From positions 124,001 through 188,000 of the forward strand of contig NZ_JANZXB010000001.1 of the NCBI RefSeq assembly GCF_025371035.1: a DNA stretch of 64,000 nucleotides, in the 5' to 3' direction. This document shows, piece after piece, positions 1 to 64,000 of the stretch. How positions within the stretch are numbered: the stretch's first letter is position 1; every line of letters starts with the position of its first letter. The position numbers and the translations under genes were made by a program. This stretch comes from Sphingomonas sp. LC-1. GTDB lineage: Bacteria > Pseudomonadota > Alphaproteobacteria > Sphingomonadales > Sphingomonadaceae. Below the pieces are notes generated by a model. The model searched no databases. It saw only the letters and a list, made by a program, of their open reading frames with translations, and was not told the origin of the DNA.

Positions 1-2
1 CA

Positions 3-608
3 CGCCTGGGGTGCCTGAACGTGCATGGCTCGCTGCTGCCGCGTTGGCGCGGCGCCGCGCCGATCCACCGGGCGATCCTGGCGGGGGACGCGGTGACGGG
101 CGTCGGGATCATGCAGATGGAGGCGGGGCTGGATACCGGCCCGGTCCGGCTGGAGGGATCGACGCCGATCGGGCGCAAGACCACCGGCGAACTGACCGAC
201 GAACTGGCAGTGATGGGGGCCGAACTGATGGTCCGTGTGCTGGCCGATCCGGATCGCTATCCGGTGCGGCCCCAGCCGGCCGAAGGCGTCACCTATGCCG
301 CCAAGATCGACAAGGCGGAGACACGGATGGACTTTACGCGGGAAGCCGTCGAACTGGAGCGACAGGTTCGCGCCTTCCACCCCGCCCCCGGCGCCTGGTT
401 CGAGCATCAGGGGGAGCGGATCAAGCTGCTGTCCGCCGACATCGAGAACGCATCGGGTGCGCCGGGAGAAGTTCTGGACGACCGGCTGACCATAGCGTGC
501 GGCACGTTGGCCCTGCGCCCGCTGATCGTTCAGCGCGCGGGCCGTGGCGTGTCGAGCGCAGAGGAATTGCTGCGCGGCTTTGCGATCCCGGCGGGCACCC
601 GGCTTTGA
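3..608 (+). CDS. fmt: Methionyl-tRNA formyltransferase, C-terminal part (5' end outside window)
   Basis: This enzyme formylates the initiator Met-tRNA from 10-formyl-THF in the cytoplasm. The frame is already open at the left edge, so the start is missing. The visible part opens with the conserved [12 protein letters not shown] block carrying the catalytic Asn and His, and GLDTG with the catalytic Asp follows some 35 residues later. The remaining roughly 130 residues correspond to the C-terminal tRNA-binding domain. The stop codon overlaps the TTG start of truA, so the two genes are probably translationally coupled. Identification is firm; only the N-terminus is unseen. Confidence 0.95.
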
Positions 609-1354
609 CGCGCTTTGCCCTGACGGTCGAGTATGACGGGCGGCCCTTCATGGGCTGGCAGCGTCAGTCGCACGGACCCAGCGTCCAGCAGGCGCTGGAG
701 GACGCCATCCATGCCGTGACGGGGGAGCGGACCGCCGTCCATGCGGCAGGGCGGACCGATGCGGGCGTGCACGGGCTGGCGATGCGGGCGCATGTCGATA
801 TCGAAAAGGCGATCACGCCGTTCCGACTGATGGAGGCGATCAACGCCCGCGCCCGCCCCGCCCCCGTCGCGGTGCTGGAATGCGTCGAGGTCCCCGACGA
901 CTGGCATGCGCGCTTTTCGTGCATCCGACGGTCCTATGAATATCGCATCGTCAACCGCAGAGCGCCGCTGACGCATGAAGCCGGGCTCGCCTGGCAAATT
1001 CCCCAGCCGCTGGACGAGGCCGCCATGGCGGATGCCGCGGGCCGGCTGGTTGGGCGGCATGACTTCACCACCTTTCGCTCGGCGCATTGCCAGGCGGACA
1101 GCCCGGTGCGGACGCTGGACCTGCTATCGGTCGAGCGAAACGGGCCGCGGCTTCTTATCCGAGCGGCGGCCCGTTCGTTCCTCCATCATCAGGTGCGGTC
1201 GATGGTCGGCTGCCTTGCGCTGGTCGGCATGGGCCGCTGGGCGCCCGACGATGTCGCGGCGGCACTGGCGGCGCGCGACCGGGCGCAACTGGGACTGAAC
1301 GCGCCGTCCGACGGGCTGTTCTTCGTCCGGGCGGATTACCCGGACGAAGCCTGA
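605..1354 (+). CDS. truA: tRNA pseudouridine(38-40) synthase TruA
   Basis: TruA makes pseudouridine at positions 38-40 of the tRNA anticodon arm. The 249-residue protein begins [12 protein letters not shown] with a TTG start whose bases overlap the fmt stop (TTGA). No better ATG precedes the conserved N-terminal strand, so I chose this start although longer frames extend upstream inside fmt. The catalytic Asp lies in [10 protein letters not shown] (about residue 52), and the C-terminal [13 protein letters not shown] segment is typical of the family. The gene ends 19 bases inside the 3' end of the convergent methyltransferase gene. Confidence 0.95.
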
Positions 1355-2532
1355 CGCACGAACCGCGCCGCCAGTTCGACATGGGTCGACCAGCGGAACT
1401 GGCCCACCGGCTGGACCCATTCGAGCTGCCATCCCTGATCGACCATCGCCCGCGCATCCCGCGCAAAGCTTGCCGGATTGCACGAAACATAAGCGACGGC
1501 ACCGACATCGGCGCTGGCCAGCGCATCCGCCTGGTCCCGCGCACCCGCACGCGGCGGGTCGAGCACGATGGCGTCGAAACGGTCCAGCTCCGCCTTGGTC
1601 AGCGGGCGACGATACAGGTCGCGATGCTCTGCAAAGACCGGCCGCCGCTGCGCATTGGCGGCGCCCTTCAGCGACAGGATGGCATCCCGCGCGCCCTCCG
1701 CCGCATAAACCTTCCCCGGCAACGCGAGCGCGAAGGTGCCGAGCCCTGCGAACAGATCCGCCGTGGTGCGCGGTTGGCCGACCGCCTCCAGCACGGCGGC
1801 GACCAGGGCCGCCTCTCCGTCCGGCGTCGCCTGTAGAAAGGCACCGGGCGGCAGGGGGACGCCGATCCCGCCCAGGGTGATGGTCACCGGCTCCGGCTCC
1901 CACCGGGTCTCCGGGCCCAGCCCGTCATCGACCGACAAGCGCGCGACGCCGTGCCGCTCGCAGAAACCGATGATCGTCTCCGCCGCTTCCAGCCCCTCGG
2001 GCGAGAAGCCGGTGACCAGAATGTCTGCCCCCTGGTCCGCCAGTGCCAGATGAACGTCACCGCGCCGCTTGAAGCCCAATCGCTGCAACAGCACCCGGAG
2101 CGGGGCGACCAGCGCGAATAACACCGGATCGAGGATATGGCATTCGGCGATGTCGACGATCGCGTGGCTCTTTTCCTCCGAAAAGCCGATCAGTACGCGG
2201 CCGCCCTTGGCCTCCGCATGGAGGGTCGCACGCCTGCGGCTGCGCGGCGGCGACAGATGGGCGGGACGCAGCGGCGCGATCAGCCCCTGCGCGTCCAACG
2301 CCGAGGCGATACGGTCGGTGACGAAACCGGCATAGCTCTCGTCGTCCAGATGCTGAAGCTGACACCCGCCGCAACGTGGGAAATGGCCGCAGGGGGGCGT
2401 CTGGTGATGCGGGCCGGACGTGATCGTGCCGTCCGCCGCAAGGGTATCGCCGGGCGCGGCAAAGGCGGCATGTCGCCCGTTCTTGGTCACGCCATCGCCT
2501 CGGGCGGCGACGCGGATGATGGTATCGCTCAT
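1336..2532 (-). CDS. Class I SAM-dependent 23S rRNA/tRNA (uracil-5-) methyltransferase, RlmD/TrmA type
   Basis: This protein of about 398 residues belongs to the RumA/TrmA family, which methylates C5 of uridine in rRNA or tRNA using SAM. Cysteines at about residues 48, 54 and 57 (C-x5-C-x2-C) plus a later Cys in AECHILDP match the [4Fe-4S] cluster of RlmD-type enzymes. The C-terminal half has the SAM-binding DLFAGLGTF loop, and [12 protein letters not shown] holds the catalytic Cys. I chose the MSDTII start, which lies 4 bases after the stop of the upstream nnr gene; the longer frame runs into that gene. Whether the target is 23S rRNA or tRNA cannot be told. Confidence 0.88.
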
Positions 2533-2536
2533 GCGA

Positions 2537-3919
2537 TCAGCCTCTGACGGCGGAAAGCGCGTCTGCCAAGTCGTCCGCGATGAAAGCCTTGCCACACGCC
2601 CGCGCGGCCTGGGCGTGGAGCCAGACCCCCGCCTCCGCCGCCGCCAGCGGATCGAGCCCTGCCGCCAGCATCGCGCCGACTGCGCCGGCCAGCACATCGC
2701 CGGTCCCGGCAGTAGACAGCCACGGACTGGCCTCCGGGCACAGGATCGCGCGGCCATCGGGGGCCGCTACGACCGTATCCGCGCCCTTGTGAACGACGAT
2801 CGCGCCGCTGCGCTCGGCGGCGCGAAGCGTCGCGGCCAGCTTGCCACCGCTCATGTCTCCGAACAGATGCGCAAACTCGCCGCCATGTGGGGTCAGAATC
2901 TTCGGTCCGTCATGCCGGTGCAGACGCTCGACATCGATCAGCCGAAGCGCGTCGCCATCAATGACAAGAGGCCGTCCGCTCGCCAGCGCCGCCTCCGGGC
3001 GATCGCGGGCCTGGTCATCGCGCCCCAGCCCCGGTCCGACGACGATCGCGCCGATTCGCTCCTCGGCAAATGCGTCCGGCGAAAAGACGCGTCGGACAAT
3101 GGCATGGGGCTGCGCCGGGCCCGGCGCGACCGCGCTGGCGAGATGGAGGACATAACCCGCCCCGGCGCGCAACGCCGCCACCGCCGCCAGTTCCGATGCG
3201 CCCGACATGCTTCCGGCCACGACGGCGACCATCCCGCGGCTATATTTGTGCGACGTCGCGTCGGGCTCAGGCAGATCCGGCCGCGTCATCGCGCGGACTT
3301 TGCCGGACACCGGCACCCCGATTTCGATCAACCGGACCTGCCCGACCCGCGCGGCGGCAGGTTGAAGCAGATGCGAAGGCTTCACCGCCCCAAGCGCCAG
3401 CGTCACGTCGAAAATCGGTACATCGCCGAACAGCGCGCCGTCATCGCTCGACACGCCACTGGGCAGATCGACCGCGATGCTCAGCCAGGCCGCCGCCGTC
3501 AGTCGGGACAGCGCGGACGCGACCGCCGCGTCGGGCTCGCGGGAAAGACCGGTGCCGAATATCGCGTCGACCAGAATGGGGGCGGGTTTGGCGTCGGCCA
3601 ATGGTTCGACCGGACCGTCCCAGCCCGCTCTGGCACGACGCGCCCCGTTACCGCGTGGCTCGTCGCTGGCTGCGACGCGAACCATCAGCCCCTGCTCGCG
3701 CAACAGGGTCGCCGCGATATAGCCGTCGCCGCCATTATTGCCGGGTCCGCACAGGATCAGCAGCTCGCGCCCGCCCGCCAGTCTTGCCACCGCCCGCGCG
3801 ATCCCGGCCCCTGCGCGGTCCATCAATTCCGCTTCCGAACTGCCATCGGCGATGGCTTGCCCTTCCGCAGCCCGCATCTGTGCAGCGGTCAGGACCGGGC
3901 GACCCTCGATCGGGATCAT
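2537..3919 (-). CDS. nnr: Bifunctional NAD(P)H-hydrate epimerase / ADP-dependent NAD(P)H-hydrate dehydratase
   Basis: The 460-residue protein repairs damaged NADH and NADPH hydrates (NADHX, NADPHX). The N-terminal YjeF-N domain (about residues 1-210) epimerises the R and S forms and shows the CGPGNNGGDGYIAA signature. The C-terminal ribokinase-like domain (about 220-460) dehydrates the S form using ADP and shows TPHGGEFAHLFG and the catalytic AGTGDVLAG. Its start overlaps the stop of the upstream lipoprotein gene by 4 bases, and the methyltransferase gene follows after a 4-base gap, so it is the middle gene of a leftward operon. Confidence 0.95.
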   Translation of the reverse strand: MIPIEGRPVLTAAQMRAAEGQAIADGSSEAELMDRAGAGIARAVARLAGGRELLILCGPGNNGGDGYIAATLLREQGLMVRVAASDEPRGNGARRARAGWDGPVEPLADAKPAPILVDAIFGTGLSREPDAAVASALSRLTAAAWLSIAVDLPSGVSSDDGALFGDVPIFDVTLALGAVKPSHLLQPAAARVGQVRLIEIGVPVSGKVRAMTRPDLPEPDATSHKYSRGMVAVVAGSMSGASELAAVAALRAGAGYVLHLASAVAPGPAQPHAIVRRVFSPDAFAEERIGAIVVGPGLGRDDQARDRPEAALASGRPLVIDGDALRLIDVERLHRHDGPKILTPHGGEFAHLFGDMSGGKLAATLRAAERSGAIVVHKGADTVVAAPDGRAILCPEASPWLSTAGTGDVLAGAVGAMLAAGLDPLAAAEAGVWLHAQAARACGKAFIADDLADALSAVRG

Positions 3920-4305
3920 CGTCCACCGACCGTTGCGGGCAGGCGATAATGGTCGTCGCCGACCCGCACCTCGATCTGATCGCCACCAGCGACCGAAACC
4001 AGCGCCGGCAGCGCCCCGTCCGCGCTGGCGACGCCATGGCCGTCCTGGGTCACGCGTAGCCGCCGGAAACCGCCATCGCCATGCCGCAGGGTCAGAACCA
4101 CCGCGTCACCAGCGGCCGATTGCTCTACCGTACAGTCGCGGCGGAAAGCTTGCGCCCCACCCAGCGCACATTCGATCGGCAGGCTCCGCTGCTCGGCGGC
4201 AGGGGCATCGGATGGCTCCGCCCCCTGCCCGCCTTGTTCGCCCGAACAGCCGGCCAGCGCGAGAGCGCCGGCCAGCGGCAGCCAATCAGATGTCCGCATA
4301 GACAT
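3916..4305 (-). CDS. Small predicted lipoprotein, function unknown
   Basis: A protein of about 129 residues with a short hydrophobic leader ending in a lipobox (ALAGC), followed by a Gly/Glu/Gln/Ala-rich linker and a compact beta-rich C-terminal domain of about 90 residues with two cysteines. It is probably lipidated and periplasm-facing. I chose the MSMRTSDW start (MRTSDW six bases later is equally possible) because longer versions put a basic, proline-rich stretch ahead of the leader. The start lies inside the 3' end of ilvD and the stop overlaps the nnr start. No family is recognised. Confidence 0.7.
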
Positions 4306-6007
4306 GGCGCTCGCTCTTGGCGCCGGGATGGGTGACCGCGCCCTGATGCGCGGGGCCGACATTCTGGGCATAGCGCCACAACACGCCCGCCTGGTAATCG
4401 TTCACCCGCGGGGTCCAGCGCGCGCGACGCTCGTCCAGCACCGACGGCTCGACGGCCAGGTCGATGGTGCCCGCCTCCGCATCGATGCGGATGACATCGC
4501 CATTCTCGACCAGCGCGATCGGACCGCAATCGGCAGCTTCCGGGCCGACATGACCGATGCAGAAGCCGCGCGTGCCGCCCGAGAAGCGGCCATCGGTGAT
4601 CAGCGCCACCTTCTCACCCAGCCCCTGTCCATAGAGCGCGGCGGTGGTCGACAGCATCTCGCGCATGCCGGGGCCGCCCTTGGGCCCTTCATAGCGGATG
4701 ACGACCACGGTGCCCTCGGTGATGGCGCGGGCCTCGACCGCGGCGAACGCCTCTTCCTCACAATCGAAGACCCGTGCCGTGCCTTCGAATTGCAGGCGCT
4801 TCATGCCCGCGACCTTCACGATCGCTCCTTCGGGCGCCAGCGACCCGCGCAGGCCCACCACGCCGCCGGTCGGCGACAGCGGCGTCTTCACGTCGTAGAT
4901 GACCTTCTGATCGGGGTTCCAGGTGACCTCATCGATATTCTCGGCCAGCGTCTTGCCGGTCACGGTGATGCAATCGCCATGCAGGTAACCGCCCGCCAGC
5001 AGCGTCTTCATCAGCATATAGACGCCGCCCGCCTCGTACATGTCCTTGGCAACATAGCGGCCGCCGGGCTTGAGGTCGGCGATATAGGGCGTGGTCTTGA
5101 AGATTTCGGCCACGTCGAACAGATCGAAGTCGATGCCCGCTTCGTTCGCCATCGCAGGCAGGTGAAGCCCGGCATTGGTCGAACCGCCGGTCGCGGCGAC
5201 GACGCGCGCGGCATTTTCGAACGCCTCGCGGGTGCAGATGTCACGCGGGCGCAGGTTGCGCGCGACCAGCTCCATCACCTGCTCGCCCGCCGCCTCGGCA
5301 ATGCCGTGACGGTCGAGGAAGGGGGCGGGCATCATGTTGCTGTTGGGCAGCGACAGGCCGATGGCTTCGCCCACGCACGCCATGGTGTTGGCGGTGAACT
5401 GGCCGCCGCACGCACCGTGGCCGGGGCAGGCGACCTTTTCCAGCGCGATCAGGTCATGGAGCGGGCAATTGCCCGCCGCATGCTGGCCCACCGCCTCGAA
5501 CACATCGACCACGGTCACGTCGCGGTCATGGTGCCGACCGGGCAGGATCGAGCCGCCATAGACGAAGATCGACGGCACGTTCAGGCGCAGCATCGCCATC
5601 ATCATGCCGGGCAACGACTTGTCGCACCCCGCAAAGCCGACCAGCGCGTCATAGCAATGGCCACGCACCGAAAGTTCGACCGAATCGGCGATCACCTCGC
5701 GGCTGACTAGCGAGGACTTCATACCCTGATGGCCCATCGCGATGCCGTCGGTGACGGTGATGGTGTTGAACCGGCGCGGCATTCCGCCGCCACGGATCAC
5801 CCCGCCCTGCGCGGCGTCCGCCTGCGCATCGAGCGTCGTGTTGCACGGGGCTGAGTTGTTCCCCGCACTCGCCAGCGCGACGAACGGCTTGGCGATATCC
5901 TCTTCCTGGATACCCATCGCGTAATAATAGCTGCGATGCGGAGCGCGTTCTGGGCCGACGGAAACGTGGCGAGACGGCAGGCGGGACTTATCGAATTGGC
6001 GTGTCAT
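4286..6007 (-). CDS. ilvD: Dihydroxy-acid dehydratase
   Basis: IlvD dehydrates 2,3-dihydroxy-isovalerate and 2,3-dihydroxy-3-methylvalerate in valine and isoleucine synthesis. The 573-residue length is normal. Three cysteines match the Fe-S ligands of the family: C55 (AGNNSAPCN), C128 (GFAGCDKS) and C200 (GHGACGGQ). [15 protein letters not shown] near the C-terminus is also typical. It heads the leftward run that continues into the lipoprotein, nnr and methyltransferase genes, with short overlaps throughout. No leader peptide or T-box-like attenuator is visible upstream. Confidence 0.96.
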
Positions 6008-6125
6008 GGCGCAGGCCTATGTCGCCAGAGGGGGCTTTGACGCAAGCAAATTTCGCAATGCGGGCATTGCGCGCCTATGAAGCGGGAGGCGATCCGCTCC
6101 CTTCACCGCTGCTTCGCGGCGCTCC

Positions 6126-6148
6126 CCTCCCCATGGGAGATGGGGAGG
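6126..6148. repeat. Perfect 9-bp inverted repeat between response regulator and ilvD
   Basis: CCTCCCCAT and ATGGGGAGG form a perfect 9-bp stem around a 5-base loop, just downstream of the response-regulator stop and upstream of ilvD. No T-run follows on either strand. It could be an RNA-stabilising hairpin or a dispersed extragenic palindrome rather than a classical terminator. Confidence 0.5.
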
Positions 6149-6158
6149 AATAGAAAGG

Positions 6159-6521
6159 TCAGAGCGAGCCGAGCGCCTTGGCCACACCGTCCATGGTGAA
6201 CGGCTTTTGCAGGCGCGGACGGTCGCGGAACCGCTCGTCCACCGAATCGTCCGACCCGCCGGTGGCGAAGACGAAGGGAACGCCGCGCTCGGCCAACGCT
6301 TCGGCGACAGGGGTGCTCTTCTGGCCGCCGCGCAGGTTGACGTCAAGAATGGCGGCGTCGATACCGCCCTGTGCCACCCGCGCCAGCGCGTCATCGACGC
6401 TGTCGACGGTGCCCGCGACCTGTTTGTCGAGGACGTCCAGGAAATCCTCGAGCATCATGGCGATCAGGGGTTCGTCCTCGACAATGAGGATTTGCACGGG
6501 CTCTGTCATCGGCACCGCCAT
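6159..6521 (-). CDS. Single-domain response regulator (receiver only), FAT GUY-like
   Basis: The protein is one CheY-like receiver domain of 120 residues with no output domain. Acidic residues E15/D16, the phosphoacceptor D60 (AAILDVN), T87 and K106 (LQKPF) are all present. The segment around T87 reads PFVFATGG, close to the PFxFATGY motif of FAT GUY receivers known from general stress response phosphorelays of sphingomonads. The gene follows cckA in the same direction after 44 bases, so it could be co-transcribed. A start at MTEPVQ four codons later is possible. It probably acts as a phosphate sink or protein-protein switch. Confidence 0.88.
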   Translation of the reverse strand: MAVPMTEPVQILIVEDEPLIAMMLEDFLDVLDKQVAGTVDSVDDALARVAQGGIDAAILDVNLRGGQKSTPVAEALAERGVPFVFATGGSDDSVDERFRDRPRLQKPFTMDGVAKALGSL

Positions 6522-6565
6522 ACCATGGTTTGCGCCGTCCGCCAGCCGCTTGTTACGAACCGGCG

Positions 6566-8971
6566 TTAAGCCACAGGACCGCGCGACAGAGCCGCCTGGG
6601 TCGCTTCGGCCAGATCCTGCACGGAGAAGGGCTTGGGCAGGAAACCGACATTGGGCAGCGTGAGCGACTTGCGCAGCTGTTCCTCGGCATAGCCCGACAT
6701 GAACAACACTGCGAGGTCGGGATAGCGTTTGCGGACGATGCCGACCATCGTCGGGCCGTCCATGGTCGGCATGACGACGTCGGAGATCAGCAGGTCTGGC
6801 TTGCCATGCTTGTCCAGCAGCTCCAACGCGGCCTCGCCATTCTCGGCCGCGATCACCGTATAGCCCTGTCGCGACAAAGCGCGCTCCGCGACCGCACGGA
6901 CCATGTCCTCATCCTCGACCAGCAGGATGGTGCCCGATCCCCATGGCGTGGCCGCGCGAGCGGCTGGCTTTTCGGGGCTGGACTTGGCCGTCGGCATGGC
7001 GGGCGCGGCATGGACCGGCAGATAGATTGAGAATTTGGCTCCCCCGCCCGACGGCGAATCGGCGAAGATATAGCCCCCCGACTGTTTGATGATGCCGTAC
7101 ACGGTCGACAGGCCCAGCCCGGTCCCCTTGCCCAGCTCCTTCGTGGTGAAAAAGGGCTCGAATATCTTGGGCAGGATTTCGGGGGGGATGCCCGTCCCGT
7201 TGTCGCTGATCGTCAGTGCGGTGTAATCGGCCGCAGGGAGGATGTCGTTGCCCATCGCGCGGACGTCGGCCATCGACACCGCCCGAGTCTGAATTGTCAG
7301 GATGCCGCCGCCCGCCGGTTCATTCTCCAGGATCGCGTCGCGCGCATTGACCGCCAGATTGACGACGACCTGCTCCAACTGCCCCGGATCGGCGCGGACC
7401 GGGCCCAGGTTGCGACCATGGCTGACATCCAGCCGCACCCGTTCGCCCAGCAGGCGCTTGAGCAGGTTCGACACTTCCGACACGACATCGGGCAATTGCA
7501 GGATCTGGGGCCGCAGGGTCTGCTGACGCGAAAAGGCGAGCAACTGCCGCGTCAGGCTGGCCGCGCGGTTGGAATTGGTGCGGATCTGCTGAATATCGTC
7601 ATAGTCGCTGTCACCGGGCGAATGACGCATCAGCATCAGGTCGCAATGCCCGATGATCGCGGTCAGGATATTGTTGAAGTCGTGCGCGACGCCGCCCGCC
7701 AACTGGCCGACCGCCTGCATCTTGGTCGCCTGCGCCACTTCGCGCTTCAGGCGGCTTTCCTCCGAATTGTCCTTGAGGCTGAGCAGCACCGCCGCATCGC
7801 CCAGCCCGCGCGCACCGGCGATGGTCAGCGCGACGGGCTCTTCCGGATGATCCTTCAGGCGGACGGCCATATCGGCGGAGTGGGTCGCGCCCCCGGCAAA
7901 GCGTCGGATCGCATCGGCCACCGCCGCCTTGTCCTCGCGCACCACCAGATCGCCCGGATAGAGAGGCGGGGTCGTCCCCTTCACCCCGGCCGCGCGCATA
8001 AATGCGGAATTCATCTGGAGGAAGCGACCGTCGCGGTCGACCAGCGCGATACCGAATGGCATCAGCGAGACGAGGCCACGCACATGGCTGCCCGCGCTCG
8101 CCCCCGCGGGCGCGACGAGCCGCTCGTCCTCGTCGAGCAGCACGACTAGCATCGGTGCGGCCTCGCCCTCGACAAACGGAATTTGCAGGATGCGCAAGGG
8201 CCGGCCATCGCCCTTGCCCGCCTCGGCAGCGAAGCGGACCTGACCGGCGGGATCGTGCATCAGGAACGTCGCGAAGTCCCGGCCGACGATCGACAGCATC
8301 TCACCGCCCATCGCCCGGGCGCACAGCACGCGATTGGCGGCGCGGACGCGACCATCGGGGGCGATCAACGCCGCCATGATCCCCGCCGCCCCCAATCGGT
8401 CGCCCTGGATGCCACCGATCAGCCGCTCGACCGATTCGGCCAGATCCTGTTCCTGCGCCACCGCGAACCGCCAGACGAGCAGATCGGCCTCGTCCCCCGC
8501 GCGCGTCACCAGCACCGACAATTCGGTGCCCATCACCGCGATCCGGTCCGCGCGGCCTAGCCCGTCGCGCCATGCCGTCCGCCCAGCCTGCGCCAGCGCC
8601 TCAACCGATGGCTGGTCGAGCGGCACGCCCGGCGGGGTCGGCATCATGGGGAAAAGCGAGGCATAGGCGTCGTTGGCGCAAACCAGTCGCCCCGCCCGGT
8701 CGGTCACCGCGATCGCATCATGGCTGGCATCGGCGACGACGCGCGCGAAATCCCAATCAACGCTTCGCCGCGTCTGCTCGACCTGCGGGGCCAGCACGCG
8801 CCAGACGACGATCAACCCGAAGGCGAGCAACGCGACCCCTAGAAAACCCGCCGCGACGATCCAGTTGCCGATCGCCAGGAACAGCAGCGCCGCCGCCCCC
8901 GCCCCGCTGAGGAGCGATACGAAGCCCGCGATGCGGACGGGGGTAAATCTTTCGGGAGACGCAATCGCCAT
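6566..8971 (-). CDS. cckA: Hybrid sensor histidine kinase CckA
   Basis: CckA is the membrane kinase/phosphatase that feeds phosphate through ChpT to CtrA in alphaproteobacteria. The protein of about 801 residues has two N-terminal membrane helices (about 18-34 and 41-58), PAS-like regions, a HisKA domain with the phospho-acceptor in AGGVAHDFNN (about H430), an ATPase domain (NLAVNARDA, DNGTGIP, GTGLGLSTVYG) and a C-terminal receiver (LLVEDED, SDVVMP, LPKPF). I prefer the MAIASPERF start because an AAGAG sequence lies 7 bases upstream; in-frame ATGs at 8986 and 9001 are alternatives. The single-domain regulator lies just downstream. Confidence 0.92.
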   Translation of the reverse strand: MAIASPERFTPVRIAGFVSLLSGAGAAALLFLAIGNWIVAAGFLGVALLAFGLIVVWRVLAPQVEQTRRSVDWDFARVVADASHDAIAVTDRAGRLVCANDAYASLFPMMPTPPGVPLDQPSVEALAQAGRTAWRDGLGRADRIAVMGTELSVLVTRAGDEADLLVWRFAVAQEQDLAESVERLIGGIQGDRLGAAGIMAALIAPDGRVRAANRVLCARAMGGEMLSIVGRDFATFLMHDPAGQVRFAAEAGKGDGRPLRILQIPFVEGEAAPMLVVLLDEDERLVAPAGASAGSHVRGLVSLMPFGIALVDRDGRFLQMNSAFMRAAGVKGTTPPLYPGDLVVREDKAAVADAIRRFAGGATHSADMAVRLKDHPEEPVALTIAGARGLGDAAVLLSLKDNSEESRLKREVAQATKMQAVGQLAGGVAHDFNNILTAIIGHCDLMLMRHSPGDSDYDDIQQIRTNSNRAASLTRQLLAFSRQQTLRPQILQLPDVVSEVSNLLKRLLGERVRLDVSHGRNLGPVRADPGQLEQVVVNLAVNARDAILENEPAGGGILTIQTRAVSMADVRAMGNDILPAADYTALTISDNGTGIPPEILPKIFEPFFTTKELGKGTGLGLSTVYGIIKQSGGYIFADSPSGGGAKFSIYLPVHAAPAMPTAKSSPEKPAARAATPWGSGTILLVEDEDMVRAVAERALSRQGYTVIAAENGEAALELLDKHGKPDLLISDVVMPTMDGPTMVGIVRKRYPDLAVLFMSGYAEEQLRKSLTLPNVGFLPKPFSVQDLAEATQAALSRGPVA

Positions 8972-9046
8972 GAAGAAACTCTTCATCCGGCGACCCGGCA
9001 CGGGTCAAGCGCGATCCTGCGCCCGAGTGCGTCTCCCGACAGAACG

Positions 9047-11104
9047 TTACCAGATACGCACGCGCTGTTCGGGCGTCAGCGCCATCTTGTCGGTCGGCTG
9101 GACCTTGAACGCCGCATACCAGGGATCGAGGTTGCGCACGGTCAGCACCCGCTCATGCCCCGGCGAATGCGGGTCCGAGAGCAGCGCCTGGCGCAGCGCC
9201 GGTTCACGCCACTTGGTCCGCCACACCTGCGCCCAGCCATAATAGAAGCGCTGGTCGCCGGTCGTGCCGTCGATCACCGGCGCGGGCTTGCCGCCCAGCG
9301 ACTTGTGATAGGCATCGAGCGCGACGGTCAGCCCCGCCAGGTCGGCGATATTCTCGCCGAGCGTCAATTCGCCCTGAACATGCTGGCCCGCCAGCGGCTC
9401 ATACCCGTCATATTGCTTCACCAGCTTGTCGGTGAAGGTCTTGAACCGCGCCACGTCCTGCTCGGTCCACCAGTCGGTCAGCTTGCCGGTCGCGTCGTAT
9501 TTGCGACCCTGATCGTCGAAATGGTGGCTGATCTCATGCCCGATCACCGCGCCGATACCGCCATAATTGACCGCCGGATCGGCCTTGGGATCGAAGAAGG
9601 GCGGCTGGAGGATCGCCGCCGGGAACACGATCTCGTTCATCGGCGGGTTGGCATAGGCGTTGATCGTCATCGGCGTCATGAACCATTCGCCGCGATCGAT
9701 CGGCTGGCCCAGCTTGTTCAGGTCACGCTGGAACTCGAAGGCATTGGCGCGCGCGACATTGCCGACCAGATCGCCCCGCTGAATGGTCAGCGCGGAATAA
9801 TCCTTCCACTTGTCGGGATAGCCGATCTTGGGCGTGAAGGCGGCCAGTTTGGCCAGCGCCTTCTGCTTGGTCTCGGGCGCCATCCATTCCAGATTGCGCA
9901 GCCGGTCGCCCATTGCGGCGATCAGATTCTTGACCAGCGCGTCGGCGGCGGCCTTCGATTCGGGCGGGAAATATTTGGCGACATATTGCTTGCCGACTTC
10001 CTCGCCCAGACCGTCGGACACGAGGTTCACACCCCGCTTCCACCGCGCCTGCTGCTGCGGCGTACCCGACAGGGTGGTGCCGTAAAAGGCGAAGTTGGTC
10101 TTGTCGAAATCGCTCGACAGATAACCCGCATAGCTGCGCAGCACCTTGAGCATCGCATAGTCCTGAAGGACGTTCAGCGGCGTCTCGCTATACAGCTTGG
10201 CTTCGCCGGTGATCGCGCTCGGCTGGGCCACCAGATAGGCGGGGCGGCCCGCGACGCCCAGCGTCTGCATATATTGCGCCCAGGGGAAGCCCGGCGCCTT
10301 GGCGGCGAAGTCCGATGCCAGCCACTTGTTATAGGTCTTGTCCGCGTCGCGGCTTTCGATCCGGGTCCAATGGACGTTCGCCATCGCCTTTTCGAAATTG
10401 AACACCGCCGCCGCGCGCGCCTCGGCATTCGGCTCGCCCGCCAGCGTCAGCATCCGTGCGAGATAGGCCTGATAGGCGGTGCGGATCGTCGCCAGCTTGG
10501 CATCGTCCTTCAGATAATAGTCGCGGTCGGGCAGACCCAGACCGCTCTGGCCGAAGTTCGGAATATAGGTGTCGGGGGCCTTGTCGTCCTGACCGATATA
10601 GACGCCGAACGGCGAGCCGACGCCCTGCCGTTGAAGCTTGGCCATCTCGATCGCCAGCGCGTCGCGGCTCTTGGTCGCCTTGATGGCGCTCAGCCACGGC
10701 TTGACCGGGGTCGCCCCCTTCGCATTGACGGCGGCCTCGTCCATGAAGCTGGCGTAGAAGTCGCCCGCCTTGTTGCCCGGCTGCTTGGTCGCCTCGTCCA
10801 GAATCGTGCGGGTCTGCTCCAGCGAGCGATCCTGAAGGACATGGAACATGCCGTAGGACGAGCGATCGGCGGGGATCGTCGTGCTCTTATACCAGGTGCC
10901 GTTCGAATAATCGAAAAAGTCGTCGCCCGGCTTCACCGCCGTATCGCGGCCCGCCATGTCGAAACCGAAATCCCCGATTTCGGGACCGTTCTTGGCGTTG
11001 GGCTTGACCGGGCCGACAGCGGCCTTGTCGACGGGGTTCGCAGTCTGGGCCATGACGGGGGAAATGGCGGTCGTAAGAAGAGCGGCGATCAGCAGAGAGC
11101 GCAT
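9047..11104 (-). CDS. Secreted M13-family zinc metallopeptidase (neprilysin/PepO-like)
   Basis: The protein of 685 residues starts with a clear signal peptide (MRSLLIAALLTTAISPVMAQ), so it is probably periplasmic. M13 peptidases cleave short to medium peptides. The zinc site is HEISH (H523, E524, H527), and the third ligand lies in GENIADLAG about 60 residues later. The VNYGGIGAVIGHE context and the conserved C-terminal region around PWYAAFKVQPTD are family hallmarks. It appears to be a single-gene transcription unit, with cckA about 75 bases downstream and the DUF2062 gene about 95 bases upstream. Confidence 0.93.
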   Translation of the reverse strand: MRSLLIAALLTTAISPVMAQTANPVDKAAVGPVKPNAKNGPEIGDFGFDMAGRDTAVKPGDDFFDYSNGTWYKSTTIPADRSSYGMFHVLQDRSLEQTRTILDEATKQPGNKAGDFYASFMDEAAVNAKGATPVKPWLSAIKATKSRDALAIEMAKLQRQGVGSPFGVYIGQDDKAPDTYIPNFGQSGLGLPDRDYYLKDDAKLATIRTAYQAYLARMLTLAGEPNAEARAAAVFNFEKAMANVHWTRIESRDADKTYNKWLASDFAAKAPGFPWAQYMQTLGVAGRPAYLVAQPSAITGEAKLYSETPLNVLQDYAMLKVLRSYAGYLSSDFDKTNFAFYGTTLSGTPQQQARWKRGVNLVSDGLGEEVGKQYVAKYFPPESKAAADALVKNLIAAMGDRLRNLEWMAPETKQKALAKLAAFTPKIGYPDKWKDYSALTIQRGDLVGNVARANAFEFQRDLNKLGQPIDRGEWFMTPMTINAYANPPMNEIVFPAAILQPPFFDPKADPAVNYGGIGAVIGHEISHHFDDQGRKYDATGKLTDWWTEQDVARFKTFTDKLVKQYDGYEPLAGQHVQGELTLGENIADLAGLTVALDAYHKSLGGKPAPVIDGTTGDQRFYYGWAQVWRTKWREPALRQALLSDPHSPGHERVLTVRNLDPWYAAFKVQPTDKMALTPEQRVRIW

Positions 11105-11199
11105 CTGAATTCCCGAAAAGGAGATGGATGCGACTGTTGTAGCGAGCCGATACGCCCAGTCAAACCGTTAGAAAGTCACGTCAAACCGCGATACCGCTA

Positions 11200-11775
11200 T
11201 CAGATTGCCGCGCTTTTCCGTCGGTTACGCCATTTGCGCGCGATCCATAGCCGCCATCCCAGCGCCGATCCGGCATAGCCGATCACCGCGCAGGATGCGG
11301 TCAGCACGCACAGCCCCAGGCCGAAGGCGGGTCCCTGCTCCCAAAGCCAGTGAAAGGCGCTGAGCGCCCATTGCAGCCATCCGGTCGCGGCCTCGGCCAC
11401 CGGCTGGGTATTGAGCGGCGTCTCGCTCCGCAGCAGGAAGGTGCCGATGCGATAGGCGATCAGCCACAATATCGGCGTGGTCAGCGGGTTGGTGATGAAG
11501 GTGGTCAGTGCCGCGACGGGCACATTGGCGCGAAAGGGCAGCGCGAAGACCGCAGCGATCGCGATCTGCGCCACCGGGAACAGAAACCCCGCCACCACGC
11601 CCAGCGCGACGCCGCGCGGCACCGATCGCCGGGTGAAGCGCCACAATTCGGGTGCCAGCACGCGGTGCGCGACCGGCCGCAACAGCCGGTTCTTCTCCAT
11701 CGAATCGCGGGTCGGCATATTGCGCCGGACCCAGGCCAGAGAGCGGCCCCACATGGTGGGCGCAGCCGAGGCCAT
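11200..11775 (-). CDS. DUF2062 domain membrane protein
   Basis: A protein of 191 residues with a basic N-terminus and about three hydrophobic segments (roughly 58-80, 85-110 and 150-175). The conserved middle reads SVPRGVALGVVAGFLFPVAQ followed by FITNPLTTPILW, the signature of DUF2062 inner-membrane proteins, whose function is unknown. The start overlaps the smpB stop (ATGA), so the two are translationally coupled. The basic C-terminus (RKWRNRRK) probably faces the cytoplasm. Confidence 0.85.
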   Translation of the reverse strand: MASAAPTMWGRSLAWVRRNMPTRDSMEKNRLLRPVAHRVLAPELWRFTRRSVPRGVALGVVAGFLFPVAQIAIAAVFALPFRANVPVAALTTFITNPLTTPILWLIAYRIGTFLLRSETPLNTQPVAEAATGWLQWALSAFHWLWEQGPAFGLGLCVLTASCAVIGYAGSALGWRLWIARKWRNRRKSAAI

Positions 11776-12254
11776 CAGCCGCGATCGCGCAGGATACGGC
11801 CCTGCTCACGCTTCCAATCGCGTTCCTTGATCGCATCGCGTTTGTCGTGCGCCTTCTTGCCCTTCGCCAACGCCAGTTCCACCTTCGCGCGACCGCGCGA
11901 GTTGAAATAGATCATCAGCGGCACCAGGGTCATGCCCTCACGCGCCACCGCTCCGTGCAGCTTGTTTATCTCGCGCTCATGAAGGAGCAATTTACGCGGG
12001 CGCTTCGCCTCGTGGTTGAAGCGGTTACCATGGCTGAATTCCGGAACGTTGGAATTGACCAGCCACACCTCCTCGCCGCGAACCTCGGCATAGGCCTCGG
12101 CGATCGAACCCTCGCCGAAGCGAAGGGACTTCACCTCGGTCCCGGTCAGGGCGATACCGGCCTCATAGGTCGTCTCGATCGCATAATCGAATCGGGCACG
12201 CCGGTTCTCGGCGACGATCTTCTTCTTGTCGAAGGTTTGGGGTTTCGGGCGCAT
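11775..12254 (-). CDS. smpB: SsrA-binding protein SmpB
   Basis: SmpB binds tmRNA and rescues stalled ribosomes by trans-translation. The protein of 159 residues has the six-stranded barrel core ([22 protein letters not shown]) and the basic C-terminal tail ([21 protein letters not shown]) that enters the decoding site. The [12 protein letters not shown] start was chosen; a frame 11 codons longer lacks family support. It is the first gene of a two-gene unit with the DUF2062 protein. No tmRNA gene was recognised in the window. Confidence 0.95.
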
Positions 12255-12390
12255 GGACGCGTCGATGTAGGCGCTTGGACCGCGCATGAAAAGCCGCTGC
12301 CGTCGCCATTGTCCCGTTTCCGACCTTTGCCCTTCCCGCCAGGGCCGCCGGGGCTGGCAAGCACTGCCGCTTTGCTACAGAGCAGCCGCG

Positions 12391-13287
12391 ATGGGCATGA
12401 CGTGCATATTCCGCTGGGCCATGCCCTGTATCGCGATGACGATGGCGACCGCTTGCGGCGGCGGCGGCGCGGGGGACGATGCGGCTGCGGCCCCGATCGT
12501 CTCCGCCAGCCCGACGCCGCAGCCCTCGCCCTCTCCGACGGCGGGCGCTTCCGCGGCGACCTGGTGGCGTCCCGACCGGGCGACGAGCTGGCAGTGGCAA
12601 TTGAGCGGTCCGCTGAACACCGGCTATGCCGTCGCCGCCTATGACATCGACCTGTTCGATACGAACGCCGCGACCATCGCCGATCTGCATCGTCAGGGCC
12701 GAAAGGTCATCTGCTATTTCTCGGCCGGCAGTTCGGAGGATTGGCGGCCCGATGATGGCCAGTTCGCATCCGGCGATCGCGGCAGGGCGCTGGACGGATG
12801 GGCTGGCGAGCGCTGGCTCCGGATCGATTCGGCGTCGGTGCGGAAGGTCATGACAGCCCGCCTCGATCTGGCGCGGAGCAAGGGGTGCGACGCGGTCGAG
12901 CCCGACAATGTCGATGGCTATGCGAACGACAACGGGCTGGGCCTGACCGCCGCGATGCAGCTCGACTATAACCGCTTCCTCGCCACGCAGGCACATGCGC
13001 GCGGGCTAGCGATCGGGTTGAAGAACGACCTCGACCAATTGGCCGTCCTGCAACCCGCCTTCGACTTCGCGGTGAACGAGCAATGCCATGAATATGCCGA
13101 GTGTGCGGGCTATTCGGTGTTTCTCGACGCCGGAAAGCCGGTGTTCGTCGCCGAATACGCCCAGCGCTATCGCAACGACAGTGGGGGCGCACGGGACGCC
13201 CTGTGCGCCGCCTCCCGCAATCAGGGGGTGCGCACGCTGGTGCTCGCGGTGAAGCTGGACGACAGCTATCGCTTCAGTTGCGACTGA
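12391..13287 (+). CDS. GH114-like endo-alpha-1,4-polygalactosaminidase family lipoprotein
   Basis: The protein of about 298 residues resembles the TIM-barrel GH114/DUF297 family, which includes enzymes that cut galactosamine-rich exopolysaccharide. Typical segments are ATWWRPDRATSWQWQLSG, AYDIDLFDTN, VICYFSAGSSEDWRPD, CDAVEPDNVDGY (with likely catalytic Asp and Glu) and CHEYAEC. The N-terminus is a short hydrophobic segment ending MATACGGGG, a weak lipobox, then a Pro/Ser/Thr/Ala linker of about 30 residues. The ATG start (MGMTCIF) was chosen because upstream codons overlap the smpB promoter region. It converges on the next gene with a 10-base gap. Confidence 0.82.
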   Translation: MGMTCIFRWAMPCIAMTMATACGGGGAGDDAAAAPIVSASPTPQPSPSPTAGASAATWWRPDRATSWQWQLSGPLNTGYAVAAYDIDLFDTNAATIADLHRQGRKVICYFSAGSSEDWRPDDGQFASGDRGRALDGWAGERWLRIDSASVRKVMTARLDLARSKGCDAVEPDNVDGYANDNGLGLTAAMQLDYNRFLATQAHARGLAIGLKNDLDQLAVLQPAFDFAVNEQCHEYAECAGYSVFLDAGKPVFVAEYAQRYRNDSGGARDALCAASRNQGVRTLVLAVKLDDSYRFSCD

Positions 13288-13297
13288 CGGCTGCACC

Positions 13298-13630
13298 TCA
13301 TTCCTTGCGACGACCGCCCAGCGGGATCTTCAGGCGAACCATCGCCCGGTTGCTGACGAAGCCGCCGACCGAGCCCTGCTCGGTCTCGGCCGACAGCGTG
13401 CCGACGCCCGGAATGTCGGTCCGCGCCTGGGGCAAGGTCAGCGGCGAGGAGTAATCGCGCACGCTGGGGATACGATACGCATCCGACGGCTTGGCGCAGA
13501 CGATCACATCGTCGCTTCCGCCATCCTCCGCCACGGGGCAACGCCGTGCGGTGGCGGGCTGGCGCGGCTTGGGCAAGACGGGCCCTGCCACCGCGCCAGA
13601 CTGCAACGCGATCATCACGACCATCCACAT
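13298..13630 (-). CDS. Small secreted hypothetical protein
   Basis: A protein of 110 residues with a short N-terminal hydrophobic segment (MWMVVMIALQSGAVAG) that looks like a signal peptide. Two cysteines lie in the RRCPV and DVIVCAKPSDAYRIP segments; this VxVCaxPxxYRIP pattern recurs in short secreted proteins of sphingomonads, none with a known role as far as I know. The C-terminal part (about 70-105) ends in a basic RLKIPLGGRRKE. It stands alone between a convergent neighbour and dapA. Confidence 0.65.
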   Translation of the reverse strand: MWMVVMIALQSGAVAGPVLPKPRQPATARRCPVAEDGGSDDVIVCAKPSDAYRIPSVRDYSSPLTLPQARTDIPGVGTLSAETEQGSVGGFVSNRAMVRLKIPLGGRRKE

Positions 13631-13711
13631 CGGCCCGTCTCCCTGCGCGCCCCCCCGACCGGCGGGCGACGCCGATGCTGGATCAGGAATGCGGCGGAAG
13701 CGGGGCCGGCT

Positions 13712-14611
13712 TCAGATCAGTCCGGCATGGGCCAGCGCGGCATCGACCTGGGCCCGAGCCGCCTCGGACGGCCACGTCATCGGCAGGCGAACGCCGACCG
13801 GGAAATGCGGCAAAATCCGGCTGAGCGCATATTTCACCGGCCCCGGCGATGCATCGGCGAACATCGCCTCGTGGAGCGGGAAGAGCCGGTCGTGCAATTC
13901 CAATGCACGCGCCATGTCTCCGTTCGCACAGGCCGCCTGGAACTCGGCGCACAGGCGCGGCGCGACATTGGCGGTCACCGAGATGCAACCGACCCCGCCC
14001 ATCGCGTTGAAGGCGAGCGACAGATCGTCATTGCCCGAAAGCTGGCAAAAATCGGCGCCCAGCGCGCCGCGATGATGCGACACGCGGGCCAGCACACCGC
14101 TGGCATCCTTGACGCCGACAAAGACCTCGGGCGCGGATTGGACGATGCGGATCAGCGTCGCGGGCTGGATGTCGGTCACCGTGCGGCCCGGCACATTGTA
14201 CAGCACGATGGGCAGCGGCGCGTCCTTGGCCAGTTCGGCGAAGTGGCGGGCGATCCCCTCCTGGCTCGGGCGGTTATAATAAGGCGGAACCATCAGGGCG
14301 GCATCCGCACCGGCCTGTTGCGCTGCCTTCATATTCTCGATCGCGACGATGGTGTCGTTGGACCCCGCACCCGCGATCACCGGCACCCGGCCGCGTGCCT
14401 GGTCGACGCAGACGCGCACGACGTGGAAATGCTCGTCCTTGGGCATGGTCGCCGCCTCGCCCGTCGTGCCGCACGCGACCAGCGCCGACGAACCCTCGGC
14501 AATCTGCCATTCGACGAAATCCCGGAATTTCGCCTCGTCAAATGCTCCGCCGACATGATCGCCCTGATCGTCGAACGGCGTCACAAGCGCCGGAATGGAC
14601 CCTGAAAACAT
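13712..14611 (-). CDS. dapA: 4-hydroxy-tetrahydrodipicolinate synthase
   Basis: DapA condenses pyruvate with aspartate semialdehyde in lysine and diaminopimelate synthesis. The protein of 299 residues has the Schiff-base lysine K168 (FVGVKDASG), Y138 (VLYNVPGRT) and the Thr pair T49/T50 (GTTGEA). The MFSGSIPALVTPF start fits the family; 48 upstream codons in the same frame do not. The lysine-biosynthesis assignment is supported by GTTGEA and LYNVPGRT, in contrast to the divergent DHDPS-superfamily gene at 42 kb. It is divergent from the lytic transglycosylase gene, with a shared 91-bp promoter interval. Confidence 0.93.
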   Translation of the reverse strand: MFSGSIPALVTPFDDQGDHVGGAFDEAKFRDFVEWQIAEGSSALVACGTTGEAATMPKDEHFHVVRVCVDQARGRVPVIAGAGSNDTIVAIENMKAAQQAGADAALMVPPYYNRPSQEGIARHFAELAKDAPLPIVLYNVPGRTVTDIQPATLIRIVQSAPEVFVGVKDASGVLARVSHHRGALGADFCQLSGNDDLSLAFNAMGGVGCISVTANVAPRLCAEFQAACANGDMARALELHDRLFPLHEAMFADASPGPVKYALSRILPHFPVGVRLPMTWPSEAARAQVDAALAHAGLI

Positions 14612-14702
14612 GAGAGGAAATGCGCTCCTGCTGCGCCGAAATTCGCGCGGATAAGGGAATTTGTTCAGGACATGTACGGGTAGAGTCCCTATCCTGTCCA
14701 CT

Positions 14703-16712
14703 ATGATGGCATTGACGAAGGCGGGGGCGATCCTCGCGACACTGGCGGGCACCATGGTCTCCTCGGGCGGGCAGGATCAGCTCGACCGCTATCGCACCCA
14801 GATGGCGAATATGAGCCCCAGCCAAAGCACCCAGGGAATGCCCAGCGCCGCCGACGGCGCGATCGCCGCGGCGCTGGCGCAGTGGCGCGCGCTGCAACAG
14901 ACCGATTCGCTGCCCTTCGACAGCTATGCCGGCTTCCTGATGGCGCATCCCGGCTGGCCGGGCGAGGCGGGCAACCGCCGCGCCGCCGAACGGCAGGCGG
15001 CGAACTTCACCGCCGCACCGTCGAGCATCGTCGCCTATTTCCGACGCTATCCGCCATTGTCGGCGGCGGGCGGCGTCGCCTATGCCCGCGCCCTGCTCGC
15101 CACCGGAGCGCCCGGCGAAGCGGCACAGGCGGCGCGCACGGCCTGGCGACGCGGCACCCTGTCACCGACCGACGAAGCGCTGGTCATGTCGACCTTCGCT
15201 TCCTCGCTGACGCCCGAGGATCACGACGCGCGGATGGACTCGCTGCTGTGGAGCGGACAGACCAGCGCGGCGGCGCGCCAGCTCGGCTATACGAGCGCCG
15301 CGCGGCGGCCGGTCTTCGCGGCCCGCCTCGCCTTCCGCACCAAATCGGCGGACGCGGCCAGCCTGTCCGCCTCGACCGCCGAACTCTACGCCAATGATGC
15401 CGGCTATGTCGCCGACCGGGCCATGTGGCTGCGCGACACGGGCGACAGCCTGACCGCGCGGTCCTGGCTCGCACGGACGCGCCAATTGACCGTGCGGCCC
15501 GGCAATGTCGAGAAATTCTATGAGGCGCTGCTCGTCAACGCCCGCGCCGCGGCGTCCGACAACCAGCTTCAGACCGCCTATGACATCGCTCGCCAGGTGG
15601 ACGATGCCTATCCGGCGGGGACCGACGTCTCGACCAAAGCTTATGGCGAGCGCGACGATTATACCAGCCTGGTCTGGCTGGCGGGGCAGAGCGCGATGAA
15701 GCTGGCCAGGCCTGCCGATGCGATGACCCTGTTCGACCGCTATGGTCGTGGCAGCCAGTCGCCGCAGACGCGCGCCAAGGGCTTTTACTGGGCGGGTCGC
15801 GCGGCCGAGGCGGCCGGGCGTTCCACCGACGCCGCCGGCTTCTATGCCCGCGCGGCGCAGTATCGCGACCAGTTCTATGGCCAGCTGGCATTGGAGCGCA
15901 CCGGCCGCCCGCTGGTCGCGCCGCCCGCCATCGCCGCGACCAACGTTCCTCCTGCCACCCGCGCCGCATTCGACGCCCGCGAGACCGTGCGCGCCGCCAA
16001 GTTCCTGGGGCAGATCGGCCAGTGGCAGGATCAGAGCGCGTTCGTCCGCCAGATCGCCGCCGATGCCGAAAGCGAGAGCGATCATCTTATCGCCGCCGAT
16101 CTGTCGCGGACGATCAACCGCCCCGATCTGGCGGTGATGGTCGGGCGCAGCGCGATGCAGAACGGGCTGACCGACTATTCGGCCGCCGGCTTCCCGGTCG
16201 TGCCGGTACCGTCGGGCTATGAATCGAGCTGGACGATCATCCATGCGATCGCGCGGCAGGAGAGCCAGTTCGACCGCGCGGCCGTCAGCCATGCGGGCGC
16301 GCGCGGACTGATGCAGTTGATGCCCGCCACCGCCACCGAACAGTCGGGCAAGATCGGCCTGGCTTACTCGCCCGCATCGCTGACCACCGATCCCAACCTG
16401 TCGATCCAGTTGGGCGCGAGCTATTTCGAGCGGATTCGCAATAATTTCGGCAGCTATCCGCTTGCCATCGCGGCCTATAATGCCGGCGGTGGCAATGTGA
16501 ACAAATGGCTGCGGCTGAATGGCGATCCTCGGACCGGCGCGGTCGACATCGTCGATTGGATCGAGGCGATCCCGTATATGGAAACGCGCAATTACGTTCA
16601 GCGCGTGCTGGAGAATGCGGTCGTCTATGACCTGATGAACCCCGCCCGCGCCACCAGCCGGGGACCGGCGCCGCTCAGCTGGTATCTGGGCAAGTCGTCG
16701 CGGCCGGGTTGA
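14703..16712 (+). CDS. slt: Soluble lytic murein transglycosylase
   Basis: Slt enzymes cut the glycan strands of peptidoglycan in the periplasm, leaving 1,6-anhydro ends. The protein of about 669 residues begins with a signal peptide (MMALTKAGAILATLAGT), has a long alpha-helical repeat region (about 40-500), and a C-terminal GH23 domain with the catalytic E520 in IARQESQFD, GARGLMQLMPATA, AYNAGGGNVNKW and METRNYVQRV. I used the MMAL start; 14 codons upstream read into the dapA promoter region. It is divergent from dapA. Confidence 0.93.
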   Translation: MMALTKAGAILATLAGTMVSSGGQDQLDRYRTQMANMSPSQSTQGMPSAADGAIAAALAQWRALQQTDSLPFDSYAGFLMAHPGWPGEAGNRRAAERQAANFTAAPSSIVAYFRRYPPLSAAGGVAYARALLATGAPGEAAQAARTAWRRGTLSPTDEALVMSTFASSLTPEDHDARMDSLLWSGQTSAAARQLGYTSAARRPVFAARLAFRTKSADAASLSASTAELYANDAGYVADRAMWLRDTGDSLTARSWLARTRQLTVRPGNVEKFYEALLVNARAAASDNQLQTAYDIARQVDDAYPAGTDVSTKAYGERDDYTSLVWLAGQSAMKLARPADAMTLFDRYGRGSQSPQTRAKGFYWAGRAAEAAGRSTDAAGFYARAAQYRDQFYGQLALERTGRPLVAPPAIAATNVPPATRAAFDARETVRAAKFLGQIGQWQDQSAFVRQIAADAESESDHLIAADLSRTINRPDLAVMVGRSAMQNGLTDYSAAGFPVVPVPSGYESSWTIIHAIARQESQFDRAAVSHAGARGLMQLMPATATEQSGKIGLAYSPASLTTDPNLSIQLGASYFERIRNNFGSYPLAIAAYNAGGGNVNKWLRLNGDPRTGAVDIVDWIEAIPYMETRNYVQRVLENAVVYDLMNPARATSRGPAPLSWYLGKSSRPG

Positions 16713-16743
16713 TCGCGGCGGCATAGGGAATAGAGGGGGGGCG

Positions 16744-17226
16744 ATGGATCGTCCCAACTATATCACGCCCGCCGGTTACGCCGCGCTGCGACAGGAATAT
16801 GAGGCATTGTTCGCGGTCGAGCGGCCCAAGCTGGTCGATACGATCGCCTGGGCGGCGGGCAATGGCGATCGTTCGGAGAATGGCGACTATATCTATGGTC
16901 GCAAGCGCCTGCGCGAGATCGACCGGCGGCTGGGCTGGCTGTCCAAGCGGATGAAGGCCGCCAAGGTCATCGACCCCGCGCGCCAGGAAGACCGCAGCAA
17001 GATATGGTTCGGCGCGACCGTGACCATCGCCGATGAGGACGACAATGAGCGCGTCCTGACACTGGTCGGCGATGACGAGGCGGATGCGGGCAAGGGTCGT
17101 GTCGGCTGGAACGCCCCTCTGGTCCGGGCGCTGCGCGGAGCATCGGTCGGCGATTTGCGGCGGGTGACCCTGCCCGCGGGGGAGCGGGAATATGAAGTGA
17201 TGGCGATCGCCTATCCCGATCCGTAA
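16744..17226 (+). CDS. greB: Transcription elongation factor GreB
   Basis: Gre factors insert a coiled coil into the RNA polymerase secondary channel and stimulate cleavage of backtracked RNA. In this protein of 160 residues the N-terminal coiled coil (about 1-80) includes GDRSENGDYIYGRKRLREIDRR, whose acidic tip and YIYGKRRLREIDRR pattern are the GreB rather than GreA form; the C-terminal FKBP-like domain follows. The gene starts 31 bases after slt in the same direction. Confidence 0.92.
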   Translation: MDRPNYITPAGYAALRQEYEALFAVERPKLVDTIAWAAGNGDRSENGDYIYGRKRLREIDRRLGWLSKRMKAAKVIDPARQEDRSKIWFGATVTIADEDDNERVLTLVGDDEADAGKGRVGWNAPLVRALRGASVGDLRRVTLPAGEREYEVMAIAYPDP

Positions 17227-17340
17227 CCGCATTCGCAACGGTTCGTTTCGCACCCGGTTCTTGTTGTGGATCAGGCTGTTGGCAAGATGGGGTTTCCAGG
17301 GACGGCGATTGTCGCAGCCCTTTGTCAACGAGGGTCGATC

Positions 17341-17721
17341 ATGCCCATTCCTGCCCACTTTTCCGCGCCTCTCCTGTCGCTGTTCCGCGCCGTTTTCGGC
17401 ATGATGTTCCTGGCGCACGGCGTCTCGAAATTCTTCGGCCTTCCGCCCTTTCCGATGCCGCTCAACCCGTTGCTGACGGCGGCGGGCGTGTTGGAACTGG
17501 CCGGCGGCGCGTTGCTGCTGATCGGCCTGTTCACCCGGCCGGTGGCCTTTCTGCTTTCCGGTCAGATGGCGGTCGCCTATTTCATGGCTCATGCGCCCCA
17601 GGGCTTCCTGCCGCTGGCCAATGGCGGTGAAGCGGCGATCCTCTACTGCTTCGCCTTCCTGTATCTCGCGGCGGCGGGCGGCGGTTCGATCGGCGTCGAT
17701 GCAATGCGCCGTGGCGGCTGA
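17341..17721 (+). CDS. DoxX family membrane protein
   Basis: A protein of about 126 residues with four hydrophobic segments. FRAVFGMMFLAHGVSKFFG and GVLELAGGALLLIGLFTRPVAF are typical of the DoxX family, small inner-membrane proteins with varied links to redox and electron transport. The ATG at 17341 follows CGAGGGTCGATC, and the 25 upstream in-frame codons are not hydrophobic, so I excluded them. It lies between greB and the NYN gene, all rightward. Confidence 0.85.
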   Translation: MPIPAHFSAPLLSLFRAVFGMMFLAHGVSKFFGLPPFPMPLNPLLTAAGVLELAGGALLLIGLFTRPVAFLLSGQMAVAYFMAHAPQGFLPLANGGEAAILYCFAFLYLAAAGGGSIGVDAMRRGG

Positions 17722-17747
17722 TCGCCGGCTCTGATAGCGAGGGCGGC

Positions 17748-18527
17748 ATGAACGCCCTCACCCGCAACATCGCGCTGCTCATCGACGCCGACAATGCCCA
17801 GTCGGCGGCCATCGACCCCGTTCTGACCGTTCTGGCCGAGCTGGGCACGGTCAATGTACGGCGCGCCTATGGCAACTGGTCCAAGCCCGGGCTGAAGGGC
17901 TGGCGTGACGTCATGGTCAAGCATGGCATCGAGCCGCAGCAGCAGTTCGATTTGACCAAGGGCAAGAACGCCACCGACATGAAGATGACCATCGATGCGA
18001 TGGACCTTCTGTTCCGTGGGCGGATCGACGGCTTCGGCATCATGTCGTCCGACAGCGACTTCATGCCGCTGGCGACCCGCATCCGGCAGGACGGGTTTCC
18101 CGTCTACGGTTTCGGCAACAGCCGCACGCCAGAGGCGTTCAAACAGGCGTGCAGCCGCTTCATCGATGTCGGCGCGCTGATCGGAGAAGCGGCACGGCCC
18201 GCGGCCATAGGCAAACCGACGGCCACCGATGTTCCGCTGGCCGATTCGCTCCCGCCGCCAATCGAACAGACCAAGCGGACCGCCGGCACGCCCCGCCCGA
18301 TCGACGAGGAACTGCTCAAGCTGCTGGTCGATGCCTATAATAGCGTGAAGCGCGACGAGCGCGGTTTCGCCAGCCTGTCGGCAATGGGGCAGCTGGCGGG
18401 CAATCGGTCGAGCTTCGACACACGTAATTACGGGTTCAAGCGCCTGTCCGACCTGATCGAAGCGGTCCCCAATTTCCAGACCGAACGGCGCGAGGACGGC
18501 CGGACCTTCGTCAAGCGGGTGCGGTGA
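17748..18527 (+). CDS. NYN-domain ribonuclease-like protein with C-terminal LOTUS/OST-HTH domain
   Basis: The protein of 259 residues joins a PIN-like NYN domain (about 1-145) to a winged-helix LOTUS (OST-HTH) domain (about 185-258), separated by a Pro/Thr-rich linker. Conserved acidic residues of the putative nuclease site are visible in ALLIDADN (D13, D15), NATDMKMTIDAMD and SSDSDFMPL. The second domain reads ELLKLLVDAY, SLSAMGQLAG and YGFKRLSDLIEAVP. This architecture suggests RNA binding plus cleavage; the substrate is unknown. It lies alone, between doxX and a convergent histidine kinase gene. Confidence 0.88.
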   Translation: MNALTRNIALLIDADNAQSAAIDPVLTVLAELGTVNVRRAYGNWSKPGLKGWRDVMVKHGIEPQQQFDLTKGKNATDMKMTIDAMDLLFRGRIDGFGIMSSDSDFMPLATRIRQDGFPVYGFGNSRTPEAFKQACSRFIDVGALIGEAARPAAIGKPTATDVPLADSLPPPIEQTKRTAGTPRPIDEELLKLLVDAYNSVKRDERGFASLSAMGQLAGNRSSFDTRNYGFKRLSDLIEAVPNFQTERREDGRTFVKRVR

Positions 18528-18564
18528 CCATGGGCCTTTCCTCCCCTGCAAGGGGAGGAGTTTC

Positions 18565-19749
18565 CTAATCCCTCGGATCGGGCATGGTCAGCGTCGCACA
18601 AGTGCCCGGTGCCGCGTCGTCGAACCGAACCTCACCACGCAACTGACGCGCCAGGCTGGCGATCATCCGCATCCCGAGGCTATGCCGCGATGCCGCCTTC
18701 ATGTCGAAATCGGCGGGAAGGCCACGCCCCCGGTCGCGCACCGACAGGACGATGTGCCCGTCCCGCGCGTGCAGCGACACGTCGATCGTGCCGCCCGCTT
18801 CATCATAGGCATATTTGATCGCGTTGGTCAGCAGCTCGGTCAGCATCAGCCCGATCGGGATGGCGGTATCGGCGTTCATCTCGATCGCCTCGATATCGCA
18901 GTGAACCTGATGGTTCTGCGCCTGTTGCGCCAGTTGCTCGGCGATGCCGCAGGCGAGATCGTCGAGCGAGACGATCCCCACCCGCTCGCCACGCCAGAGT
19001 TGATCGTGCGTCTGGGCGATGGCGGTGATCCGCGCCTGCGCGTCGTTCAGCATTCGCAGGACACGGGGATCGTCATCCTCCTGCTTTTGCAGGTTGAGCA
19101 TCGCCGACACGAGCGCGAGACTGTTCTTGACCCGGTGGCTTGCCTCGCGGGTCAGCAGTTGCTGATGCTCCACCGCCTCGGCCAGACGCCGCTCGGCCTC
19201 CTGCCGTTCGATCGCGACGCCGATCAGATTGGCAAAACCCTGCATGAAGGCCAGATCGGCCTCCTCGAATCGCCCCTCGTCAGGGCTGTCGACTTCCAGC
19301 ACGCCGTAACGCTGGCCCGACGCTTCGACCAGAACGTTGATCGCGCGGCGGATATGATGATCGGTCATGAATTGCGGCGTGCGGAACCGCTCTTCCTGAT
19401 CGAGATGGTTGGAGATGACCCCCTGCCCCGTCTGAAGCGCGAAGCCGGCTGGCGAGCCCATATCGGTTCGCATCTCGGTCGATCCCACCACACCGGGGCC
19501 CCAGCCCACGCCGTTGCGCACCAACAGGGTTTCGCGATCGGACCGGTATTCCAGGAATTTGCAGTAGCGCGAGCGCATGCCCTCGGCACATAATTCCGTC
19601 GCGCGTTGCAGCATCGGGTCCAGGTCGCGCGCACGCAGCGCCTCGATCCCGAACGCCGCGAGGACCGATTGTTGCCGCAGGCGATAATGCAACTGTCCCG
19701 CGCCGGCGATTTCCTGATCCTCGCCTTGCGCCTGTTCCACCACCGCCAT
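18565..19749 (-). CDS. GAF-domain sensor histidine kinase, HisKA_2 type
   Basis: A protein of 394 residues without membrane segments. A GAF domain (about 30-180) is followed by a short coiled coil and a HisKA_2 dimerisation domain whose phospho-acceptor lies in EASHRVKNSLALVSAMLNLQ, then an ATPase domain (MLTELLTNAIKYAY, VRDRGRGLP, SLGMRMIASLARQL). This class, with HRVKNS and no membrane anchor, is common in alphaproteobacteria and often acts in light, redox or general stress signalling, but no partner regulator is adjacent. The ligand of the GAF domain cannot be predicted. Confidence 0.88.
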   Translation of the reverse strand: MAVVEQAQGEDQEIAGAGQLHYRLRQQSVLAAFGIEALRARDLDPMLQRATELCAEGMRSRYCKFLEYRSDRETLLVRNGVGWGPGVVGSTEMRTDMGSPAGFALQTGQGVISNHLDQEERFRTPQFMTDHHIRRAINVLVEASGQRYGVLEVDSPDEGRFEEADLAFMQGFANLIGVAIERQEAERRLAEAVEHQQLLTREASHRVKNSLALVSAMLNLQKQEDDDPRVLRMLNDAQARITAIAQTHDQLWRGERVGIVSLDDLACGIAEQLAQQAQNHQVHCDIEAIEMNADTAIPIGLMLTELLTNAIKYAYDEAGGTIDVSLHARDGHIVLSVRDRGRGLPADFDMKAASRHSLGMRMIASLARQLRGEVRFDDAAPGTCATLTMPDPRD

Positions 19750-19861
19750 TCGCTATCGAACCCCTAATATCCTCGCCCTCGCGTTGAAGAATAGGGAATT
19801 GATTAATCGATTTAAACCCGGCCCCGTCGCATTTGCGGAAAGCCGGTCCGGGACGGATATG

Positions 19862-19897
19862 AAAACGCCCTCCCCGATCGCTCGGAAAGGGCGTTTC
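19862..19897 (-). terminator. Probable terminator downstream of ettA
   Basis: AAACGCCCT and AGGGCGTTT form a 9-bp stem with an inner CCGA/TCGG helix. Read leftward from ettA the 3' arm ends in TTTT. Position, 22 bases past the ettA stop, fits a Rho-independent terminator. Confidence 0.7.
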
Positions 19898-19918
19898 CTT
19901 CATTCATAAAGCTGCGGA

Positions 19919-21598
<1,680 letters not shown>

Positions 21599-21704
21599 GG
21601 CGGCGCGGGGCTCCGTGCTTTTTGCGACTGTTGGATATTTCCCGCCCATGTAGTCTGTGGGCGAGCGGTTGGCAAACGGGACCGGCTGGGCAACAGTCGC
21701 ACCC

Positions 21705-23102
21705 ATGAAGCGATTTGTCCTAGCGGCGCTGGCCGCCACCGCCCTTTCCTCTCCCGTTCTGGCACAACGCACGCCGCCACCCATGCCCGCCGTGGTCGCG
21801 CCGAAGGTGGAACGCCTGCGGGATGCCGCACTGACCGACACGGTCGCCTGGGACATTGTCGAGGGGATGACCACCGAAGTCGGCCAGCGTCTGGCCGGCA
21901 CCGAAGCCGAAGCGCGCGCACGCGACTGGGCGGTCAAGCGGCTGACCGCGCTGGGGTTCCGGAATGTGCGGATCGAGCCCTATCGGATGCCGGTGTGGGA
22001 ACGCGGCGCGGAAAGCGCCGAGATCCTCGCCCCCTTTCCGCAGAAGCTGACCCTGGCCGCGCTGGGCAATTCGGGGGCCACCCCGCCCGCCGGGCTGACC
22101 GCCGAGGTCGCGGTCTTTCCGAGCATGGCCGCCTTCCAGTCGGCGCCGGATAGCGCGATCAAGGGACGGATCGTCTATATCGGCAACGCCATGCCCCGTA
22201 CCCAGGACGGATCGGGTTATGGCGCCTATGGCACCGCGCGCTTCACCGGCCCGGCCCTGGCGGCACGGCGGGGGGCCGTCGCGATCGTCATCCGTTCGAT
22301 CGGCACCGACCATCATCGCTTCCCGCACACCGGCACCACCAACTTCCCCGAGGGCGTGAAGCCGATCCCCGCCGCCGCCCTGTCGGTTCCCGACGCCGAA
22401 CAGCTGGAGCGAATCGCAAGCCGCGGCGGCCCGGTGCGGATGAAGCTGATCCTCACCCCGCGCATGGTCGGAATCGGCGAATCGGGCAATGTCATTGCCG
22501 AAGTGCCCGGCAGCGATCCCTCGGCGGGCATCGTCCTGGTTGGCGGTCACCTCGATAGCTGGGATCTGGGCACCGGCGCGATCGACGATGCCAGCGGCTT
22601 GGCGATCACCACCGCTGCCGCCAAGCGCATCATGGACGCTGGCACCCCGCGTCGCACGATCCGCGTCGTCTGGTTCGGTGCCGAGGAAGTCGGCGGCATG
22701 GGCGGCGCGGCCTATGCCAAGGCGCATGCCGGTGAACGTCACGCGACCGCATCGGAGAGCGATTTCGGCGCGGACCGCGTCTGGCGCTTCGAGGTCAATC
22801 TGCCCGACACGGCCAAACCCGTCGCCGACCGGCTCCAGACCGCGCTCGCGCCGCTGGGTATCGCACGCGGTAGCGGCGTGGGCGGCGACGGCACCGACAT
22901 CGGCCCGACGCTGAAGCTTGGAACCGGCGCGATCGACCTGAACCAGTCGGGTTGGGATTATTTCGACACGCATCACACCCCCGACGATGTCCTCGACCGC
23001 GTCGATCCGGCGGCACTGCGGCAGAATGTGGCGGCGTGGACCGCGATGCTGGCGGTCGTGGCCAATGCGCCGGAGGCGATCGGGCCGGTGACACCGCGAT
23101 GA
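21705..23102 (+). CDS. Secreted M28-family metallopeptidase with PA domain
   Basis: A protein of 465 residues with a signal peptide (MKRFVLAALAATALSSPVLA), probably a periplasmic or outer-surface aminopeptidase/carboxypeptidase. A protease-associated domain lies around 130-250. Zinc ligands of the M28 fold are visible in GGHLDSWDLGTGAIDDASG, WFGAEEVGG and FDTHHTPDDV. The start is the ATG 15 codons into a longer frame, right before the leader. It is divergent from ettA with a 106-bp intergenic gap. Confidence 0.92.
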   Translation: MKRFVLAALAATALSSPVLAQRTPPPMPAVVAPKVERLRDAALTDTVAWDIVEGMTTEVGQRLAGTEAEARARDWAVKRLTALGFRNVRIEPYRMPVWERGAESAEILAPFPQKLTLAALGNSGATPPAGLTAEVAVFPSMAAFQSAPDSAIKGRIVYIGNAMPRTQDGSGYGAYGTARFTGPALAARRGAVAIVIRSIGTDHHRFPHTGTTNFPEGVKPIPAAALSVPDAEQLERIASRGGPVRMKLILTPRMVGIGESGNVIAEVPGSDPSAGIVLVGGHLDSWDLGTGAIDDASGLAITTAAAKRIMDAGTPRRTIRVVWFGAEEVGGMGGAAYAKAHAGERHATASESDFGADRVWRFEVNLPDTAKPVADRLQTALAPLGIARGSGVGGDGTDIGPTLKLGTGAIDLNQSGWDYFDTHHTPDDVLDRVDPAALRQNVAAWTAMLAVVANAPEAIGPVTPR

Positions 23103-23294
23103 CCCTTCGGATTGGCGGTAACGTTTTGGTAACCCCAACGCCTTGAAAAAGCCCGATCCGTGCCATCGGTTCGTCGCGAACCTTGCCGCGATGTGAATTT
23201 TGCGGATTGACCGCGATGAACCGCGCGTTATTTGAGCCGCTTCGCGACGGCATTCGGGTCGGCCGCGATGATTGCTATGCTTGGGAGCATTCGA

Positions 23295-23561
23295 ATGAAG
23301 AAGATTGCCTTTGTTCTCGCTGCCGCCGGCCTGATGTCCGTGGCCGCCTGCACGAAGTCGCCGGAAGCGGCCGCTGTTGAAAACAACGCGGACATGCTGG
23401 CTGACAACATGGAAATGCAGGCCGACAACCTTGAAGCGGTTGCCGACAACACCTCGAACACCGCCGCTGCTGCGACGCTCGAGAACGCTGCTGACAACAT
23501 GAACGCCGCCGCCGACAACGTCCGTGACGCTGCCGACGCCAAGGCTGACAACATGCAGTAA
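23295..23561 (+). CDS. Small heptad-repeat lipoprotein (Lpp-like)
   Basis: A protein of 88 residues with a lipoprotein leader, lipobox VAAC and lipid-modified C19. The mature part is almost wholly Ala, Asn, Asp, Glu and Met, with the tripeptide ADN at residues 36, 43, 50, 67, 73 and 84, mostly seven residues apart. This predicts an alpha-helical coiled coil like that of Braun's lipoprotein, but the protein ends in DNMQ rather than a terminal lysine, so covalent attachment to peptidoglycan is not predicted. The ATG was chosen over an upstream one that would bury the leader. A strong terminator follows. Confidence 0.8.
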   Translation: MKKIAFVLAAAGLMSVAACTKSPEAAAVENNADMLADNMEMQADNLEAVADNTSNTAAAATLENAADNMNAAADNVRDAADAKADNMQ

Positions 23562-23605
23562 TGTCGCCTCGGACCTTCGGGTCCGAAGCACAGACTGTTT
23601 GTCGG

Positions 23606-23639
23606 AAAAGGGCACCTTCTTCGCGAAGGTGCCCTTTTT
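23606..23639 (+). terminator. Strong Rho-independent terminator after the heptad-repeat lipoprotein
   Basis: A perfect 14-bp stem (AAAAGGGCACCTTC with GAAGGTGCCCTTTT) surrounds a 5-base loop and runs into a T-tract. It lies 45 bases past the lipoprotein stop and also separates that gene from the tRNA gene. Confidence 0.92.
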
Positions 23640-23706
23640 CTTTTGTCCGATACGCAATTCCCCCGTTGCGAAGCCGCGTGTCGTCACGCTACGGACATTC
23701 CCGGTG

Positions 23707-23782
23707 GGGCCTGTAGCTCAATGGTTAGAGCTGGCCGCTCATAACGGCTAGGTTGCGGGTTCGAGTCCTGCCGGGCCCACCA
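23707..23782 (+). tRNA. tRNA with CAT anticodon (elongator Met or Ile2)
   Basis: A complete cloverleaf can be drawn. The acceptor stem GGGCCTG pairs with CGGGCCC (one G-U), discriminator A, encoded CCA at 23780-23782. The D arm is GCTC/GAGC, the anticodon stem GGCCG/CGGCT with loop CTCATAA, and the T arm GCGGG-TTCGAGT-CCTGC. The anticodon CAT is at 23740-23742. The short D loop and the overall resemblance to enterobacterial ileX suggest tRNA-Ile2, decoding AUA after lysidine modification, but tRNA-Met is not excluded. Its 3' end is duplicated about 1 kb downstream. Confidence 0.93.
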
Positions 23783-23783
23783 A
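23766..23783 (+). repeat. attL-like direct repeat (tRNA 3' end)
   Basis: The 18-base sequence TCCTGCCGGGCCCACCAA, the T-arm/acceptor end of the tRNA gene plus one base, recurs identically at 24774-24791. Such duplications mark the site where a tyrosine integrase inserted an element into the tRNA gene. Confidence 0.85.
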
Positions 23784-23919
23784 AAATTTCCATAAGCCAT
23801 TGTAAATGCAGGTTTTACTTTGGTTGATTGTCTAACCGGGACTACTATGCGCCACGCCGGTAGGGCTTAGGCGCCTGGCGCCAATTGCGGATGTTGACGC
23901 GCTGAAGCAATTTGCGCTG

Positions 23920-24276
23920 ATGTATCAGTCCAACTCGATAGCCGGCCGGACTACGCTCGGCACATTGATGGGAGCCGGCATAGGCGCCGTCATCACCGCT
24001 CCCGCAATCCTCGCGGCCGTCATGTCTGGTGGCGCCGGACACGGCACCTATGTCGCGGCACACGTGCTGTTCCCTTTCTCTATGCTCCTCACGCGTTTTG
24101 AGGGAGGGATCGGGCCTATCGCTATCGGTGCGGGGTTGCTTGAATTTCCGCTGTACGGTGCACTGGTCGGGCGGGCTGTGGTTCTGAAGACCGATCGAGT
24201 CGTTTTCTTTGCCGCAGCAGCGCACCTGGTTGCCTCTCTCGCCTGCTTTTCGGGCCAGATCTGCGGTTTCTCGTGA
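23920..24276 (+). CDS. Small hydrophobic membrane protein, function unknown, inside tRNA-linked insert
   Basis: A protein of 118 residues with about three hydrophobic stretches (roughly 12-38, 60-86 and 90-112), broken by GHGTYVAAH and RFEGGIGP. The frame stays open upstream of the ATG without a better start. Glycine-rich membrane segments and a C-terminal Cys pair are visible; no family is recognised. It is the only convincing gene between the two tRNA 3'-end repeats, so it may be cargo of that insert. Confidence 0.55.
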   Translation: MYQSNSIAGRTTLGTLMGAGIGAVITAPAILAAVMSGGAGHGTYVAAHVLFPFSMLLTRFEGGIGPIAIGAGLLEFPLYGALVGRAVVLKTDRVVFFAAAAHLVASLACFSGQICGFS

Positions 24277-24366
24277 AGGGCTAATGTCCGCTTCCGCCCA
24301 AACACGGACATCTCGGTTCTCGCCAGCGCGCATATTCCGTTAGTATGACTGGGCGACTTAGAATGG

Positions 24367-24579
24367 CTATTCAGACGTCACTTCCGCGCCGCCAACCATA
24401 GGGGTGGGTTTCGGACCGGAAGGTAACGGTGCCATTTCGCCCCCGTCATCTTTTCTCGACGTCAACCAATTTGGTAATGACGGTCCATAGCGCTTCCACA
24501 TTTCCCTGATCGCCATTCGCTCTTGGACAGTGGGCGGGGGTGAACCGCTAAGATCCTTTAGTGGCATTGCGCATCTCAC
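24367..24579 (-). CDS. Doubtful small open reading frame in the tRNA-linked insert
   Basis: A frame of 70 codons predicting a soluble proline-rich peptide with a plausible helical core (VQERMAIREMWKRYG) and a low-complexity tail. Nothing opposes it on the other strand, but there is no clear ribosome site and no recognised family. It could equally be a remnant of a longer gene. Confidence 0.3.
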   Translation of the reverse strand: MRCAMPLKDLSGSPPPTVQERMAIREMWKRYGPSLPNWLTSRKDDGGEMAPLPSGPKPTPMVGGAEVTSE

Positions 24580-24678
24580 TCAGTAGCTGGATCGCAGTTA
24601 TAGCACACTTTGCGCCGGGACACCGGCTGCCTTCCACCCATTGCGGACATTCTGCTTACGCCGCTGGTAAGCGCTCAT

Positions 24679-24742
24679 GGGTTAGACATTCTTAACCCGG
24701 CGAAGAGGGGTGTTGGGCAGCAGTACGTGTCGGTTAGACATT
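24679..24742. repeat. Pair of 11-base direct repeats near the right end of the insert
   Basis: GGTTAGACATT occurs at 24680-24690 and again at 24732-24742, 52 bases apart. The first copy sits in a small inverted repeat (GGGTTA/TAACCC). Both lie within about 95 bases of the attR-like core, where integrase or excisionase sites are expected, so they may be protein-binding sites. Confidence 0.4.
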
Positions 24743-24773
24743 TTATCCTACTGTTTTTACTGATTTGTTTAAA

Positions 24774-24791
24774 TCCTGCCGGGCCCACCAA
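24774..24791 (+). repeat. attR-like direct repeat (partial tRNA copy)
   Basis: A second, identical copy of TCCTGCCGGGCCCACCAA. Upstream of it the sequence (GATTTGTTTAAA) has no tRNA body, so this is not a functional tRNA gene but the right boundary of an insertion. Confidence 0.85.
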
Positions 24792-25353
24792 TCTCGACAT
24801 TCACCTTGTCCCAAACTTCCCCTGAGGTGCCAGCAAGCTACGGCATCAGGGCATTTGTCTCGCCTCCACGAAAGCCCGCGTCAACTCGGGGTAGTTCGGG
24901 GGGTATCCTTGGGGTAGGGTTAGCCGATACCCCCTGGCGTGATCCCCTTGCCCCTTACTAGTGCGGAGGCCGCGCGGCGATCAGTGCGCAATATCGGCGA
25001 TTTCCGGGACGCTATGGCTAGTCGCGAACCAATGACATCGCCGCCCAGAAATTGCGCCGCCGACACAGTATTTTCTGAGCTATCACGCACGATTGGGAGA
25101 TATCGGCAGAGTGAAAAACCCCGATGGTTCCGATCAACGAGCATGAGCCCTTTGGAAATATCTCGGCGATTCGCTAAATTTCTCCGGTCCGCTACTCAGC
25201 CGAGGCTGCGAACGCCTTTCAACTTCATTCGCAGGTATCACAACTTCAAAGACCTGAAAATGGTTCGCAGTTTTACTTGTGAAAATCTTCTTGCCGTCGT
25301 TGCAGATATTACACTAATGTGGTTGGCGAGCCGATTTACGAAGGATGAAGGCA
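24792..25353. other. 562-bp non-coding stretch between attR-like repeat and bacterioferritin gene
   Basis: No convincing gene is visible. The left part carries GGGGTA at 24888, 24900 and 24911 (about one DNA turn apart) and the inverted TACCCC at 24928; the 9-bp inverted repeat GGGGGTATC/GATACCCCC spans 24899-24934. The middle (about 24940-25250) holds only weak open frames in both directions and may be decayed coding sequence. The last 100 bp, AT-richer, should hold the bfr promoter, but I cannot assign a confident -35/-10 pair or an iron-box. Confidence 0.5.
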
Positions 25354-25875
25354 ATGGCAGTCAAGGGCGACCCCAAGGTCATCGAGTTTCTGAACGAGGC
25401 GCTCAAGAACGAGCTGACCGCGATCAATCAGTATTTCCTGCACTATCGGCTGCTCGATCACTGGGGCGTCTACAAGCTCGCCCAGTTCGAGTATAAGGAG
25501 TCGATCGACGAGATGCGCCATGCCGACTGGCTGGCCGAGCGCATCCTCTACCTCGACGGCCTGCCCAATTTCCAGCTGCTCGGTCGCCTGCGCATCGGCG
25601 AGACGGTCGAAGAGGTGCTCAAGGGCGACCTCGCCATCGAGATCGAGGCGGTGGCGCAGCTCAAGGGCGCGATCGCCTATTGCGAGGAAGTCCGCGACTA
25701 TGTCAGCCGCGACCTGTTCCAGCGCATCCTCGCCAGCGAGGAAGAGCATGTCGACACGCTGGAGCGCCAGTTCGAAATGATCGAGCGCATGGGCATCCAG
25801 AATTATGTTCAGCTGAACGCCATGGCAGAAAACGACGCCCCCAAGTCGGGTGCAGCACCGCACTTGCAGGGGTAA
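25354..25875 (+). CDS. bfr: Bacterioferritin
   Basis: Bacterioferritin stores iron in a 24-subunit shell with haem between subunits. The protein of about 173 residues (normal for the family) has the di-iron ligands in ELTAINQYF, ESIDEMRHADWLAERILYLDG and ASEEEHVDTLERQ; the Met of DEMRHA matches the haem-ligand position. I prefer the MAVKGDPKVI start, with GAAGGA about 9 bases upstream, over MKAMAVKG three codons earlier. A strong terminator follows, so it is probably monocistronic. No bfd-like gene is adjacent. Confidence 0.95.
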   Translation: MAVKGDPKVIEFLNEALKNELTAINQYFLHYRLLDHWGVYKLAQFEYKESIDEMRHADWLAERILYLDGLPNFQLLGRLRIGETVEEVLKGDLAIEIEAVAQLKGAIAYCEEVRDYVSRDLFQRILASEEEHVDTLERQFEMIERMGIQNYVQLNAMAENDAPKSGAAPHLQG

Positions 25876-25883
25876 TGGCAGCG

Positions 25884-25910
25884 GGGGCGGGTTCGGAAAC
25901 CCGCCCCTTT
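25884..25910 (+). terminator. Rho-independent terminator after bfr
   Basis: GGGGCGGGTT and AACCCGCCCC form a perfect 10-bp stem with a 4-base loop, followed by TTT and, a few bases on, TTTT. It starts 8 bases past the bfr stop. Confidence 0.85.
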
Positions 25911-25957
25911 CCGGTTTTCGGACTCCCTCCCCGTCCAACCCCCATATCCCCTCACCC

Positions 25958-26067
25958 CCGTTCAGCCTGCGCGAAGTCGAAGGCTACGGCAAACCCTACG
26001 CCACAAATCCCCGTCCAAGCGTGGCCGAGGTCATCCCGTGGCCTTCGACTTCGCTCAGGCTGAACGG
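25958..26067. repeat. Extragenic inverted repeat with 27-bp arms
   Basis: The left arm (25958-25984) and right arm (26041-26067) are reverse complements with one mismatch; their shared core reads GTTCAGCCTG(A/C)GCGAAGTCG. The 56-base spacer is unrelated. This GTTCAGCCTGAGCGAAGTCGAAGG-type sequence resembles dispersed REP-like palindromes of GC-rich genomes. The interval between bfr and der holds no gene. Confidence 0.75.
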
Positions 26068-26167
26068 AGGTAAGGCGGGAACTTAACGGAGGTGGTCCGG
26101 AACGGCACGGAAGTGCGTACTAGCCCAAGGGTGGCATGGGCAGCAGGCGGGGCTTGCGCCCCTACCC

Positions 26168-27538
26168 TCAGTCCTTGTTTGCGAACGGGTTCTTCGGTGC
26201 CCGCAGCGTCAGCCGCACCGGCACTGCGCCGAAGCCCAATTCTCGCCGCATTGAGTTGACCAGATAGCGCTCATAGCTGGCGGGTAATTGGTCGACCCGC
26301 GTTCCGAAGATCACGAAACTCGGCGGCCGCGACTTGATCTGGGTGACGTAGCGCAACTTGATCCGCTTGCCGCCGGGCGCGGGTGGCGGATTGGCATCGA
26401 CGGCCCTTTCGAACCAGCGGTTGAGCTCGCCGGTCGGCACCCGCTTCGACCAGGCGGCGCGCGTTTCGAACGCCGCCTCGATCAGCGTATCGAGCCCCTT
26501 GCCGGTCGCGGCCGACACCGCCAGCAGCGGCACACCCTTCACCTGGCTGAGCCCATCCTCCAGCGCCTTTTTCACGCCGTTGAACAGGGACGACGGATTT
26601 TCCGCGACATCCCATTTGTTCAGCGCGATCAGCAGCGCGCGACCCTCTTCCAGAACGCGGTCGGCGATACGCAGATCCTGCGATTCCAGCCCCAGCGTCG
26701 CGTCGAGCAGCAATACCACGACTTCGGCGAAATCGACCGCGCGCAGGGCATCGGCGACGGACAGCTTTTCCAGCTTGTCCTGCACCTTGGCCTTTTTGCG
26801 CATTCCCGCCGTGTCGATCAGGCGGACCTGGCGGACTTCGCCGTCCCGGTCGCGCCATTCCCAGTCGATCGCGATCGAATCGCGGGTGATCCCGGCCTCG
26901 GGTCCCGTGATCAGGCGGTCCTGCCCCAGGAAACGGTTGATCAGCGTCGATTTGCCCGCATTGGGGCGGCCGACGATCGCCAGCTTGAGCGGGGCGAAGG
27001 GGTTTTCGAGATCGACCTCTTCCTCTTCCTCGATTTCGACATCGATGAAGGGAAGCAGCGCCTCGAACAGATCGCCCACACCCTCGCCATGTTCCGCCGA
27101 GAGCTGAACCGGGTCACCAAAGCCGAGCGCGAGCGCCTCCAGAACGCCCTGCTCCGCCGCACGCCCCTCGGCTTTGTTCGCGGCGAGGACGATCGGCGTG
27201 TCCGAACTGCGCAGCCAGCGGGCGATTTCCTCGTCCAGCGGCATGATGCCAGCACGCGCATCGACCAGGAACAACGCGACATCGGCCTCGGCGACCGCCG
27301 CCTCGGTCTGGCGACGCATCCGGCCGGGGAGCGTATCGGGGTCTTCGTCCTCGTAACCGGCCGTGTCGATGACACGGAAGTCCAGGCCCAGCAGATGCGC
27401 GTCGCCTTCGCGTCGGTCGCGCGTCACACCGGGCCGGTCGTCGACCAGCGCCAGCTTCTTTCCGACCAGACGATTGAACAGCGTCGACTTGCCGACATTG
27501 GGACGGCCGACGATCGCGACGATAGGGAGTTTTGCCAT
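26168..27538 (-). CDS. der: Ribosome assembly GTPase Der (EngA)
   Basis: Der is an essential tandem GTPase in 50S subunit maturation. The 456-residue protein has two G domains, each with P-loop (VGRPNVGKST near residue 10 and VGRPNAGKST near 190), switch regions (PGVTRDR, AGITRDS), DTAGYED/DTAGMRKK and NKAEG/NKWDV motifs, then the KH-like C-terminal domain (NPPPAPGGKRIKLRYVTQ). It is the last gene of the conserved leftward order yfgM-like, bamB, der. A hairpin stands between bamB and der and may tune its expression. Confidence 0.97.
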   Translation of the reverse strand: MAKLPIVAIVGRPNVGKSTLFNRLVGKKLALVDDRPGVTRDRREGDAHLLGLDFRVIDTAGYEDEDPDTLPGRMRRQTEAAVAEADVALFLVDARAGIMPLDEEIARWLRSSDTPIVLAANKAEGRAAEQGVLEALALGFGDPVQLSAEHGEGVGDLFEALLPFIDVEIEEEEEVDLENPFAPLKLAIVGRPNAGKSTLINRFLGQDRLITGPEAGITRDSIAIDWEWRDRDGEVRQVRLIDTAGMRKKAKVQDKLEKLSVADALRAVDFAEVVVLLLDATLGLESQDLRIADRVLEEGRALLIALNKWDVAENPSSLFNGVKKALEDGLSQVKGVPLLAVSAATGKGLDTLIEAAFETRAAWSKRVPTGELNRWFERAVDANPPPAPGGKRIKLRYVTQIKSRPPSFVIFGTRVDQLPASYERYLVNSMRRELGFGAVPVRLTLRAPKNPFANKD

Positions 27539-27551
27539 CGCGTTCCGTTAG

Positions 27552-27616
27552 CGAAAGGCGGGCCTTTCGTCACGGTACAAAACATACCGTCCCCCCGGCC
27601 GGGCCGAAGGGACGGT
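27552..27616 (-). promoter_or_regulatory. Two hairpins between bamB and der
   Basis: ACCGTCCC/GGGACGGT (27586-27593 with 27609-27616) makes an 8-bp stem followed, leftward, by ATGTTTTG; this could be a weak terminator for bamB. A second perfect 7-bp hairpin, CGAAAGG/CCTTTCG (27552-27569), lies 14 bases ahead of the der start. Together they may attenuate or stabilise the der message. Confidence 0.45.
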
Positions 27617-27622
27617 CGTTCT

Positions 27623-28945
27623 TTACTTATAGGCGGCGATCCGCCCCTTTTGATCGAGGACATAGAGTGTCCCGTTCGCCACGACCGGCGGCAGCGCGAA
27701 GGGGGTCTTGGCCTCGACCGTCGCCTGCACCGATCCGTCGCCCGGATTGGCGTAGACGATCTGCCCTTCCGAATTGGTCAGGATCAGGCGGTTGCCTGCC
27801 AGCACCGGGCCGAACCAAGTGATCGCACCCGACTTCTTCTTCTCGTTATGGAAGCGCTGGAGCTGCGCGATCCAGCGCGCCTTGCCGCTCGACCGGGCGA
27901 GCGCGACCAGCCGCGCGTCGTCGGTCACCAGGAAAATCCACTCGCCCGCGATCCAGGGAGTCGAGATACCGGCGAAATTCTGTTCCCACAGACGCTGACC
28001 GGTGGACAGTTCCAGCGCAACCATGCGGCCACCCTGGCCCAGCGCATAGACGCGGCCCTGATCGATGACCGGCGCCGCGTCGATGTCGGACAGTGTCGAG
28101 ACCGAGGTCGAGATGCTGGTCCGCGACAGCGCGTCCTGCCACAGCATACGCCCATTTTCGTAGCGATAGGCGTTGAGTTCGCCGCTGGAGAAACCGGCGA
28201 CGACCGTGCCCTGGCTGGCGGCGGGGGCCGCGACGCCGAACACGCCCTGCGTCTCCAGCGTGCCCTGGCCGGCCCACACGATCTTACCATCGGCCTGGTT
28301 GATCGCGTAAAGCTGATTGTCCTGGGTCAGGACATAGACATTGCCGTTGGCGATGGTCGGCGATCCGCGCAGCGGGCCGCTGGGCTTGGCGCGCCATAGC
28401 ACCTTGCCGTCGGCGGCATTGGCCGCGATCACATCGCCCAGACCATCGGTCGCATAGACCGTGCCGCTGTCGTAGCTGGCCCCGCCACCGAAGCGGGCAA
28501 GACGGTTTTCGTCGCCCTCGGTGATCGCGGCCGACCACAAGCGAGCCCCGGTATCGGCGTTCAGCGCCTGGAGATTGCCCTCGACATCGACAACGAACAG
28601 CTTGTTCTCCGCCACCACCGGCGCGGCGCCCAGCGGATCGCGCGCCGACCCGCCGTTGATCGTCGTTTCCCAGACCCGCTGCGGCTGCTCGGCAAGGGCG
28701 AGTTGCCCCATCGACTTCGACGCGTTGCCGCCCGGCTGCGACCATTCGGCATTGGTTTCGGGTGCGGGCAGCAGGACCTGCACATCGGCGATCGTCTTGT
28801 CGGCCTCGACGCCGGTCTCGGACACCAGGATGGGCACCCGGTTACCGACGGTCGGGGTCTTTTTCGGCGCGCTCTTGAATACGCCACAGGCGCCCAGCGC
28901 CATCAGCGCGGCCAGCGCGGCCGAGGTGCGGAAATGCTTCGTCAT
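27623..28945 (-). CDS. bamB: BamB-like outer membrane assembly lipoprotein (PQQ-type beta-propeller)
   Basis: BamB is the propeller lipoprotein of the BAM machine that inserts beta-barrel proteins into the outer membrane. The 440-residue precursor has a lipobox LGAC (C20), a linker, and repeated blades of the type KVLWRAKPSG, KIVWAGQG and GQRLWEQNFAG, each with a Gly-Ala/Leu-x-Trp core. The gene lies between the yfgM-like gene and der, the same order as in enterobacteria, which supports the assignment. Its start overlaps the yfgM-like stop by 4 bases. Confidence 0.9.
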   Translation of the reverse strand: MTKHFRTSAALAALMALGACGVFKSAPKKTPTVGNRVPILVSETGVEADKTIADVQVLLPAPETNAEWSQPGGNASKSMGQLALAEQPQRVWETTINGGSARDPLGAAPVVAENKLFVVDVEGNLQALNADTGARLWSAAITEGDENRLARFGGGASYDSGTVYATDGLGDVIAANAADGKVLWRAKPSGPLRGSPTIANGNVYVLTQDNQLYAINQADGKIVWAGQGTLETQGVFGVAAPAASQGTVVAGFSSGELNAYRYENGRMLWQDALSRTSISTSVSTLSDIDAAPVIDQGRVYALGQGGRMVALELSTGQRLWEQNFAGISTPWIAGEWIFLVTDDARLVALARSSGKARWIAQLQRFHNEKKKSGAITWFGPVLAGNRLILTNSEGQIVYANPGDGSVQATVEAKTPFALPPVVANGTLYVLDQKGRIAAYK

Positions 28946-29643
28946 TGGGTTTTAGTGTCCTCGCTCTGGCCGACGGCATCGACCCCCAATACGCCGGCCA
29001 TCTGAACCGCACGTTGCCGCAACGTATCGGGCACATCCTTCTCGCTGGCAATCTGGCCGAACAGGCGACCGGCTTCCGTGCGCTTGTTCTGGCGCAGATA
29101 GGCGATGGCGACCATTTCTCCGGCGCTACCGAAATAGGCGTTGCCGGGCACCGCCATGCCACGCAGCCGCGCGACGACGGCCTCGGGCTTCAGCGTATCA
29201 TATTCCGCCATGGTCTGGCGGATCAGCGCCAGATCACGGAACGGCTGGGCCAGCGACGCATCATTGGCGATCGTCGCGAAGCGCGCCGCGGCACCCTTCA
29301 TATCGTCCTTCTGCAGAAGGATGTCGGCCTGGGTGAATTGCGCCAGCGCGCGATAGGCATCGACGTCGGACGCCGCCAGCGTCTTCAGCTTGGCATCCGC
29401 CGCCTTGGTGTCGTTCTGCGACAGCGCGTCATAGGCGGCCTGCAACTGCTCGCCATCCGTACCGGCCGCCTGATGCTGACGATGCTGCCAATAGAGATAG
29501 CCGCCGAACGCCGCGAGCCCGATCAGGATCACCGCACCGACGACGAGGCCCCAGCGGGTCCAGAATTTGGTCAGCCGGTCGCGACGCAGTTCGTCGTCGA
29601 CCTCGCTCAAAAAGGCCTGGCTGGATTGGGGCGTTAGGGCCAA
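28942..29643 (-). CDS. YfgM-like tetratricopeptide membrane protein
   Basis: The protein of 233 residues has a cytoplasmic N-terminus (about 1-30), one membrane helix (GLVVGAVILIGLAAFGGYLYW, about 32-52) and a periplasmic TPR-like helical region. In E. coli, YfgM works with the chaperone PpiD at the translocon; DELRRDRLTKFWTRWG resembles that N-terminus (DUF2133 family). Its place immediately before bamB and der is conserved. The stop overlaps the bamB start (ATGA). Confidence 0.85.
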   Translation of the reverse strand: MALTPQSSQAFLSEVDDELRRDRLTKFWTRWGLVVGAVILIGLAAFGGYLYWQHRQHQAAGTDGEQLQAAYDALSQNDTKAADAKLKTLAASDVDAYRALAQFTQADILLQKDDMKGAAARFATIANDASLAQPFRDLALIRQTMAEYDTLKPEAVVARLRGMAVPGNAYFGSAGEMVAIAYLRQNKRTEAGRLFGQIASEKDVPDTLRQRAVQMAGVLGVDAVGQSEDTKTQ

Positions 29644-29726
29644 GACGGGCTCCGCTATTCTGGATCAAGGCAACAAGGAAGCCGCGACCTTTAGCGAGGA
29701 GCGGGCCCGGTGGGAAGAAGCTTGCG

Positions 29727-30593
29727 TCACGCCCCTTCGCGGGGTGCGTAAATCTGTTCCGGCCCCGGAAAGCGACGAGCCCGGACATCTTCGGCATAGG
29801 CGCGCGCCGCCTCGCCGATCCGGTCGCCCATCGTCTCGTACCGGCGAACGAAGCGCGCGGTCCGGTCGAACAGGCCCAGCATGTCCTCGCCCACCAGAAC
29901 CTGTCCGTCGCACTGCGCCGATGCGCCGATACCGATCGTCGGGCAGGCGACCCGGTTGGTGATCGCGATCGCGATCGGCTCGACGACCCCTTCGATCACC
30001 ACCGAAAAGGCTCCAGCCTCGGCGATGGCGACGGCGTCGGCGACGATCTTCTCCGCCTCTTCGGGGGTACGGCCGCGCGCGCCATAGCCGCCCAGCACGT
30101 TCACCGCCTGCGGCGTCAGGCCGACATGGCCCATGACGGGAATGCCGCGTTCGACCAGGAAGCGGACGGTCGGCGCCATCGCCACCCCACCCTCCAGCTT
30201 GACCGCCGCCGCGCCGGTTTCCTTGAGCAGCCAGGCGGCATTCTCGAACGCCTTTTCGGGGCTCGCCTCATAGCTGCCAAAGGGCAGGTCGATGACCACC
30301 ACAGCGTGATAGCTGCCCCGGACGACCGCCGCGCCGTGGGCCGCCATCATCGCGAGCGTGACCGGCACCGTCGAGGGCAGGCCATAGATCACCTGCCCCA
30401 GACTATCTCCGACGAGCAGCATGTCGCAATGTGGATCGAGCAACTGTGCCGAGCGCACCGTATAGGCCGTCAGCATGACGAGCGGCGTCTCGCCCTTGCG
30501 ACGACGAATGGCCGGAACGGTCAGCCGCTTCATCGGGGCGGGCGTGGGATTGGCGCGACTCGTCGCGGTGTCGAGCGTGTAGGTCGTGGACAT
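29727..30593 (-). CDS. panB: 3-methyl-2-oxobutanoate hydroxymethyltransferase
   Basis: PanB transfers a hydroxymethyl group from methylene-THF to ketoisovalerate, the first step of pantothenate and CoA synthesis. The protein of 288 residues has the metal/substrate site in [39 protein letters not shown] and the catalytic Glu in VVIEGVVEP. About 20 residues ([15 protein letters not shown]) precede the usual start, so MKRLTVPAI is an alternative. It stands alone, upstream of a short gap before the yfgM-like gene. Confidence 0.95.
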
Positions 30594-30642
30594 GCGCCGC
30601 CCTTACTCCCGCTATCGGGCCCGCTCCACCCCCTTGGCGGGG

Positions 30643-30987
30643 TTAGAAGATTTCGGCGTAGCGCTCCGGCTTGAACCCGATGGTCAACACGCCATCCCGG
30701 TCGAGCACCGGCCGCTTGATGAGCGAAGGCTGGGCCTGCATCAGCGTGATGGCCTTGTCCGCATCGATGTCCTGCCGTTCGGCTTCCTCCAGCTTGCGGA
30801 AGGTGGTGCCGGCGCGGTTGAGCAGCAACTCCCAGCCAACCTGATCCACCCAGCGGCGCAGCGTGGCCTCGTCGATGCCGTCCGTCTTATAGTTGTGGAA
30901 GCGATAGGCGACGCCGTGCTGATCCAGCCAGACGCGCGCCTTCTTCATCGTGTCGCAGTTCGGAATGCCATAGAGTTCGACCGTCAT
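30643..30987 (-). CDS. ArsC/Spx-family thioredoxin-fold protein (YffB-like)
   Basis: The 114-residue protein begins VELYGIPNCDTMKKARVWLDQ, a thioredoxin fold with a single Cys in the C-x-x-M position, and has FHNYKTDGID and LIKRPVLDRDG typical of the YffB/ArsC/Spx group. The single cysteine and the lack of the arsenate reductase CX5R loop argue against arsenate reduction; a glutathione-dependent reductase role is usually assumed. Monocistronic, upstream of panB. Confidence 0.88.
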   Translation of the reverse strand: MTVELYGIPNCDTMKKARVWLDQHGVAYRFHNYKTDGIDEATLRRWVDQVGWELLLNRAGTTFRKLEEAERQDIDADKAITLMQAQPSLIKRPVLDRDGVLTIGFKPERYAEIF

Positions 30988-31158
30988 CAGTGCCTCTGGA
31001 CGCTATAAATGCGACGCCTTTAGCGAGGTCGGGCATGGATTGCAGCAGGATCGCGTGAACCAGGAAACAAGCGCATCCCCCACGATCACGACCCCATCCT
31101 AACCCGTGACAAGCCACACGGGGTAGCGCCCCCCTGCCCGGACCGCTATCCCGACAGG

Positions 31159-33213
31159 ATGCAGGACCATCCCTTCTACGCCCTTCACTCCCATGGCCTG
31201 ATCCGCGTCGCGGCCGCGACGCCCGCCGCGTCGGTCGGCGATGCGCAGGCCAATGCGGCGGCCATGCTCGATCTGGCGCGGGTCGCGGACGAGGATGGGG
31301 TGGACCTGATCGTCTATCCCGAATTGTCGCTGACCTCCTACGCGATCGACGATCTGCATCTGCAAGGCGCGATGCACACCGCGACGCTGGCCGCCCTGGG
31401 CGAGATAGTGGATGCCAGCGCCGCGCTGTCGCCCGTCCTGCTGATCGGGGCCGCGCTGCCCCGCAATGGCCGCTTGTACAATTGCGCCATCGTCATCGCG
31501 CGGGGGCGGATACTGGGGGTGGTGCCCAAGACCTTCCTGCCCAATTACCGCGAATATTATGAAAAGCGCTGGTTCGCGAGCGGCGCGGGGCTGACCGGGC
31601 TGACCATCGAACTGGACGGGCAGGTCGTGCCCTTCGGCACCGACCTGATCTTTGCGGCGGAGGATGTGGCGGGCTTCGTCTTCCATGCGGAGATTTGCGA
31701 GGATTATTGGGCCCCTACCCCACCCTCGACGCTGGGCGCGCTGGCGGGGGCGACGATCTGCTGCAACCTGTCGGCGTCCAACATCGTGATCGGCAAGGCG
31801 CGCGACCGGGCGATGCTCGCGGCGGCGCAATCCGCCCGCGCCGCCTGCGCCTATGTCTATTCCGCCGCCGGGATCGGGGAGAGCACGACCGACCTGTCCT
31901 GGGACGGACAGGGACTGGTCCACGAACTAGGCGAAACACTGGCCGAGTCCGAACGCTTCCTACGCGAGCCCGCGCTGACCACCGCGGATGTCGATGTCGA
32001 GCGGATCGTGCAGGAACGGCTCCGCTTCGGGACGTTCAACGATTCGGCGGCCTTTGCCGGGCATCCCGAGACCCGGTTCCGGCGGATCGGCTTCGTGCAT
32101 GGTGTCGAGCCCGCGGACCAGGGGCTTCGCCGCGCGGTCCATCGCTTTCCCTTCGTCCCCGACGATCCCGCGCGGCGCGACGCGGATTGTTACGAGGCCT
32201 ATAATATCCAGGTCGAGGCGCTCGCCAAGCGGCTGGATGCCAGCGCCGCCAAGACATTGGTCATCGGCGTGTCGGGGGGGCTCGATTCCACCCATGCCCT
32301 GATCGTCGCCGCCAAGGCGACCGACCGGCTGGGCTGGTCGCGCGACCGTATCCTGGCCTTCACCATGCCCGGCTTCGCGACCGGCGAAGGGACCAAGGCG
32401 CATGCCTGGGCGCTAATGCGCGCCCTGGGCGTCAGCGCGGAGGAGATCGACATCCGCCCCGCCGCACAACAGATGCTGGCGGATATGGACCACCCCTTCG
32501 CCAAGGGGGAGCCGGTTCACGACGTCACCTTCGAAAATGTCCAGGCGGGTCTGCGCACCGATTATCTCTTCCGCCTCGCCAATCAACGCGGCGGGATCGT
32601 GCTGGGCACCGGCGACCTGTCGGAGCTGGCGCTGGGATGGTGCACCTATGGCGTCGGCGATCAGATGAGCCATTATGCCGTCAATGCCGGAGTCCCAAAG
32701 ACGCTGATCCAGTTCCTGATCCGCTGGTGTATCCGAACCCGCCAATATGACGACGACACCAATGCCGTGCTCGCCGCCATCCTGTCGCAGGAAATCTCGC
32801 CCGAACTGGTCCCCGCCGACGCCAGCGGGGCGATGCAGTCGACCGAGGCAATGATCGGCCCCTATGCGCTCAACGACTTTTTCGCGCATTACGTCATCCG
32901 TTATGGTCTGAAGCCATCGAAGATCGCATTCCTGGCCTGGCATGCCTGGCGCGATGCGGAGGTCGGGGGATGGCCGGAGGATTTGCCGCCCGACGCGCGG
33001 GTCGCCTATGACCTGCCGACCATACGCCATTGGCTGGAGCGGTTTCTGACCCGTTTCTTCCAGACGAGCCAGTTCAAGCGGTCCGCTTTGCCCAATGGGC
33101 CCAAGGTTTCGCCCGGCGGCGCATTGTCACCCCGCGGCGACTGGCGCGCCCCCTCGGATGGACGCGCATCGGTGTGGCTGGCGGAGTTGAACGACGCCTT
33201 GCCCACCGACTGA
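31159..33213 (+). CDS. nadE: Glutamine-dependent NAD(+) synthase
   Basis: The 684-residue enzyme makes NAD+ from deamido-NAD+, ATP and glutamine. The N-terminal nitrilase-like domain (about 1-290) provides ammonia with catalytic Glu (VYPELSLTSY), Lys (VPKTFLPNYREYYEKRW) and Cys (HAEICEDYW). The C-terminal synthetase domain has the ATP P-loop GVSGGLDSTHAL and GTGDLSELALGWCTYGVGD. Length and order match bacterial and mycobacterial two-domain NadE. The ATG was picked at the start of the conserved HSHGLIRVAAATP region. Divergent from the ArsC-like gene with a 171-bp gap. Confidence 0.96.
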   Translation: MQDHPFYALHSHGLIRVAAATPAASVGDAQANAAAMLDLARVADEDGVDLIVYPELSLTSYAIDDLHLQGAMHTATLAALGEIVDASAALSPVLLIGAALPRNGRLYNCAIVIARGRILGVVPKTFLPNYREYYEKRWFASGAGLTGLTIELDGQVVPFGTDLIFAAEDVAGFVFHAEICEDYWAPTPPSTLGALAGATICCNLSASNIVIGKARDRAMLAAAQSARAACAYVYSAAGIGESTTDLSWDGQGLVHELGETLAESERFLREPALTTADVDVERIVQERLRFGTFNDSAAFAGHPETRFRRIGFVHGVEPADQGLRRAVHRFPFVPDDPARRDADCYEAYNIQVEALAKRLDASAAKTLVIGVSGGLDSTHALIVAAKATDRLGWSRDRILAFTMPGFATGEGTKAHAWALMRALGVSAEEIDIRPAAQQMLADMDHPFAKGEPVHDVTFENVQAGLRTDYLFRLANQRGGIVLGTGDLSELALGWCTYGVGDQMSHYAVNAGVPKTLIQFLIRWCIRTRQYDDDTNAVLAAILSQEISPELVPADASGAMQSTEAMIGPYALNDFFAHYVIRYGLKPSKIAFLAWHAWRDAEVGGWPEDLPPDARVAYDLPTIRHWLERFLTRFFQTSQFKRSALPNGPKVSPGGALSPRGDWRAPSDGRASVWLAELNDALPTD

Positions 33214-33320
33214 TCCGCAACACTTGGCAGCGACATGGGAAAAGGTCTATGCTGCCGGTCCCAATAATACTTTATCCATGAATTACAGGCTCCTCCTGGC
33301 CTGTCGGCACGAGAGAGACC

Positions 33321-33965
33321 ATGAGCCTTGTCGTTCGCACGCTGTCCGAACAGATCTTCACGATCATTCGCGAACGGATCATCAGCGGCGATCTGCCCGA
33401 AGAACAACCGATCCGTCAGGACGCCCTCGCCAACGAACTGGGCGTCAGCAAGATTCCGCTGCGCGAGGCGCTGGCGCGGCTGGAGCAGGAAGGCCTGCTG
33501 ACCAGCCAGGCCAATCGCGGCTTTTTCGTACGGTCATTGGGGGCGGGCGAGGCGGAGGAAATTTACGAACTTCGCCTGGCGCTGGAGCCCGATGCCGCCG
33601 CTCGCGCCAGCCGGGTGGCGACCGACGCCGACCAGCAGGCGGCCAGGGATGCCCTCGTAGCGCTCGACGTCGCCGCGCATGAGGCGCTGCATGAGGTCGC
33701 GCTGCGCAACCGCGCCTTCCATCTGGCGCTGGTGCGGCCGCTGGGCGCGGCCTTGACCTTTCAGTTGATCGAGCGGTTACAGGTGCTGGCCGAACGCTAT
33801 GTCGTTCAGCATCTCAAGCCTGCCGGGCGCGAGACGCGTGCGCACAAGGAACATCATGAACTGCTCGACGCCTGGTTGGCACGCGACGAGGCACGCGTCG
33901 CCGGGTTCCTGACTGACCATATCGGCGCCACCCTGGTCGATCTTCGCGCCCAGTTGAGCCGCTGA
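33321..33965 (+). CDS. GntR-family transcriptional regulator, FCD type (paralogue 1)
   Basis: The 214-residue protein has an N-terminal winged helix-turn-helix (about 10-75; QDALANELGVSKIPLREALARLEQEGLL) and a C-terminal FCD ligand domain (about 85-205) with the metal-binding pattern spread over ELRLALEPDAA, NRAFHLALVR and HKEHHELLDA. It is strikingly similar over its whole length to the regulator at 41405-42115, with a nearly identical recognition helix region, so both may see the same DNA sites. It is convergent with the NDH-2 gene; no obvious target gene is adjacent. Confidence 0.9.
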   Translation: MSLVVRTLSEQIFTIIRERIISGDLPEEQPIRQDALANELGVSKIPLREALARLEQEGLLTSQANRGFFVRSLGAGEAEEIYELRLALEPDAAARASRVATDADQQAARDALVALDVAAHEALHEVALRNRAFHLALVRPLGAALTFQLIERLQVLAERYVVQHLKPAGRETRAHKEHHELLDAWLARDEARVAGFLTDHIGATLVDLRAQLSR

Positions 33966-33970
33966 CCCGT

Positions 33971-35257
33971 TCAGCCGGGGGGCCGCGCGAGCGGCGTGGT
34001 GATGATCCGCGCACCCCGGCGATAGGTCAGGTATCGCCACAGCCATTGCAGACTGACCCGGATGCGCTGCGCGAAACTGACCAGCAGCACGACATGGACG
34101 ATCGCCCAGAGCATCCAGGCCAGATAGCCCTTCATCCGAAACCGCCCGAAATCGAAGATAGCGGCGTGCCGCCCGATGATCGCGGCATTGCCCCGATTGT
34201 GGAAGCGGAAGGGTCGGGCCGATTGCTCCTTCGTCAATCCCGCACGTAGCGCCTTGCCCAGATACTGGCCTTGCTGCTGCGCGACCTGTGCCAGTCCGGG
34301 CAAGGGCTTGCCCTGCTCATCGGGACACGCAGCAACATCGCCCAGCGAGTAGACATCATCGATTCCGACGACCTTCAGGTCGGACCCCACCGCCACCCGC
34401 CCGCCTGGTCCCGGCGCGATGCCGAGCAGCTTGGCGGCCCCGGTCGGCGCGACGCCAGCGCCCCAAAGAACGGTGCGGGCGGGAATGAATTGCCCACCTG
34501 CGGTCAGCCCTTCGGCCGTGATCGCCTCGACCGGGCAATCGGTCATCACCTGAACCCCCAGCCGCGACAGCGCGCGTTCGGCATAATCGGCCAGCTCGTC
34601 GGGAAACGCCGCCAGGATGCGCTTTCCGCCTTCGACCAAAATGATCCGCGCCGTTTCAGGTCGAATGCGCCGAAAGTCGGAGGTCAGGGCATGGCGTGCC
34701 AGTTCGGCCACCGATCCCGCAAGCTCGACCCCGGTCGGGCCGCCGCCGACGATCACGAAGGTCATCAACGCCTCGCGATCCGCCACGCCGTCGCGCTCCG
34801 CCTCCTCGAATGCGCCCAGCACGCGCGACCGGATGACCCGTGCCTCCTCGATCGACTTGCAGGAAGGGGCGACGCTTCGCCACTCGTCATGCCCGAAATA
34901 GCTGCTGGTCGATCCCGTCGCGACGACCAGCCGATCATAGGTCAGCGTCTCGCCCGTCGCCAGCGCCACCTCGTGCCGGTCGGTATCGACCTGCACGACC
35001 TCCCCCAACACCACCCGGATATTGGGATAACGGCCCAGCACATGCCGGATCGGCTCCGCCACATCCGCCGGGGACAGTGCGGCGGTCGCCACCTGATAGA
35101 GCAGCGGCACGAACAGGTGATAGTTGTTGCGGTCGACCACCGTCACCCGGACCGGTGCATTGGCGAGCTGCTGGGCGACGGCGAGCCCGCCAAAGCCTGC
35201 CCCCACGATGACGATGTGCGGCCAATTCGGATCGACGTTGGCGGCGGCGCTGCTCAT
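33971..35257 (-). CDS. ndh: Type II NADH dehydrogenase (NDH-2)
   Basis: This flavoprotein of 428 residues passes electrons from NADH to quinone without pumping protons. It has FAD (IVGAGFGGLAVAQQL) and NADH (VIVGGGPTGVELAGSV) Rossmann motifs, the VYSLGDVAACPD FAD segment, AQVAQQQGQYLG quinone-site motif and a C-terminal amphipathic/hydrophobic region (about 375-410) for membrane binding. It is followed leftward by the convergent GntR gene. The upstream MDR oxidoreductase gene lies 11 bases away, same strand, so both could be co-transcribed. Confidence 0.93.
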   Translation of the reverse strand: MSSAAANVDPNWPHIVIVGAGFGGLAVAQQLANAPVRVTVVDRNNYHLFVPLLYQVATAALSPADVAEPIRHVLGRYPNIRVVLGEVVQVDTDRHEVALATGETLTYDRLVVATGSTSSYFGHDEWRSVAPSCKSIEEARVIRSRVLGAFEEAERDGVADREALMTFVIVGGGPTGVELAGSVAELARHALTSDFRRIRPETARIILVEGGKRILAAFPDELADYAERALSRLGVQVMTDCPVEAITAEGLTAGGQFIPARTVLWGAGVAPTGAAKLLGIAPGPGGRVAVGSDLKVVGIDDVYSLGDVAACPDEQGKPLPGLAQVAQQQGQYLGKALRAGLTKEQSARPFRFHNRGNAAIIGRHAAIFDFGRFRMKGYLAWMLWAIVHVVLLVSFAQRIRVSLQWLWRYLTYRRGARIITTPLARPPG

Positions 35258-35267
35258 CCCCCTGCCC

Positions 35268-36272
35268 TCACCATGTCACGGCGATCTTGCCGAAATGGCC
35301 GCCGCTTTCCTGCAACCGGAATGCCTCGGCCAGATCGGGCAGGTCGAAGCGGCGATCGATGACAGGCCGGAGCGCGGCATCGTCCAGTGCCCGAACGAAT
35401 TCCATCTGCATCCGGCGGCTGCCGACGATCAGCCCCTGCAAGCGCGCCTGTTTGCGCATCATCGTCGCGGTCGGCACGTCGCCCGCCACGCCGGTCAGCA
35501 CCCCGATCAGGCCGATATGCCCGCCGATCCGGACCGCATCGATCGACTGGGCCAGCGTACCCGGCCCACCGACCTCGATGACGTGATCGACACCGCCGCC
35601 CGCCCAGTCATGGACGCGCCGCCCCCAATCCTGATGGGTGCGATAGTTGATCGTATGCGCGGCCCCGAGCGCACGCGCGCGTTCGAGCTTCTCGTCGGAT
35701 GAGGAGGTCACCACCACCTGCGCCCCCATCATCCGCGCGATCTGCAAGGCCCAGATGGACACACCACCGGTGCCGAGGACGAGCACGCTGTCCCCGGCCT
35801 TCAGACCGCCATCGACCACCAGGCTGCGCCATGCTGTCAGACCGGCGGTGGTGATGGTCGCCGCCTCGGCATGGTCATAGCCCTTGGGCGCGTGGGTGAA
35901 GGCCGTCGCGGGTGCGACCACCGTCTCACAGGCATAGCCGTCGATCCCGTCACCCGGCACGCGGGCGAAGTCGCCGACGCGGGGCGGCCCCTCCTGCCAG
36001 TCGGGGAAGAAGCAGGCGATCACCGCGTCGCCCGCCGCAAAGTCGGTCACCTCGTCCCCGACCGCCTCGACCACGCCTGCGCCATCGGCCATCGGGATGC
36101 GGCCATCCTCAGTCGGCATGCTGCCCGAGACGACGCCATAATCATGATAGTTGAGGGATGTCGCGTGGAGCCGCACCCGGATCATTCCGCGACCCGGGGC
36201 ACCGGGGTCGGGCCGTTCGACCAGCCTCAGCCGATCCAGTCCACCCGGTGCATCGAGGATCATCGCCTTCAT
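35268..36272 (-). CDS. Zinc-independent MDR oxidoreductase (quinone-oxidoreductase-like)
   Basis: A protein of 334 residues of the medium-chain dehydrogenase/reductase superfamily with a NAD(P)-binding motif (VLGTGGVSIWALQIA, about 165-180). The usual catalytic zinc Cys is replaced in LNYHDY, GAGVVEAVGDEV replaces the GHE signature, and the four-Cys structural zinc lobe is missing, so it is probably a zinc-independent quinone reductase or enoyl reductase. Start at MKAMILDAPGG, with AAGG about 9 bases upstream; the longer frame begins in the protease 3' end. Its substrate is unknown. Confidence 0.85.
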   Translation of the reverse strand: MKAMILDAPGGLDRLRLVERPDPGAPGRGMIRVRLHATSLNYHDYGVVSGSMPTEDGRIPMADGAGVVEAVGDEVTDFAAGDAVIACFFPDWQEGPPRVGDFARVPGDGIDGYACETVVAPATAFTHAPKGYDHAEAATITTAGLTAWRSLVVDGGLKAGDSVLVLGTGGVSIWALQIARMMGAQVVVTSSSDEKLERARALGAAHTINYRTHQDWGRRVHDWAGGGVDHVIEVGGPGTLAQSIDAVRIGGHIGLIGVLTGVAGDVPTATMMRKQARLQGLIVGSRRMQMEFVRALDDAALRPVIDRRFDLPDLAEAFRLQESGGHFGKIAVTW

Positions 36273-36334
36273 ACCGTCGCCTTCATCACTGTCGTTCGTT
36301 CGCAAAAAACGCAGGCGCGACGCGATGCGATCCC

Positions 36335-37579
36335 TCAGCCGGTCGCCAGCACCCACCCATCGGGCAGGAAATCGACTGACATATAATAGTAAAAGGCACA
36401 GCTTCCGTCACCGCGATAGCTGCCGCCTTTCACAATGCCGAATGCCGTGTCGCCCAAAAAGACGGGACCGCCGCTGTCCCCGCTCCGGCAGGTGGGACCA
36501 CGCACCGCAACCCAAGTCGGGGTACAACCGCCCCCGCACAGATCGCCCGCAGGGGCGAAGTCGGGCATCCAGACTTCCGCACAGCTATAACCGGTCCGCT
36601 CGCCCCGATGGCACACAATGTCACCCGCACGGGTCGAGGCACGGGGGCGTGCCCCCGTCACGGTGCGGCTGATCGTCTTGGCGGTGTCGCTCCAGAAATG
36701 GGGCGCGAGCAGATGATCGCTGACATTGACCTGCACGTCCTGATAGCCCCAGCCCCATTGCCCGGCATAGCGTAGCGGATACGCCGTCCCCATGGCGTCG
36801 ATCCAGGACAGATCGTCCGGGCAGTGCGCGGCGGTGACGATCGCGCTCTCGGCCGCTCGCCGGACCACGAAGCCGCTGGTGCAGGCGTAACGCCGCCCAT
36901 TGGCCCGATCGACACCGACCAGCCGCGCTCCGCCCTGAAGATCAGCCAGATCGATCTCCGGCGTATCCAGGGTGGCGATCTTCACCGGCACGCCCGCGAT
37001 CCGCGCGATCCGATCGCGCAGAGCGTCCGTTGCTTCGGCCAGCAAATCCCCCCGACCGACCATCAAGACCAGCGCCCCGATACGCGGATCGACGCCGATG
37101 CCCGGCGGCTGAGTCAGGTTGGCACGGATTTCGGTCTGGTGCAGCGCGAGCGCGACGACCAACTGGTGATGGGTGGCATAGGCCCCGGTGCGAAACCGGA
37201 TGGCGACCGCCTGCCCCGCCAATTGGACCACCCGGTCGGCCACCGAGGCATCGCCGGTCAGCAGCACATCGATCCGGAACGGCGCATGACCGACCGACAG
37301 GCCGGCCAGGCGGTCGGCGAATTCGATTTGCAACGCATCGGTCAGCGGCACCGATGCCTCCTGCACGCGAAGCTCCTGCAATGCTTGCGGGCCGGAGAGC
37401 CCCGAGGCCAGGCCATATTGGTCAGCATCAAGCGCCAGCGCGGCGGGGCTCTTCACGGGAACCGCTCCCCCCTGCGCCGCGGCCATAGCGGGCCACGCGA
37501 ACAGGATCAGCAACAGGACGATGGGCCACGACAAAGCCCAGCTATCGCCCCGCAAAGAATAGCCTTGGTTATATCCCAT
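36335..37579 (-). CDS. Secreted S1-type serine protease with N-terminal pro-like domain
   Basis: The 414-residue protein has a membrane segment/signal (WPIVLLLILFAWPAMAAAQ, about 18-36), a 190-residue N-terminal domain without recognisable repeats, and a chymotrypsin-fold domain (about 215-405). The catalytic triad can be assigned to H252 (VTAAHC), D281 (GYQDVQV) and S369 (SGDSGGPVF). Six or more cysteines suggest disulphides. This layout, pro-like region plus S1 domain, resembles alpha-lytic and streptogrisin proteases, whose pro-regions fold the enzyme. The ATG at 37579 lacks a clear ribosome site; a TTG 7 codons later follows AAGG. Confidence 0.82.
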   Translation of the reverse strand: MGYNQGYSLRGDSWALSWPIVLLLILFAWPAMAAAQGGAVPVKSPAALALDADQYGLASGLSGPQALQELRVQEASVPLTDALQIEFADRLAGLSVGHAPFRIDVLLTGDASVADRVVQLAGQAVAIRFRTGAYATHHQLVVALALHQTEIRANLTQPPGIGVDPRIGALVLMVGRGDLLAEATDALRDRIARIAGVPVKIATLDTPEIDLADLQGGARLVGVDRANGRRYACTSGFVVRRAAESAIVTAAHCPDDLSWIDAMGTAYPLRYAGQWGWGYQDVQVNVSDHLLAPHFWSDTAKTISRTVTGARPRASTRAGDIVCHRGERTGYSCAEVWMPDFAPAGDLCGGGCTPTWVAVRGPTCRSGDSGGPVFLGDTAFGIVKGGSYRGDGSCAFYYYMSVDFLPDGWVLATG

Positions 37580-37649
37580 CGTTTTAGTATGTATTCTTTG
37601 CCTGTAGCCGGAAAGCGGCGATATACGGGCAGAACAGGGAACCCACACG

Positions 37650-37880
37650 ATGTTGCGACGCCATATTTCCTCGTTGATCCTTCTTGCCGCCGCCGCAACG
37701 GTCGCGGGCTGCTCGCCCTCCGGATCGGGCAATGTCACCGCGGTCGACAACCAAGCTGCGCTGGCGCTGGATAACGAGGTGATCGCGAATGACGAAGGCG
37801 TGCTGAACGAGGATAGCGCGGTCGGCAATGACCTGCTCTCGGACAATGGGGTGACCCTGAACGCCGCGAACGCGAATTGA
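37650..37880 (+). CDS. Small Asn/Asp-rich lipoprotein
   Basis: A 76-residue protein with a lipoprotein leader and lipobox VAGC (C21). The mature 55 residues are rich in Asn, Asp, Ala, Val and Leu, with loosely repeated blocks (VDNQAALALDNEV, NDEGVLNEDSAVGNDLLSDNG) and a C-terminal AANAN. It is acidic, probably anchored to the outer membrane, and of unknown function. Divergent from the serine protease with a 70-bp promoter gap, and closed by a strong terminator, so it is probably well expressed. Related in style, but not in sequence, to the heptad-repeat lipoprotein at 23.3 kb. Confidence 0.7.
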   Translation: MLRRHISSLILLAAAATVAGCSPSGSGNVTAVDNQAALALDNEVIANDEGVLNEDSAVGNDLLSDNGVTLNAANAN

Positions 37881-37959
37881 TTTTTCCCTCGGTGGCGGGT
37901 CCTTAGCGGGCTCTAAACCGCTCCTCCTCGCCAAAGGAAGCTCCCTAAGGCGATCGACT

Positions 37960-37994
37960 GGCCCGGCGGATGGTACCCGTCGGGCCTTTTTTTT
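37960..37994 (+). terminator. Strong Rho-independent terminator after the Asn/Asp-rich lipoprotein
   Basis: GGCCCGGCGG pairs with CCGTCGGGCC (10 bp, one G-U) around a 7-base loop, followed by eight T residues. It lies 80 bases past the lipoprotein stop and ahead of the convergent RBBP9-like gene. Confidence 0.92.
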
Positions 37995-37996
37995 CG

Positions 37997-38593
37997 TCAG
38001 CGGTCGGAATGGCCCAGCGTGCGCAGGATGCGCAAATCCTGCTCCACCACGCCGGCCGAGAGACGCTCGATCAGGCGCTGGGCCTGACGCCACATGCCGG
38101 TCGGTGGCGGGGCCGCGACGGGGGCGTCCAGCAACCGCCCGCCGCACATTTGCGCCAGGGCCGATCCATGAACCGAACCATCGACGATCAGCGAGGGGAA
38201 TGGCAGCGCGCCATCGGGCGATGCGAAAAGCTGCCCGCCGCTACGCTCCAGCGCGGTCGCGGCGGGTGGCTGGAAGAACAGGGCACCCGCGACCTTCGAG
38301 ACATAATGGCTGGGCGACAACCGCGCCCACCAGATGCTGGCGAGGCACGCCGCCCCTTCCGCCACCAGCAACACGGTCTTGTCGGCATGGGCCACCGCAT
38401 GATCCAGCCGAGTCGCCCAAATGTCCCGCGCCTCGCGTGAGGCGCCATCGAACGGCAATTGGACATCGCCCTGTCGCGGCCAGGCGAACAGATTTTCCCA
38501 GGGCATGGTCCGCTCGCCATCCACCATGGGCAGGGTGATGATCGAAAAGGGGTCATTTAGACGCAGTTCGGCCGGCATGGTCTGCTCCGTCAT
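37997..38593 (-). CDS. RBBP9/YdeN-like alpha/beta-hydrolase protein without a nucleophile serine
   Basis: A protein of 198 residues that looks like the RBBP9/YdeN family of small alpha/beta hydrolases: an early W region (TMPWENLFAWPRQGDVQ), a domain with ATRLDHAVAHADKTVLLVAEGAACLASIWW where the nucleophile elbow should be, and a late AHSD-like end (LRTLGHSDR). The elbow reads VAEGAAC rather than G/H-x-S-x-G, so the serine is absent and catalysis is doubtful. A start at MPAELRLND five codons later is possible. Function unknown. Confidence 0.6.
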   Translation of the reverse strand: MTEQTMPAELRLNDPFSIITLPMVDGERTMPWENLFAWPRQGDVQLPFDGASREARDIWATRLDHAVAHADKTVLLVAEGAACLASIWWARLSPSHYVSKVAGALFFQPPAATALERSGGQLFASPDGALPFPSLIVDGSVHGSALAQMCGGRLLDAPVAAPPPTGMWRQAQRLIERLSAGVVEQDLRILRTLGHSDR

Positions 38594-38654
38594 TGGCGCC
38601 CCTAAGCTACGCCACTTCGCGCGAAGGGCAAGAGCCCGTCGCCTTATCGCAGCG

Positions 38655-39074
38655 TCATTCCGACGTGGCGAGCCGTGCCGGACGCCGCGAACTGCTGAGC
38701 GCTGTGGCGATGCTGTCGACCATCAGCTCATATTGGTCGGCGGTGTAACCCGCCGCCAGAAAGGCGCGAACCTCATGCGAGGGCACGCTATAGCCATGGT
38801 GCCAGCTCAGCACCGCCATGCGCCGCAGCGCCTCCAGCGAGGGATCGGCCAGACGGGGATTGCGCGTCTCGCCAAAAATGCTGCCCAGCGCGCGGCTCAG
38901 CTTGCCCGGTGCGCGCAGGCTGGCGATGCGGTCCCGACGGGCCAGCGCCACGACCTGCCATTCGAGCGCGGAAAGCCGAGCGTCGGGACGGATCGCCGAC
39001 GCGCCGCGCTGCGTGATGGCCGCATCGACCGCGACGCGGGCGGCACCGATTTCCTGAAAAGCGACATAGGCCAT
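38655..39074 (-). CDS. Conserved hypothetical protein, possible target of the adjacent TetR regulator
   Basis: A soluble protein of 139 residues, mostly helical, starting MAYVAFQEIGAARVAVDAAI. Conserved-looking segments include LSALEWQVVALARRD, RNPRLADPSLEALRRMAVLSWHHGYSVPSHEV and FLAAGYTADQYELMVDSIA. I recognise the type as a recurring sphingomonad hypothetical but know no function; it does not resemble an efflux pump. Its promoter (39209-39237) carries two operator-like palindromes matching one at the tetR start, suggesting TetR control. The 5' leader would be about 120 bases. Confidence 0.7.
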   Translation of the reverse strand: MAYVAFQEIGAARVAVDAAITQRGASAIRPDARLSALEWQVVALARRDRIASLRAPGKLSRALGSIFGETRNPRLADPSLEALRRMAVLSWHHGYSVPSHEVRAFLAAGYTADQYELMVDSIATALSSSRRPARLATSE

Positions 39075-39199
39075 GAGACTACCCCTTCTGTCGCGCGACA
39101 TCCCGCGCGCCCGGCCTGTGCCCGACGCGATCGGCAGTCCGTAGCCCGCCGCCGTGCTGTCTCGCTTGTTATCGATCAGAAAGGCCCGAAGCGCCTTCC

Positions 39200-39213
39200 A
39201 TACCGAGTGGTAT
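39200..39213. promoter_or_regulatory. Operator-like palindrome 1 (TetR)
   Basis: ATACCGAGTGGTAT is an inverted repeat (ATACC/GGTAT) overlapping the -10 of a leftward promoter. It shares its arms with the sites at 39246 and 39867. Inferred target: the TetR regulator encoded alongside. Confidence 0.7.
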
Positions 39214-39237
39214 ATTAACCGATGGAAAGGTCGTCAA
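39209..39237 (-). promoter_or_regulatory. Leftward sigma70-type promoter of the hypothetical gene
   Basis: On the minus strand, TTGACG (39237-39232) and TATACC (39214-39209) are separated by exactly 17 bases. The -10 overlaps palindrome 1, and palindrome 2 lies just upstream of the -35, a classical repression layout. Confidence 0.6.
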
Positions 39238-39245
39238 GCAGTTTT

Positions 39246-39259
39246 ATACCGGGTGGTAT
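39246..39259. promoter_or_regulatory. Operator-like palindrome 2 (TetR)
   Basis: ATACCGGGTGGTAT, the same ATACC/GGTAT arms with a one-base different centre, abuts the tetR stop codon and sits 9 bases upstream of the leftward -35 hexamer. Confidence 0.7.
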
Positions 39260-39868
39260 TTAACGCGAAGGCCAGAGTGCCATGCCGGTTTCGACCAGCG
39301 TTTCCAGATCCGCGCGCGTCGCGCCGGACCCGGCCTGCACCGCCATCCCCTGGAACAAGGCATAGAGATATTGCGTCAGCCCTTCGGGATCGACGCCGTC
39401 GCGCAGATCACCTTCTTCCTTGGCCCGCTGGAAACGCGCCAGCAGTGCGGCCTGGGACGAGGCTCGCCGGGCGACGACCTCCGCCTTGATCGATTCGGCC
39501 TCTGCCCCGCAAGCCACCGAGAGGATGACGCCCAGACACCCTTGCGGCTCGTCGCAATTGGTCTGCGCATCAAGCGCGCCGCGCAACAGATACTCGGCTA
39601 CCGCGCGGGCGGTCGGCTGCTCCAGCGCGTCGCGCATATAAGCGAGCTTTTCGGCTTCGTAGAGATCCAGCGCCTTGTGGAACAAGGCTTCCTTATTGCC
39701 GAATGCGGCATAGAGGCTGGGCTTGGTGATTCCCATCGCCTCGGTCAGGTCGGCCATAGACGCGCCCTCATAGCCCTTGCTCCAAAACACCCGGAGCGCG
39801 GCTGCCAGGGCCTTGTCAGTGCAGAATTCGCGTGGCCGCCCCTTACAGACGGGCAATAGGTTTTTCAT
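39260..39868 (-). CDS. TetR/AcrR-family transcriptional regulator
   Basis: The 202-residue protein has an N-terminal HTH (about 12-58; DKALAAALRVFWSKGYEGASMADLTEAMGITKPSLYAAFGNKEALF, given here by its ends only: DKALAAAL to KEALF) and a variable ligand domain with two Cys (NCDEPQGCLG). This subclass (GxxxTKPSLYAAFGNKE) often represses transporters or reductases. An operator-like sequence overlaps its own start codon and two more stand downstream ahead of the next gene, so autoregulation plus control of that gene is likely. It follows the permease gene by 81 bases. Confidence 0.9.
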   Translation of the reverse strand: MKNLLPVCKGRPREFCTDKALAAALRVFWSKGYEGASMADLTEAMGITKPSLYAAFGNKEALFHKALDLYEAEKLAYMRDALEQPTARAVAEYLLRGALDAQTNCDEPQGCLGVILSVACGAEAESIKAEVVARRASSQAALLARFQRAKEEGDLRDGVDPEGLTQYLYALFQGMAVQAGSGATRADLETLVETGMALWPSR

Positions 39869-39880
39869 AACACTCGGTAT
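39867..39880. promoter_or_regulatory. Operator-like site 3 at the tetR start
   Basis: Read on the minus strand this is ATACCGAGTGTTAT, matching palindrome 1 (ATACCGAGTGGTAT) at 13 of 14 positions and overlapping the tetR start codon. It suggests autorepression. Confidence 0.65.
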
Positions 39881-39949
39881 AGAATTATCCGAGCGGTTTG
39901 GAAAGCCCCGGCGGTCGCATCGACGCGCCGGGGTCCTTCCCGATCGGGA

Positions 39950-41353
39950 TCAGGCTTGCGCCAAGGCGCTCCGACGGCGGCCATAGGCGAAGTAAAAGGC
40001 CAGGCCCGCCGCGTTCCAGATGGCGAAACGGACGATGGTCGAGCTGGGCAGGCTGAACAACAGATAGAGGCAACCCGCGATCGCCAGCGTCCCGACCAGA
40101 TAGGGCTGCGGACAGCGGAACAGCCGCTTGGCATCGGGCGCCTTGCGACGCAGCACCATCAGGCAGGCACCCACCGAGATGAACGCGAGCAAGGTGCCCG
40201 CATTGGCAAGCTCGGCAATCTCGTCCAGCCGGAAGATACCCGCCACCAGCGCGATCGACACGCCGGTGACCAGCGTGATGCGGGTCGGCGCGCCGCTCCG
40301 CTTGCTGACCACCGCCAGCGATTGCGGCAGAAGTCCATCGCGCGCCATGGTGAAGAAGATGCGGCTTTGCCCATACATCATCACCAGAATGACTGAGGGC
40401 AGCGCGATGACCGCCGCCAGCGCGATCAGATGCGCCGCCGTCGGCTGCCCCAGCGACCGCAGGACCAGCGCCAGCGGCTCGGGCGAGTTGGCCAGTTGCT
40501 GGAAGGGCAGCGCGCCGACCGCCGTCACCGCGACCGCCATATAGATCAGGGTGCAGACCAGCATCGATCCGACGATGCCGATGGTCAGGTCGCGGCCCGG
40601 ATTCTTGGCCTCCTCCGCCGAGGTCGCCACCGCGTCGAAGCCGTAAAAGGCAAAGAAGACGATCGCCGCCGCCGCCATGACGCCGCGCTTGGCGCCATCC
40701 ACTTCGGTCGCGGCAAAGCCATAGGGCATGAACGGGTGGAGATTGTCCGCGCTGAACGCCGGGGACGCGAAGGCGACGAAGACGCCCAGCGCCACCAGCT
40801 TCACCACCACCAGAATGATGTTCAGCGTCGCGCTTTCGCGGGTACCCGCGACGAGCATTCCCATCACGGACAGCGCGACGAGCACCGCCGGCAGGTTGAT
40901 GATGCCGCCGCCATGCGGGCCGGACAGAAGCTCGGGGGGCAGATGCACGCCCGCCGCCTGTATCCATCCGACCAGATAGCCCGACCAGCCGACCGCCACG
41001 GTCGAGCAGGCCAGCGAATATTCCAGGATCAGGCTCCACCCCACGACCCAGGCGAGCGTCTCACCCAGCGCGGTATAGCTGAAGGTATAGGCGCTGCCCG
41101 CCGCCGGAATCAGCGTGGCGAGTTCGGCATAGGCCAAGGCGGCACAGGCGCACACCGCACCGGCGATGGCAAAGGCCAGGATCACCGCGGGTCCCGCGCG
41201 CTCCGCCCCAACGCCGGTCAGCGTGTAGATGCCGGTGCCGACGATCGCGCCGACCCCCAGGGCGATCAGATGCGGCCAGCTCAGCGTCTTGGCCAGCGCC
41301 TGCCCCTCGCCATGCTGGGTCGCGCTGCCCAGCGGTTTTAACGGTCCGAACAT
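39950..41353 (-). CDS. APC-superfamily amino acid permease
   Basis: A protein of 467 residues with about 12 membrane helices. LIALGVGAIVGTGIYTLTGVGAERAGPA is the first helix pair of the cationic-amino-acid/YfnA-type transporters, followed by AYAELATLIPAAGSAYTFSY and FFAFYGFDAVATSAEEAKNPGRDL. It imports amino acids with protons or exchanges them at the inner membrane; specificity is not visible. It is the last gene of the leftward set DHDPS-like, GntR, permease, so imino or amino acids from peptide breakdown (proline or hydroxyproline) are a reasonable guess. Confidence 0.9.
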   Translation of the reverse strand: MFGPLKPLGSATQHGEGQALAKTLSWPHLIALGVGAIVGTGIYTLTGVGAERAGPAVILAFAIAGAVCACAALAYAELATLIPAAGSAYTFSYTALGETLAWVVGWSLILEYSLACSTVAVGWSGYLVGWIQAAGVHLPPELLSGPHGGGIINLPAVLVALSVMGMLVAGTRESATLNIILVVVKLVALGVFVAFASPAFSADNLHPFMPYGFAATEVDGAKRGVMAAAAIVFFAFYGFDAVATSAEEAKNPGRDLTIGIVGSMLVCTLIYMAVAVTAVGALPFQQLANSPEPLALVLRSLGQPTAAHLIALAAVIALPSVILVMMYGQSRIFFTMARDGLLPQSLAVVSKRSGAPTRITLVTGVSIALVAGIFRLDEIAELANAGTLLAFISVGACLMVLRRKAPDAKRLFRCPQPYLVGTLAIAGCLYLLFSLPSSTIVRFAIWNAAGLAFYFAYGRRRSALAQA

Positions 41354-41404
41354 CGATGGAAATCCCCCCGCCCTGTGACTGGTTGTCCTATGGGCTCATG
41401 ATTG

Positions 41405-42115
41405 TCAGACGACGGGTGAAAACCCGCCTTTCAGGTCCATCAGCGTGGACCGGATATGCGCGTCAAGCAATCCCTGAAGCCGCGCCGCATCGCGGGCCAT
41501 GAAGGCATCAAGCTGTTCGCGATGCTCCAGATGCGCGCGCGCGTCGCGACCCGCGGGTTGCAGATGGGCGACGACATAACGCTCGGCCAGCACCGCCAAT
41601 TGGCGGACGAGCTGGATGGTCAAGGGGCGCCGAACTGGGCGCACCATGGCCATGTGGAATTGGCGATTGCAGACGGCGACGCGTGCCAGATCGCTCTGGG
41701 CCGCCTGATCGAGCGCATCGAACGCCGCGACCAGCTTCACGCGGTCCTCGTCATCGGCGACCAGCGAGGCTTGGGCCGCCGCGATCGGTTCGATCTTCAG
41801 GCGGAGGCCGTAGATATCCTCGGCCTGTTCGGCGGACAGCGCGCCGATCATATAGCCGCGATTGGCGACGCCGTGGAGCAGACCTTCCTGCTCCAGCCGG
41901 GCCATCGCCTCGCGCAGCGGAATCTTGCTGACCCCCAGTTCGGCGGCCAGCGCATCCTGGCGGATCGGACGATCGGCGGGGATCGCGCCCGCGATGATCC
42001 GTTCGCGGACGATCGCGAAGATGCGATCCGCCAGCGTCTGCACGACGATGACGCCCTCGCCCCGATGACGCCCGTCATCGAGCGCGCTGTCCAGGGGCGA
42101 GAGCGTCGTCGCCAT
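41405..42115 (-). CDS. GntR-family transcriptional regulator, FCD type (paralogue 2)
   Basis: The protein of 236 residues has a winged helix-turn-helix (about 28-92; QDALAAELGVSKIPLREAMARLEQEGLL) and an FCD domain (about 100-225) with NRQFHMAMVR and LEHREQLDAF. It overlaps the DHDPS-like stop codon (ATGA) and precedes the permease gene, so it is probably the local regulator. GTATAC-centred sites upstream of the DHDPS-like and GH127 genes fit the N(y)GT...AC(N)y style of GntR operators. A start at VIVVQTLADRIF about 22 codons later would resemble paralogue 1. Confidence 0.9.
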   Translation of the reverse strand: MATTLSPLDSALDDGRHRGEGVIVVQTLADRIFAIVRERIIAGAIPADRPIRQDALAAELGVSKIPLREAMARLEQEGLLHGVANRGYMIGALSAEQAEDIYGLRLKIEPIAAAQASLVADDEDRVKLVAAFDALDQAAQSDLARVAVCNRQFHMAMVRPVRRPLTIQLVRQLAVLAERYVVAHLQPAGRDARAHLEHREQLDAFMARDAARLQGLLDAHIRSTLMDLKGGFSPVV

Positions 42116-43029
42116 CAGGCGGCCTTGGCCTGGCCCAGGGCCGGACGGGTCGCGGCAGCCTTTTCGACCATCGCGATCACCTCGGCACGACGTTCGCCCT
42201 CAAGGACATAACGCGGCGGCAGCACCCGCTCCGAGCCACGCCCCATGACCTGTTCGGCCAGCTTGATCGACTGGACCAGATCATGCTCGGCATCGAGATG
42301 GAGCAGCGGCATGAACCAGCGATAGATTTCCATCGCCTTGGCATGATCGCCGCGCTCGAACGCCGCGACCAGTTCGACCGACTCCTTGGGGAAGGCGTTG
42401 GTCAGGCCCGAGACCCAGCCCTGCGCGCCCAGATACAGCCCCTCGAGCGCCACGTCGTCGAGACCGGCGAACAGGGTGTAACGGTCACCGAACGCATTGC
42501 GGAAATCGGTGAAACGGCGGGTGTCGGGCGCCGACTCCTTGACCGCGACGATGTTCTTCACATCGACCAGCGCCTCCAGAACCGTCTGGTCGATCACTGT
42601 GCGATAGGCGGGCGGATTGTTGTAGAGCATGATCGGCAGCCCGGTCTGGTCCGCCACGCCCTTGAAGTGGTTCACCAGTTCATGCGCCTTAGGCACATAG
42701 ACCATCGGCGGCAGCAGCATCAGGCCGTCGGCCCCGGCCTTTTCCGCCGCCTGGGCATAACGGACCGCGCGGCGCGTGTCATATTCGGACACGCCGGTGA
42801 TGACCGGAACACGCCCGGCCACCGCCTCGACGATCGCGGTCAGCACCGTGACCTTCTCGTCATAGTCGAGCGAGTTGTTCTCGCCGACCGTGCCGAGCGC
42901 GATCACGCCGGTCACGCCGTCGCGAACCAGATCGTCGACGACACGCTGCGTATCGGCGAGGTCGATCGACAGATCCTCCCGAACCTGGGTCGTCACTGCG
43001 GGGAATACGCCGCGCCAGCCGATGCTCAC
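42115..43029 (-). CDS. DHDPS-superfamily aldolase/deaminase (candidate 1-pyrroline-4-hydroxy-2-carboxylate deaminase or L-KDA dehydratase)
   Basis: The 304-residue TIM-barrel protein keeps the Schiff-base K164 (IVAVKESAPD) and Y136 (IMLYNNPP), but reads GTVGENNSL instead of the DapA GTTGEA and continues FPAVTTQ, so it is not a lysine enzyme. Related proteins act on 4-hydroxyproline (deaminase to alpha-ketoglutarate semialdehyde) or on 2-keto-3-deoxy sugar acids such as L-KDA. The nearby imino-acid reductase and permease favour the first; the GH127 arabinosidase would suit either. An 11-base shared operator-like sequence lies 27 bases upstream. First gene of a unit with the GntR and permease genes. 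Confidence 0.75.
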   Translation of the reverse strand: MSIGWRGVFPAVTTQVREDLSIDLADTQRVVDDLVRDGVTGVIALGTVGENNSLDYDEKVTVLTAIVEAVAGRVPVITGVSEYDTRRAVRYAQAAEKAGADGLMLLPPMVYVPKAHELVNHFKGVADQTGLPIMLYNNPPAYRTVIDQTVLEALVDVKNIVAVKESAPDTRRFTDFRNAFGDRYTLFAGLDDVALEGLYLGAQGWVSGLTNAFPKESVELVAAFERGDHAKAMEIYRWFMPLLHLDAEHDLVQSIKLAEQVMGRGSERVLPPRYVLEGERRAEVIAMVEKAAATRPALGQAKAA

Positions 43030-43055
43030 AATCAGTCTTCCTGCTATTGTTCTAG

Positions 43056-43066
43056 ATACTGTATAC
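43056..43066. promoter_or_regulatory. Shared operator-like sequence, copy 1 (DHDPS-like gene)
   Basis: ATACTGTATAC, centred on the palindrome GTATAC, lies 27-37 bases upstream of the DHDPS-like gene. The identical 11-base sequence occurs in front of the GH127 gene. Inferred binding site of the local GntR regulator. Confidence 0.6.
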
Positions 43067-43099
43067 TTTCTTATCGAATGATCGCGATCCGGTCAACGA

Positions 43100-44893
43100 T
43101 CATTCCTCGTCGGGATAGGGCCCCTTGCCGCCTTCCGCGATAAAGCGATCGTTGCGCTGCTCGATCACGCCGAGCGGCACATAACCCAGTTGCAGCATGG
43201 CATCGTGCCACGCACGGATGTTGAACTTCGGCCCCAGGGCCTTCTCCGCCTTGGCCCGTGCGCGCTGGAAGGCGAGCTGCCCCATATAATAGGACAGCGC
43301 CTGACCCGGCCATGCGATATAGCGGTCTACCTCGGTCTCGATCTCGTGATCCGAAAGGGCGGTATTGTCATGCAGATAGGCCTGCGCCTTCTCACGGCTC
43401 CACCCCATGGCATGGATGCCGGTATCGACCACCAGCCGGGCGGCGCGCCACGCCTGATAGGAAAGCATGCCGAACCGGTCATAGGGCGTCTTGTAGAAGC
43501 CCATATCCTCGCCCAGCGCCTCGCAATAGAGCGCCCAGCCCTCGCCATAAGCCGACAGATAGCTGTCGCGGCGGAAAGCGGGCAGGTCCTTGTTTTCGGC
43601 GGCCAGCGGCATCTGGAACGCATGGCCCGGCGCGCTCTCGTGCAGCGTCAGCGCGGGTAGCGCATAGAGTGAACGCGACGGAAGATTATACGTGTTGACC
43701 AGATAGATACCCGTGCCCCCACGACCGGCGGTATAGAAAGGGGCCAGGTCGGCGGGCACCGGCTTGATGGCGAAACGGCTGCGCGGCAGGCGGCCGAACC
43801 AGTCCGACGCGATCCCGTCGAAACTCTTGGCAAGCCAAGCCGCCCGGTCGAGCAGGTCCTGCGGCGTCTTGGCGTAGAATTGCGGATCGGTGCGCAGGAA
43901 GGTCAGGAAGGCGGGGAAGTCGCCCTTGAACTTCACCTCCTTCATCACGCCGTCCATCCGCGCACGGATCCGCTGCATTTCGGACAGGCCGATCGCATGG
44001 ACCTGTTCCGCAGTCATGTCCGAGGTCACATATTCGCGGATCTTCGAACGGTAATAGGCCTTGCCATCGGGCAGGTCATAGGCCGCCGTGCTGGCCTGCG
44101 CGCGCGGCATATAGTCGTTGCGCAGGAAGGTCAGCAGCCGCTGATGCGCAGGCAGCACATCATCGCGGATCGCGGCTTGCGCCTCCGCCCGCAATGCCGC
44201 AGCCGTCGCGGGGGCGATGGTTGCAGGCATCGTCCTGAACGGTTCGTAGAAGGGCTGCTTTTCGCCCACACCCGCATCGATCACCTGCGCGACGCCAATG
44301 TCCCGCCCCTTCAGCGTGACGCGCGGGACCGTGAAGCCCCGCGCCAGCCCTGCGCGCATATTGACGATCTGCTGATCGAAATAGCGCGGCATCTGGTGCA
44401 GCATGGCGATATAGCCGCGATACTGGCTTTCCTTGGTGAAGCTGCCGCGCGACCAACTGGCGAGATTGCCCCAGAAGCTGGTATCCGCGTTGAGCGGCTT
44501 TTCATATTCGCGGAACCGCTGCGCGGCGAGCAGCGCGTCGATCTGGCCGCGATAGACCATGTAATCGGTGCGGACCTCGGGCGAGAGGGTGGCGGGGTCG
44601 ATCGCATCCAGCGCCTTGGCCGTCGACTCCCACCGCGCCAGTCGCGCGGCCTGGGCGGCCGGGCCGACATCGGGGAGTTGGCGCGAACCGGCGCTGCCGC
44701 TGTCCTCGTCGGCCGCATTCTGGCTGACGCGCCATTTATACTCGGCCTCCGACAGCGCACGGAAGCGGGCATCCGCCGCCGTTGGCGCTGGATTTGTGGC
44801 CCGTGCCGGGGTCGCGACCTTCGCGTCGGCAAAGCCGACCGGCAGGATCGCCAGGGCCACACCGGTCAGCAGCAACATGGTCCGGTTCGTCAT
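43100..44893 (-). CDS. Secreted DUF885-family zinc peptidase
   Basis: A protein of 597 residues with a signal peptide (MTNRTMLLLTGVALAILPVGFADA). DUF885 proteins are gluzincin-like carboxypeptidase/dipeptidase-type enzymes; the zinc motif here is HESAPGH (TLHESAPGHAFQ), with AYGEGWALYCEALGE supplying the third ligand. The mature protein is probably periplasmic. It lies 16 bases after the Ldh-family gene, same strand, so it belongs to the GH127-Ldh-peptidase unit and could release imino acids or dipeptides from glycopeptides. Confidence 0.9.
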   Translation of the reverse strand: MTNRTMLLLTGVALAILPVGFADAKVATPARATNPAPTAADARFRALSEAEYKWRVSQNAADEDSGSAGSRQLPDVGPAAQAARLARWESTAKALDAIDPATLSPEVRTDYMVYRGQIDALLAAQRFREYEKPLNADTSFWGNLASWSRGSFTKESQYRGYIAMLHQMPRYFDQQIVNMRAGLARGFTVPRVTLKGRDIGVAQVIDAGVGEKQPFYEPFRTMPATIAPATAAALRAEAQAAIRDDVLPAHQRLLTFLRNDYMPRAQASTAAYDLPDGKAYYRSKIREYVTSDMTAEQVHAIGLSEMQRIRARMDGVMKEVKFKGDFPAFLTFLRTDPQFYAKTPQDLLDRAAWLAKSFDGIASDWFGRLPRSRFAIKPVPADLAPFYTAGRGGTGIYLVNTYNLPSRSLYALPALTLHESAPGHAFQMPLAAENKDLPAFRRDSYLSAYGEGWALYCEALGEDMGFYKTPYDRFGMLSYQAWRAARLVVDTGIHAMGWSREKAQAYLHDNTALSDHEIETEVDRYIAWPGQALSYYMGQLAFQRARAKAEKALGPKFNIRAWHDAMLQLGYVPLGVIEQRNDRFIAEGGKGPYPDEE

Positions 44894-44909
44894 GCTTAAT
44901 CCCCTTTGC

Positions 44910-45905
44910 TCAACCGTTCAAAGCCATCACGTCGCGGTGCAGGTCGGGGGAGATTTCCACCCCTTCGACCAGCGAAACCGCACGCGCGGCATAGCGCCGG
45001 GCGGAGGGCAATCGCGCCCCCTGCCCCGTAATCGCGCCGAACATCGCCTCTGCCCGTGCCTGATGCTCGGGCAGAAGATCACCCAGGAACCCCTTGGGAT
45101 CGATGGCGATAACCAGTTCGCCACCCAATGGCGATCCGCCGCGCCCGGCATCGATGTCGATCGACTCGCGGCTGGTCAGGTCGCCGATCAGCGGCCCGGC
45201 GAGCAGCTCGACCATTGCCGCCAGCGCCGATCCCTTATGCCCACCAAAGGTCCGCATCGCGCCGGACAGGATCGCTGCGGGATCGGTCGTCGGGTTGCCC
45301 TGTGCATCGACGCCCCAGTCGTCGGGCACCGATTTGCCCGCACGCCGGTGAAGCTCGATCTCGCCACGCGCGACCATGCTGGTGGCGAAGTCGAAGACGA
45401 AAGGCGGCTGACCGGGGCGCGGCCAGCCAAAGGCGATCGGATTGGTCCCGAACACCGGCTCCGCTCCGCCGGATGGCGCGACCCAGGCATGGCTGGGCGT
45501 GAAGGCCAGCGCGACCAGCCCCGCCTCCGCCAATTCCTCGACCTCGGGCCAGAGCGCGGCGAAATGCACGACATTGTTCAGCGCCAGCGCGGCGATGCCG
45601 TTCGTGCGCGCCTTCTCGATCAGCGCGGGCTTGCCGGTCTGAAAGGCCAGTTGCGCAAAGCCACCGCCGCCATCGACCCGAACCAGCGCCCTGGCCGGGT
45701 GCGACAGGACCGGCTCGGCATCCGGCACGACGACGCCCTTCTCGATACTGGAGACCGCGACCAGCAAACGGTAAATGCCGTGCGAGGTGCATCCGTCCCG
45801 CTCGCCCGCGACCATCGTTTCGGCCACCGCCTCCGCATGGGCGGGCGCGAGCCCGGCGCCCCGCAGCTTGGTGCGGGCAAGCTGGCGCAATTCCTCCAGC
45901 GTCAT
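44910..45905 (-). CDS. Ldh/malate-dehydrogenase-like family oxidoreductase (candidate delta1-pyrroline-2-carboxylate reductase)
   Basis: A protein of about 331 residues of the LDH2/MDG2 family, which uses NAD(P)H without a Rossmann fold. RDGCTSHGIYRL with likely catalytic H42 is characteristic of the DpkA-like branch that reduces delta1-piperideine- and pyrroline-2-carboxylate in D-lysine, D-proline and trans-3-hydroxyproline breakdown. GGHKGSALAAMVELLAG is a cofactor segment. ATG at 45905 was used; a TTG at 45920 overlapping the GH127 stop is an alternative. Second gene of the leftward unit after GH127. Confidence 0.85.
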   Translation of the reverse strand: MTLEELRQLARTKLRGAGLAPAHAEAVAETMVAGERDGCTSHGIYRLLVAVSSIEKGVVVPDAEPVLSHPARALVRVDGGGGFAQLAFQTGKPALIEKARTNGIAALALNNVVHFAALWPEVEELAEAGLVALAFTPSHAWVAPSGGAEPVFGTNPIAFGWPRPGQPPFVFDFATSMVARGEIELHRRAGKSVPDDWGVDAQGNPTTDPAAILSGAMRTFGGHKGSALAAMVELLAGPLIGDLTSRESIDIDAGRGGSPLGGELVIAIDPKGFLGDLLPEHQARAEAMFGAITGQGARLPSARRYAARAVSLVEGVEISPDLHRDVMALNG

Positions 45906-45916
45906 ACGGATACCGG

Positions 45917-48292
45917 TCAAGCCACGGCCCCCTGCTTCGCAGTAAACAGCCGCATGCCGAAAATCGGCCCTGCCGTGCTGCGATCATGCGGCACGATGCG
46001 GACGCGGACGCTCTTCTTCCCCTTGGTCAGCGGTTCGGGGAGCGGATATTCGACATCGAAGAACGCGCCCGGCCTATCGTTTTCAAGATGTTGCGTGGCG
46101 ACCTTCACATTGTCGACGAGGATGTCGAAGTCGCGTGCGCGCTCCTCGCCCCAATAGGTCGCCTGCAGGATCATTGGGCCGGGGCGCACCGCCATGCTGA
46201 ACTCGATATAACCGCCCGATCGCGCGTCGCGGCCCTGCCGTCCGCGATAGGAAACGGGGTAGGAAATGTCCGAGGTCAGGTTGTGGTCGCGCTCAGGCTG
46301 CATCTCGCCCAGATGCATGACGTCGACAGATCGCGCCGCAATGTCGCGCGCCCGTGCCTGTTCGGCGAGGAAGGCGGCCTCCTGCGTCTTCCATCCGGCG
46401 TCGGTGAAACGCTTGAAATAGACCGCACTACGCCGGTCATATTGGCTGTAGAATGGCGCAAAGCTCAGATTGCCGGGTCGGAAGATTCCCGCCGTGCTAT
46501 AGCGCCCCCCTGCCCCATCGGCGGGCGCGAAGCCGGATAGCGGATTGGCGCCGACCATGACGGGGTCGGGCGAGTCCCATTTCGTATCCCGCCCGCCCAG
46601 ATCCGCGGCCATGACCATCGGCCCGCGCAGCACGGCAACCACCGTATCGTCGCCCGGCGTCGCCTCGATCCGCAGGTCGAGCGGCAGGCGGATCGCCACG
46701 CTGTCGCCCGCCTTCCACCGGCGATCGACAATCGCATAGCCCCGCTCGATTTGCGGCGTGACCGTCTGTCCGTTGACCTCGACCACCGCCTGGCCATTGG
46801 CCCAGCCGGGGATGCGCAGCGCGACCGGGAAGCGCCCTGCCCGATCCAGCCGGTTGAAGGTCATCCTGGCCTGCCCGTCCATCGGATAGGCGGTGTCGAG
46901 CGTGACGATCGCGCCGCGCTTTTCCCATCGCGCCTCGGCCGGGATGTAGAGGTTGACGAAGAAGGTGTCGCCGCCCTGCCAGAAGATGGACTCGCCATGC
47001 TTGGCATGGGCTTCCATCCCCGATCCGACGCAGCACCAGAAGGCATCGTCCTTGTCCGACGAGAATTCCCGCACCATGCCCGACATCAGCGGCGTCATAT
47101 AGGTGAAGCCGCCATGCTCGGGATGCTGCGCCGCCATGACATGGTTCAGATGCGCCCGCTCATAATAGTCGAACAGCCGCCCGTCTGGCTTCCAGCCATA
47201 AAGGTGCCGCGTCAGCTTGAGCATGTTGTAGGTATTGCAATGCTCGCACGTCTGGTCGGTGATGTGGCGCGCGATGGTGTCGGGCGCGGAGAAATATTCG
47301 CGATCGGCATTGCCACCGATGACATAGCTGTGGCGGCCGGTCACCGTTTCCCAGAAGAAGCTCGCCCCCTTGGCCGGTTCGGGCTTGCCAGTGATCTCAT
47401 GGATGCGGGCCAGCCCGATCAGCTTGGGGACCTGCGTATTGGCGTGGAAATTGGCGAGCTTGTCCTCGCCCGCGACCAGCGGATCGAGAACCTTGCGGTC
47501 ATAGATCCGCTCGGCCAGCGCCAGCCACTGACGGTCGCCGGTGCGCTGATAGAGTTCGGCGAAGCTCTCGTTCAATCCGCCATATTCGCAGCCCAGCACC
47601 TCTTGCAGCCGGGCATCGTCGAGCGCCGCGAACACCCGCGCGAAATAGCCGCCCAGCTTCACCGCGACGTCGAGCGCCTGCGCATTGCCCCAGCCGCCAT
47701 GAATGTCGAGCAGGCCGGCAAACAGCTTGTGCACCGTATAGAGCGGCGACCAGCTACCGTTCAGGTCGAAGCCGCCGGACTTGATCTTGCCCGCCATGAC
47801 CTCGGGGAAGATTTCCTCGCCATCGACCACTTTGCCGTCGGGCCGCTTGCGGCCCAGCGCACCGACATAACCATTGCCACGCTTGTCCTGCGCCTCGGCC
47901 AGTTCGGTGACGATATAGTCGGCGCGGCGGCGCATCTCGACATCGCCGGTCTGCTGCCAGGTCAGGACCAGTGCGGACATGTAATGGCCCAGCGTATGGC
48001 CCGCGATCGTGTCGCTTTCCCATCCGCCATAGCGGGGGGCCCGGGGCTCCAGTCCGGCATAGAGACGGAAATTGTGAAGCAACCGATCCGGACTGAGCCG
48101 ATAGAGATAGCGTCGGTTGGTCTCCACCGCCGTCGCATAGGCCGACGGGCGCAACCGTATCGCCGTCAGCGGCAACGGCTCCGCCTTCGACGGCAGGACG
48201 GACATACCCGCCGCCATCGCCCGGGGCGCCGCGCCCATCAGGGCGACCGTCGCCGCTCCCCGCATCCACTCGCGTCTATTTGTCCGCACCAT
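45917..48292 (-). CDS. GH127-family beta-L-arabinofuranosidase, secreted
   Basis: The 791-residue protein has an N-terminal Tat-like signal (VRTNRREWMRGAATVALMGA) and the (alpha/alpha)6 barrel of GH127, whose founding member HypBA1 removes beta-L-arabinofuranose from hydroxyproline-linked sugars. The zinc/nucleophile site is complete: E350 and C352 in TCEHCNTYNM, and the Cys pair C420/C421 in AFWCCVGSG, where one Cys is the nucleophile. IAGHTLGHYMSAL and NWSPLYTVHKLFAGL-type segments are also typical. Start at MVRTNRR with GGAGAG 5 bases upstream. Divergent from the DUF5695 gene. Confidence 0.93.
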   Translation of the reverse strand: MVRTNRREWMRGAATVALMGAAPRAMAAGMSVLPSKAEPLPLTAIRLRPSAYATAVETNRRYLYRLSPDRLLHNFRLYAGLEPRAPRYGGWESDTIAGHTLGHYMSALVLTWQQTGDVEMRRRADYIVTELAEAQDKRGNGYVGALGRKRPDGKVVDGEEIFPEVMAGKIKSGGFDLNGSWSPLYTVHKLFAGLLDIHGGWGNAQALDVAVKLGGYFARVFAALDDARLQEVLGCEYGGLNESFAELYQRTGDRQWLALAERIYDRKVLDPLVAGEDKLANFHANTQVPKLIGLARIHEITGKPEPAKGASFFWETVTGRHSYVIGGNADREYFSAPDTIARHITDQTCEHCNTYNMLKLTRHLYGWKPDGRLFDYYERAHLNHVMAAQHPEHGGFTYMTPLMSGMVREFSSDKDDAFWCCVGSGMEAHAKHGESIFWQGGDTFFVNLYIPAEARWEKRGAIVTLDTAYPMDGQARMTFNRLDRAGRFPVALRIPGWANGQAVVEVNGQTVTPQIERGYAIVDRRWKAGDSVAIRLPLDLRIEATPGDDTVVAVLRGPMVMAADLGGRDTKWDSPDPVMVGANPLSGFAPADGAGGRYSTAGIFRPGNLSFAPFYSQYDRRSAVYFKRFTDAGWKTQEAAFLAEQARARDIAARSVDVMHLGEMQPERDHNLTSDISYPVSYRGRQGRDARSGGYIEFSMAVRPGPMILQATYWGEERARDFDILVDNVKVATQHLENDRPGAFFDVEYPLPEPLTKGKKSVRVRIVPHDRSTAGPIFGMRLFTAKQGAVA

Positions 48293-48307
48293 CTTGCTCT
48301 CCAGCCT

Positions 48308-48323
48308 ATACTGTATACCATAT
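48308..48323. promoter_or_regulatory. Shared operator-like sequence, copy 2 (GH127/DUF5695 divergent promoter)
   Basis: ATACTGTATAC recurs here, extended to the better palindrome TACTGTATACCATA (TAnnGTATACnnTA), 16 bases upstream of the GH127 start in the 99-bp gap shared with the divergent DUF5695 gene. It could control both. Confidence 0.6.
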
Positions 48324-48391
48324 CGGCCGATGACATGAGGGTCAATCGCGACGAGTGCGGCGCCGAGCAGACCCAATAGGGAGGAAATTCT

Positions 48392-51139
48392 ATGCGCCAC
48401 AAGCTTTTACGACTTTTGCCAGTAACGCTGGCGACGCTGTCGGTGACGGCCGGATGGCAGGTCGCGGGCTCTGCCGAAACGCGCAAGGGACGCGCTGCGC
48501 CGACCGCTTCCAAGGCGTCCGACCTGCGCGTCGGCGCCTTCCGCTTGCGGCTCGACCCGGTCAGCCAGACGGCGCGCAGCCTGTCGCCCGTCGGGACGCC
48601 GGGATTCGATTTCCTGCCGGTCGGGCGTTCGCGTGAGCGGGCGGGCAATGGCTATAATCATCTGGGCGACATCCACCTGCGCATCCGCGCCGGATCGGGA
48701 CCGTGGCAGGATTATTCCTCGTCCCGCGAGCGCAAGCCGGTGCGTGCCCTGCCTGTGCGCGGCGGCATTCTGGCGGCGGCGGACATCACCGCGACGATGG
48801 GCACCGGCCTGCCGCTGCGCATCGTTCGCGAATGGGTCAATGAGGGCGGCGTGCCCGCGCTGCGCTTCACCCTGACCAACAATTCGCCCGCCCCGGTGGA
48901 GATTGGCGGGCTGGGCATCCCGATGGTGTTCGACAACATCATCAGCGACCGCACGCTGGAACAGGCGCATGCCCAGGCGAGCTTCGCCGACCCCTATATC
49001 GGGCGCGACGCGGGCTATGTGCAGGTGACCCGCCTGAACGGCGCGGGCCCGGCCCTGCTGGTCCTGCCCGAGCGGGCGACGCCGCTGGAGGCCTATGTCC
49101 CCATCCCGACGGTTCGGGAAACGGGGGGCAAGGCCGTCATTTCCGAGGCCAGCCCGCGCGCCCAGACCTCCGAAGGCTTTTACGACTGGACGATCGCCAG
49201 CGCCGCCTATGCCCAGACCGACTGGGCCAAGGCCGGGGCGCCATGGAACGAGCCGACCAGCATCCGCCTGGCCCCCGGCGAAAGCCGCCGGATCGGACTG
49301 CGCTTCGCCGCCTCGCCGAGCATTCGCGGCATCGAACAGACGCTGACCGCGCAAAGCCGCCCGGTGGTGGTCGGCGTGCCCGGCTATGTCGTGCCGACCG
49401 ATCTCGACGCCGCATTGTTTGTCCGCGCGCCTTCGGCCATCACCGGTTTAACCAGCTATCCCGCCGGCGCGCTGGAGGTGACGCGCCAGCAGGGCAAGCC
49501 GGGCTGGACACGCCTGTCGGTGCGCGGGCGGCAATGGGGCCGGGCGCGTCTGACGCTCCAATATGCCGATGGCAGCGTCCAGACGGTGCAATATTTCGTC
49601 ACCAAGCCGCTCGAGAAGACCATGGCCGATCTGGGACGCTTCTCGACCACCCGGCAATGGTTCGAAGGCAAGGGTGATCCCTTTGGCCGATCCCCCGCCA
49701 TCCTGACCTATGACCGGGAGGCGAACCGCATCGTCACGGACGACCCGCGCGTCTGGATTTCGGGGATGAGCGACGAGGGCGGCGCGGGAAGCTGGGTCGC
49801 GGCGGTGATGAAGCAGCTCGACAATCCCGACGCCGCCGAGATCGCCCGGATCGAGCAACTGGTCGACAAGACCGTGGTGGGACGCCTTCAGGTCGCCGAC
49901 GGGCCCCATGCGGGCGGCGTCAAGAAGAGCCTGTTCTATTACGACCCCGTCGCCTTCCCCAATCTCTATCAGCCCGCCAAGGACTGGAAGAGCTGGACCT
50001 CGTGGAAGAAGGACCAGGCCGACGACCTGGGGCGCGCCTATAACTATCCGCATGTCGCGGCGGGACATTGGGTCCTCTACCGGATCGCGCGCAACCATCC
50101 GGGCCTGACGCGGGTGCATGACTGGCAATGGTATCTCGATCATGCCTATCAGACGATCACCGCGATGATGCGCGACGCCCCCCATTATGCGCAGTTCGGA
50201 TTGATGGAGGGCGACGTCTTCGTCGACATCCTCACCGACCTGAAGCGCGAGGGATGGACCGCCAAGGCCGATGAGGTGGAGCGACTGATGAAAGGCCGCG
50301 CCGATCACTGGCGGACGCTGCAATATCCCTTTGGCAGCGAGATGGCGTGGGATTCGACCGGCCAGGCGGAAGTCTATGCGTGGATGCGCTATTTCGGGTA
50401 CGGACCGCAGGCCGATGTCACGCGCGAGGTGATATTGGGCTATGACCCGACCATTCCGCATTGGGGCTATAACGGCAATGCGCGGCGCTATTGGGACTTT
50501 CTGTATGGCGGCAAATATCCCCGGCTGGAGCGGCAGATCCATCATTACGGATCGACGCTGAACGCCATTCCGCTGTTCGACTCGTTCCGGCGCGACCCGC
50601 GCGACATGCATCTGCTGCGCGTCGCCTATGGCGGGCTGTTGGGCGGGATCACCAATATCGATCAGCAGGGCGCGTCGTCCGCCGCCTTCCATAGTTGGCC
50701 CGACCGGATGGCGTGGGACCCGTATAGCGGCGATTACGGCATGGGCTTTTTCGGCCATGCCTATGCGGCGGCGACCTATCTGGTCGATGATCCTTCGCTC
50801 GGCTGGTTGGCCTATGGCGGCAACCTGTCGCAGACGGGAAGCGCGATCCGGGTCGAGCCGCGCGACGGGGCGCGGAGCCGCTTCTTCGTCGCGCCCGCGG
50901 GGCTATGGCTGACGCTCGAGGCGGGGAAGATCGCGGCGGTCGAATATGATCCGGCCAGCCGGACGGTTCGCCTGACCCTTGACCCCGCCACGGCGACGAC
51001 GCCGACCGCGCGGCTGTTCGTCGAGACGACGACGCCGGGTGGCAAGGCCTATGCCCCCGATCGTGGCACGATGGAGCGCGGCGGCTACGCCATCGCGCTA
51101 TCGGACTCGCCATCGCCACTCGTCCTGTCCGCGAGATAG
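48392..51139 (+). CDS. Secreted DUF5695-type protein, predicted glycan-active enzyme
   Basis: The 915-residue protein has a signal peptide (LLRLLPVTLATLSVTAG region) and a strong ribosome site (GGAGGAA). The N-terminal half (about 40-420) is beta-rich; the C-terminal half reads FSTTRQWFEGKGDPFGRSPAILTYDREANRIVTDDPR, quoted here only by FSTTRQWFE and ILTYDREANRIV, then alternating helices with YNYPHVAAGHWVLYRIARN and EMAWDSTGQAEVYAWMRYFG, like a six-hairpin barrel. I assign it to DUF5695 from memory of these motifs. A glycosidase or lyase role is inferred from the fold and from the divergent GH127 gene; substrate unknown. Confidence 0.75.
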   Translation: MRHKLLRLLPVTLATLSVTAGWQVAGSAETRKGRAAPTASKASDLRVGAFRLRLDPVSQTARSLSPVGTPGFDFLPVGRSRERAGNGYNHLGDIHLRIRAGSGPWQDYSSSRERKPVRALPVRGGILAAADITATMGTGLPLRIVREWVNEGGVPALRFTLTNNSPAPVEIGGLGIPMVFDNIISDRTLEQAHAQASFADPYIGRDAGYVQVTRLNGAGPALLVLPERATPLEAYVPIPTVRETGGKAVISEASPRAQTSEGFYDWTIASAAYAQTDWAKAGAPWNEPTSIRLAPGESRRIGLRFAASPSIRGIEQTLTAQSRPVVVGVPGYVVPTDLDAALFVRAPSAITGLTSYPAGALEVTRQQGKPGWTRLSVRGRQWGRARLTLQYADGSVQTVQYFVTKPLEKTMADLGRFSTTRQWFEGKGDPFGRSPAILTYDREANRIVTDDPRVWISGMSDEGGAGSWVAAVMKQLDNPDAAEIARIEQLVDKTVVGRLQVADGPHAGGVKKSLFYYDPVAFPNLYQPAKDWKSWTSWKKDQADDLGRAYNYPHVAAGHWVLYRIARNHPGLTRVHDWQWYLDHAYQTITAMMRDAPHYAQFGLMEGDVFVDILTDLKREGWTAKADEVERLMKGRADHWRTLQYPFGSEMAWDSTGQAEVYAWMRYFGYGPQADVTREVILGYDPTIPHWGYNGNARRYWDFLYGGKYPRLERQIHHYGSTLNAIPLFDSFRRDPRDMHLLRVAYGGLLGGITNIDQQGASSAAFHSWPDRMAWDPYSGDYGMGFFGHAYAAATYLVDDPSLGWLAYGGNLSQTGSAIRVEPRDGARSRFFVAPAGLWLTLEAGKIAAVEYDPASRTVRLTLDPATATTPTARLFVETTTPGGKAYAPDRGTMERGGYAIALSDSPSPLVLSAR

Positions 51140-51564
51140 GAACGGAGCTGGCGGACCAGGGGCACATCGGCGGGCGGTATGGGCCATGCGTCCATCGCCG
51201 CCGCCTCGCACCAGATCAGGCCGTCCGCCTCCAGCGCGACCGGAATGCCCGACCATTGGCGGACGACATAGAGCAGCAGGACCAGATGGCGACCGGGCAG
51301 CGGCTCGGTCGCGAACCCTGCCGGCTCCAGCGCGGCCGGCTCGACGGAGATCGCGAGTTCCTCATGGAGTTCACGGACCAGCGCGGCCTCGGGACTTTCG
51401 CCCGCTTCGATCTTGCCGCCGGGGAACTCCCAAAGGCCGCCCAGCGATTTGTCCGCCGGACGCTGTTGCAGGAGCACCCGTCCCGCGCCGTCGATCAGGG
51501 CCGCCGCCACCACCGGAAATAGCGGCGCAGGATTATCGGCCCGTGGGCCCTCCCCATAGATCAT
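51085..51564 (-). CDS. mutT: MutT/NUDIX-family (deoxy)nucleoside triphosphate pyrophosphohydrolase
   Basis: MutT cleans oxidised dGTP from the nucleotide pool. The 159-residue protein has the NUDIX box GGKIEAGESPEAALVRELHEEL and the MutT-style LLQQRPADKSLGGLWEFPGGK ahead of it, plus FLxxxWCEAAAMD near the end. Residues 1-14 before FPVVAAALID are extra, so the true start may be later. The 3' end overlaps the convergent DUF5695 gene by 55 bases. Confidence 0.87.
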   Translation of the reverse strand: MIYGEGPRADNPAPLFPVVAAALIDGAGRVLLQQRPADKSLGGLWEFPGGKIEAGESPEAALVRELHEELAISVEPAALEPAGFATEPLPGRHLVLLLYVVRQWSGIPVALEADGLIWCEAAAMDAWPIPPADVPLVRQLRSYLADRTSGDGESDSAMA

Positions 51565-51597
51565 TTCTTAACCCACACCCGATAAGACCGATACGGC

Positions 51598-51789
51598 ATG
51601 ATAGCGTCCAACCTCCTCCGCACCTTGCGACATGTCTGCGCCGATACGCGCGGCGCGACCGCTGTGGAATATGGTTTGATCCTCGCCAGCATCGTTGTGG
51701 TGCTGATCGTGGGGCTCTCCCAATTGGGGGTCAGCCTTCAGGGCGTGCTGCAGCTGCTGAGCAACGAACTGGGCGATGCAGTCCGTTAG
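51598..51789 (+). CDS. Flp-type pilin (type IVb), first copy
   Basis: The 63-residue pre-pilin has a basic leader, RGATAVEYGLILASIVVVLIVGLSQLG with the prepilin cleavage site after Gly and the Glu-5/Tyr-6 pair, and one hydrophobic helix. Type IVb Flp pilins build Tad pili for adhesion. A second pilin gene follows at 51916. No tad/cpa assembly genes lie in the window, so export machinery must be encoded elsewhere. Confidence 0.88.
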   Translation: MIASNLLRTLRHVCADTRGATAVEYGLILASIVVVLIVGLSQLGVSLQGVLQLLSNELGDAVR

Positions 51790-51915
51790 CACTCAGCAGG
51801 AACGTTAAAAACTTAAGCCTTCGTCAACCAGTTAGCGGTTAAACACCACCAAGCTGATCCGGCTCTCCGGCTCAGCCGGGTGATCGACAGAGCATTTGAG
51901 ACAACGGAGACCGGA

Positions 51916-52083
51916 ATGAAGACGATCCGCAAGATGGTGAAGAACAACAAGGGCGCGACGGCCATCGAGTATGGCCTGATCGCTGCCCTGATCGCCGTCG
52001 CCGCCATCGGTGCCATGAAGGGCCTCGGCACGCAGCTGAACACCACGTTCGGCAACATCACCACCAAGCTGTCCAACCCCTGA
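51916..52083 (+). CDS. Flp-type pilin (type IVb), second copy
   Basis: The 55-residue pre-pilin reads MKTIRKMVKNNKGATAIEYGLIAALIAVAAIG, with cleavage after Gly and mature ATAIEYGL, followed by a short polar tail. It is the canonical Flp pilin, shorter and less hydrophobic at the C-terminus than the first copy. GGAG lies upstream with a 9-base spacing. A long hairpin follows its stop. Confidence 0.92.
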   Translation: MKTIRKMVKNNKGATAIEYGLIAALIAVAAIGAMKGLGTQLNTTFGNITTKLSNP

Positions 52084-52152
52084 TCCAATGGCGATCCCGT
52101 GGCGTGACAATATCGCCACCTGATCCCCTGGGCTTGCCCAGCAGGATATGAC

Positions 52153-52206
52153 CTTCGGTCGGATTGTGCCTTACGGACAGCACGCAATCCGGCCGAAGTG
52201 CTTTTT
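52153..52206 (+). terminator. Long hairpin/terminator after the Flp pilin genes
   Basis: CTTCGGTCGGATTGTG pairs with CGCAATCCGGCCGAAG (16 bp with two G-U pairs) around a 14-base loop, followed by TGCTTTTT. It lies 70 bases past the pilin stop and probably ends and stabilises the pilin mRNA. The rest of the 333-bp gap to accA shows no gene. Confidence 0.75.
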
Positions 52207-52355
52207 GGAATGGCTGCGTTCGCGCAGCGCTCATTCGGATGATGCCAGCCGCCCCGCCGATCGCACAGGATCGCTCGTGGCCCCATCATCCCTTCCCGAC
52301 ATCGTGACCGGCAAACGCGCTTCGGTCTGATCGGTGATCCCGTTGAGGGCGCGAC

Positions 52356-52377
52356 AAAAAAATCCCGCAGGAGGGAT
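52356..52377 (-). terminator. Terminator downstream of accA
   Basis: On the minus strand ATCCC-TCCTGC-GGGAT is followed by seven T residues, about 40 bases past the accA stop. Confidence 0.7.
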
Positions 52378-52416
52378 AACGCGCCGCGCCATCCCCCCGC
52401 TATCCGCCATCCGTCT

Positions 52417-53367
52417 TTAAAGGCGACCCATCGCCAGGAACTTGGCCGCGCGACCTCGCTTCAGTTCGTCGCGACCGACGCCACCCAGATCGCCAAGCGC
52501 CTTTTCGATCGCGTCGCGCAGATTGGCGATCGCACTCGGATGGTCGCGATGCGCGCCGCCGACCGGCTCCGGAACGATGGTGTCGATGACGCCGAAGCTC
52601 TTCAGATCCTGCGCGGTCACCCGCATCGCCTCGGCCGCTTCCGCCGCCTTGTCCGCCGTGCGCCACAGGATCGAGGCGCAGCCTTCCGGCGAAATCACCG
52701 AATAGACGGCATGCTCGAACATCAGCACCCGGTTGCCCGCCGCCAGCGCCACCGCGCCGCCCGATCCGCCTTCGCCGACGATCGCGGAGACGACCGGCAC
52801 GCCCGCCGCCAGGCAGGCCTCGGTCGAGCGCGCGATCGCCTCGGCCTGGCCGCGCTCTTCGGCCTGGATGCCGGGGAACGCGCCCGAGGTATCGACCAGC
52901 GTCACGATGGGCAGGCCGAATCGGTCGGCAAGTTCGACGAGGCGGATCGCCTTGCGATACCCCTCGGGCTTGCCCATGCCGAAATTGTGGCGAAGGCGGC
53001 TGGCGGTGTCCTCGCCCTTTTCATGGCCCAGCACCATGACGCGCTGGCCGCGAAACTGTGCGAAGCCGCCCATGATCGCCTGATCGTCGCCGAACGCGCG
53101 GTCGCCGGCCAGCGGCACGAATTCGTCGAACAGGCCCGCGACATAGTGCTTGAAGTGCGGGCGCTGCGGATGACGCGCGACCTGCGTCTTCTGCCACGGG
53201 GTCAGCTTGGCGAAGGTATCGCGCAGCAGCTTGTCCGACTTGGCCTGGAGCTTGGCGATCTCTGCGCCGATATCGACCGTGCCCTCGGCCGTCGTGTCGC
53301 GCAGTTCGTCGATCCGGCTCTGAAGCTCGGCGATGGGTTTCTCGAAATCGAGGAAGGTCGTTGACAT
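52417..53367 (-). CDS. accA: Acetyl-CoA carboxylase carboxyltransferase subunit alpha
   Basis: AccA pairs with AccD to move CO2 from carboxybiotin to acetyl-CoA for fatty acid synthesis. The 316-residue protein begins TTFLDFEKPIAELQSRIDELR and has HPQRPHFKHYV, GFAQFRGQRVMVLGHEKG, FGMGKPEGYRKAIRL, DTSGAFPGIQAEERGQAEAIA and GEGGSGGAVALA of the crotonase-type core. The xerD gene lies 11 bases upstream on the same strand. Confidence 0.97.
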   Translation of the reverse strand: MSTTFLDFEKPIAELQSRIDELRDTTAEGTVDIGAEIAKLQAKSDKLLRDTFAKLTPWQKTQVARHPQRPHFKHYVAGLFDEFVPLAGDRAFGDDQAIMGGFAQFRGQRVMVLGHEKGEDTASRLRHNFGMGKPEGYRKAIRLVELADRFGLPIVTLVDTSGAFPGIQAEERGQAEAIARSTEACLAAGVPVVSAIVGEGGSGGAVALAAGNRVLMFEHAVYSVISPEGCASILWRTADKAAEAAEAMRVTAQDLKSFGVIDTIVPEPVGGAHRDHPSAIANLRDAIEKALGDLGGVGRDELKRGRAAKFLAMGRL

Positions 53368-53378
53368 GGGCCTAGCGC

Positions 53379-54278
53379 CTAAGGGCGCTTGTTCCGAAAA
53401 TCAACGAGCGGGTGCCGTGCATTGACGAGTTCGACCAATCGCGCCGCCTCGACATGGGTGTAGATTTCGGTCGTCGCGATGTCGGCATGACCCAGCATCG
53501 CCTGCACCGCGCGCAGATCCGCCCCACCGCCCAGCAAATGGGTGGCAAAGGCGTGGCGCAGGACATGGGGGCTGACGCGATCCGGCGGAATGCCGGCCTC
53601 GGCCGCCAGCGCCTTGACCAGTTGATAGAGGCGGATGCGCGTCAGATGCTTCTTGCCGCCGGGGAACAGCCAGGTCGCTTCGGTGGGAACATGGCTTCGC
53701 CACGCCGCGACTGCGGCCCGTGCCCGGTCTGAAATCGGCACCATCCGCTCCACCGCGCCCTTGCCTTTCAAGATCAGATAGGGGCGATCGGGATGCACCG
53801 CATTGCGTGGCAAGGCGACCAACTCGCTCGCGCGCAGGCCCGATCCGTAAAGCAGCTCGATCAGCGCCGCCAAGCGCAGGTCGTTGGGCAGCGGATGGCC
53901 AGCGGACGTCCGCTCGGCGATCGCGGCGAAAAGGCGGTCGATGTCGGCATGGCTCAACACCTTGGGCAGCGTGCGACGTCGGCCCGGCCGGGGTAGCGCG
54001 GCCGAGGGATCATCCTCGCGCAGCCCCTCTTCATGCAGAAAGGCATAGAATCGCCGCAACGCCGCCGCCTTGCGCGCGACGCTGCTACTGGCCAGCGTGG
54101 CCCAGCCATCGGCCAGCATGCGCAACGCCGCTTCGTCCGCGTCGGCCAGCCCACCCATCGCCTCGCCCGCCAGTCGCAAGTCGGAGCGATAGGCGGTCAG
54201 CGTGTTGCCCGCCGCCCCCGCTTCGGCCGCCATCATCTCCAGGAAACGGTCGAGCAGCGCGGCATCGCGAGACGTCAT
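53379..54278 (-). CDS. xerD: Tyrosine recombinase XerD
   Basis: XerC/XerD resolve chromosome dimers at dif with FtsK. The protein of 299 residues has an N-terminal SAM-like domain (about 1-90) and a catalytic domain with Arg (GSGLRASELVAL), HxxR (HVLRHAFATHLL), His (LGHADIATT) and the nucleophile Tyr (EIYTHVE). The ATG at 54278 overlaps the stop of the upstream gene (ATGA). XerD rather than XerC is favoured by the accA neighbour, a common sphingomonad arrangement, but is not certain. Confidence 0.87.
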   Translation of the reverse strand: MTSRDAALLDRFLEMMAAEAGAAGNTLTAYRSDLRLAGEAMGGLADADEAALRMLADGWATLASSSVARKAAALRRFYAFLHEEGLREDDPSAALPRPGRRRTLPKVLSHADIDRLFAAIAERTSAGHPLPNDLRLAALIELLYGSGLRASELVALPRNAVHPDRPYLILKGKGAVERMVPISDRARAAVAAWRSHVPTEATWLFPGGKKHLTRIRLYQLVKALAAEAGIPPDRVSPHVLRHAFATHLLGGGADLRAVQAMLGHADIATTEIYTHVEAARLVELVNARHPLVDFRNKRP

Positions 54279-56116
54279 GCCCTCGCGATCGCCTCCGCCG
54301 CGATCATCCGCGCCTCGGCATCGAGCCCGACCGAACGCAAGGCGCCGACGATGCGGTACAGCGCCTGGGGCGGCACGCCGCGCCAGTCGCTCGTCTGCAT
54401 CCCGATCGCACAAAGCACCACCACCATGCCGGTCTGACCATCGGCCACCGCCTGGTCCAGGGCCTCGGTCCAGGCGTTCCGCTGCCCGATCCGCACGTCC
54501 AGCGCCTGCGCGCCGCGTTCGGTATCGCTTTGCGACAGACGGCCCAGCCCCGCCAGCCCGGCGAAGAACATGCGTTGTTTCCACGCGTCGCCATCGGTGG
54601 CGTAGGACGTCACCTGGTCATAGCCGACCTGGCCCTGCTGGTCGGGATCGCTCAGTTCGATCATCGCCCAGGCATCTCCGCCCTGCTTGACCGCGCCGCG
54701 CCAGCGTGCCGCGCTGCGATCCAGTCCGGCGGACAGCATCGAGGCGATCAGACGATCCGAATCGCGATCGGAGGATAGAACCGGCAGGCGGGCGACCGCA
54801 CGCGCCGTCAGCACCAGCCGGCCATAAGGCGTCCGGTCGTCGCTGCCCCAGAGCGAGCGGATCGCGGACAGGCGCTGACTCTCGTCGCTTCCCGCATAGG
54901 CATTGCGCAGGTCGTTGGCGATCGCGCCCTGCGCCCGGCTCGCCTGGTCGTCATCGGCCAGCGCCGAGTAAAAATCGACGAGCGCGGCGTTGGACAGCAC
55001 GCCCATCGTCGCCGCCTGATCGATCACGCTTGCCCGCTCGGTCGCGGCGACGGCTGGGGATGTGGCCAGCCAGCCGCGCACCTGCGGTCCGACATAAGAG
55101 AGATATTCGGGCGCGATGCTGACGCCCGTCGCCGTCGCCAGGCCGAATCGCCAGCTCGTCAGGCGATCCGCGCCGCTCCAGTCGACTGAGACCGCGCGGC
55201 GACCACCGGCGCTCGACCCCATCAGCTTTTCGGCGAGCTTCAGATCGAAATCGTCCGTAATGCGCTGGCGCCGGACCTGACGCAGGATCGCGGCACCGCG
55301 CTGTCCGTCGCCCGCCAGCGCGGCGCACATCGCCTGCGCCACGCGGTAGCCGCCAAGCCCGGTCACGCTGCTGCCCCGGTCGGCCAGCGGGCACAAGCCC
55401 GCCGGATCGCTGGAGGCGAGCAGCGCGTTGATGCCGACCTGGAAGAGCTTGGGCGTATAGTTGGCGGTGTCGACGGACTGCACCACCGCGCGCGCCACCT
55501 GTGCCTCGCCCATGCGGAGCAGGAGCCATGCCCGCTCGGCCGCGAAATCGGCGCCGTTGACGCCGCGCGGGGTGATCATCTGGGCGGCCAGGGTCCGGCG
55601 CAGCAGGATCGAGGTCCAACGCGACGGCAAAGGCGCCGACAGACGCCGCATCAGCGTTTCCGCCACCCGCCCGTCCGCCCCTGCGAAGACACGGCTGTCC
55701 AGCGCGCCTTCGCTCGGGCCGGCCGGTCCGACCAAGGCCAGCGAGCGGCGCGCCGAGGCGGGCAGCTCATATTCGGCCAGCGTGCGGGGATCGATCGTCG
55801 CGCTGGGCGACGGCGTCGGGCTGGGCTTCGGAGTCGCGAGCGAGTCCAGCAGCGCGCCGACGGGATCGGCCTGGCTGGGCGCGGGTGTCGCCAAGGGCGT
55901 CGGGCTCGCCACCGCACCGGACGGCACGCGCGGCGTCGAGGTTCCGCGCGGGGTCGGCCGGGGGGTGGCCGGCGCAGTCGGCTGACCAAAGCCGGGAGGA
56001 AGCAGCGATTCGGGCCGATCCTGCGCCGCCGCCAGCGCGGCGGCCCCGACCATCAATAAGGCGACGGCACGGGGCAGATGGCGAAAACCGGCCTTCCGCT
56101 TATTGCAGGTTGCCAA
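54275..56116 (-). CDS. Secreted conserved hypothetical protein with proline-rich linker
   Basis: A 613-residue protein with a signal-like N-terminus (RAVALLMVGAAALAAAQ), a Pro/Thr/Ser/Ala linker (about 50-110) and a long helical region resembling TPR-like repeats without clear repeat borders. Two Cys pairs are visible (GLCPLADR and AQAMCAAL). Comparable sphingomonad proteins carry uninformative names such as antifreeze protein; I know no tested function. It overlaps the 44-residue membrane protein upstream by 17 bases and xerD downstream by 4. Confidence 0.75.
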   Translation of the reverse strand: MATCNKRKAGFRHLPRAVALLMVGAAALAAAQDRPESLLPPGFGQPTAPATPRPTPRGTSTPRVPSGAVASPTPLATPAPSQADPVGALLDSLATPKPSPTPSPSATIDPRTLAEYELPASARRSLALVGPAGPSEGALDSRVFAGADGRVAETLMRRLSAPLPSRWTSILLRRTLAAQMITPRGVNGADFAAERAWLLLRMGEAQVARAVVQSVDTANYTPKLFQVGINALLASSDPAGLCPLADRGSSVTGLGGYRVAQAMCAALAGDGQRGAAILRQVRRQRITDDFDLKLAEKLMGSSAGGRRAVSVDWSGADRLTSWRFGLATATGVSIAPEYLSYVGPQVRGWLATSPAVAATERASVIDQAATMGVLSNAALVDFYSALADDDQASRAQGAIANDLRNAYAGSDESQRLSAIRSLWGSDDRTPYGRLVLTARAVARLPVLSSDRDSDRLIASMLSAGLDRSAARWRGAVKQGGDAWAMIELSDPDQQGQVGYDQVTSYATDGDAWKQRMFFAGLAGLGRLSQSDTERGAQALDVRIGQRNAWTEALDQAVADGQTGMVVVLCAIGMQTSDWRGVPPQALYRIVGALRSVGLDAEARMIAAEAIARA

Positions 56117-56234
56117 GCGAGACCGCCTTTTCGACCTGGGTGGTCGGCCGTTCGGTCGCCCGGCCCGAGAGCAGGAACAGCCCCCCGACGATCACGACGA
56201 GCAGGATGATGAGCGAAACGACCATACGGGACAT
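56100..56234 (-). CDS. 44-residue single-pass membrane protein
   Basis: The frame encodes MSRMVVSLIILLVVIVGGLFLLSGRATERPTTQ..., summarised as one hydrophobic helix (about 5-23) followed by a short basic/polar tail ending GNLQ. Its 3' end overlaps the start of the downstream helical protein, so the pair is translationally coupled. Below the usual length limit, but the helix, position and overlap make it likely real. The upstream gap also holds the aroK promoter on the other strand. Confidence 0.65.
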   Translation of the reverse strand: MSRMVVSLIILLVVIVGGLFLLSGRATERPTTQVEKAVSLGNLQ

Positions 56235-56315
56235 GAAACGCAAAACCTTATAATGGACCCGCGAAAGCCCGGCCGGTGTTGCCGGGCGCGCGCACGCTGT
56301 ATAGCGCAGAGTGCA

Positions 56316-56858
56316 ATGTTGCAAAGCCACAACCCTGTAGATGCAAGCTGGAACGGGTCACCCATCGTACTCGTCGGGCTGATGGGCGTGGGCAAGTCGA
56401 CCGTGGGTCGCCGTCTGGCGAATCGGTTGCGGGTGCCCTTCGTCGATGCCGACACCGCGATCGAGGAAGCCGCGGGCATGAGCGTGTCCGAAATCTTCGC
56501 CGAATTCGGCGAACCCTATTTCCGCGACGGCGAACGCCGGGTGATCGCCCGGCTCGTCGATGGACGGCCCAAGGTGATCGCCACCGGCGGCGGCGCGTTC
56601 ATCAATGACGAGACCCGCGCGCTGATCCTGGAACAGGCGACCGCCATCTGGCTGAACGCGACGCCCGAGGTACTGGCCGAACGCGTGAAGCGCCGGGACA
56701 CCCGCCCGCTCCTGCGCGGCAAGGATCCGCTGAAGGTCCTTCGCGAACTGTCGGCGGTCCGCAATCCGATCTATGCGCTCGCCCCCATCCATGTCTCCAG
56801 CAAGCGCGGGCCGCACGAGGCCACCGTCAACGCCATATTGAAAGCCATCGGACGATGA
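56316..56858 (+). CDS. aroK: Shikimate kinase
   Basis: AroK phosphorylates shikimate in aromatic amino acid synthesis. The 180-residue protein has the P-loop GLMGVGKSTVG, the DADTAIEE motif, the shikimate-binding ATGGGAFI and RPLLRGKDPL lid. The ATG at 56316 gives a 14-residue N-terminal extension; MGVGK-proximal starts are not available. It overlaps aroB by 4 bases, and the two act in consecutive order in the same pathway. Confidence 0.95.
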   Translation: MLQSHNPVDASWNGSPIVLVGLMGVGKSTVGRRLANRLRVPFVDADTAIEEAAGMSVSEIFAEFGEPYFRDGERRVIARLVDGRPKVIATGGGAFINDETRALILEQATAIWLNATPEVLAERVKRRDTRPLLRGKDPLKVLRELSAVRNPIYALAPIHVSSKRGPHEATVNAILKAIGR

Positions 56859-57955
56859 AGACCGTCACCGTGTCGCTCGGCGACCGTAGCTATCCCATCC
56901 ATATCGAGGCCGGGCTGCTGCCGCGCGCCGCCGAATGGCTCGCCCCCCTGTCGCGCGGACGCCGCATGGCGATCGTCACCGATGAGAATGTCCGCCCCCA
57001 TCTCGCCGCGTTGCAGGCTTCGCTGGCGTCCGCCGGGGTGGATAGCGAGGCGATCATCCTGCCGCCGGGCGAGAAGACTAAAAGCTGGGCGATGCTCGAG
57101 CTTGTCTGCGACCGGCTGCTGGAACTGGGCATCGAGCGGTCGGATCATGTCATTGCGCTGGGCGGCGGGGTGATCGGCGATCTGGTCGGTTTCGCCTGCT
57201 CGATCGTCAAGCGCGGTTGCCGCTTCGTCCAGATACCCACGACTCTGCTGGCGCAGGTCGATTCGTCGGTCGGGGGCAAGACGGCGATCAACACCTCGGC
57301 GGGCAAGAACCTGATCGGCGCCTTCCATCAGCCTGCCATGGTGCTCATCGATCCGCAGGTGCTCGATTCGCTGCCCGCGCGACAGGTTCGGGCCGGTTAT
57401 GCCGAGGTCGTGAAATACGGCCTGATCGACGATTTCGCCTTTTTCGAATGGTGCGAGGCGAACGGCTCCGCGCTGATGGCGGGTGACGCGGATGCGCGCG
57501 TCCATGCCATCGCCCACTCGGTCGCCGCCAAGGCGCGGATCGTGGCCGCGGACGAGCACGAAACCAACGGCATTCGCGCGCTTCTCAATCTGGGCCATAC
57601 TTTCGGCCATGCGCTGGAGGCGGAAGCGGGCTTTTCCGACCGGCTGCTTCACGGCGAAGGCGTGGCGGCAGGTTGCGCGCTGGCGTTCCGCTATTCGGTT
57701 CGAAAGGGCCTTTGCGAGCGTCAGGATGCCGAACGGGTCGCCGCGCATCTGCGTGCGGTCGGTTTGCCCGACGGTCTCGCCGCCGCCGGGATCGATGCCC
57801 CCTCCGCGACGTTGGTCGAGCATATGAAGCACGACAAGAAAATGGCGGCGGGCACCCTGCCCTTCCTGCTCGCCCGAGGGATCGGCCGGACCTATCTCGA
57901 CAAGACGGTCGATCTGGCCGACATCGCGGCGTTTCTGGACGCGGAACCGCGCTGA
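56855..57955 (+). CDS. aroB: 3-dehydroquinate synthase
   Basis: AroB turns DAHP into 3-dehydroquinate with NAD+ and a metal. The 366-residue protein has the NAD-binding [31 protein letters not shown], metal ligands in YAEVVKYG and [11 protein letters not shown], and HGEGVAAG. Length is normal. The stop codon overlaps the start of the DUF2256 gene by one base. Confidence 0.97.
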
Positions 57956-58095
57956 TGCCCAATGGCGTCCGAAAACAGGATTTGCCGAGCAAGACCTGCC
58001 CCGCCTGCGGACGCCCCTTCACCTGGCGCAAGAAATGGGCGCGGGATTGGGAGAATGTGATCTACTGTTCGGATACGTGCCGAAAAAAGCGGTGA
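57955..58095 (+). CDS. DUF2256 zinc-ribbon-like small protein
   Basis: A 46-residue protein with the pattern [16 protein letters not shown]...[13 protein letters not shown]-x2-C and C-x3-C that could bind one zinc. DUF2256 is frequently encoded next to, or fused to, cryptochromes/photolyases; here the photolyase gene lies convergent, 22 bases further. It overlaps the aroB stop by one base (TGATG), so it is co-translated with aroB. Confidence 0.88.
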
Positions 58096-58116
58096 GGGTT
58101 GCCCCTCGGCCCCGCT

Positions 58117-59487
58117 CTATCCCCGCGCGGCCCGACCTGCTGCCAGCGCCCGCTCCCGCCCTTCGCGATGGCCGATGATCTTGGCCGGATAGGTTTTGGG
58201 CCGGCACCCCGCCCCGTCGGGATCGTGGATCGCCGTGTCGGACAAATGCTTCAGTTCCGGCACCCATTCTCGAATATAGTCGCCCGCCTCGAACTTTTCC
58301 GACTGGCTGAGCGGCGCCATGATACGGCCGAACATGTTGGCGTCGATCCCCGTCCCCGCGACCCATTGCCAGTTGACCGAGTTGTTGCCGTAATCCGCAT
58401 CGATCAGACAGTCCCAGAACCAGCGCTCCCCCTCGCGCCAGTCGATCAGCAGATGCTTGATGAGGAACGAGGCGGTGATCATCCGCACCCGGTTGTGCAT
58501 CCAGCCCGTGGTCCAAAGCTGGCGCATCCCCGCATCCACGATCGGATAGCCGGTGCGCCCGGTCTGCCAGGCCTTCAGATCGGCATCGGCCTCTTTCCCC
58601 TGGCGCCATGGCAGACGATCGAAAGCCTCGCGGCCGTTGCGATCGGCATAATCGGGCAGCGCCATCACGACGCCATCGGTGAAGTCCCGCCACGCCAGTT
58701 CCTTGCGAAACGTCTCGGTATCGGCATGCCGGTCGAGCGCATGCCAGACGGTGCGCACCGACACCTCTCCGAAGTGGAGATGCGGGGACAGGCGCGAGCT
58801 TCCCTCTTCCGAGGGCATGTTGCGGCCCGTGTCATAGCCGGTCGCCTTTGGAAGGAAATCCTCGATCCGCTCCCGCGCGGCCGCTTCGCCGGGCGTCCAG
58901 TCGCTGTCGAAGCCCGTCGACCAATCGGGCTTGGTCGGCAGCAATGCCCAGTCCGACAGCGTTTCGCTCTTCGGCCATCGCTCCGGCGCGTTCAGCGCCT
59001 TGGGCGGGTCGAGCGGATGCTCGGGCGGCAAATGGCCCTGCAGGCCCTTCCAGAAGGCGGAATAGATGCGAAACGGCTTTCCGCTGCCGGTCGTGACCAG
59101 TTCGGGGCGTGCGAGATGATTGCCGTCATGCAGGCAAATCCCATCGCCCAGTTCGTCCTCCGCCTTGCGCCACCAGGGTTCGTAATGGCGGATGGCATGG
59201 ATCGTCTCCGCGCCCATCTCCTCCATCAGCGCCCGGAGCACCTGCGTCGCCGCGCCGCGCCGCAGGATCAGGCGGCTACCCCGTTGCTTCAGATCTTCGG
59301 CCAAGGACGTCAGGCTGTGGTGGAGCCACCAACGCTGCGCCTCTCCCATCCGCCAGTCGCCGGGCGTGTCGTCGTCCAGGATATAGACCGGGATGACGGC
59401 ACCCGCCTCCGCCGCCGCCAGCAGTGCAGGTTGATCGTGAAGGCGAAGATCCTGTCGAAACCACAGGATGGAGGGGGCAGCAGTCAT
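58117..59487 (-). CDS. phrB: Deoxyribodipyrimidine photolyase
   Basis: The enzyme splits UV-made pyrimidine dimers using FADH- and blue light. The 456-residue protein starts APSILWFRQDLRLHDQPAL, has the antenna-binding N-terminal domain, and the FAD domain with SSRLSPHLHFGEVSVR, FRKELAWRDF, WMHNRVRMITASFLIKHLLIDW and DADYGNNSVNWQWVAGTG including the conserved Trp-rich electron path. A 1000-residue frame upstream is an artefact. It overlaps the histone-deacetylase-like gene by 4 bases (ATGA), so the two are co-expressed. Confidence 0.95.
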   Translation of the reverse strand: MTAAPSILWFRQDLRLHDQPALLAAAEAGAVIPVYILDDDTPGDWRMGEAQRWWLHHSLTSLAEDLKQRGSRLILRRGAATQVLRALMEEMGAETIHAIRHYEPWWRKAEDELGDGICLHDGNHLARPELVTTGSGKPFRIYSAFWKGLQGHLPPEHPLDPPKALNAPERWPKSETLSDWALLPTKPDWSTGFDSDWTPGEAAARERIEDFLPKATGYDTGRNMPSEEGSSRLSPHLHFGEVSVRTVWHALDRHADTETFRKELAWRDFTDGVVMALPDYADRNGREAFDRLPWRQGKEADADLKAWQTGRTGYPIVDAGMRQLWTTGWMHNRVRMITASFLIKHLLIDWREGERWFWDCLIDADYGNNSVNWQWVAGTGIDANMFGRIMAPLSQSEKFEAGDYIREWVPELKHLSDTAIHDPDGAGCRPKTYPAKIIGHREGRERALAAGRAARG

Positions 59488-60419
59488 CGGACCGCTACGC
59501 TTCGCTTGCCCCCAGGTTCCACCGCCTTCCATCGTTTTCCGAGCGTCAATATGGCGGTGACGTGCCGCTCCGCGATCGCCATCACATCGTCGCCATAACC
59601 GCCGCCCACCGTGCTCGCCAGCGGCAGCCCCCGCGCCAATGCCAGATTGGCAATCAGATTTTCCCGCGCGACCAGTCCCTTGTCGCTGAGCGACAACCGC
59701 CCCAGCCGATCCCCGACAAAGGGATCGACACCCGCCTGGTAGAGGATGATGTCGGGTCGATGCTCGTCGAGAAAGGGCCGGAGCGTGGCGTCCAGTTCGG
59801 CCAGATAGCCATCGTCGTCCACTCCGTCCGGCAGGCCGACGTCCAGCGTGGACCGCGCCTTGCGCGCCGGAAAATTCTTCTCGGCATGGATGGAGTAGGT
59901 GACGATGTCGGTCCGCCCGGCGGTCAGCGCGGCGGTGCCGTCGCCCTGATGCACGTCGCAATCGACGATCGCGACCCGGGCGACCGTCCCTTCCTCGACC
60001 AGCCGGTTCGCCGCGATCGCCAGGTCGTTGAAGATGCAATAACCCGCCCCCGTATTGGCCAGCGCATGATGGCTGCCCCCGGCGGTGTTCGCGGCAAAGC
60101 CGTGATGCAAGGCCAGCATCGCCGCGGTCCAGCTCCCGCCCGGCACCGCCCGCGCGCGATAGGCGACCTGTTCGGTGATCGGAAAGCCGATGCGGCGCGT
60201 CTTTTCCGGCGGCACCCGCGCCTCCAGCACCTCTGCGACATAATCCGGGTCGTGCACCGCCTCGATCCATGCGGGCGGCATCAGCGCCGGCTCGGTCCAG
60301 GCCACGGCGTCGCCCTGTCGGCGCAGCAGGTCGCGGATCGCGCCATTCTTGCCCCAGCGATAGGTGGAGCGTGTGGGAACCTCGGTCACATAGGCCGGGT
60401 GATGGACGACATGGATCAT
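59484..60419 (-). CDS. Histone-deacetylase-superfamily amidohydrolase
   Basis: A 311-residue protein of the arginase/deacetylase fold. The zinc site is Asp-x-His (VDCDVHQGDG) plus a later Asp in YQAGVDPFVGD; catalytic His pair is in GGSHHALANTGAGYCIFND. Class II-like/acetylpolyamine-type enzymes of bacteria have this layout; the natural substrate may be acetylated polyamines, acetoin pathway proteins or small molecules. Translationally coupled with the downstream photolyase, and divergent from the alpha/beta hydrolase. Confidence 0.9.
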   Translation of the reverse strand: MIHVVHHPAYVTEVPTRSTYRWGKNGAIRDLLRRQGDAVAWTEPALMPPAWIEAVHDPDYVAEVLEARVPPEKTRRIGFPITEQVAYRARAVPGGSWTAAMLALHHGFAANTAGGSHHALANTGAGYCIFNDLAIAANRLVEEGTVARVAIVDCDVHQGDGTAALTAGRTDIVTYSIHAEKNFPARKARSTLDVGLPDGVDDDGYLAELDATLRPFLDEHRPDIILYQAGVDPFVGDRLGRLSLSDKGLVARENLIANLALARGLPLASTVGGGYGDDVMAIAERHVTAILTLGKRWKAVEPGGKRSVAVR

Positions 60420-60438
60420 CCTGCCTAGTTAGGATGTC

Positions 60439-61413
60439 ATGACCCGCGATAGGAGGGCCGAGGGCCCCTTGCCCGAACTGCGCGCCGATGTGGCGCGGTT
60501 TCTGGGCTATTATAATCGTCTGCCCGGCCCACCCCAGCAGGATCTGGAACCCGAGGCCGCGCGCCTGATGATGCGGGCGGCCCGCGACCTGACCGATCCG
60601 CCGATCGGGCCGCTCGGCATCGACCGCCGCTTCACCATCGATGGGCCGGGCGGCGCGATGCCGGTGCGGCTGTTCGATCCGCGCGAGGAGCGGGCGGCGG
60701 GGCCGGTCGTGCTGTTCCTGCACGGCGGCGGCTTCGTGCTGGGTGATGTCGACACCCATGCGCCGCTGGCCGCCGAGATCGCACGCGCGCTGGACCTGCC
60801 GGTGCTGTCGCTCGATTACCGACTGGCCCCCGAGCATCGCTGGCCCGCCGCCCCCGATGATTGCGAAGCGGCGGCGCGGTGGATTGCCGACCGGCCGGAC
60901 ACGACCGGACTGGTCCTGATGGGCGACAGCGCGGGCGGCACTTTGGCGACGGTGACGGCCATGAGCCTGCGCGATCGTCCCGCTGCCGTGCCGGTTCTGG
61001 CGCAAGGACTGCTCTACCCCGCCACCGACATGGCGCGGGCGCATCCGTCGCTGCGTGATTTCGCGGACGGCTATTTCCTGACCCGCGCGATGCTCGACTG
61101 GTTCGTCGCCTGCTATGCCGCCGATCTGGCCGATGTACGCGCCGCCCCGATGCGCGGCGACCTGTCGGCCATGCCGCCCGCCGCGATCGTCACCGCCGAG
61201 TGCGACCCGATCCGCGACCAGGGCCGCGCCTATGCCGCCGCGCTCGCCCGCGCCGGGGTGCCCGTCAGCTTTCGCGAGGCGAAGGGGACGATCCACGGCT
61301 TCGCCACGCTGCGCAAGGCGATCCCATCGGGCATGGCCGACCTTGCCGCATTCCTGCTTGCGTTGAAGTCGCTGATCGTGGAGGCGGATGCGGCACGCCC
61401 CATGGGACAATGA
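60439..61413 (+). CDS. HSL-type alpha/beta hydrolase (esterase)
   Basis: A 324-residue cytoplasmic esterase of the hormone-sensitive lipase/Aes group. HGGGFVLGDVDTH is the oxyanion motif, GDSAGGTLA holds the nucleophile Ser, and Asp and His of the triad fit VTAECDPIRDQG and TIHGFATL. N-terminal residues (about 1-60) are the variable cap. Its stop overlaps the first possible ATG of rppH. Confidence 0.92.
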   Translation: MTRDRRAEGPLPELRADVARFLGYYNRLPGPPQQDLEPEAARLMMRAARDLTDPPIGPLGIDRRFTIDGPGGAMPVRLFDPREERAAGPVVLFLHGGGFVLGDVDTHAPLAAEIARALDLPVLSLDYRLAPEHRWPAAPDDCEAAARWIADRPDTTGLVLMGDSAGGTLATVTAMSLRDRPAAVPVLAQGLLYPATDMARAHPSLRDFADGYFLTRAMLDWFVACYAADLADVRAAPMRGDLSAMPPAAIVTAECDPIRDQGRAYAAALARAGVPVSFREAKGTIHGFATLRKAIPSGMADLAAFLLALKSLIVEADAARPMGQ

Positions 61414-61415
61414 TG

Positions 61416-61931
61416 ATGACCGACCTCCCCTATCGCCCCTGCGCGGGCGTCATCCTGATGAACCGCGACGGCCGCGTTTTCGTCGGGCAGCGGATCGATT
61501 CGACGCTGGAGGCATGGCAGCTTCCGCAAGGCGGGATCGACCCGGGCGAGGAGGCCGACGCCGCGGGCCTGCGTGAGCTGTTCGAGGAAACCGGCGTCAC
61601 CGCGGATAAGGTCGAACTGATCGCCCGCGCGCCGCGCGAACTGACCTATGACCTGCCCGAGGACATGATCGGGAAGGTGTGGAAGGGCAAGTGGCGCGGC
61701 CAGCGACAAATCTGGTTCCTCTATCGCTTCCTGGGCGAGGACGGCGACATCCGCATCGACACCGAACATCCCGAATTCCGCGCCTGGCGCTGGACCGAGC
61801 CACAGACGCTGCCCGCGATGATCGTGCCGTTCAAAAAGGCGCTGTACGAGGAACTGCTGGTCGTCTTCGCGGAGCATTTCGCCGCACCGCAGGGGGACGC
61901 CGCCATTCCCGTCGCGCCGCGATCGGCCTAA
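61416..61931 (+). CDS. rppH: RNA 5'-pyrophosphohydrolase RppH
   Basis: RppH removes pyrophosphate from mRNA 5' ends and starts decay. The protein of about 171 residues starts TDLPYRPCAGVILMNRDGRVFVGQR, has the NUDIX box GGIDPGEEADAAGLRELFEETG and the QGQRQIWFLYRF-type segment (GKWRGQRQIWFLYRF). Three ATGs run in series (61410, 61413, 61416); GGGA at 61404-61407 favours the third. Confidence 0.93.
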   Translation: MTDLPYRPCAGVILMNRDGRVFVGQRIDSTLEAWQLPQGGIDPGEEADAAGLRELFEETGVTADKVELIARAPRELTYDLPEDMIGKVWKGKWRGQRQIWFLYRFLGEDGDIRIDTEHPEFRAWRWTEPQTLPAMIVPFKKALYEELLVVFAEHFAAPQGDAAIPVAPRSA

Positions 61932-61942
61932 GGCTTGGTATC

Positions 61943-62854
61943 ATGACCAAGCGGCTGCTGCTGATCCCCATCGCGCTGGGCCTGCTGGCCAATGCCGAAC
62001 CGAACGATCCCGACCCCGCGCTGATCCCGCCGCAGATCCGCGCGATGCTGGAGGCGGCGATCGCCAGCGGGAATGAGAACGACATCACCACCGTCGTCCG
62101 CTATGCGCGCAATGCCGTGCCCGAGGCCGCCGATGCGATCGACGCGATGGCCGATGTGTGGCGCGACGAAAAGACCGCGAGCCGCAGCCGCACCCTGCGC
62201 GAGGCGACCTTTTTCGACCTGTGGCACGGCCGTGTCGAACTGGGCGGCTTCGCGACCACCGGGAACAGCCAGAATATCGGCCTGACCGGCGTGGTCGACC
62301 TGACCCGCGAGGGGCTGCAATGGCGACACAAGCTTCACCTGCAGGGCGATTATCAGGAAAGCTTCGACGTCACGAGCCGCGAACATTATGTCGCCTCCTA
62401 CGAGCCGAACTTCAAACTGAACGCCAACAACTATGTCTATGGCGCCGCGCAATATGAAAGCGACCGGTTCCTGGGCTATTTCAACCGTTTCTCGGCCTCG
62501 GCAGGGGCGGGCTACAGCGCGATCCGCAAGCCCAACATGACGCTGGACGTGGAACTGGGCCCAGCCTTCCGTCATACGGAGTTCACCGACGACCGCATCG
62601 AGAGCGCCCTGGCGGCGCGCGGCAATCTGAACTTCACCTGGAAGTTGACCCCCGCCATCTCGTTCAACCAGACCGCCTCGGCCTATCTGCAACGGTTCAA
62701 CAGCACGGTCGGCACCAACTCCGCGCTCAACGCCAAGGTGTTCGGGCCGCTATCGGCGCAGTTTTCCTACAACGTCCAATATGAAAGCGAGCCGCCGCTC
62801 GGCCGCCAGACGACCGACACGATCACCCGCGCATCGGTGGTCTACAGCTTCTGA
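61943..62854 (+). CDS. DUF481 family outer-membrane protein
   Basis: The 303-residue protein has a short signal (LLLIPIALGLLANA), an alpha-helical periplasmic N-terminus (about 25-90) and a DUF481 beta-barrel-like C-terminus (about 95-303) rich in amphipathic strands ending in VVYSF, a C-terminal aromatic Omp-type end. DUF481 proteins are salt-induced outer-membrane proteins of unknown function. It follows rppH by 11 bases on the same strand. Confidence 0.88.
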   Translation: MTKRLLLIPIALGLLANAEPNDPDPALIPPQIRAMLEAAIASGNENDITTVVRYARNAVPEAADAIDAMADVWRDEKTASRSRTLREATFFDLWHGRVELGGFATTGNSQNIGLTGVVDLTREGLQWRHKLHLQGDYQESFDVTSREHYVASYEPNFKLNANNYVYGAAQYESDRFLGYFNRFSASAGAGYSAIRKPNMTLDVELGPAFRHTEFTDDRIESALAARGNLNFTWKLTPAISFNQTASAYLQRFNSTVGTNSALNAKVFGPLSAQFSYNVQYESEPPLGRQTTDTITRASVVYSF

Positions 62855-62902
62855 CCGGCGCGGGGGTTCACCTGCCCCCCTTCCATGGCCTAGGCTGTCG
62901 TC

Positions 62903-64000
62903 ATGGACAGTCTGAACAGGATCGAACGGGACGCGGTCGCGTCCGCCGCCGCTTACCCCATGCTGGCGCTGACAGAGCAATGGTCGGCGATCAACAGCGG
63001 CACGCGCAACCTGCCCGGACTGGCGATCATGGCCGATCATCTGGCGGAACGTTTCGGCACCTTGCCCGGCGTCCTGACCATGGTCGCGCCCGACCCGGTC
63101 GAGCGGGTCGGCCCCGATGGACGTCCGGTGCCGATCGAGCATGGCCGGCACCTGCATCTCTCGGTCCGTCCCGACGCGCCCGTGCGGATGCTGTTCACCG
63201 GCCATATGGACACCGTCTATCCGGTCGACCATCCCTTTCAGGCGGTGACGCGGATCGACGCGAACCGGCTGGGCGGGCCCGGCGTCGCGGATATGAAGGG
63301 CGGGCTGGCGGTGTTGCTGGCCGCGCTTCACGCGGTGGAGGAGAGCCCGCTGGCCGATCGGCTGGGCTATGACGTGCTCATTAATTCGGACGAGGAAACC
63401 GGTTCCGCCTCGTCGGCGGCGCTGATCTCCCGACTGGCGGCGGGTAAGGTCGCCGCGCTGACCTATGAGCCTGCGCTGCCCGACGGCACGCTGGCGGGCG
63501 CACGTGGCGGCACCGGCAACTTCACCATCGTCGTGCGCGGACGCAGCGCCCATGCGGGCCGCAATCCCGAGGAGGGCCGCAACGCCCTCGTCGCCGCCGC
63601 GCGCATCACGCTGGAACTCAGCCGGTTGGCGGCGGAGGACATCACCGTCAACCCGGCGCGGATCGATGGCGGCGGGCCCAACAATGTCGTGCCCGACCTC
63701 GCCATGCTCCAGGTCAATTTCCGCCCGCGCGCGCTGGCGGCGATCGAACGGACCGGCCCCGCTATGAAGGCGATCGCAGAGCGTATCGCCGCCGAGCATG
63801 AGGTGGGCGTCGAAATCCATGGCAGCTTTAACCGACCGCCCAAGCCGATCGACGACGGCGCGGCGGCGTTGTTCGAGACGGTGCGTAGCGCGGGTGCCGA
63901 TCTGGGCCTGTCGATCGGCTGGCGGGCGACCGGCGGGGTATGCGACGGCAACAATATCGCGGCGGCCGGCGTGCCGGTTGTCGACACCATGGGCGTTCGC
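62903..64000 (+). CDS. M20-family metallopeptidase, 3' end cut by window
   Basis: The frame is open to the right edge and codes for at least 366 residues, so the stop is unseen. The metal ligands are clear: GHMDTVYPV, GPGVADMKGG and INSDEETGS; HAGRNPEEGRNALVAAARITLEL is the lid-domain segment, and GGGPNNVVPD and ATGGVCDGNNI complete the carboxypeptidase G2-like pattern. It probably is a glutamate carboxypeptidase or N-acyl-amino acid deacylase; specificity is not visible. It begins 48 bases after the DUF481 gene. Confidence 0.9.
   Translation, partial: MDSLNRIERDAVASAAAYPMLALTEQWSAINSGTRNLPGLAIMADHLAERFGTLPGVLTMVAPDPVERVGPDGRPVPIEHGRHLHLSVRPDAPVRMLFTGHMDTVYPVDHPFQAVTRIDANRLGGPGVADMKGGLAVLLAALHAVEESPLADRLGYDVLINSDEETGSASSAALISRLAAGKVAALTYEPALPDGTLAGARGGTGNFTIVVRGRSAHAGRNPEEGRNALVAAARITLELSRLAAEDITVNPARIDGGGPNNVVPDLAMLQVNFRPRALAAIERTGPAMKAIAERIAAEHEVGVEIHGSFNRPPKPIDDGAAALFETVRSAGADLGLSIGWRATGGVCDGNNIAAAGVPVVDTMGVR

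Follow-up and report, generated by a model that had tools for sequence, protein, structure and literature searches.

Extensins and arabinogalactan proteins are abundant and resistant components of the plant cell wall, and to our knowledge little is known of their bacterial fate beyond the sugars. The XeHypBA1/XeHypBA2/XeHypAA system of Xanthomonas euvesicatoria and the HypBA1/BA2/AA system of Bifidobacterium longum combine GH127/GH146 beta-L-arabinofuranosidases with a GH43 enzyme for the arabino-oligosaccharides on hydroxyproline-rich glycoproteins, and in Xanthomonas a prolyl oligopeptidase gene, a pseudogene, adjoins them (PMC6085000, PMC10850190). In the available text of these papers, arabinose is the product used, and hydroxyproline catabolism, an epimerase, a DHDPS-superfamily enzyme and a GntR regulator go unmentioned. 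The hyp/lhp clusters for 4-hydroxyproline, in the available parts of a genome-neighbourhood study (PMC4113996) and a HypR study (PMC6608401), bring together an epimerase, a DAO-type dehydrogenase, a DHDPS deaminase, an aldehyde dehydrogenase, an Ldh_2 (MLD2) reductase and a GntR repressor, as is the case here, but are described without a glycosidase; "glycoside hydrolase" and "extensin" each have 0 occurrences in the main text of PMC4113996. An in silico prediction of hydroxyproline-rich glycoprotein use by Latescibacteria posits GH127 attack on extensin, as a genome-wide list of functions whose available text mentions neither a linked locus nor a regulon (PMC4454575).

In this study, we examine a locus in a 64,000-nucleotide stretch of the Sphingomonas sp. 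LC-1 genome (the window), for which an earlier note had proposed that the sugar and imino acid parts of one glycopeptide are handled together. Its seven genes were all found at the noted place, 39950-51139, and confirmed by family matches; the proteins that it called secreted are predicted to be exported, judging from their N-termini. That the two functions are linked is supported by the way the genes cluster and co-occur and by a putative operator common to them, but the note's GH127 label is not upheld, and the substrate need not be extensin. The locus is likely to form one arm of a regulon through which plant hydroxyproline-rich glycoproteins, whether arabinogalactan proteins, extensins or both, are consumed. 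Its features are as follows.

39950..41353, minus strand: APC-family amino acid permease (PF13520, E 1.2e-53), candidate importer of hydroxyproline or related amino acids
41405..42115, minus strand: GntR-family FCD regulator (PF00392 and PF07729), candidate regulator of the locus
42115..43029, minus strand: DHDPS-superfamily enzyme (PF00701), probable pyrroline-4-hydroxy-2-carboxylate deaminase
43055..43065, no strand: putative operator GATACTGTATA, upstream of the DHDPS-GntR-permease genes, one mismatch from TATACNGTATA
43100..44893, minus strand: DUF885 protein (PF05960, E 1.1e-152), candidate peptidase for hydroxyproline-rich peptides, predicted to be exported
44910..45920, minus strand: Ldh_2 oxidoreductase (PF02615), delta1-piperideine-2-carboxylate reductase-like
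45917..48292, frame open to GTG 48400, minus strand: GH146-like beta-L-arabinofuranosidase (PF07944, E 9.6e-117; 5opj match; Glu/Cys site)
48307..48317, no strand: putative operator TATACTGTATA, between GH146 and DUF5695
48392..51139, plus strand: DUF5695 protein, predicted to be exported and to have a PL27-like fold, candidate carbohydrate-active enzyme

The genes on the minus strand, six in all, are packed into a single tight run with gaps of at most 70 bp and two small overlaps. The best solved relative of the glycosidase is 5opj (452 bits, E 2.7e-134), which we take to be BT0349, whereas the best GH127-labelled chain, 4qjy, reaches 98.5 bits, and 3wre and 3wkw, the latter presumably HypBA1, about 55 bits. 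The GH127 label was dropped on this comparison; by sequence, the enzyme is nearer to GH146, the family founded by BT0349, in which Bll4HypBA1 is active on Araf-beta-1-hydroxyproline (PMC10850190). The complete Glu/Cys zinc site that had been noted is present: numbered from GTG 48400, the zinc-site and catalytic residues are Glu368, Glu386, Cys388, Cys456 and Cys457, with E386, C388, C456 and C457 forming the Glu-Cys-Cys-Cys zinc site of the kind described for GH146 (PMC10850190). All three site motifs occur in 81 of 81 members of the glycosidase cluster (79 related loci, the window and L089). The real start is probably ATG 48292, which would give a Tat-like N-terminus (RREWM).

The DHDPS protein passes no NCBIfam cut-off, scoring 182 bits against the dapA cut-off of 206, and its active-site K and Y align with those of E. 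coli dapA. In a tree, it clusters with DHDPS proteins encoded beside racemase/epimerase genes (support 99/98) in a clade of 15 rows with members from Burkholderia, Thalassospira, Streptomyces, Ruegeria and S. meliloti, the Burkholderia and Streptomyces records being unannotated and their hydroxyproline clusters called by racemase match. On the other side, the S. meliloti pSymB member is just 30% identical to that of the window, and the DHDPS of the R. leguminosarum cluster falls outside the clade, on a long branch. In a related locus, L013, the DHDPS gene adjoins an epimerase gene whose product, like that of the window genome, exceeds the cut-off of NCBIfam NF010578. The tree grouping and the L013 neighbourhood point to the enzyme as a probable pyrroline-4-hydroxy-2-carboxylate deaminase, and phylogeny and context make it less likely that it acts only on 2-keto-3-deoxy acids, the outcome that would have told against the original proposal.

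The epimerase and dehydrogenase that the note suggested seeking elsewhere in the genome were located, the latter as a candidate, on a separate contig, C34, together with a prolidase. The epimerase scores 536.8 bits against the NF010578 cut-off of 376 and has the motifs MCGH and SPCGTG. The dehydrogenase belongs to the DAO family by Pfam, and its best NCBIfam match is D-amino acid dehydrogenase (137 bits, cut-off 383); neither it, nor the prolidase, nor a candidate aldehyde dehydrogenase on contig C7 exceeds any NCBIfam cut-off. That the epimerase, DAO and prolidase genes lie off the contig of the window counts against the regulon reading.

The gene set is also seen in relatives. Across 80 related GH146 loci, in which gene clusters were named from representatives and whose counts are not independent since the loci share ancestry, a DHDPS gene is found in 48, a 4-hydroxyproline-epimerase-type gene in 37, DAO and prolidase genes in 29 each, and a DPP-IV peptidase gene in 36. 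At least one of the DHDPS, epimerase, DAO and prolidase genes is present in 54, all four in 19 and none within the fetched flanks in 26, some of which end at contig edges. The permease cluster is represented in 26 of the 80; the permease exceeds no NCBIfam equivalog cut-off. When 61 genomes of the genus were sampled, 19 of the 21 that carry a close GH146 proved to have the epimerase, as against 6 of the 40 that lack one (p 9e-9), and the two genes lie at most 20 kb apart in 13 of the 19 having both. With one genome per genus of the family (n=69), the figures are 4 of 4 versus 4 of 65 (p 8e-5), and a GH146 copy lies 3-9 kb from the epimerase in three of the four. The combination is repeated in 2 of 4 acidobacterial loci; one, L057 of Granulicella, holds an epimerase, DAO, DHDPS, aldehyde dehydrogenase, GH127, GH146, DUF885, permease, GntR and DPP-IV within about 20 kb. 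Such clustering and co-occurrence differ from a random scatter of these genes.

The promoters of GH146/DUF5695 and of DHDPS share a palindrome. TATACNGTATA occurs without mismatch just once in the 4.15 Mb genome, as TATACTGTATA, and the window holds 2 matches within one mismatch where 0.03 are expected. Across 81 loci, 131 operator sites are intergenic and 11 genic, compared with 5 and 0 for the reversed pattern. Of 11 genomic sites within one mismatch, four belong to GH146/DUF5695, DHDPS, a GH2-S9 pair and a TonB gene whose product shares 61% identity with the receptor of related loci; the other seven do not fit. A second form, CGTATACGA, has four genomic copies, two of them on C34, before the prolidase and between the epimerase and DAO genes. 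Because these putative control sites are common to the genes, they suggest that the locus is turned on as one programme. The GntR protein is 34-35% identical to GntR proteins of Thalassospira and P. aeruginosa whose genes lie close to that for 4-hydroxyproline epimerase.

The DUF5695 model has an N-terminal beta-sandwich and an (alpha/alpha)6 barrel, as in PL27, the L-rhamnose-alpha-1,4-D-glucuronate lyases active on gum arabic (PMC8377490). Unlike PL27, it has an additional C-terminal beta-sandwich; identity is 15%, and a profile search of solved chains, taken to E 10, found none of PL27. Given this predicted resemblance in fold to a family active on arabinogalactan proteins, these may be the substrate besides, or in place of, extensin.

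From the gene families, their conserved linkage and co-occurrence, and the palindromes and their positions, we infer a route that includes its reactions, substrates, export and uptake, and the binding and ligand of GntR. Glycopeptides would be imported by a TonB receptor encoded on C12, and exported DUF5695 and GH146, with other glycosidases, would remove the glycan. DUF885, an S9 peptidase and an M24 prolidase would liberate free hydroxyproline, to be brought in by the APC permease. The C34 epimerase and DAO-type dehydrogenase would yield pyrroline-4-hydroxy-2-carboxylate, which the DHDPS enzyme would deaminate to alpha-ketoglutarate semialdehyde and the C7 aldehyde dehydrogenase candidate would convert to alpha-ketoglutarate. 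The GntR protein would keep these promoters closed by way of the GTATAC palindromes, with hydroxyproline or one of its derivatives as the releasing signal.

It is unlikely that the locus serves pectin side chains or arabinose in general, with GH146 and DUF5695 acting on arabinan or rhamnogalacturonan and the DHDPS protein as a 2-keto-3-deoxy-sugar-acid dehydratase/aldolase. BT0349 does come from a rhamnogalacturonan-I locus (PMC10850190), enzymes of this type are found in the DHDPS superfamily, and an R. phaseoli homologue, 75% identical and beside a GntR gene without hydroxyproline genes alongside, lies one gene from an alpha-L-rhamnosidase and a sugar ABC transporter. However, DHDPS and epimerase-type genes occur together in 36 of the 80 loci; the tree, which held no proven L-2-keto-3-deoxyarabonate dehydratase, sets the protein apart from E. 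coli yagE, yjhH, nanA and dapA; arabinan use would not call for prolidase, DPP-IV, DUF885 or an amino acid permease; and the palindrome is also present at the C34 genes.

That a glycosidase operon and an amino acid operon merely adjoin, unrelated in function and held together by common descent, we regard as very unlikely. The relatedness of the loci, the nearly fixed and widespread order GH146-Ldh_2-DUF885 with divergent upstream DUF5695, and the 26 loci without nearby hydroxyproline genes would fit this, but linkage persists although the DHDPS and epimerase genes vary in distance and orientation, L057 unites the functions in another phylum with an epimerase nearest to a different NCBIfam model, and the palindrome stands at promoters of both modules, in the window genome even where they are unlinked. 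A locus for small arabinosylated hydroxyproline peptides such as signal peptides or lectins, and not for bulk cell-wall glycoprotein, seems highly improbable: the window locus has one clear glycosidase, and its permease and DUF885 protein would suit small products, but some relatives add GH43 (33 of 80), GH27 (11), GH2 (7) and TonB receptors (37).

Beyond the preferred reading of a glycoprotein-consuming regulon, we propose tentatively, at slightly less than even chances, that Sphingomonadales, Caulobacter and Acidobacteria share a hydroxyproline-sensing GntR regulon in which removal of the glycan is coupled to catabolism of the imino acid, so that the glycoproteins are consumed whole; DUF5695 would then be a new carbohydrate-active family resembling PL27, and DUF885 proteins would be peptidases for hydroxyproline-rich peptides. 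A recurring and apparently co-regulated set leading from glycan to alpha-ketoglutarate would mark this niche in sphingomonads, suggest what DUF5695 and DUF885 might act on, and make it simple to test genetically whether plant defence glycoproteins serve as food for plant commensals.

A trans-3-hydroxyproline branch is not supported: no dehydratase for it is visible, because 38 of 39 racemase-family members have both Cys motifs, the remaining one being a fragment, and the window genome encodes one racemase-family protein above the Pfam cut-off. This leaves Ldh_2, for which the 4-hydroxyproline route offers no obvious reaction, without an explained role, a point against the regulon reading. In agreement with its description as a DpkA-like reductase, its best solved relative is the delta1-piperideine-2-carboxylate reductase 1wtj (E 6.3e-69), presumably DpkA, and it shares 56% identity with the Ldh_2 protein encoded in the hydroxyproline region of S. 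meliloti pSymB. DUF885 is found in 69 of the 80 loci, and its motif HE..PGH in all 73 cluster members.

All seven genes that the earlier note had placed in this stretch are present there, at the coordinates it gave. Six lie on the minus strand and encode a GH146-like beta-L-arabinofuranosidase, Ldh_2, DUF885, DHDPS, GntR-FCD and APC permease proteins; the DUF5695 gene is divergent from this run. The beta-L-arabinofuranosidase stood as claimed, but its GH127 label did not: among solved chains the nearest is 5opj (452 bits), far above the best GH127-labelled chain (98.5) and the HypBA1 chains (about 55), and GH146 is therefore the better label. We take 5opj to be BT0349 and 3wkw to be HypBA1. 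A second copy in the window genome, on contig C23, is matched by the GH127 family model. The proposal had been that one locus handles the sugar and the imino acid of the same arabinosylated hydroxyproline-rich glycopeptide. Relabelling does not weaken this idea: in the excerpts consulted (PMC10850190, PMC6085000), the GH146 enzyme Bll4HypBA1 is reported to act on Araf-beta-1-hydroxyproline, and XeHypBA1, also GH146, is a member of a set degrading arabino-oligosaccharides of hydroxyproline-rich glycoproteins.

The idea is well supported by the genomic evidence and extends to a putative regulon. Most subscription journals lie outside the coverage of the literature searches; within it, no linked glycosidase and hydroxyproline-catabolism locus appeared among the matches listed, as judged by titles and abstract openings, no title dealt with DUF885 function in the DUF885 and peptidase search, and the only mention of DUF5695 found concerns fungal velvet regulators. 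The DUF5695 structure-match list is a VIA-align re-look at Foldseek matches, and does not exclude families off the list. On the flank of the locus (window 52417-54584), accA adjoins a tyrosine recombinase near the XerD type, which scores 276 against NF001399, just under the cut-off of 279.

Relatives of the GH146 gene were confirmed in 283 cases in named genomes. Because only the best 80 were kept, the set is skewed to close kin, chiefly Sphingomonas, Novosphingobium and Caulobacter, with four Acidobacteria (L040, L057, L062, L078). Genes were called in these loci and the window with a finder trained on alphaproteobacterial genes, which is weak in the acidobacterial loci, and the proteins were clustered, each cluster being named by Pfam from one or few representatives.

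Gene clusters in the best 80 of 283 loci around GH146 relatives
DUF885: 69/80
Ldh_2: 56/80
DUF5695: 56/80
DHDPS: 48/80
Proline-racemase family: 37/80
TonB receptors, two clusters pooled: 37/80
DPP-IV/S9: 36/80
GntR of the window's cluster: 34/80
GH43: 33/80
Prolidase: 29/80
DAO: 29/80
Permease: 26/80
GH27: 11/80
GH2: 7/80
POT: 7/80

Of these best 80 loci, 54 hold one or more of DHDPS, racemase, DAO and prolidase, and 19 hold all four; none was found in the fetched flanks of the other 26, some of which end at contig ends. Both racemases first tried, from L013 and from contig C34 of the window genome, passed the NCBIfam 4-hydroxyproline epimerase model. Across the racemase cluster (37 loci, L085 and L089) the motif SPCGTG is present in 39/39 and MCGH in 38/39, the exception being a fragment. 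Known trans-3-hydroxyproline dehydratases have Thr at one site. The best DPP-IV match in the window genome, 34% identical and adjoining a GH2 gene on contig C46, is not a clear orthologue of the loci's S9 protein.

Two samples, neither picked by linkage, address the association of the two functions more widely. The family sample, one genome per genus (n=69), holds an epimerase above 570 bits in eight genomes and a close GH146 (at least 56% identity) in four, all four of which have the epimerase (p 8e-5, kinship ignored); in three of them a GH146 copy lies 3.0, 8.0 or 9.2 kb from it. In G052 it is the 56% copy that lies near the epimerase, and a 64% copy sits elsewhere on the contig. The genus sample (n=61) gives 25 genomes with the epimerase, 21 with a close GH146 (at least 63%) and 19 with both (p 9e-9, kinship ignored). 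The two genes lie within 20 kb on one contig in 13 of the 19; they are on other contigs in the window genome, G093, G091, G097 and G100, and 122 kb apart in G120. G075 and G126 have the GH146 without the epimerase. Both identity limits were chosen after the rows were seen; at the searches' own cut-offs the epimerase is found, with versus without GH146, in 20/24 versus 5/37 genomes of the genus sample (p 5e-8) and in 5/6 versus 5/63 of the family sample (p 1e-4). A TAA falls inside the GH146 match in the G032 copy and one of the two G052 copies, and a single TGA within the matched stretch in five of the 21 close GH146 matches of the genus sample (G115, G101, G091, G121, G107), which may mean broken genes or only a match-end effect.

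In the window genome itself, candidates exist for every step from 4-hydroxyproline to alpha-ketoglutarate, spread over three contigs, and among them only the epimerase passed a curated functional model. That epimerase, which the earlier note had proposed to seek elsewhere in the genome, lies on C34, where its neighbours are an M24 prolidase, a DAO-type oxidoreductase and an S10 peptidase. The dehydrogenase sought with it has a candidate in the DAO-type protein, but this passed no curated functional model. For the last step the candidate is an aldehyde dehydrogenase on C7, below every NCBIfam cut-off and 55% identical to that of a Sinorhizobium meliloti pSymB region; in a different strain of S. 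meliloti this region carries the annotation of a hydroxyproline cluster. The C7 enzyme sits in a D-xylose Weimberg-type cluster (L116, G000:C7:50500-63005, 2197-11078) of aldose epimerase, IlvD/EDD dehydratase, FAA-hydrolase-family protein, D-xylose 1-dehydrogenase, SMP-30 lactonase and aldehyde dehydrogenase. A first impression that this was an L-arabinose pathway, linked through alpha-ketoglutarate semialdehyde, was dropped: the SDR scores above the cut-off of the D-xylose 1-dehydrogenase model (456.9 versus 400), and the dehydratase fails the L-arabinonate model (515.8 versus 882).

For the DHDPS step, a 24-row tree places the window protein in a 15-row group (support 99/98) that takes in hydroxyproline-cluster DHDPS of Burkholderia, Thalassospira, Streptomyces, Ruegeria and S. 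meliloti, with dapA, nanA, yagE and yjhH falling apart from it and the Rhizobium leguminosarum cluster DHDPS outside it on a long branch. These references were picked by gene neighbourhood rather than assay, and the Burkholderia and Streptomyces records carry no annotation. On a Rhizobium phaseoli plasmid (L088, 9168-10912) a DHDPS 75% identical to the window's has a divergent GntR; the genes beside it are a LacI regulator, an alpha-L-rhamnosidase and a sugar ABC transporter, with no hydroxyproline genes.

Palindromes upstream of eight gene clusters in the best 80 loci and the window yielded TATACNGTATA and ATCGTATACGAT. Counted in these loci and window 38001-53000, TATACNGTATA with at most one mismatch has 131 matches across 160 kb of intergenic DNA versus 11 across 1605 kb of genic DNA (reversed control: 5 and 0), and an intergenic site is present in 66 of the 81 loci. 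The commonest places are DUF5695/GH146 (22), a TonB gene (18) and GH146/S9 (17), followed by DAO/DHDPS (14), GH146 (13), DHDPS (12) and GntR2/S9 (11). Excerpts of PMC6608401 give TKGT/ACMA as the FadR-type GntR half-site, with which the form of the palindrome would be compatible. We infer that the window GntR binds these palindromes as a putative operator.

Across the 4.15 Mb window genome the single perfect TATACNGTATA is at window 48307-48317, and ten sites have one mismatch, one of them before DHDPS at window 43055-43065; the reversed control gives 27 versus these 11. Four of the 11 fit and seven do not, being inside genes (L123, L124, L125, L127) or having no convincing target (L121, L128, L129). 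One site lies 75 bp upstream of a TonB receptor gene divergent from an MdoG-type gene; this receptor (L122, G000:C12:331500-339500, 4060-7128) is 61% identical to that of the related loci. No TATACNGTATA site with one mismatch or fewer occurs on C34. The genome has four CGTATACGA sites, against 23 for the reversed control. Two are on C34, one ahead of the prolidase and the other between epimerase and DAO, nearly touching the called DAO start; the remaining two are before a gene resembling Lon, by reading alone, and inside a gene. Another of the fitting TATACNGTATA sites, TATTCCGTATA with its one mismatch, lies about 80-90 bp upstream of a GH2 gene of the beta-galactosidase type, which overlaps a peptidase S9-type gene (L133, G000:C46:94000-113900, 945-6370); the genes beyond this pair resemble cobalamin synthesis by reading alone. 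In L085, a different palindrome, GTGATATAGTATCAC, stands directly upstream of 6360, before an S10 carboxypeptidase-like gene.

Two of the four acidobacterial loci carry a similar assembly. About 20 kb of L057 (Granulicella) contains epimerase, DAO, a Pyr_redox_2/Fer2_BFD protein, DHDPS and aldehyde dehydrogenase among its genes, together with GH127, GH146, DUF885, amino acid permease, GntR-FCD and DPP-IV, and L062 has epimerase, DAO, Pyr_redox_2 protein and DHDPS less than 10 kb from GH146. The nearest NCBIfam epimerase models differ from the sphingomonad ones, and both epimerases fall just below the cut-offs (411 versus 442; 422 versus 450). Protein clustering gave no hydroxyproline genes in L040 and L078, the gene finder being weak in acidobacterial loci. 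GTATAC has two copies in the 64 kb window, one at each of the two promoters. It lies upstream of GH146 in L057, L062 and L078 and is absent there in L040; further copies fall within the L057 S9 gene (18986) and, in L040 and L078, at sites away from GH146.
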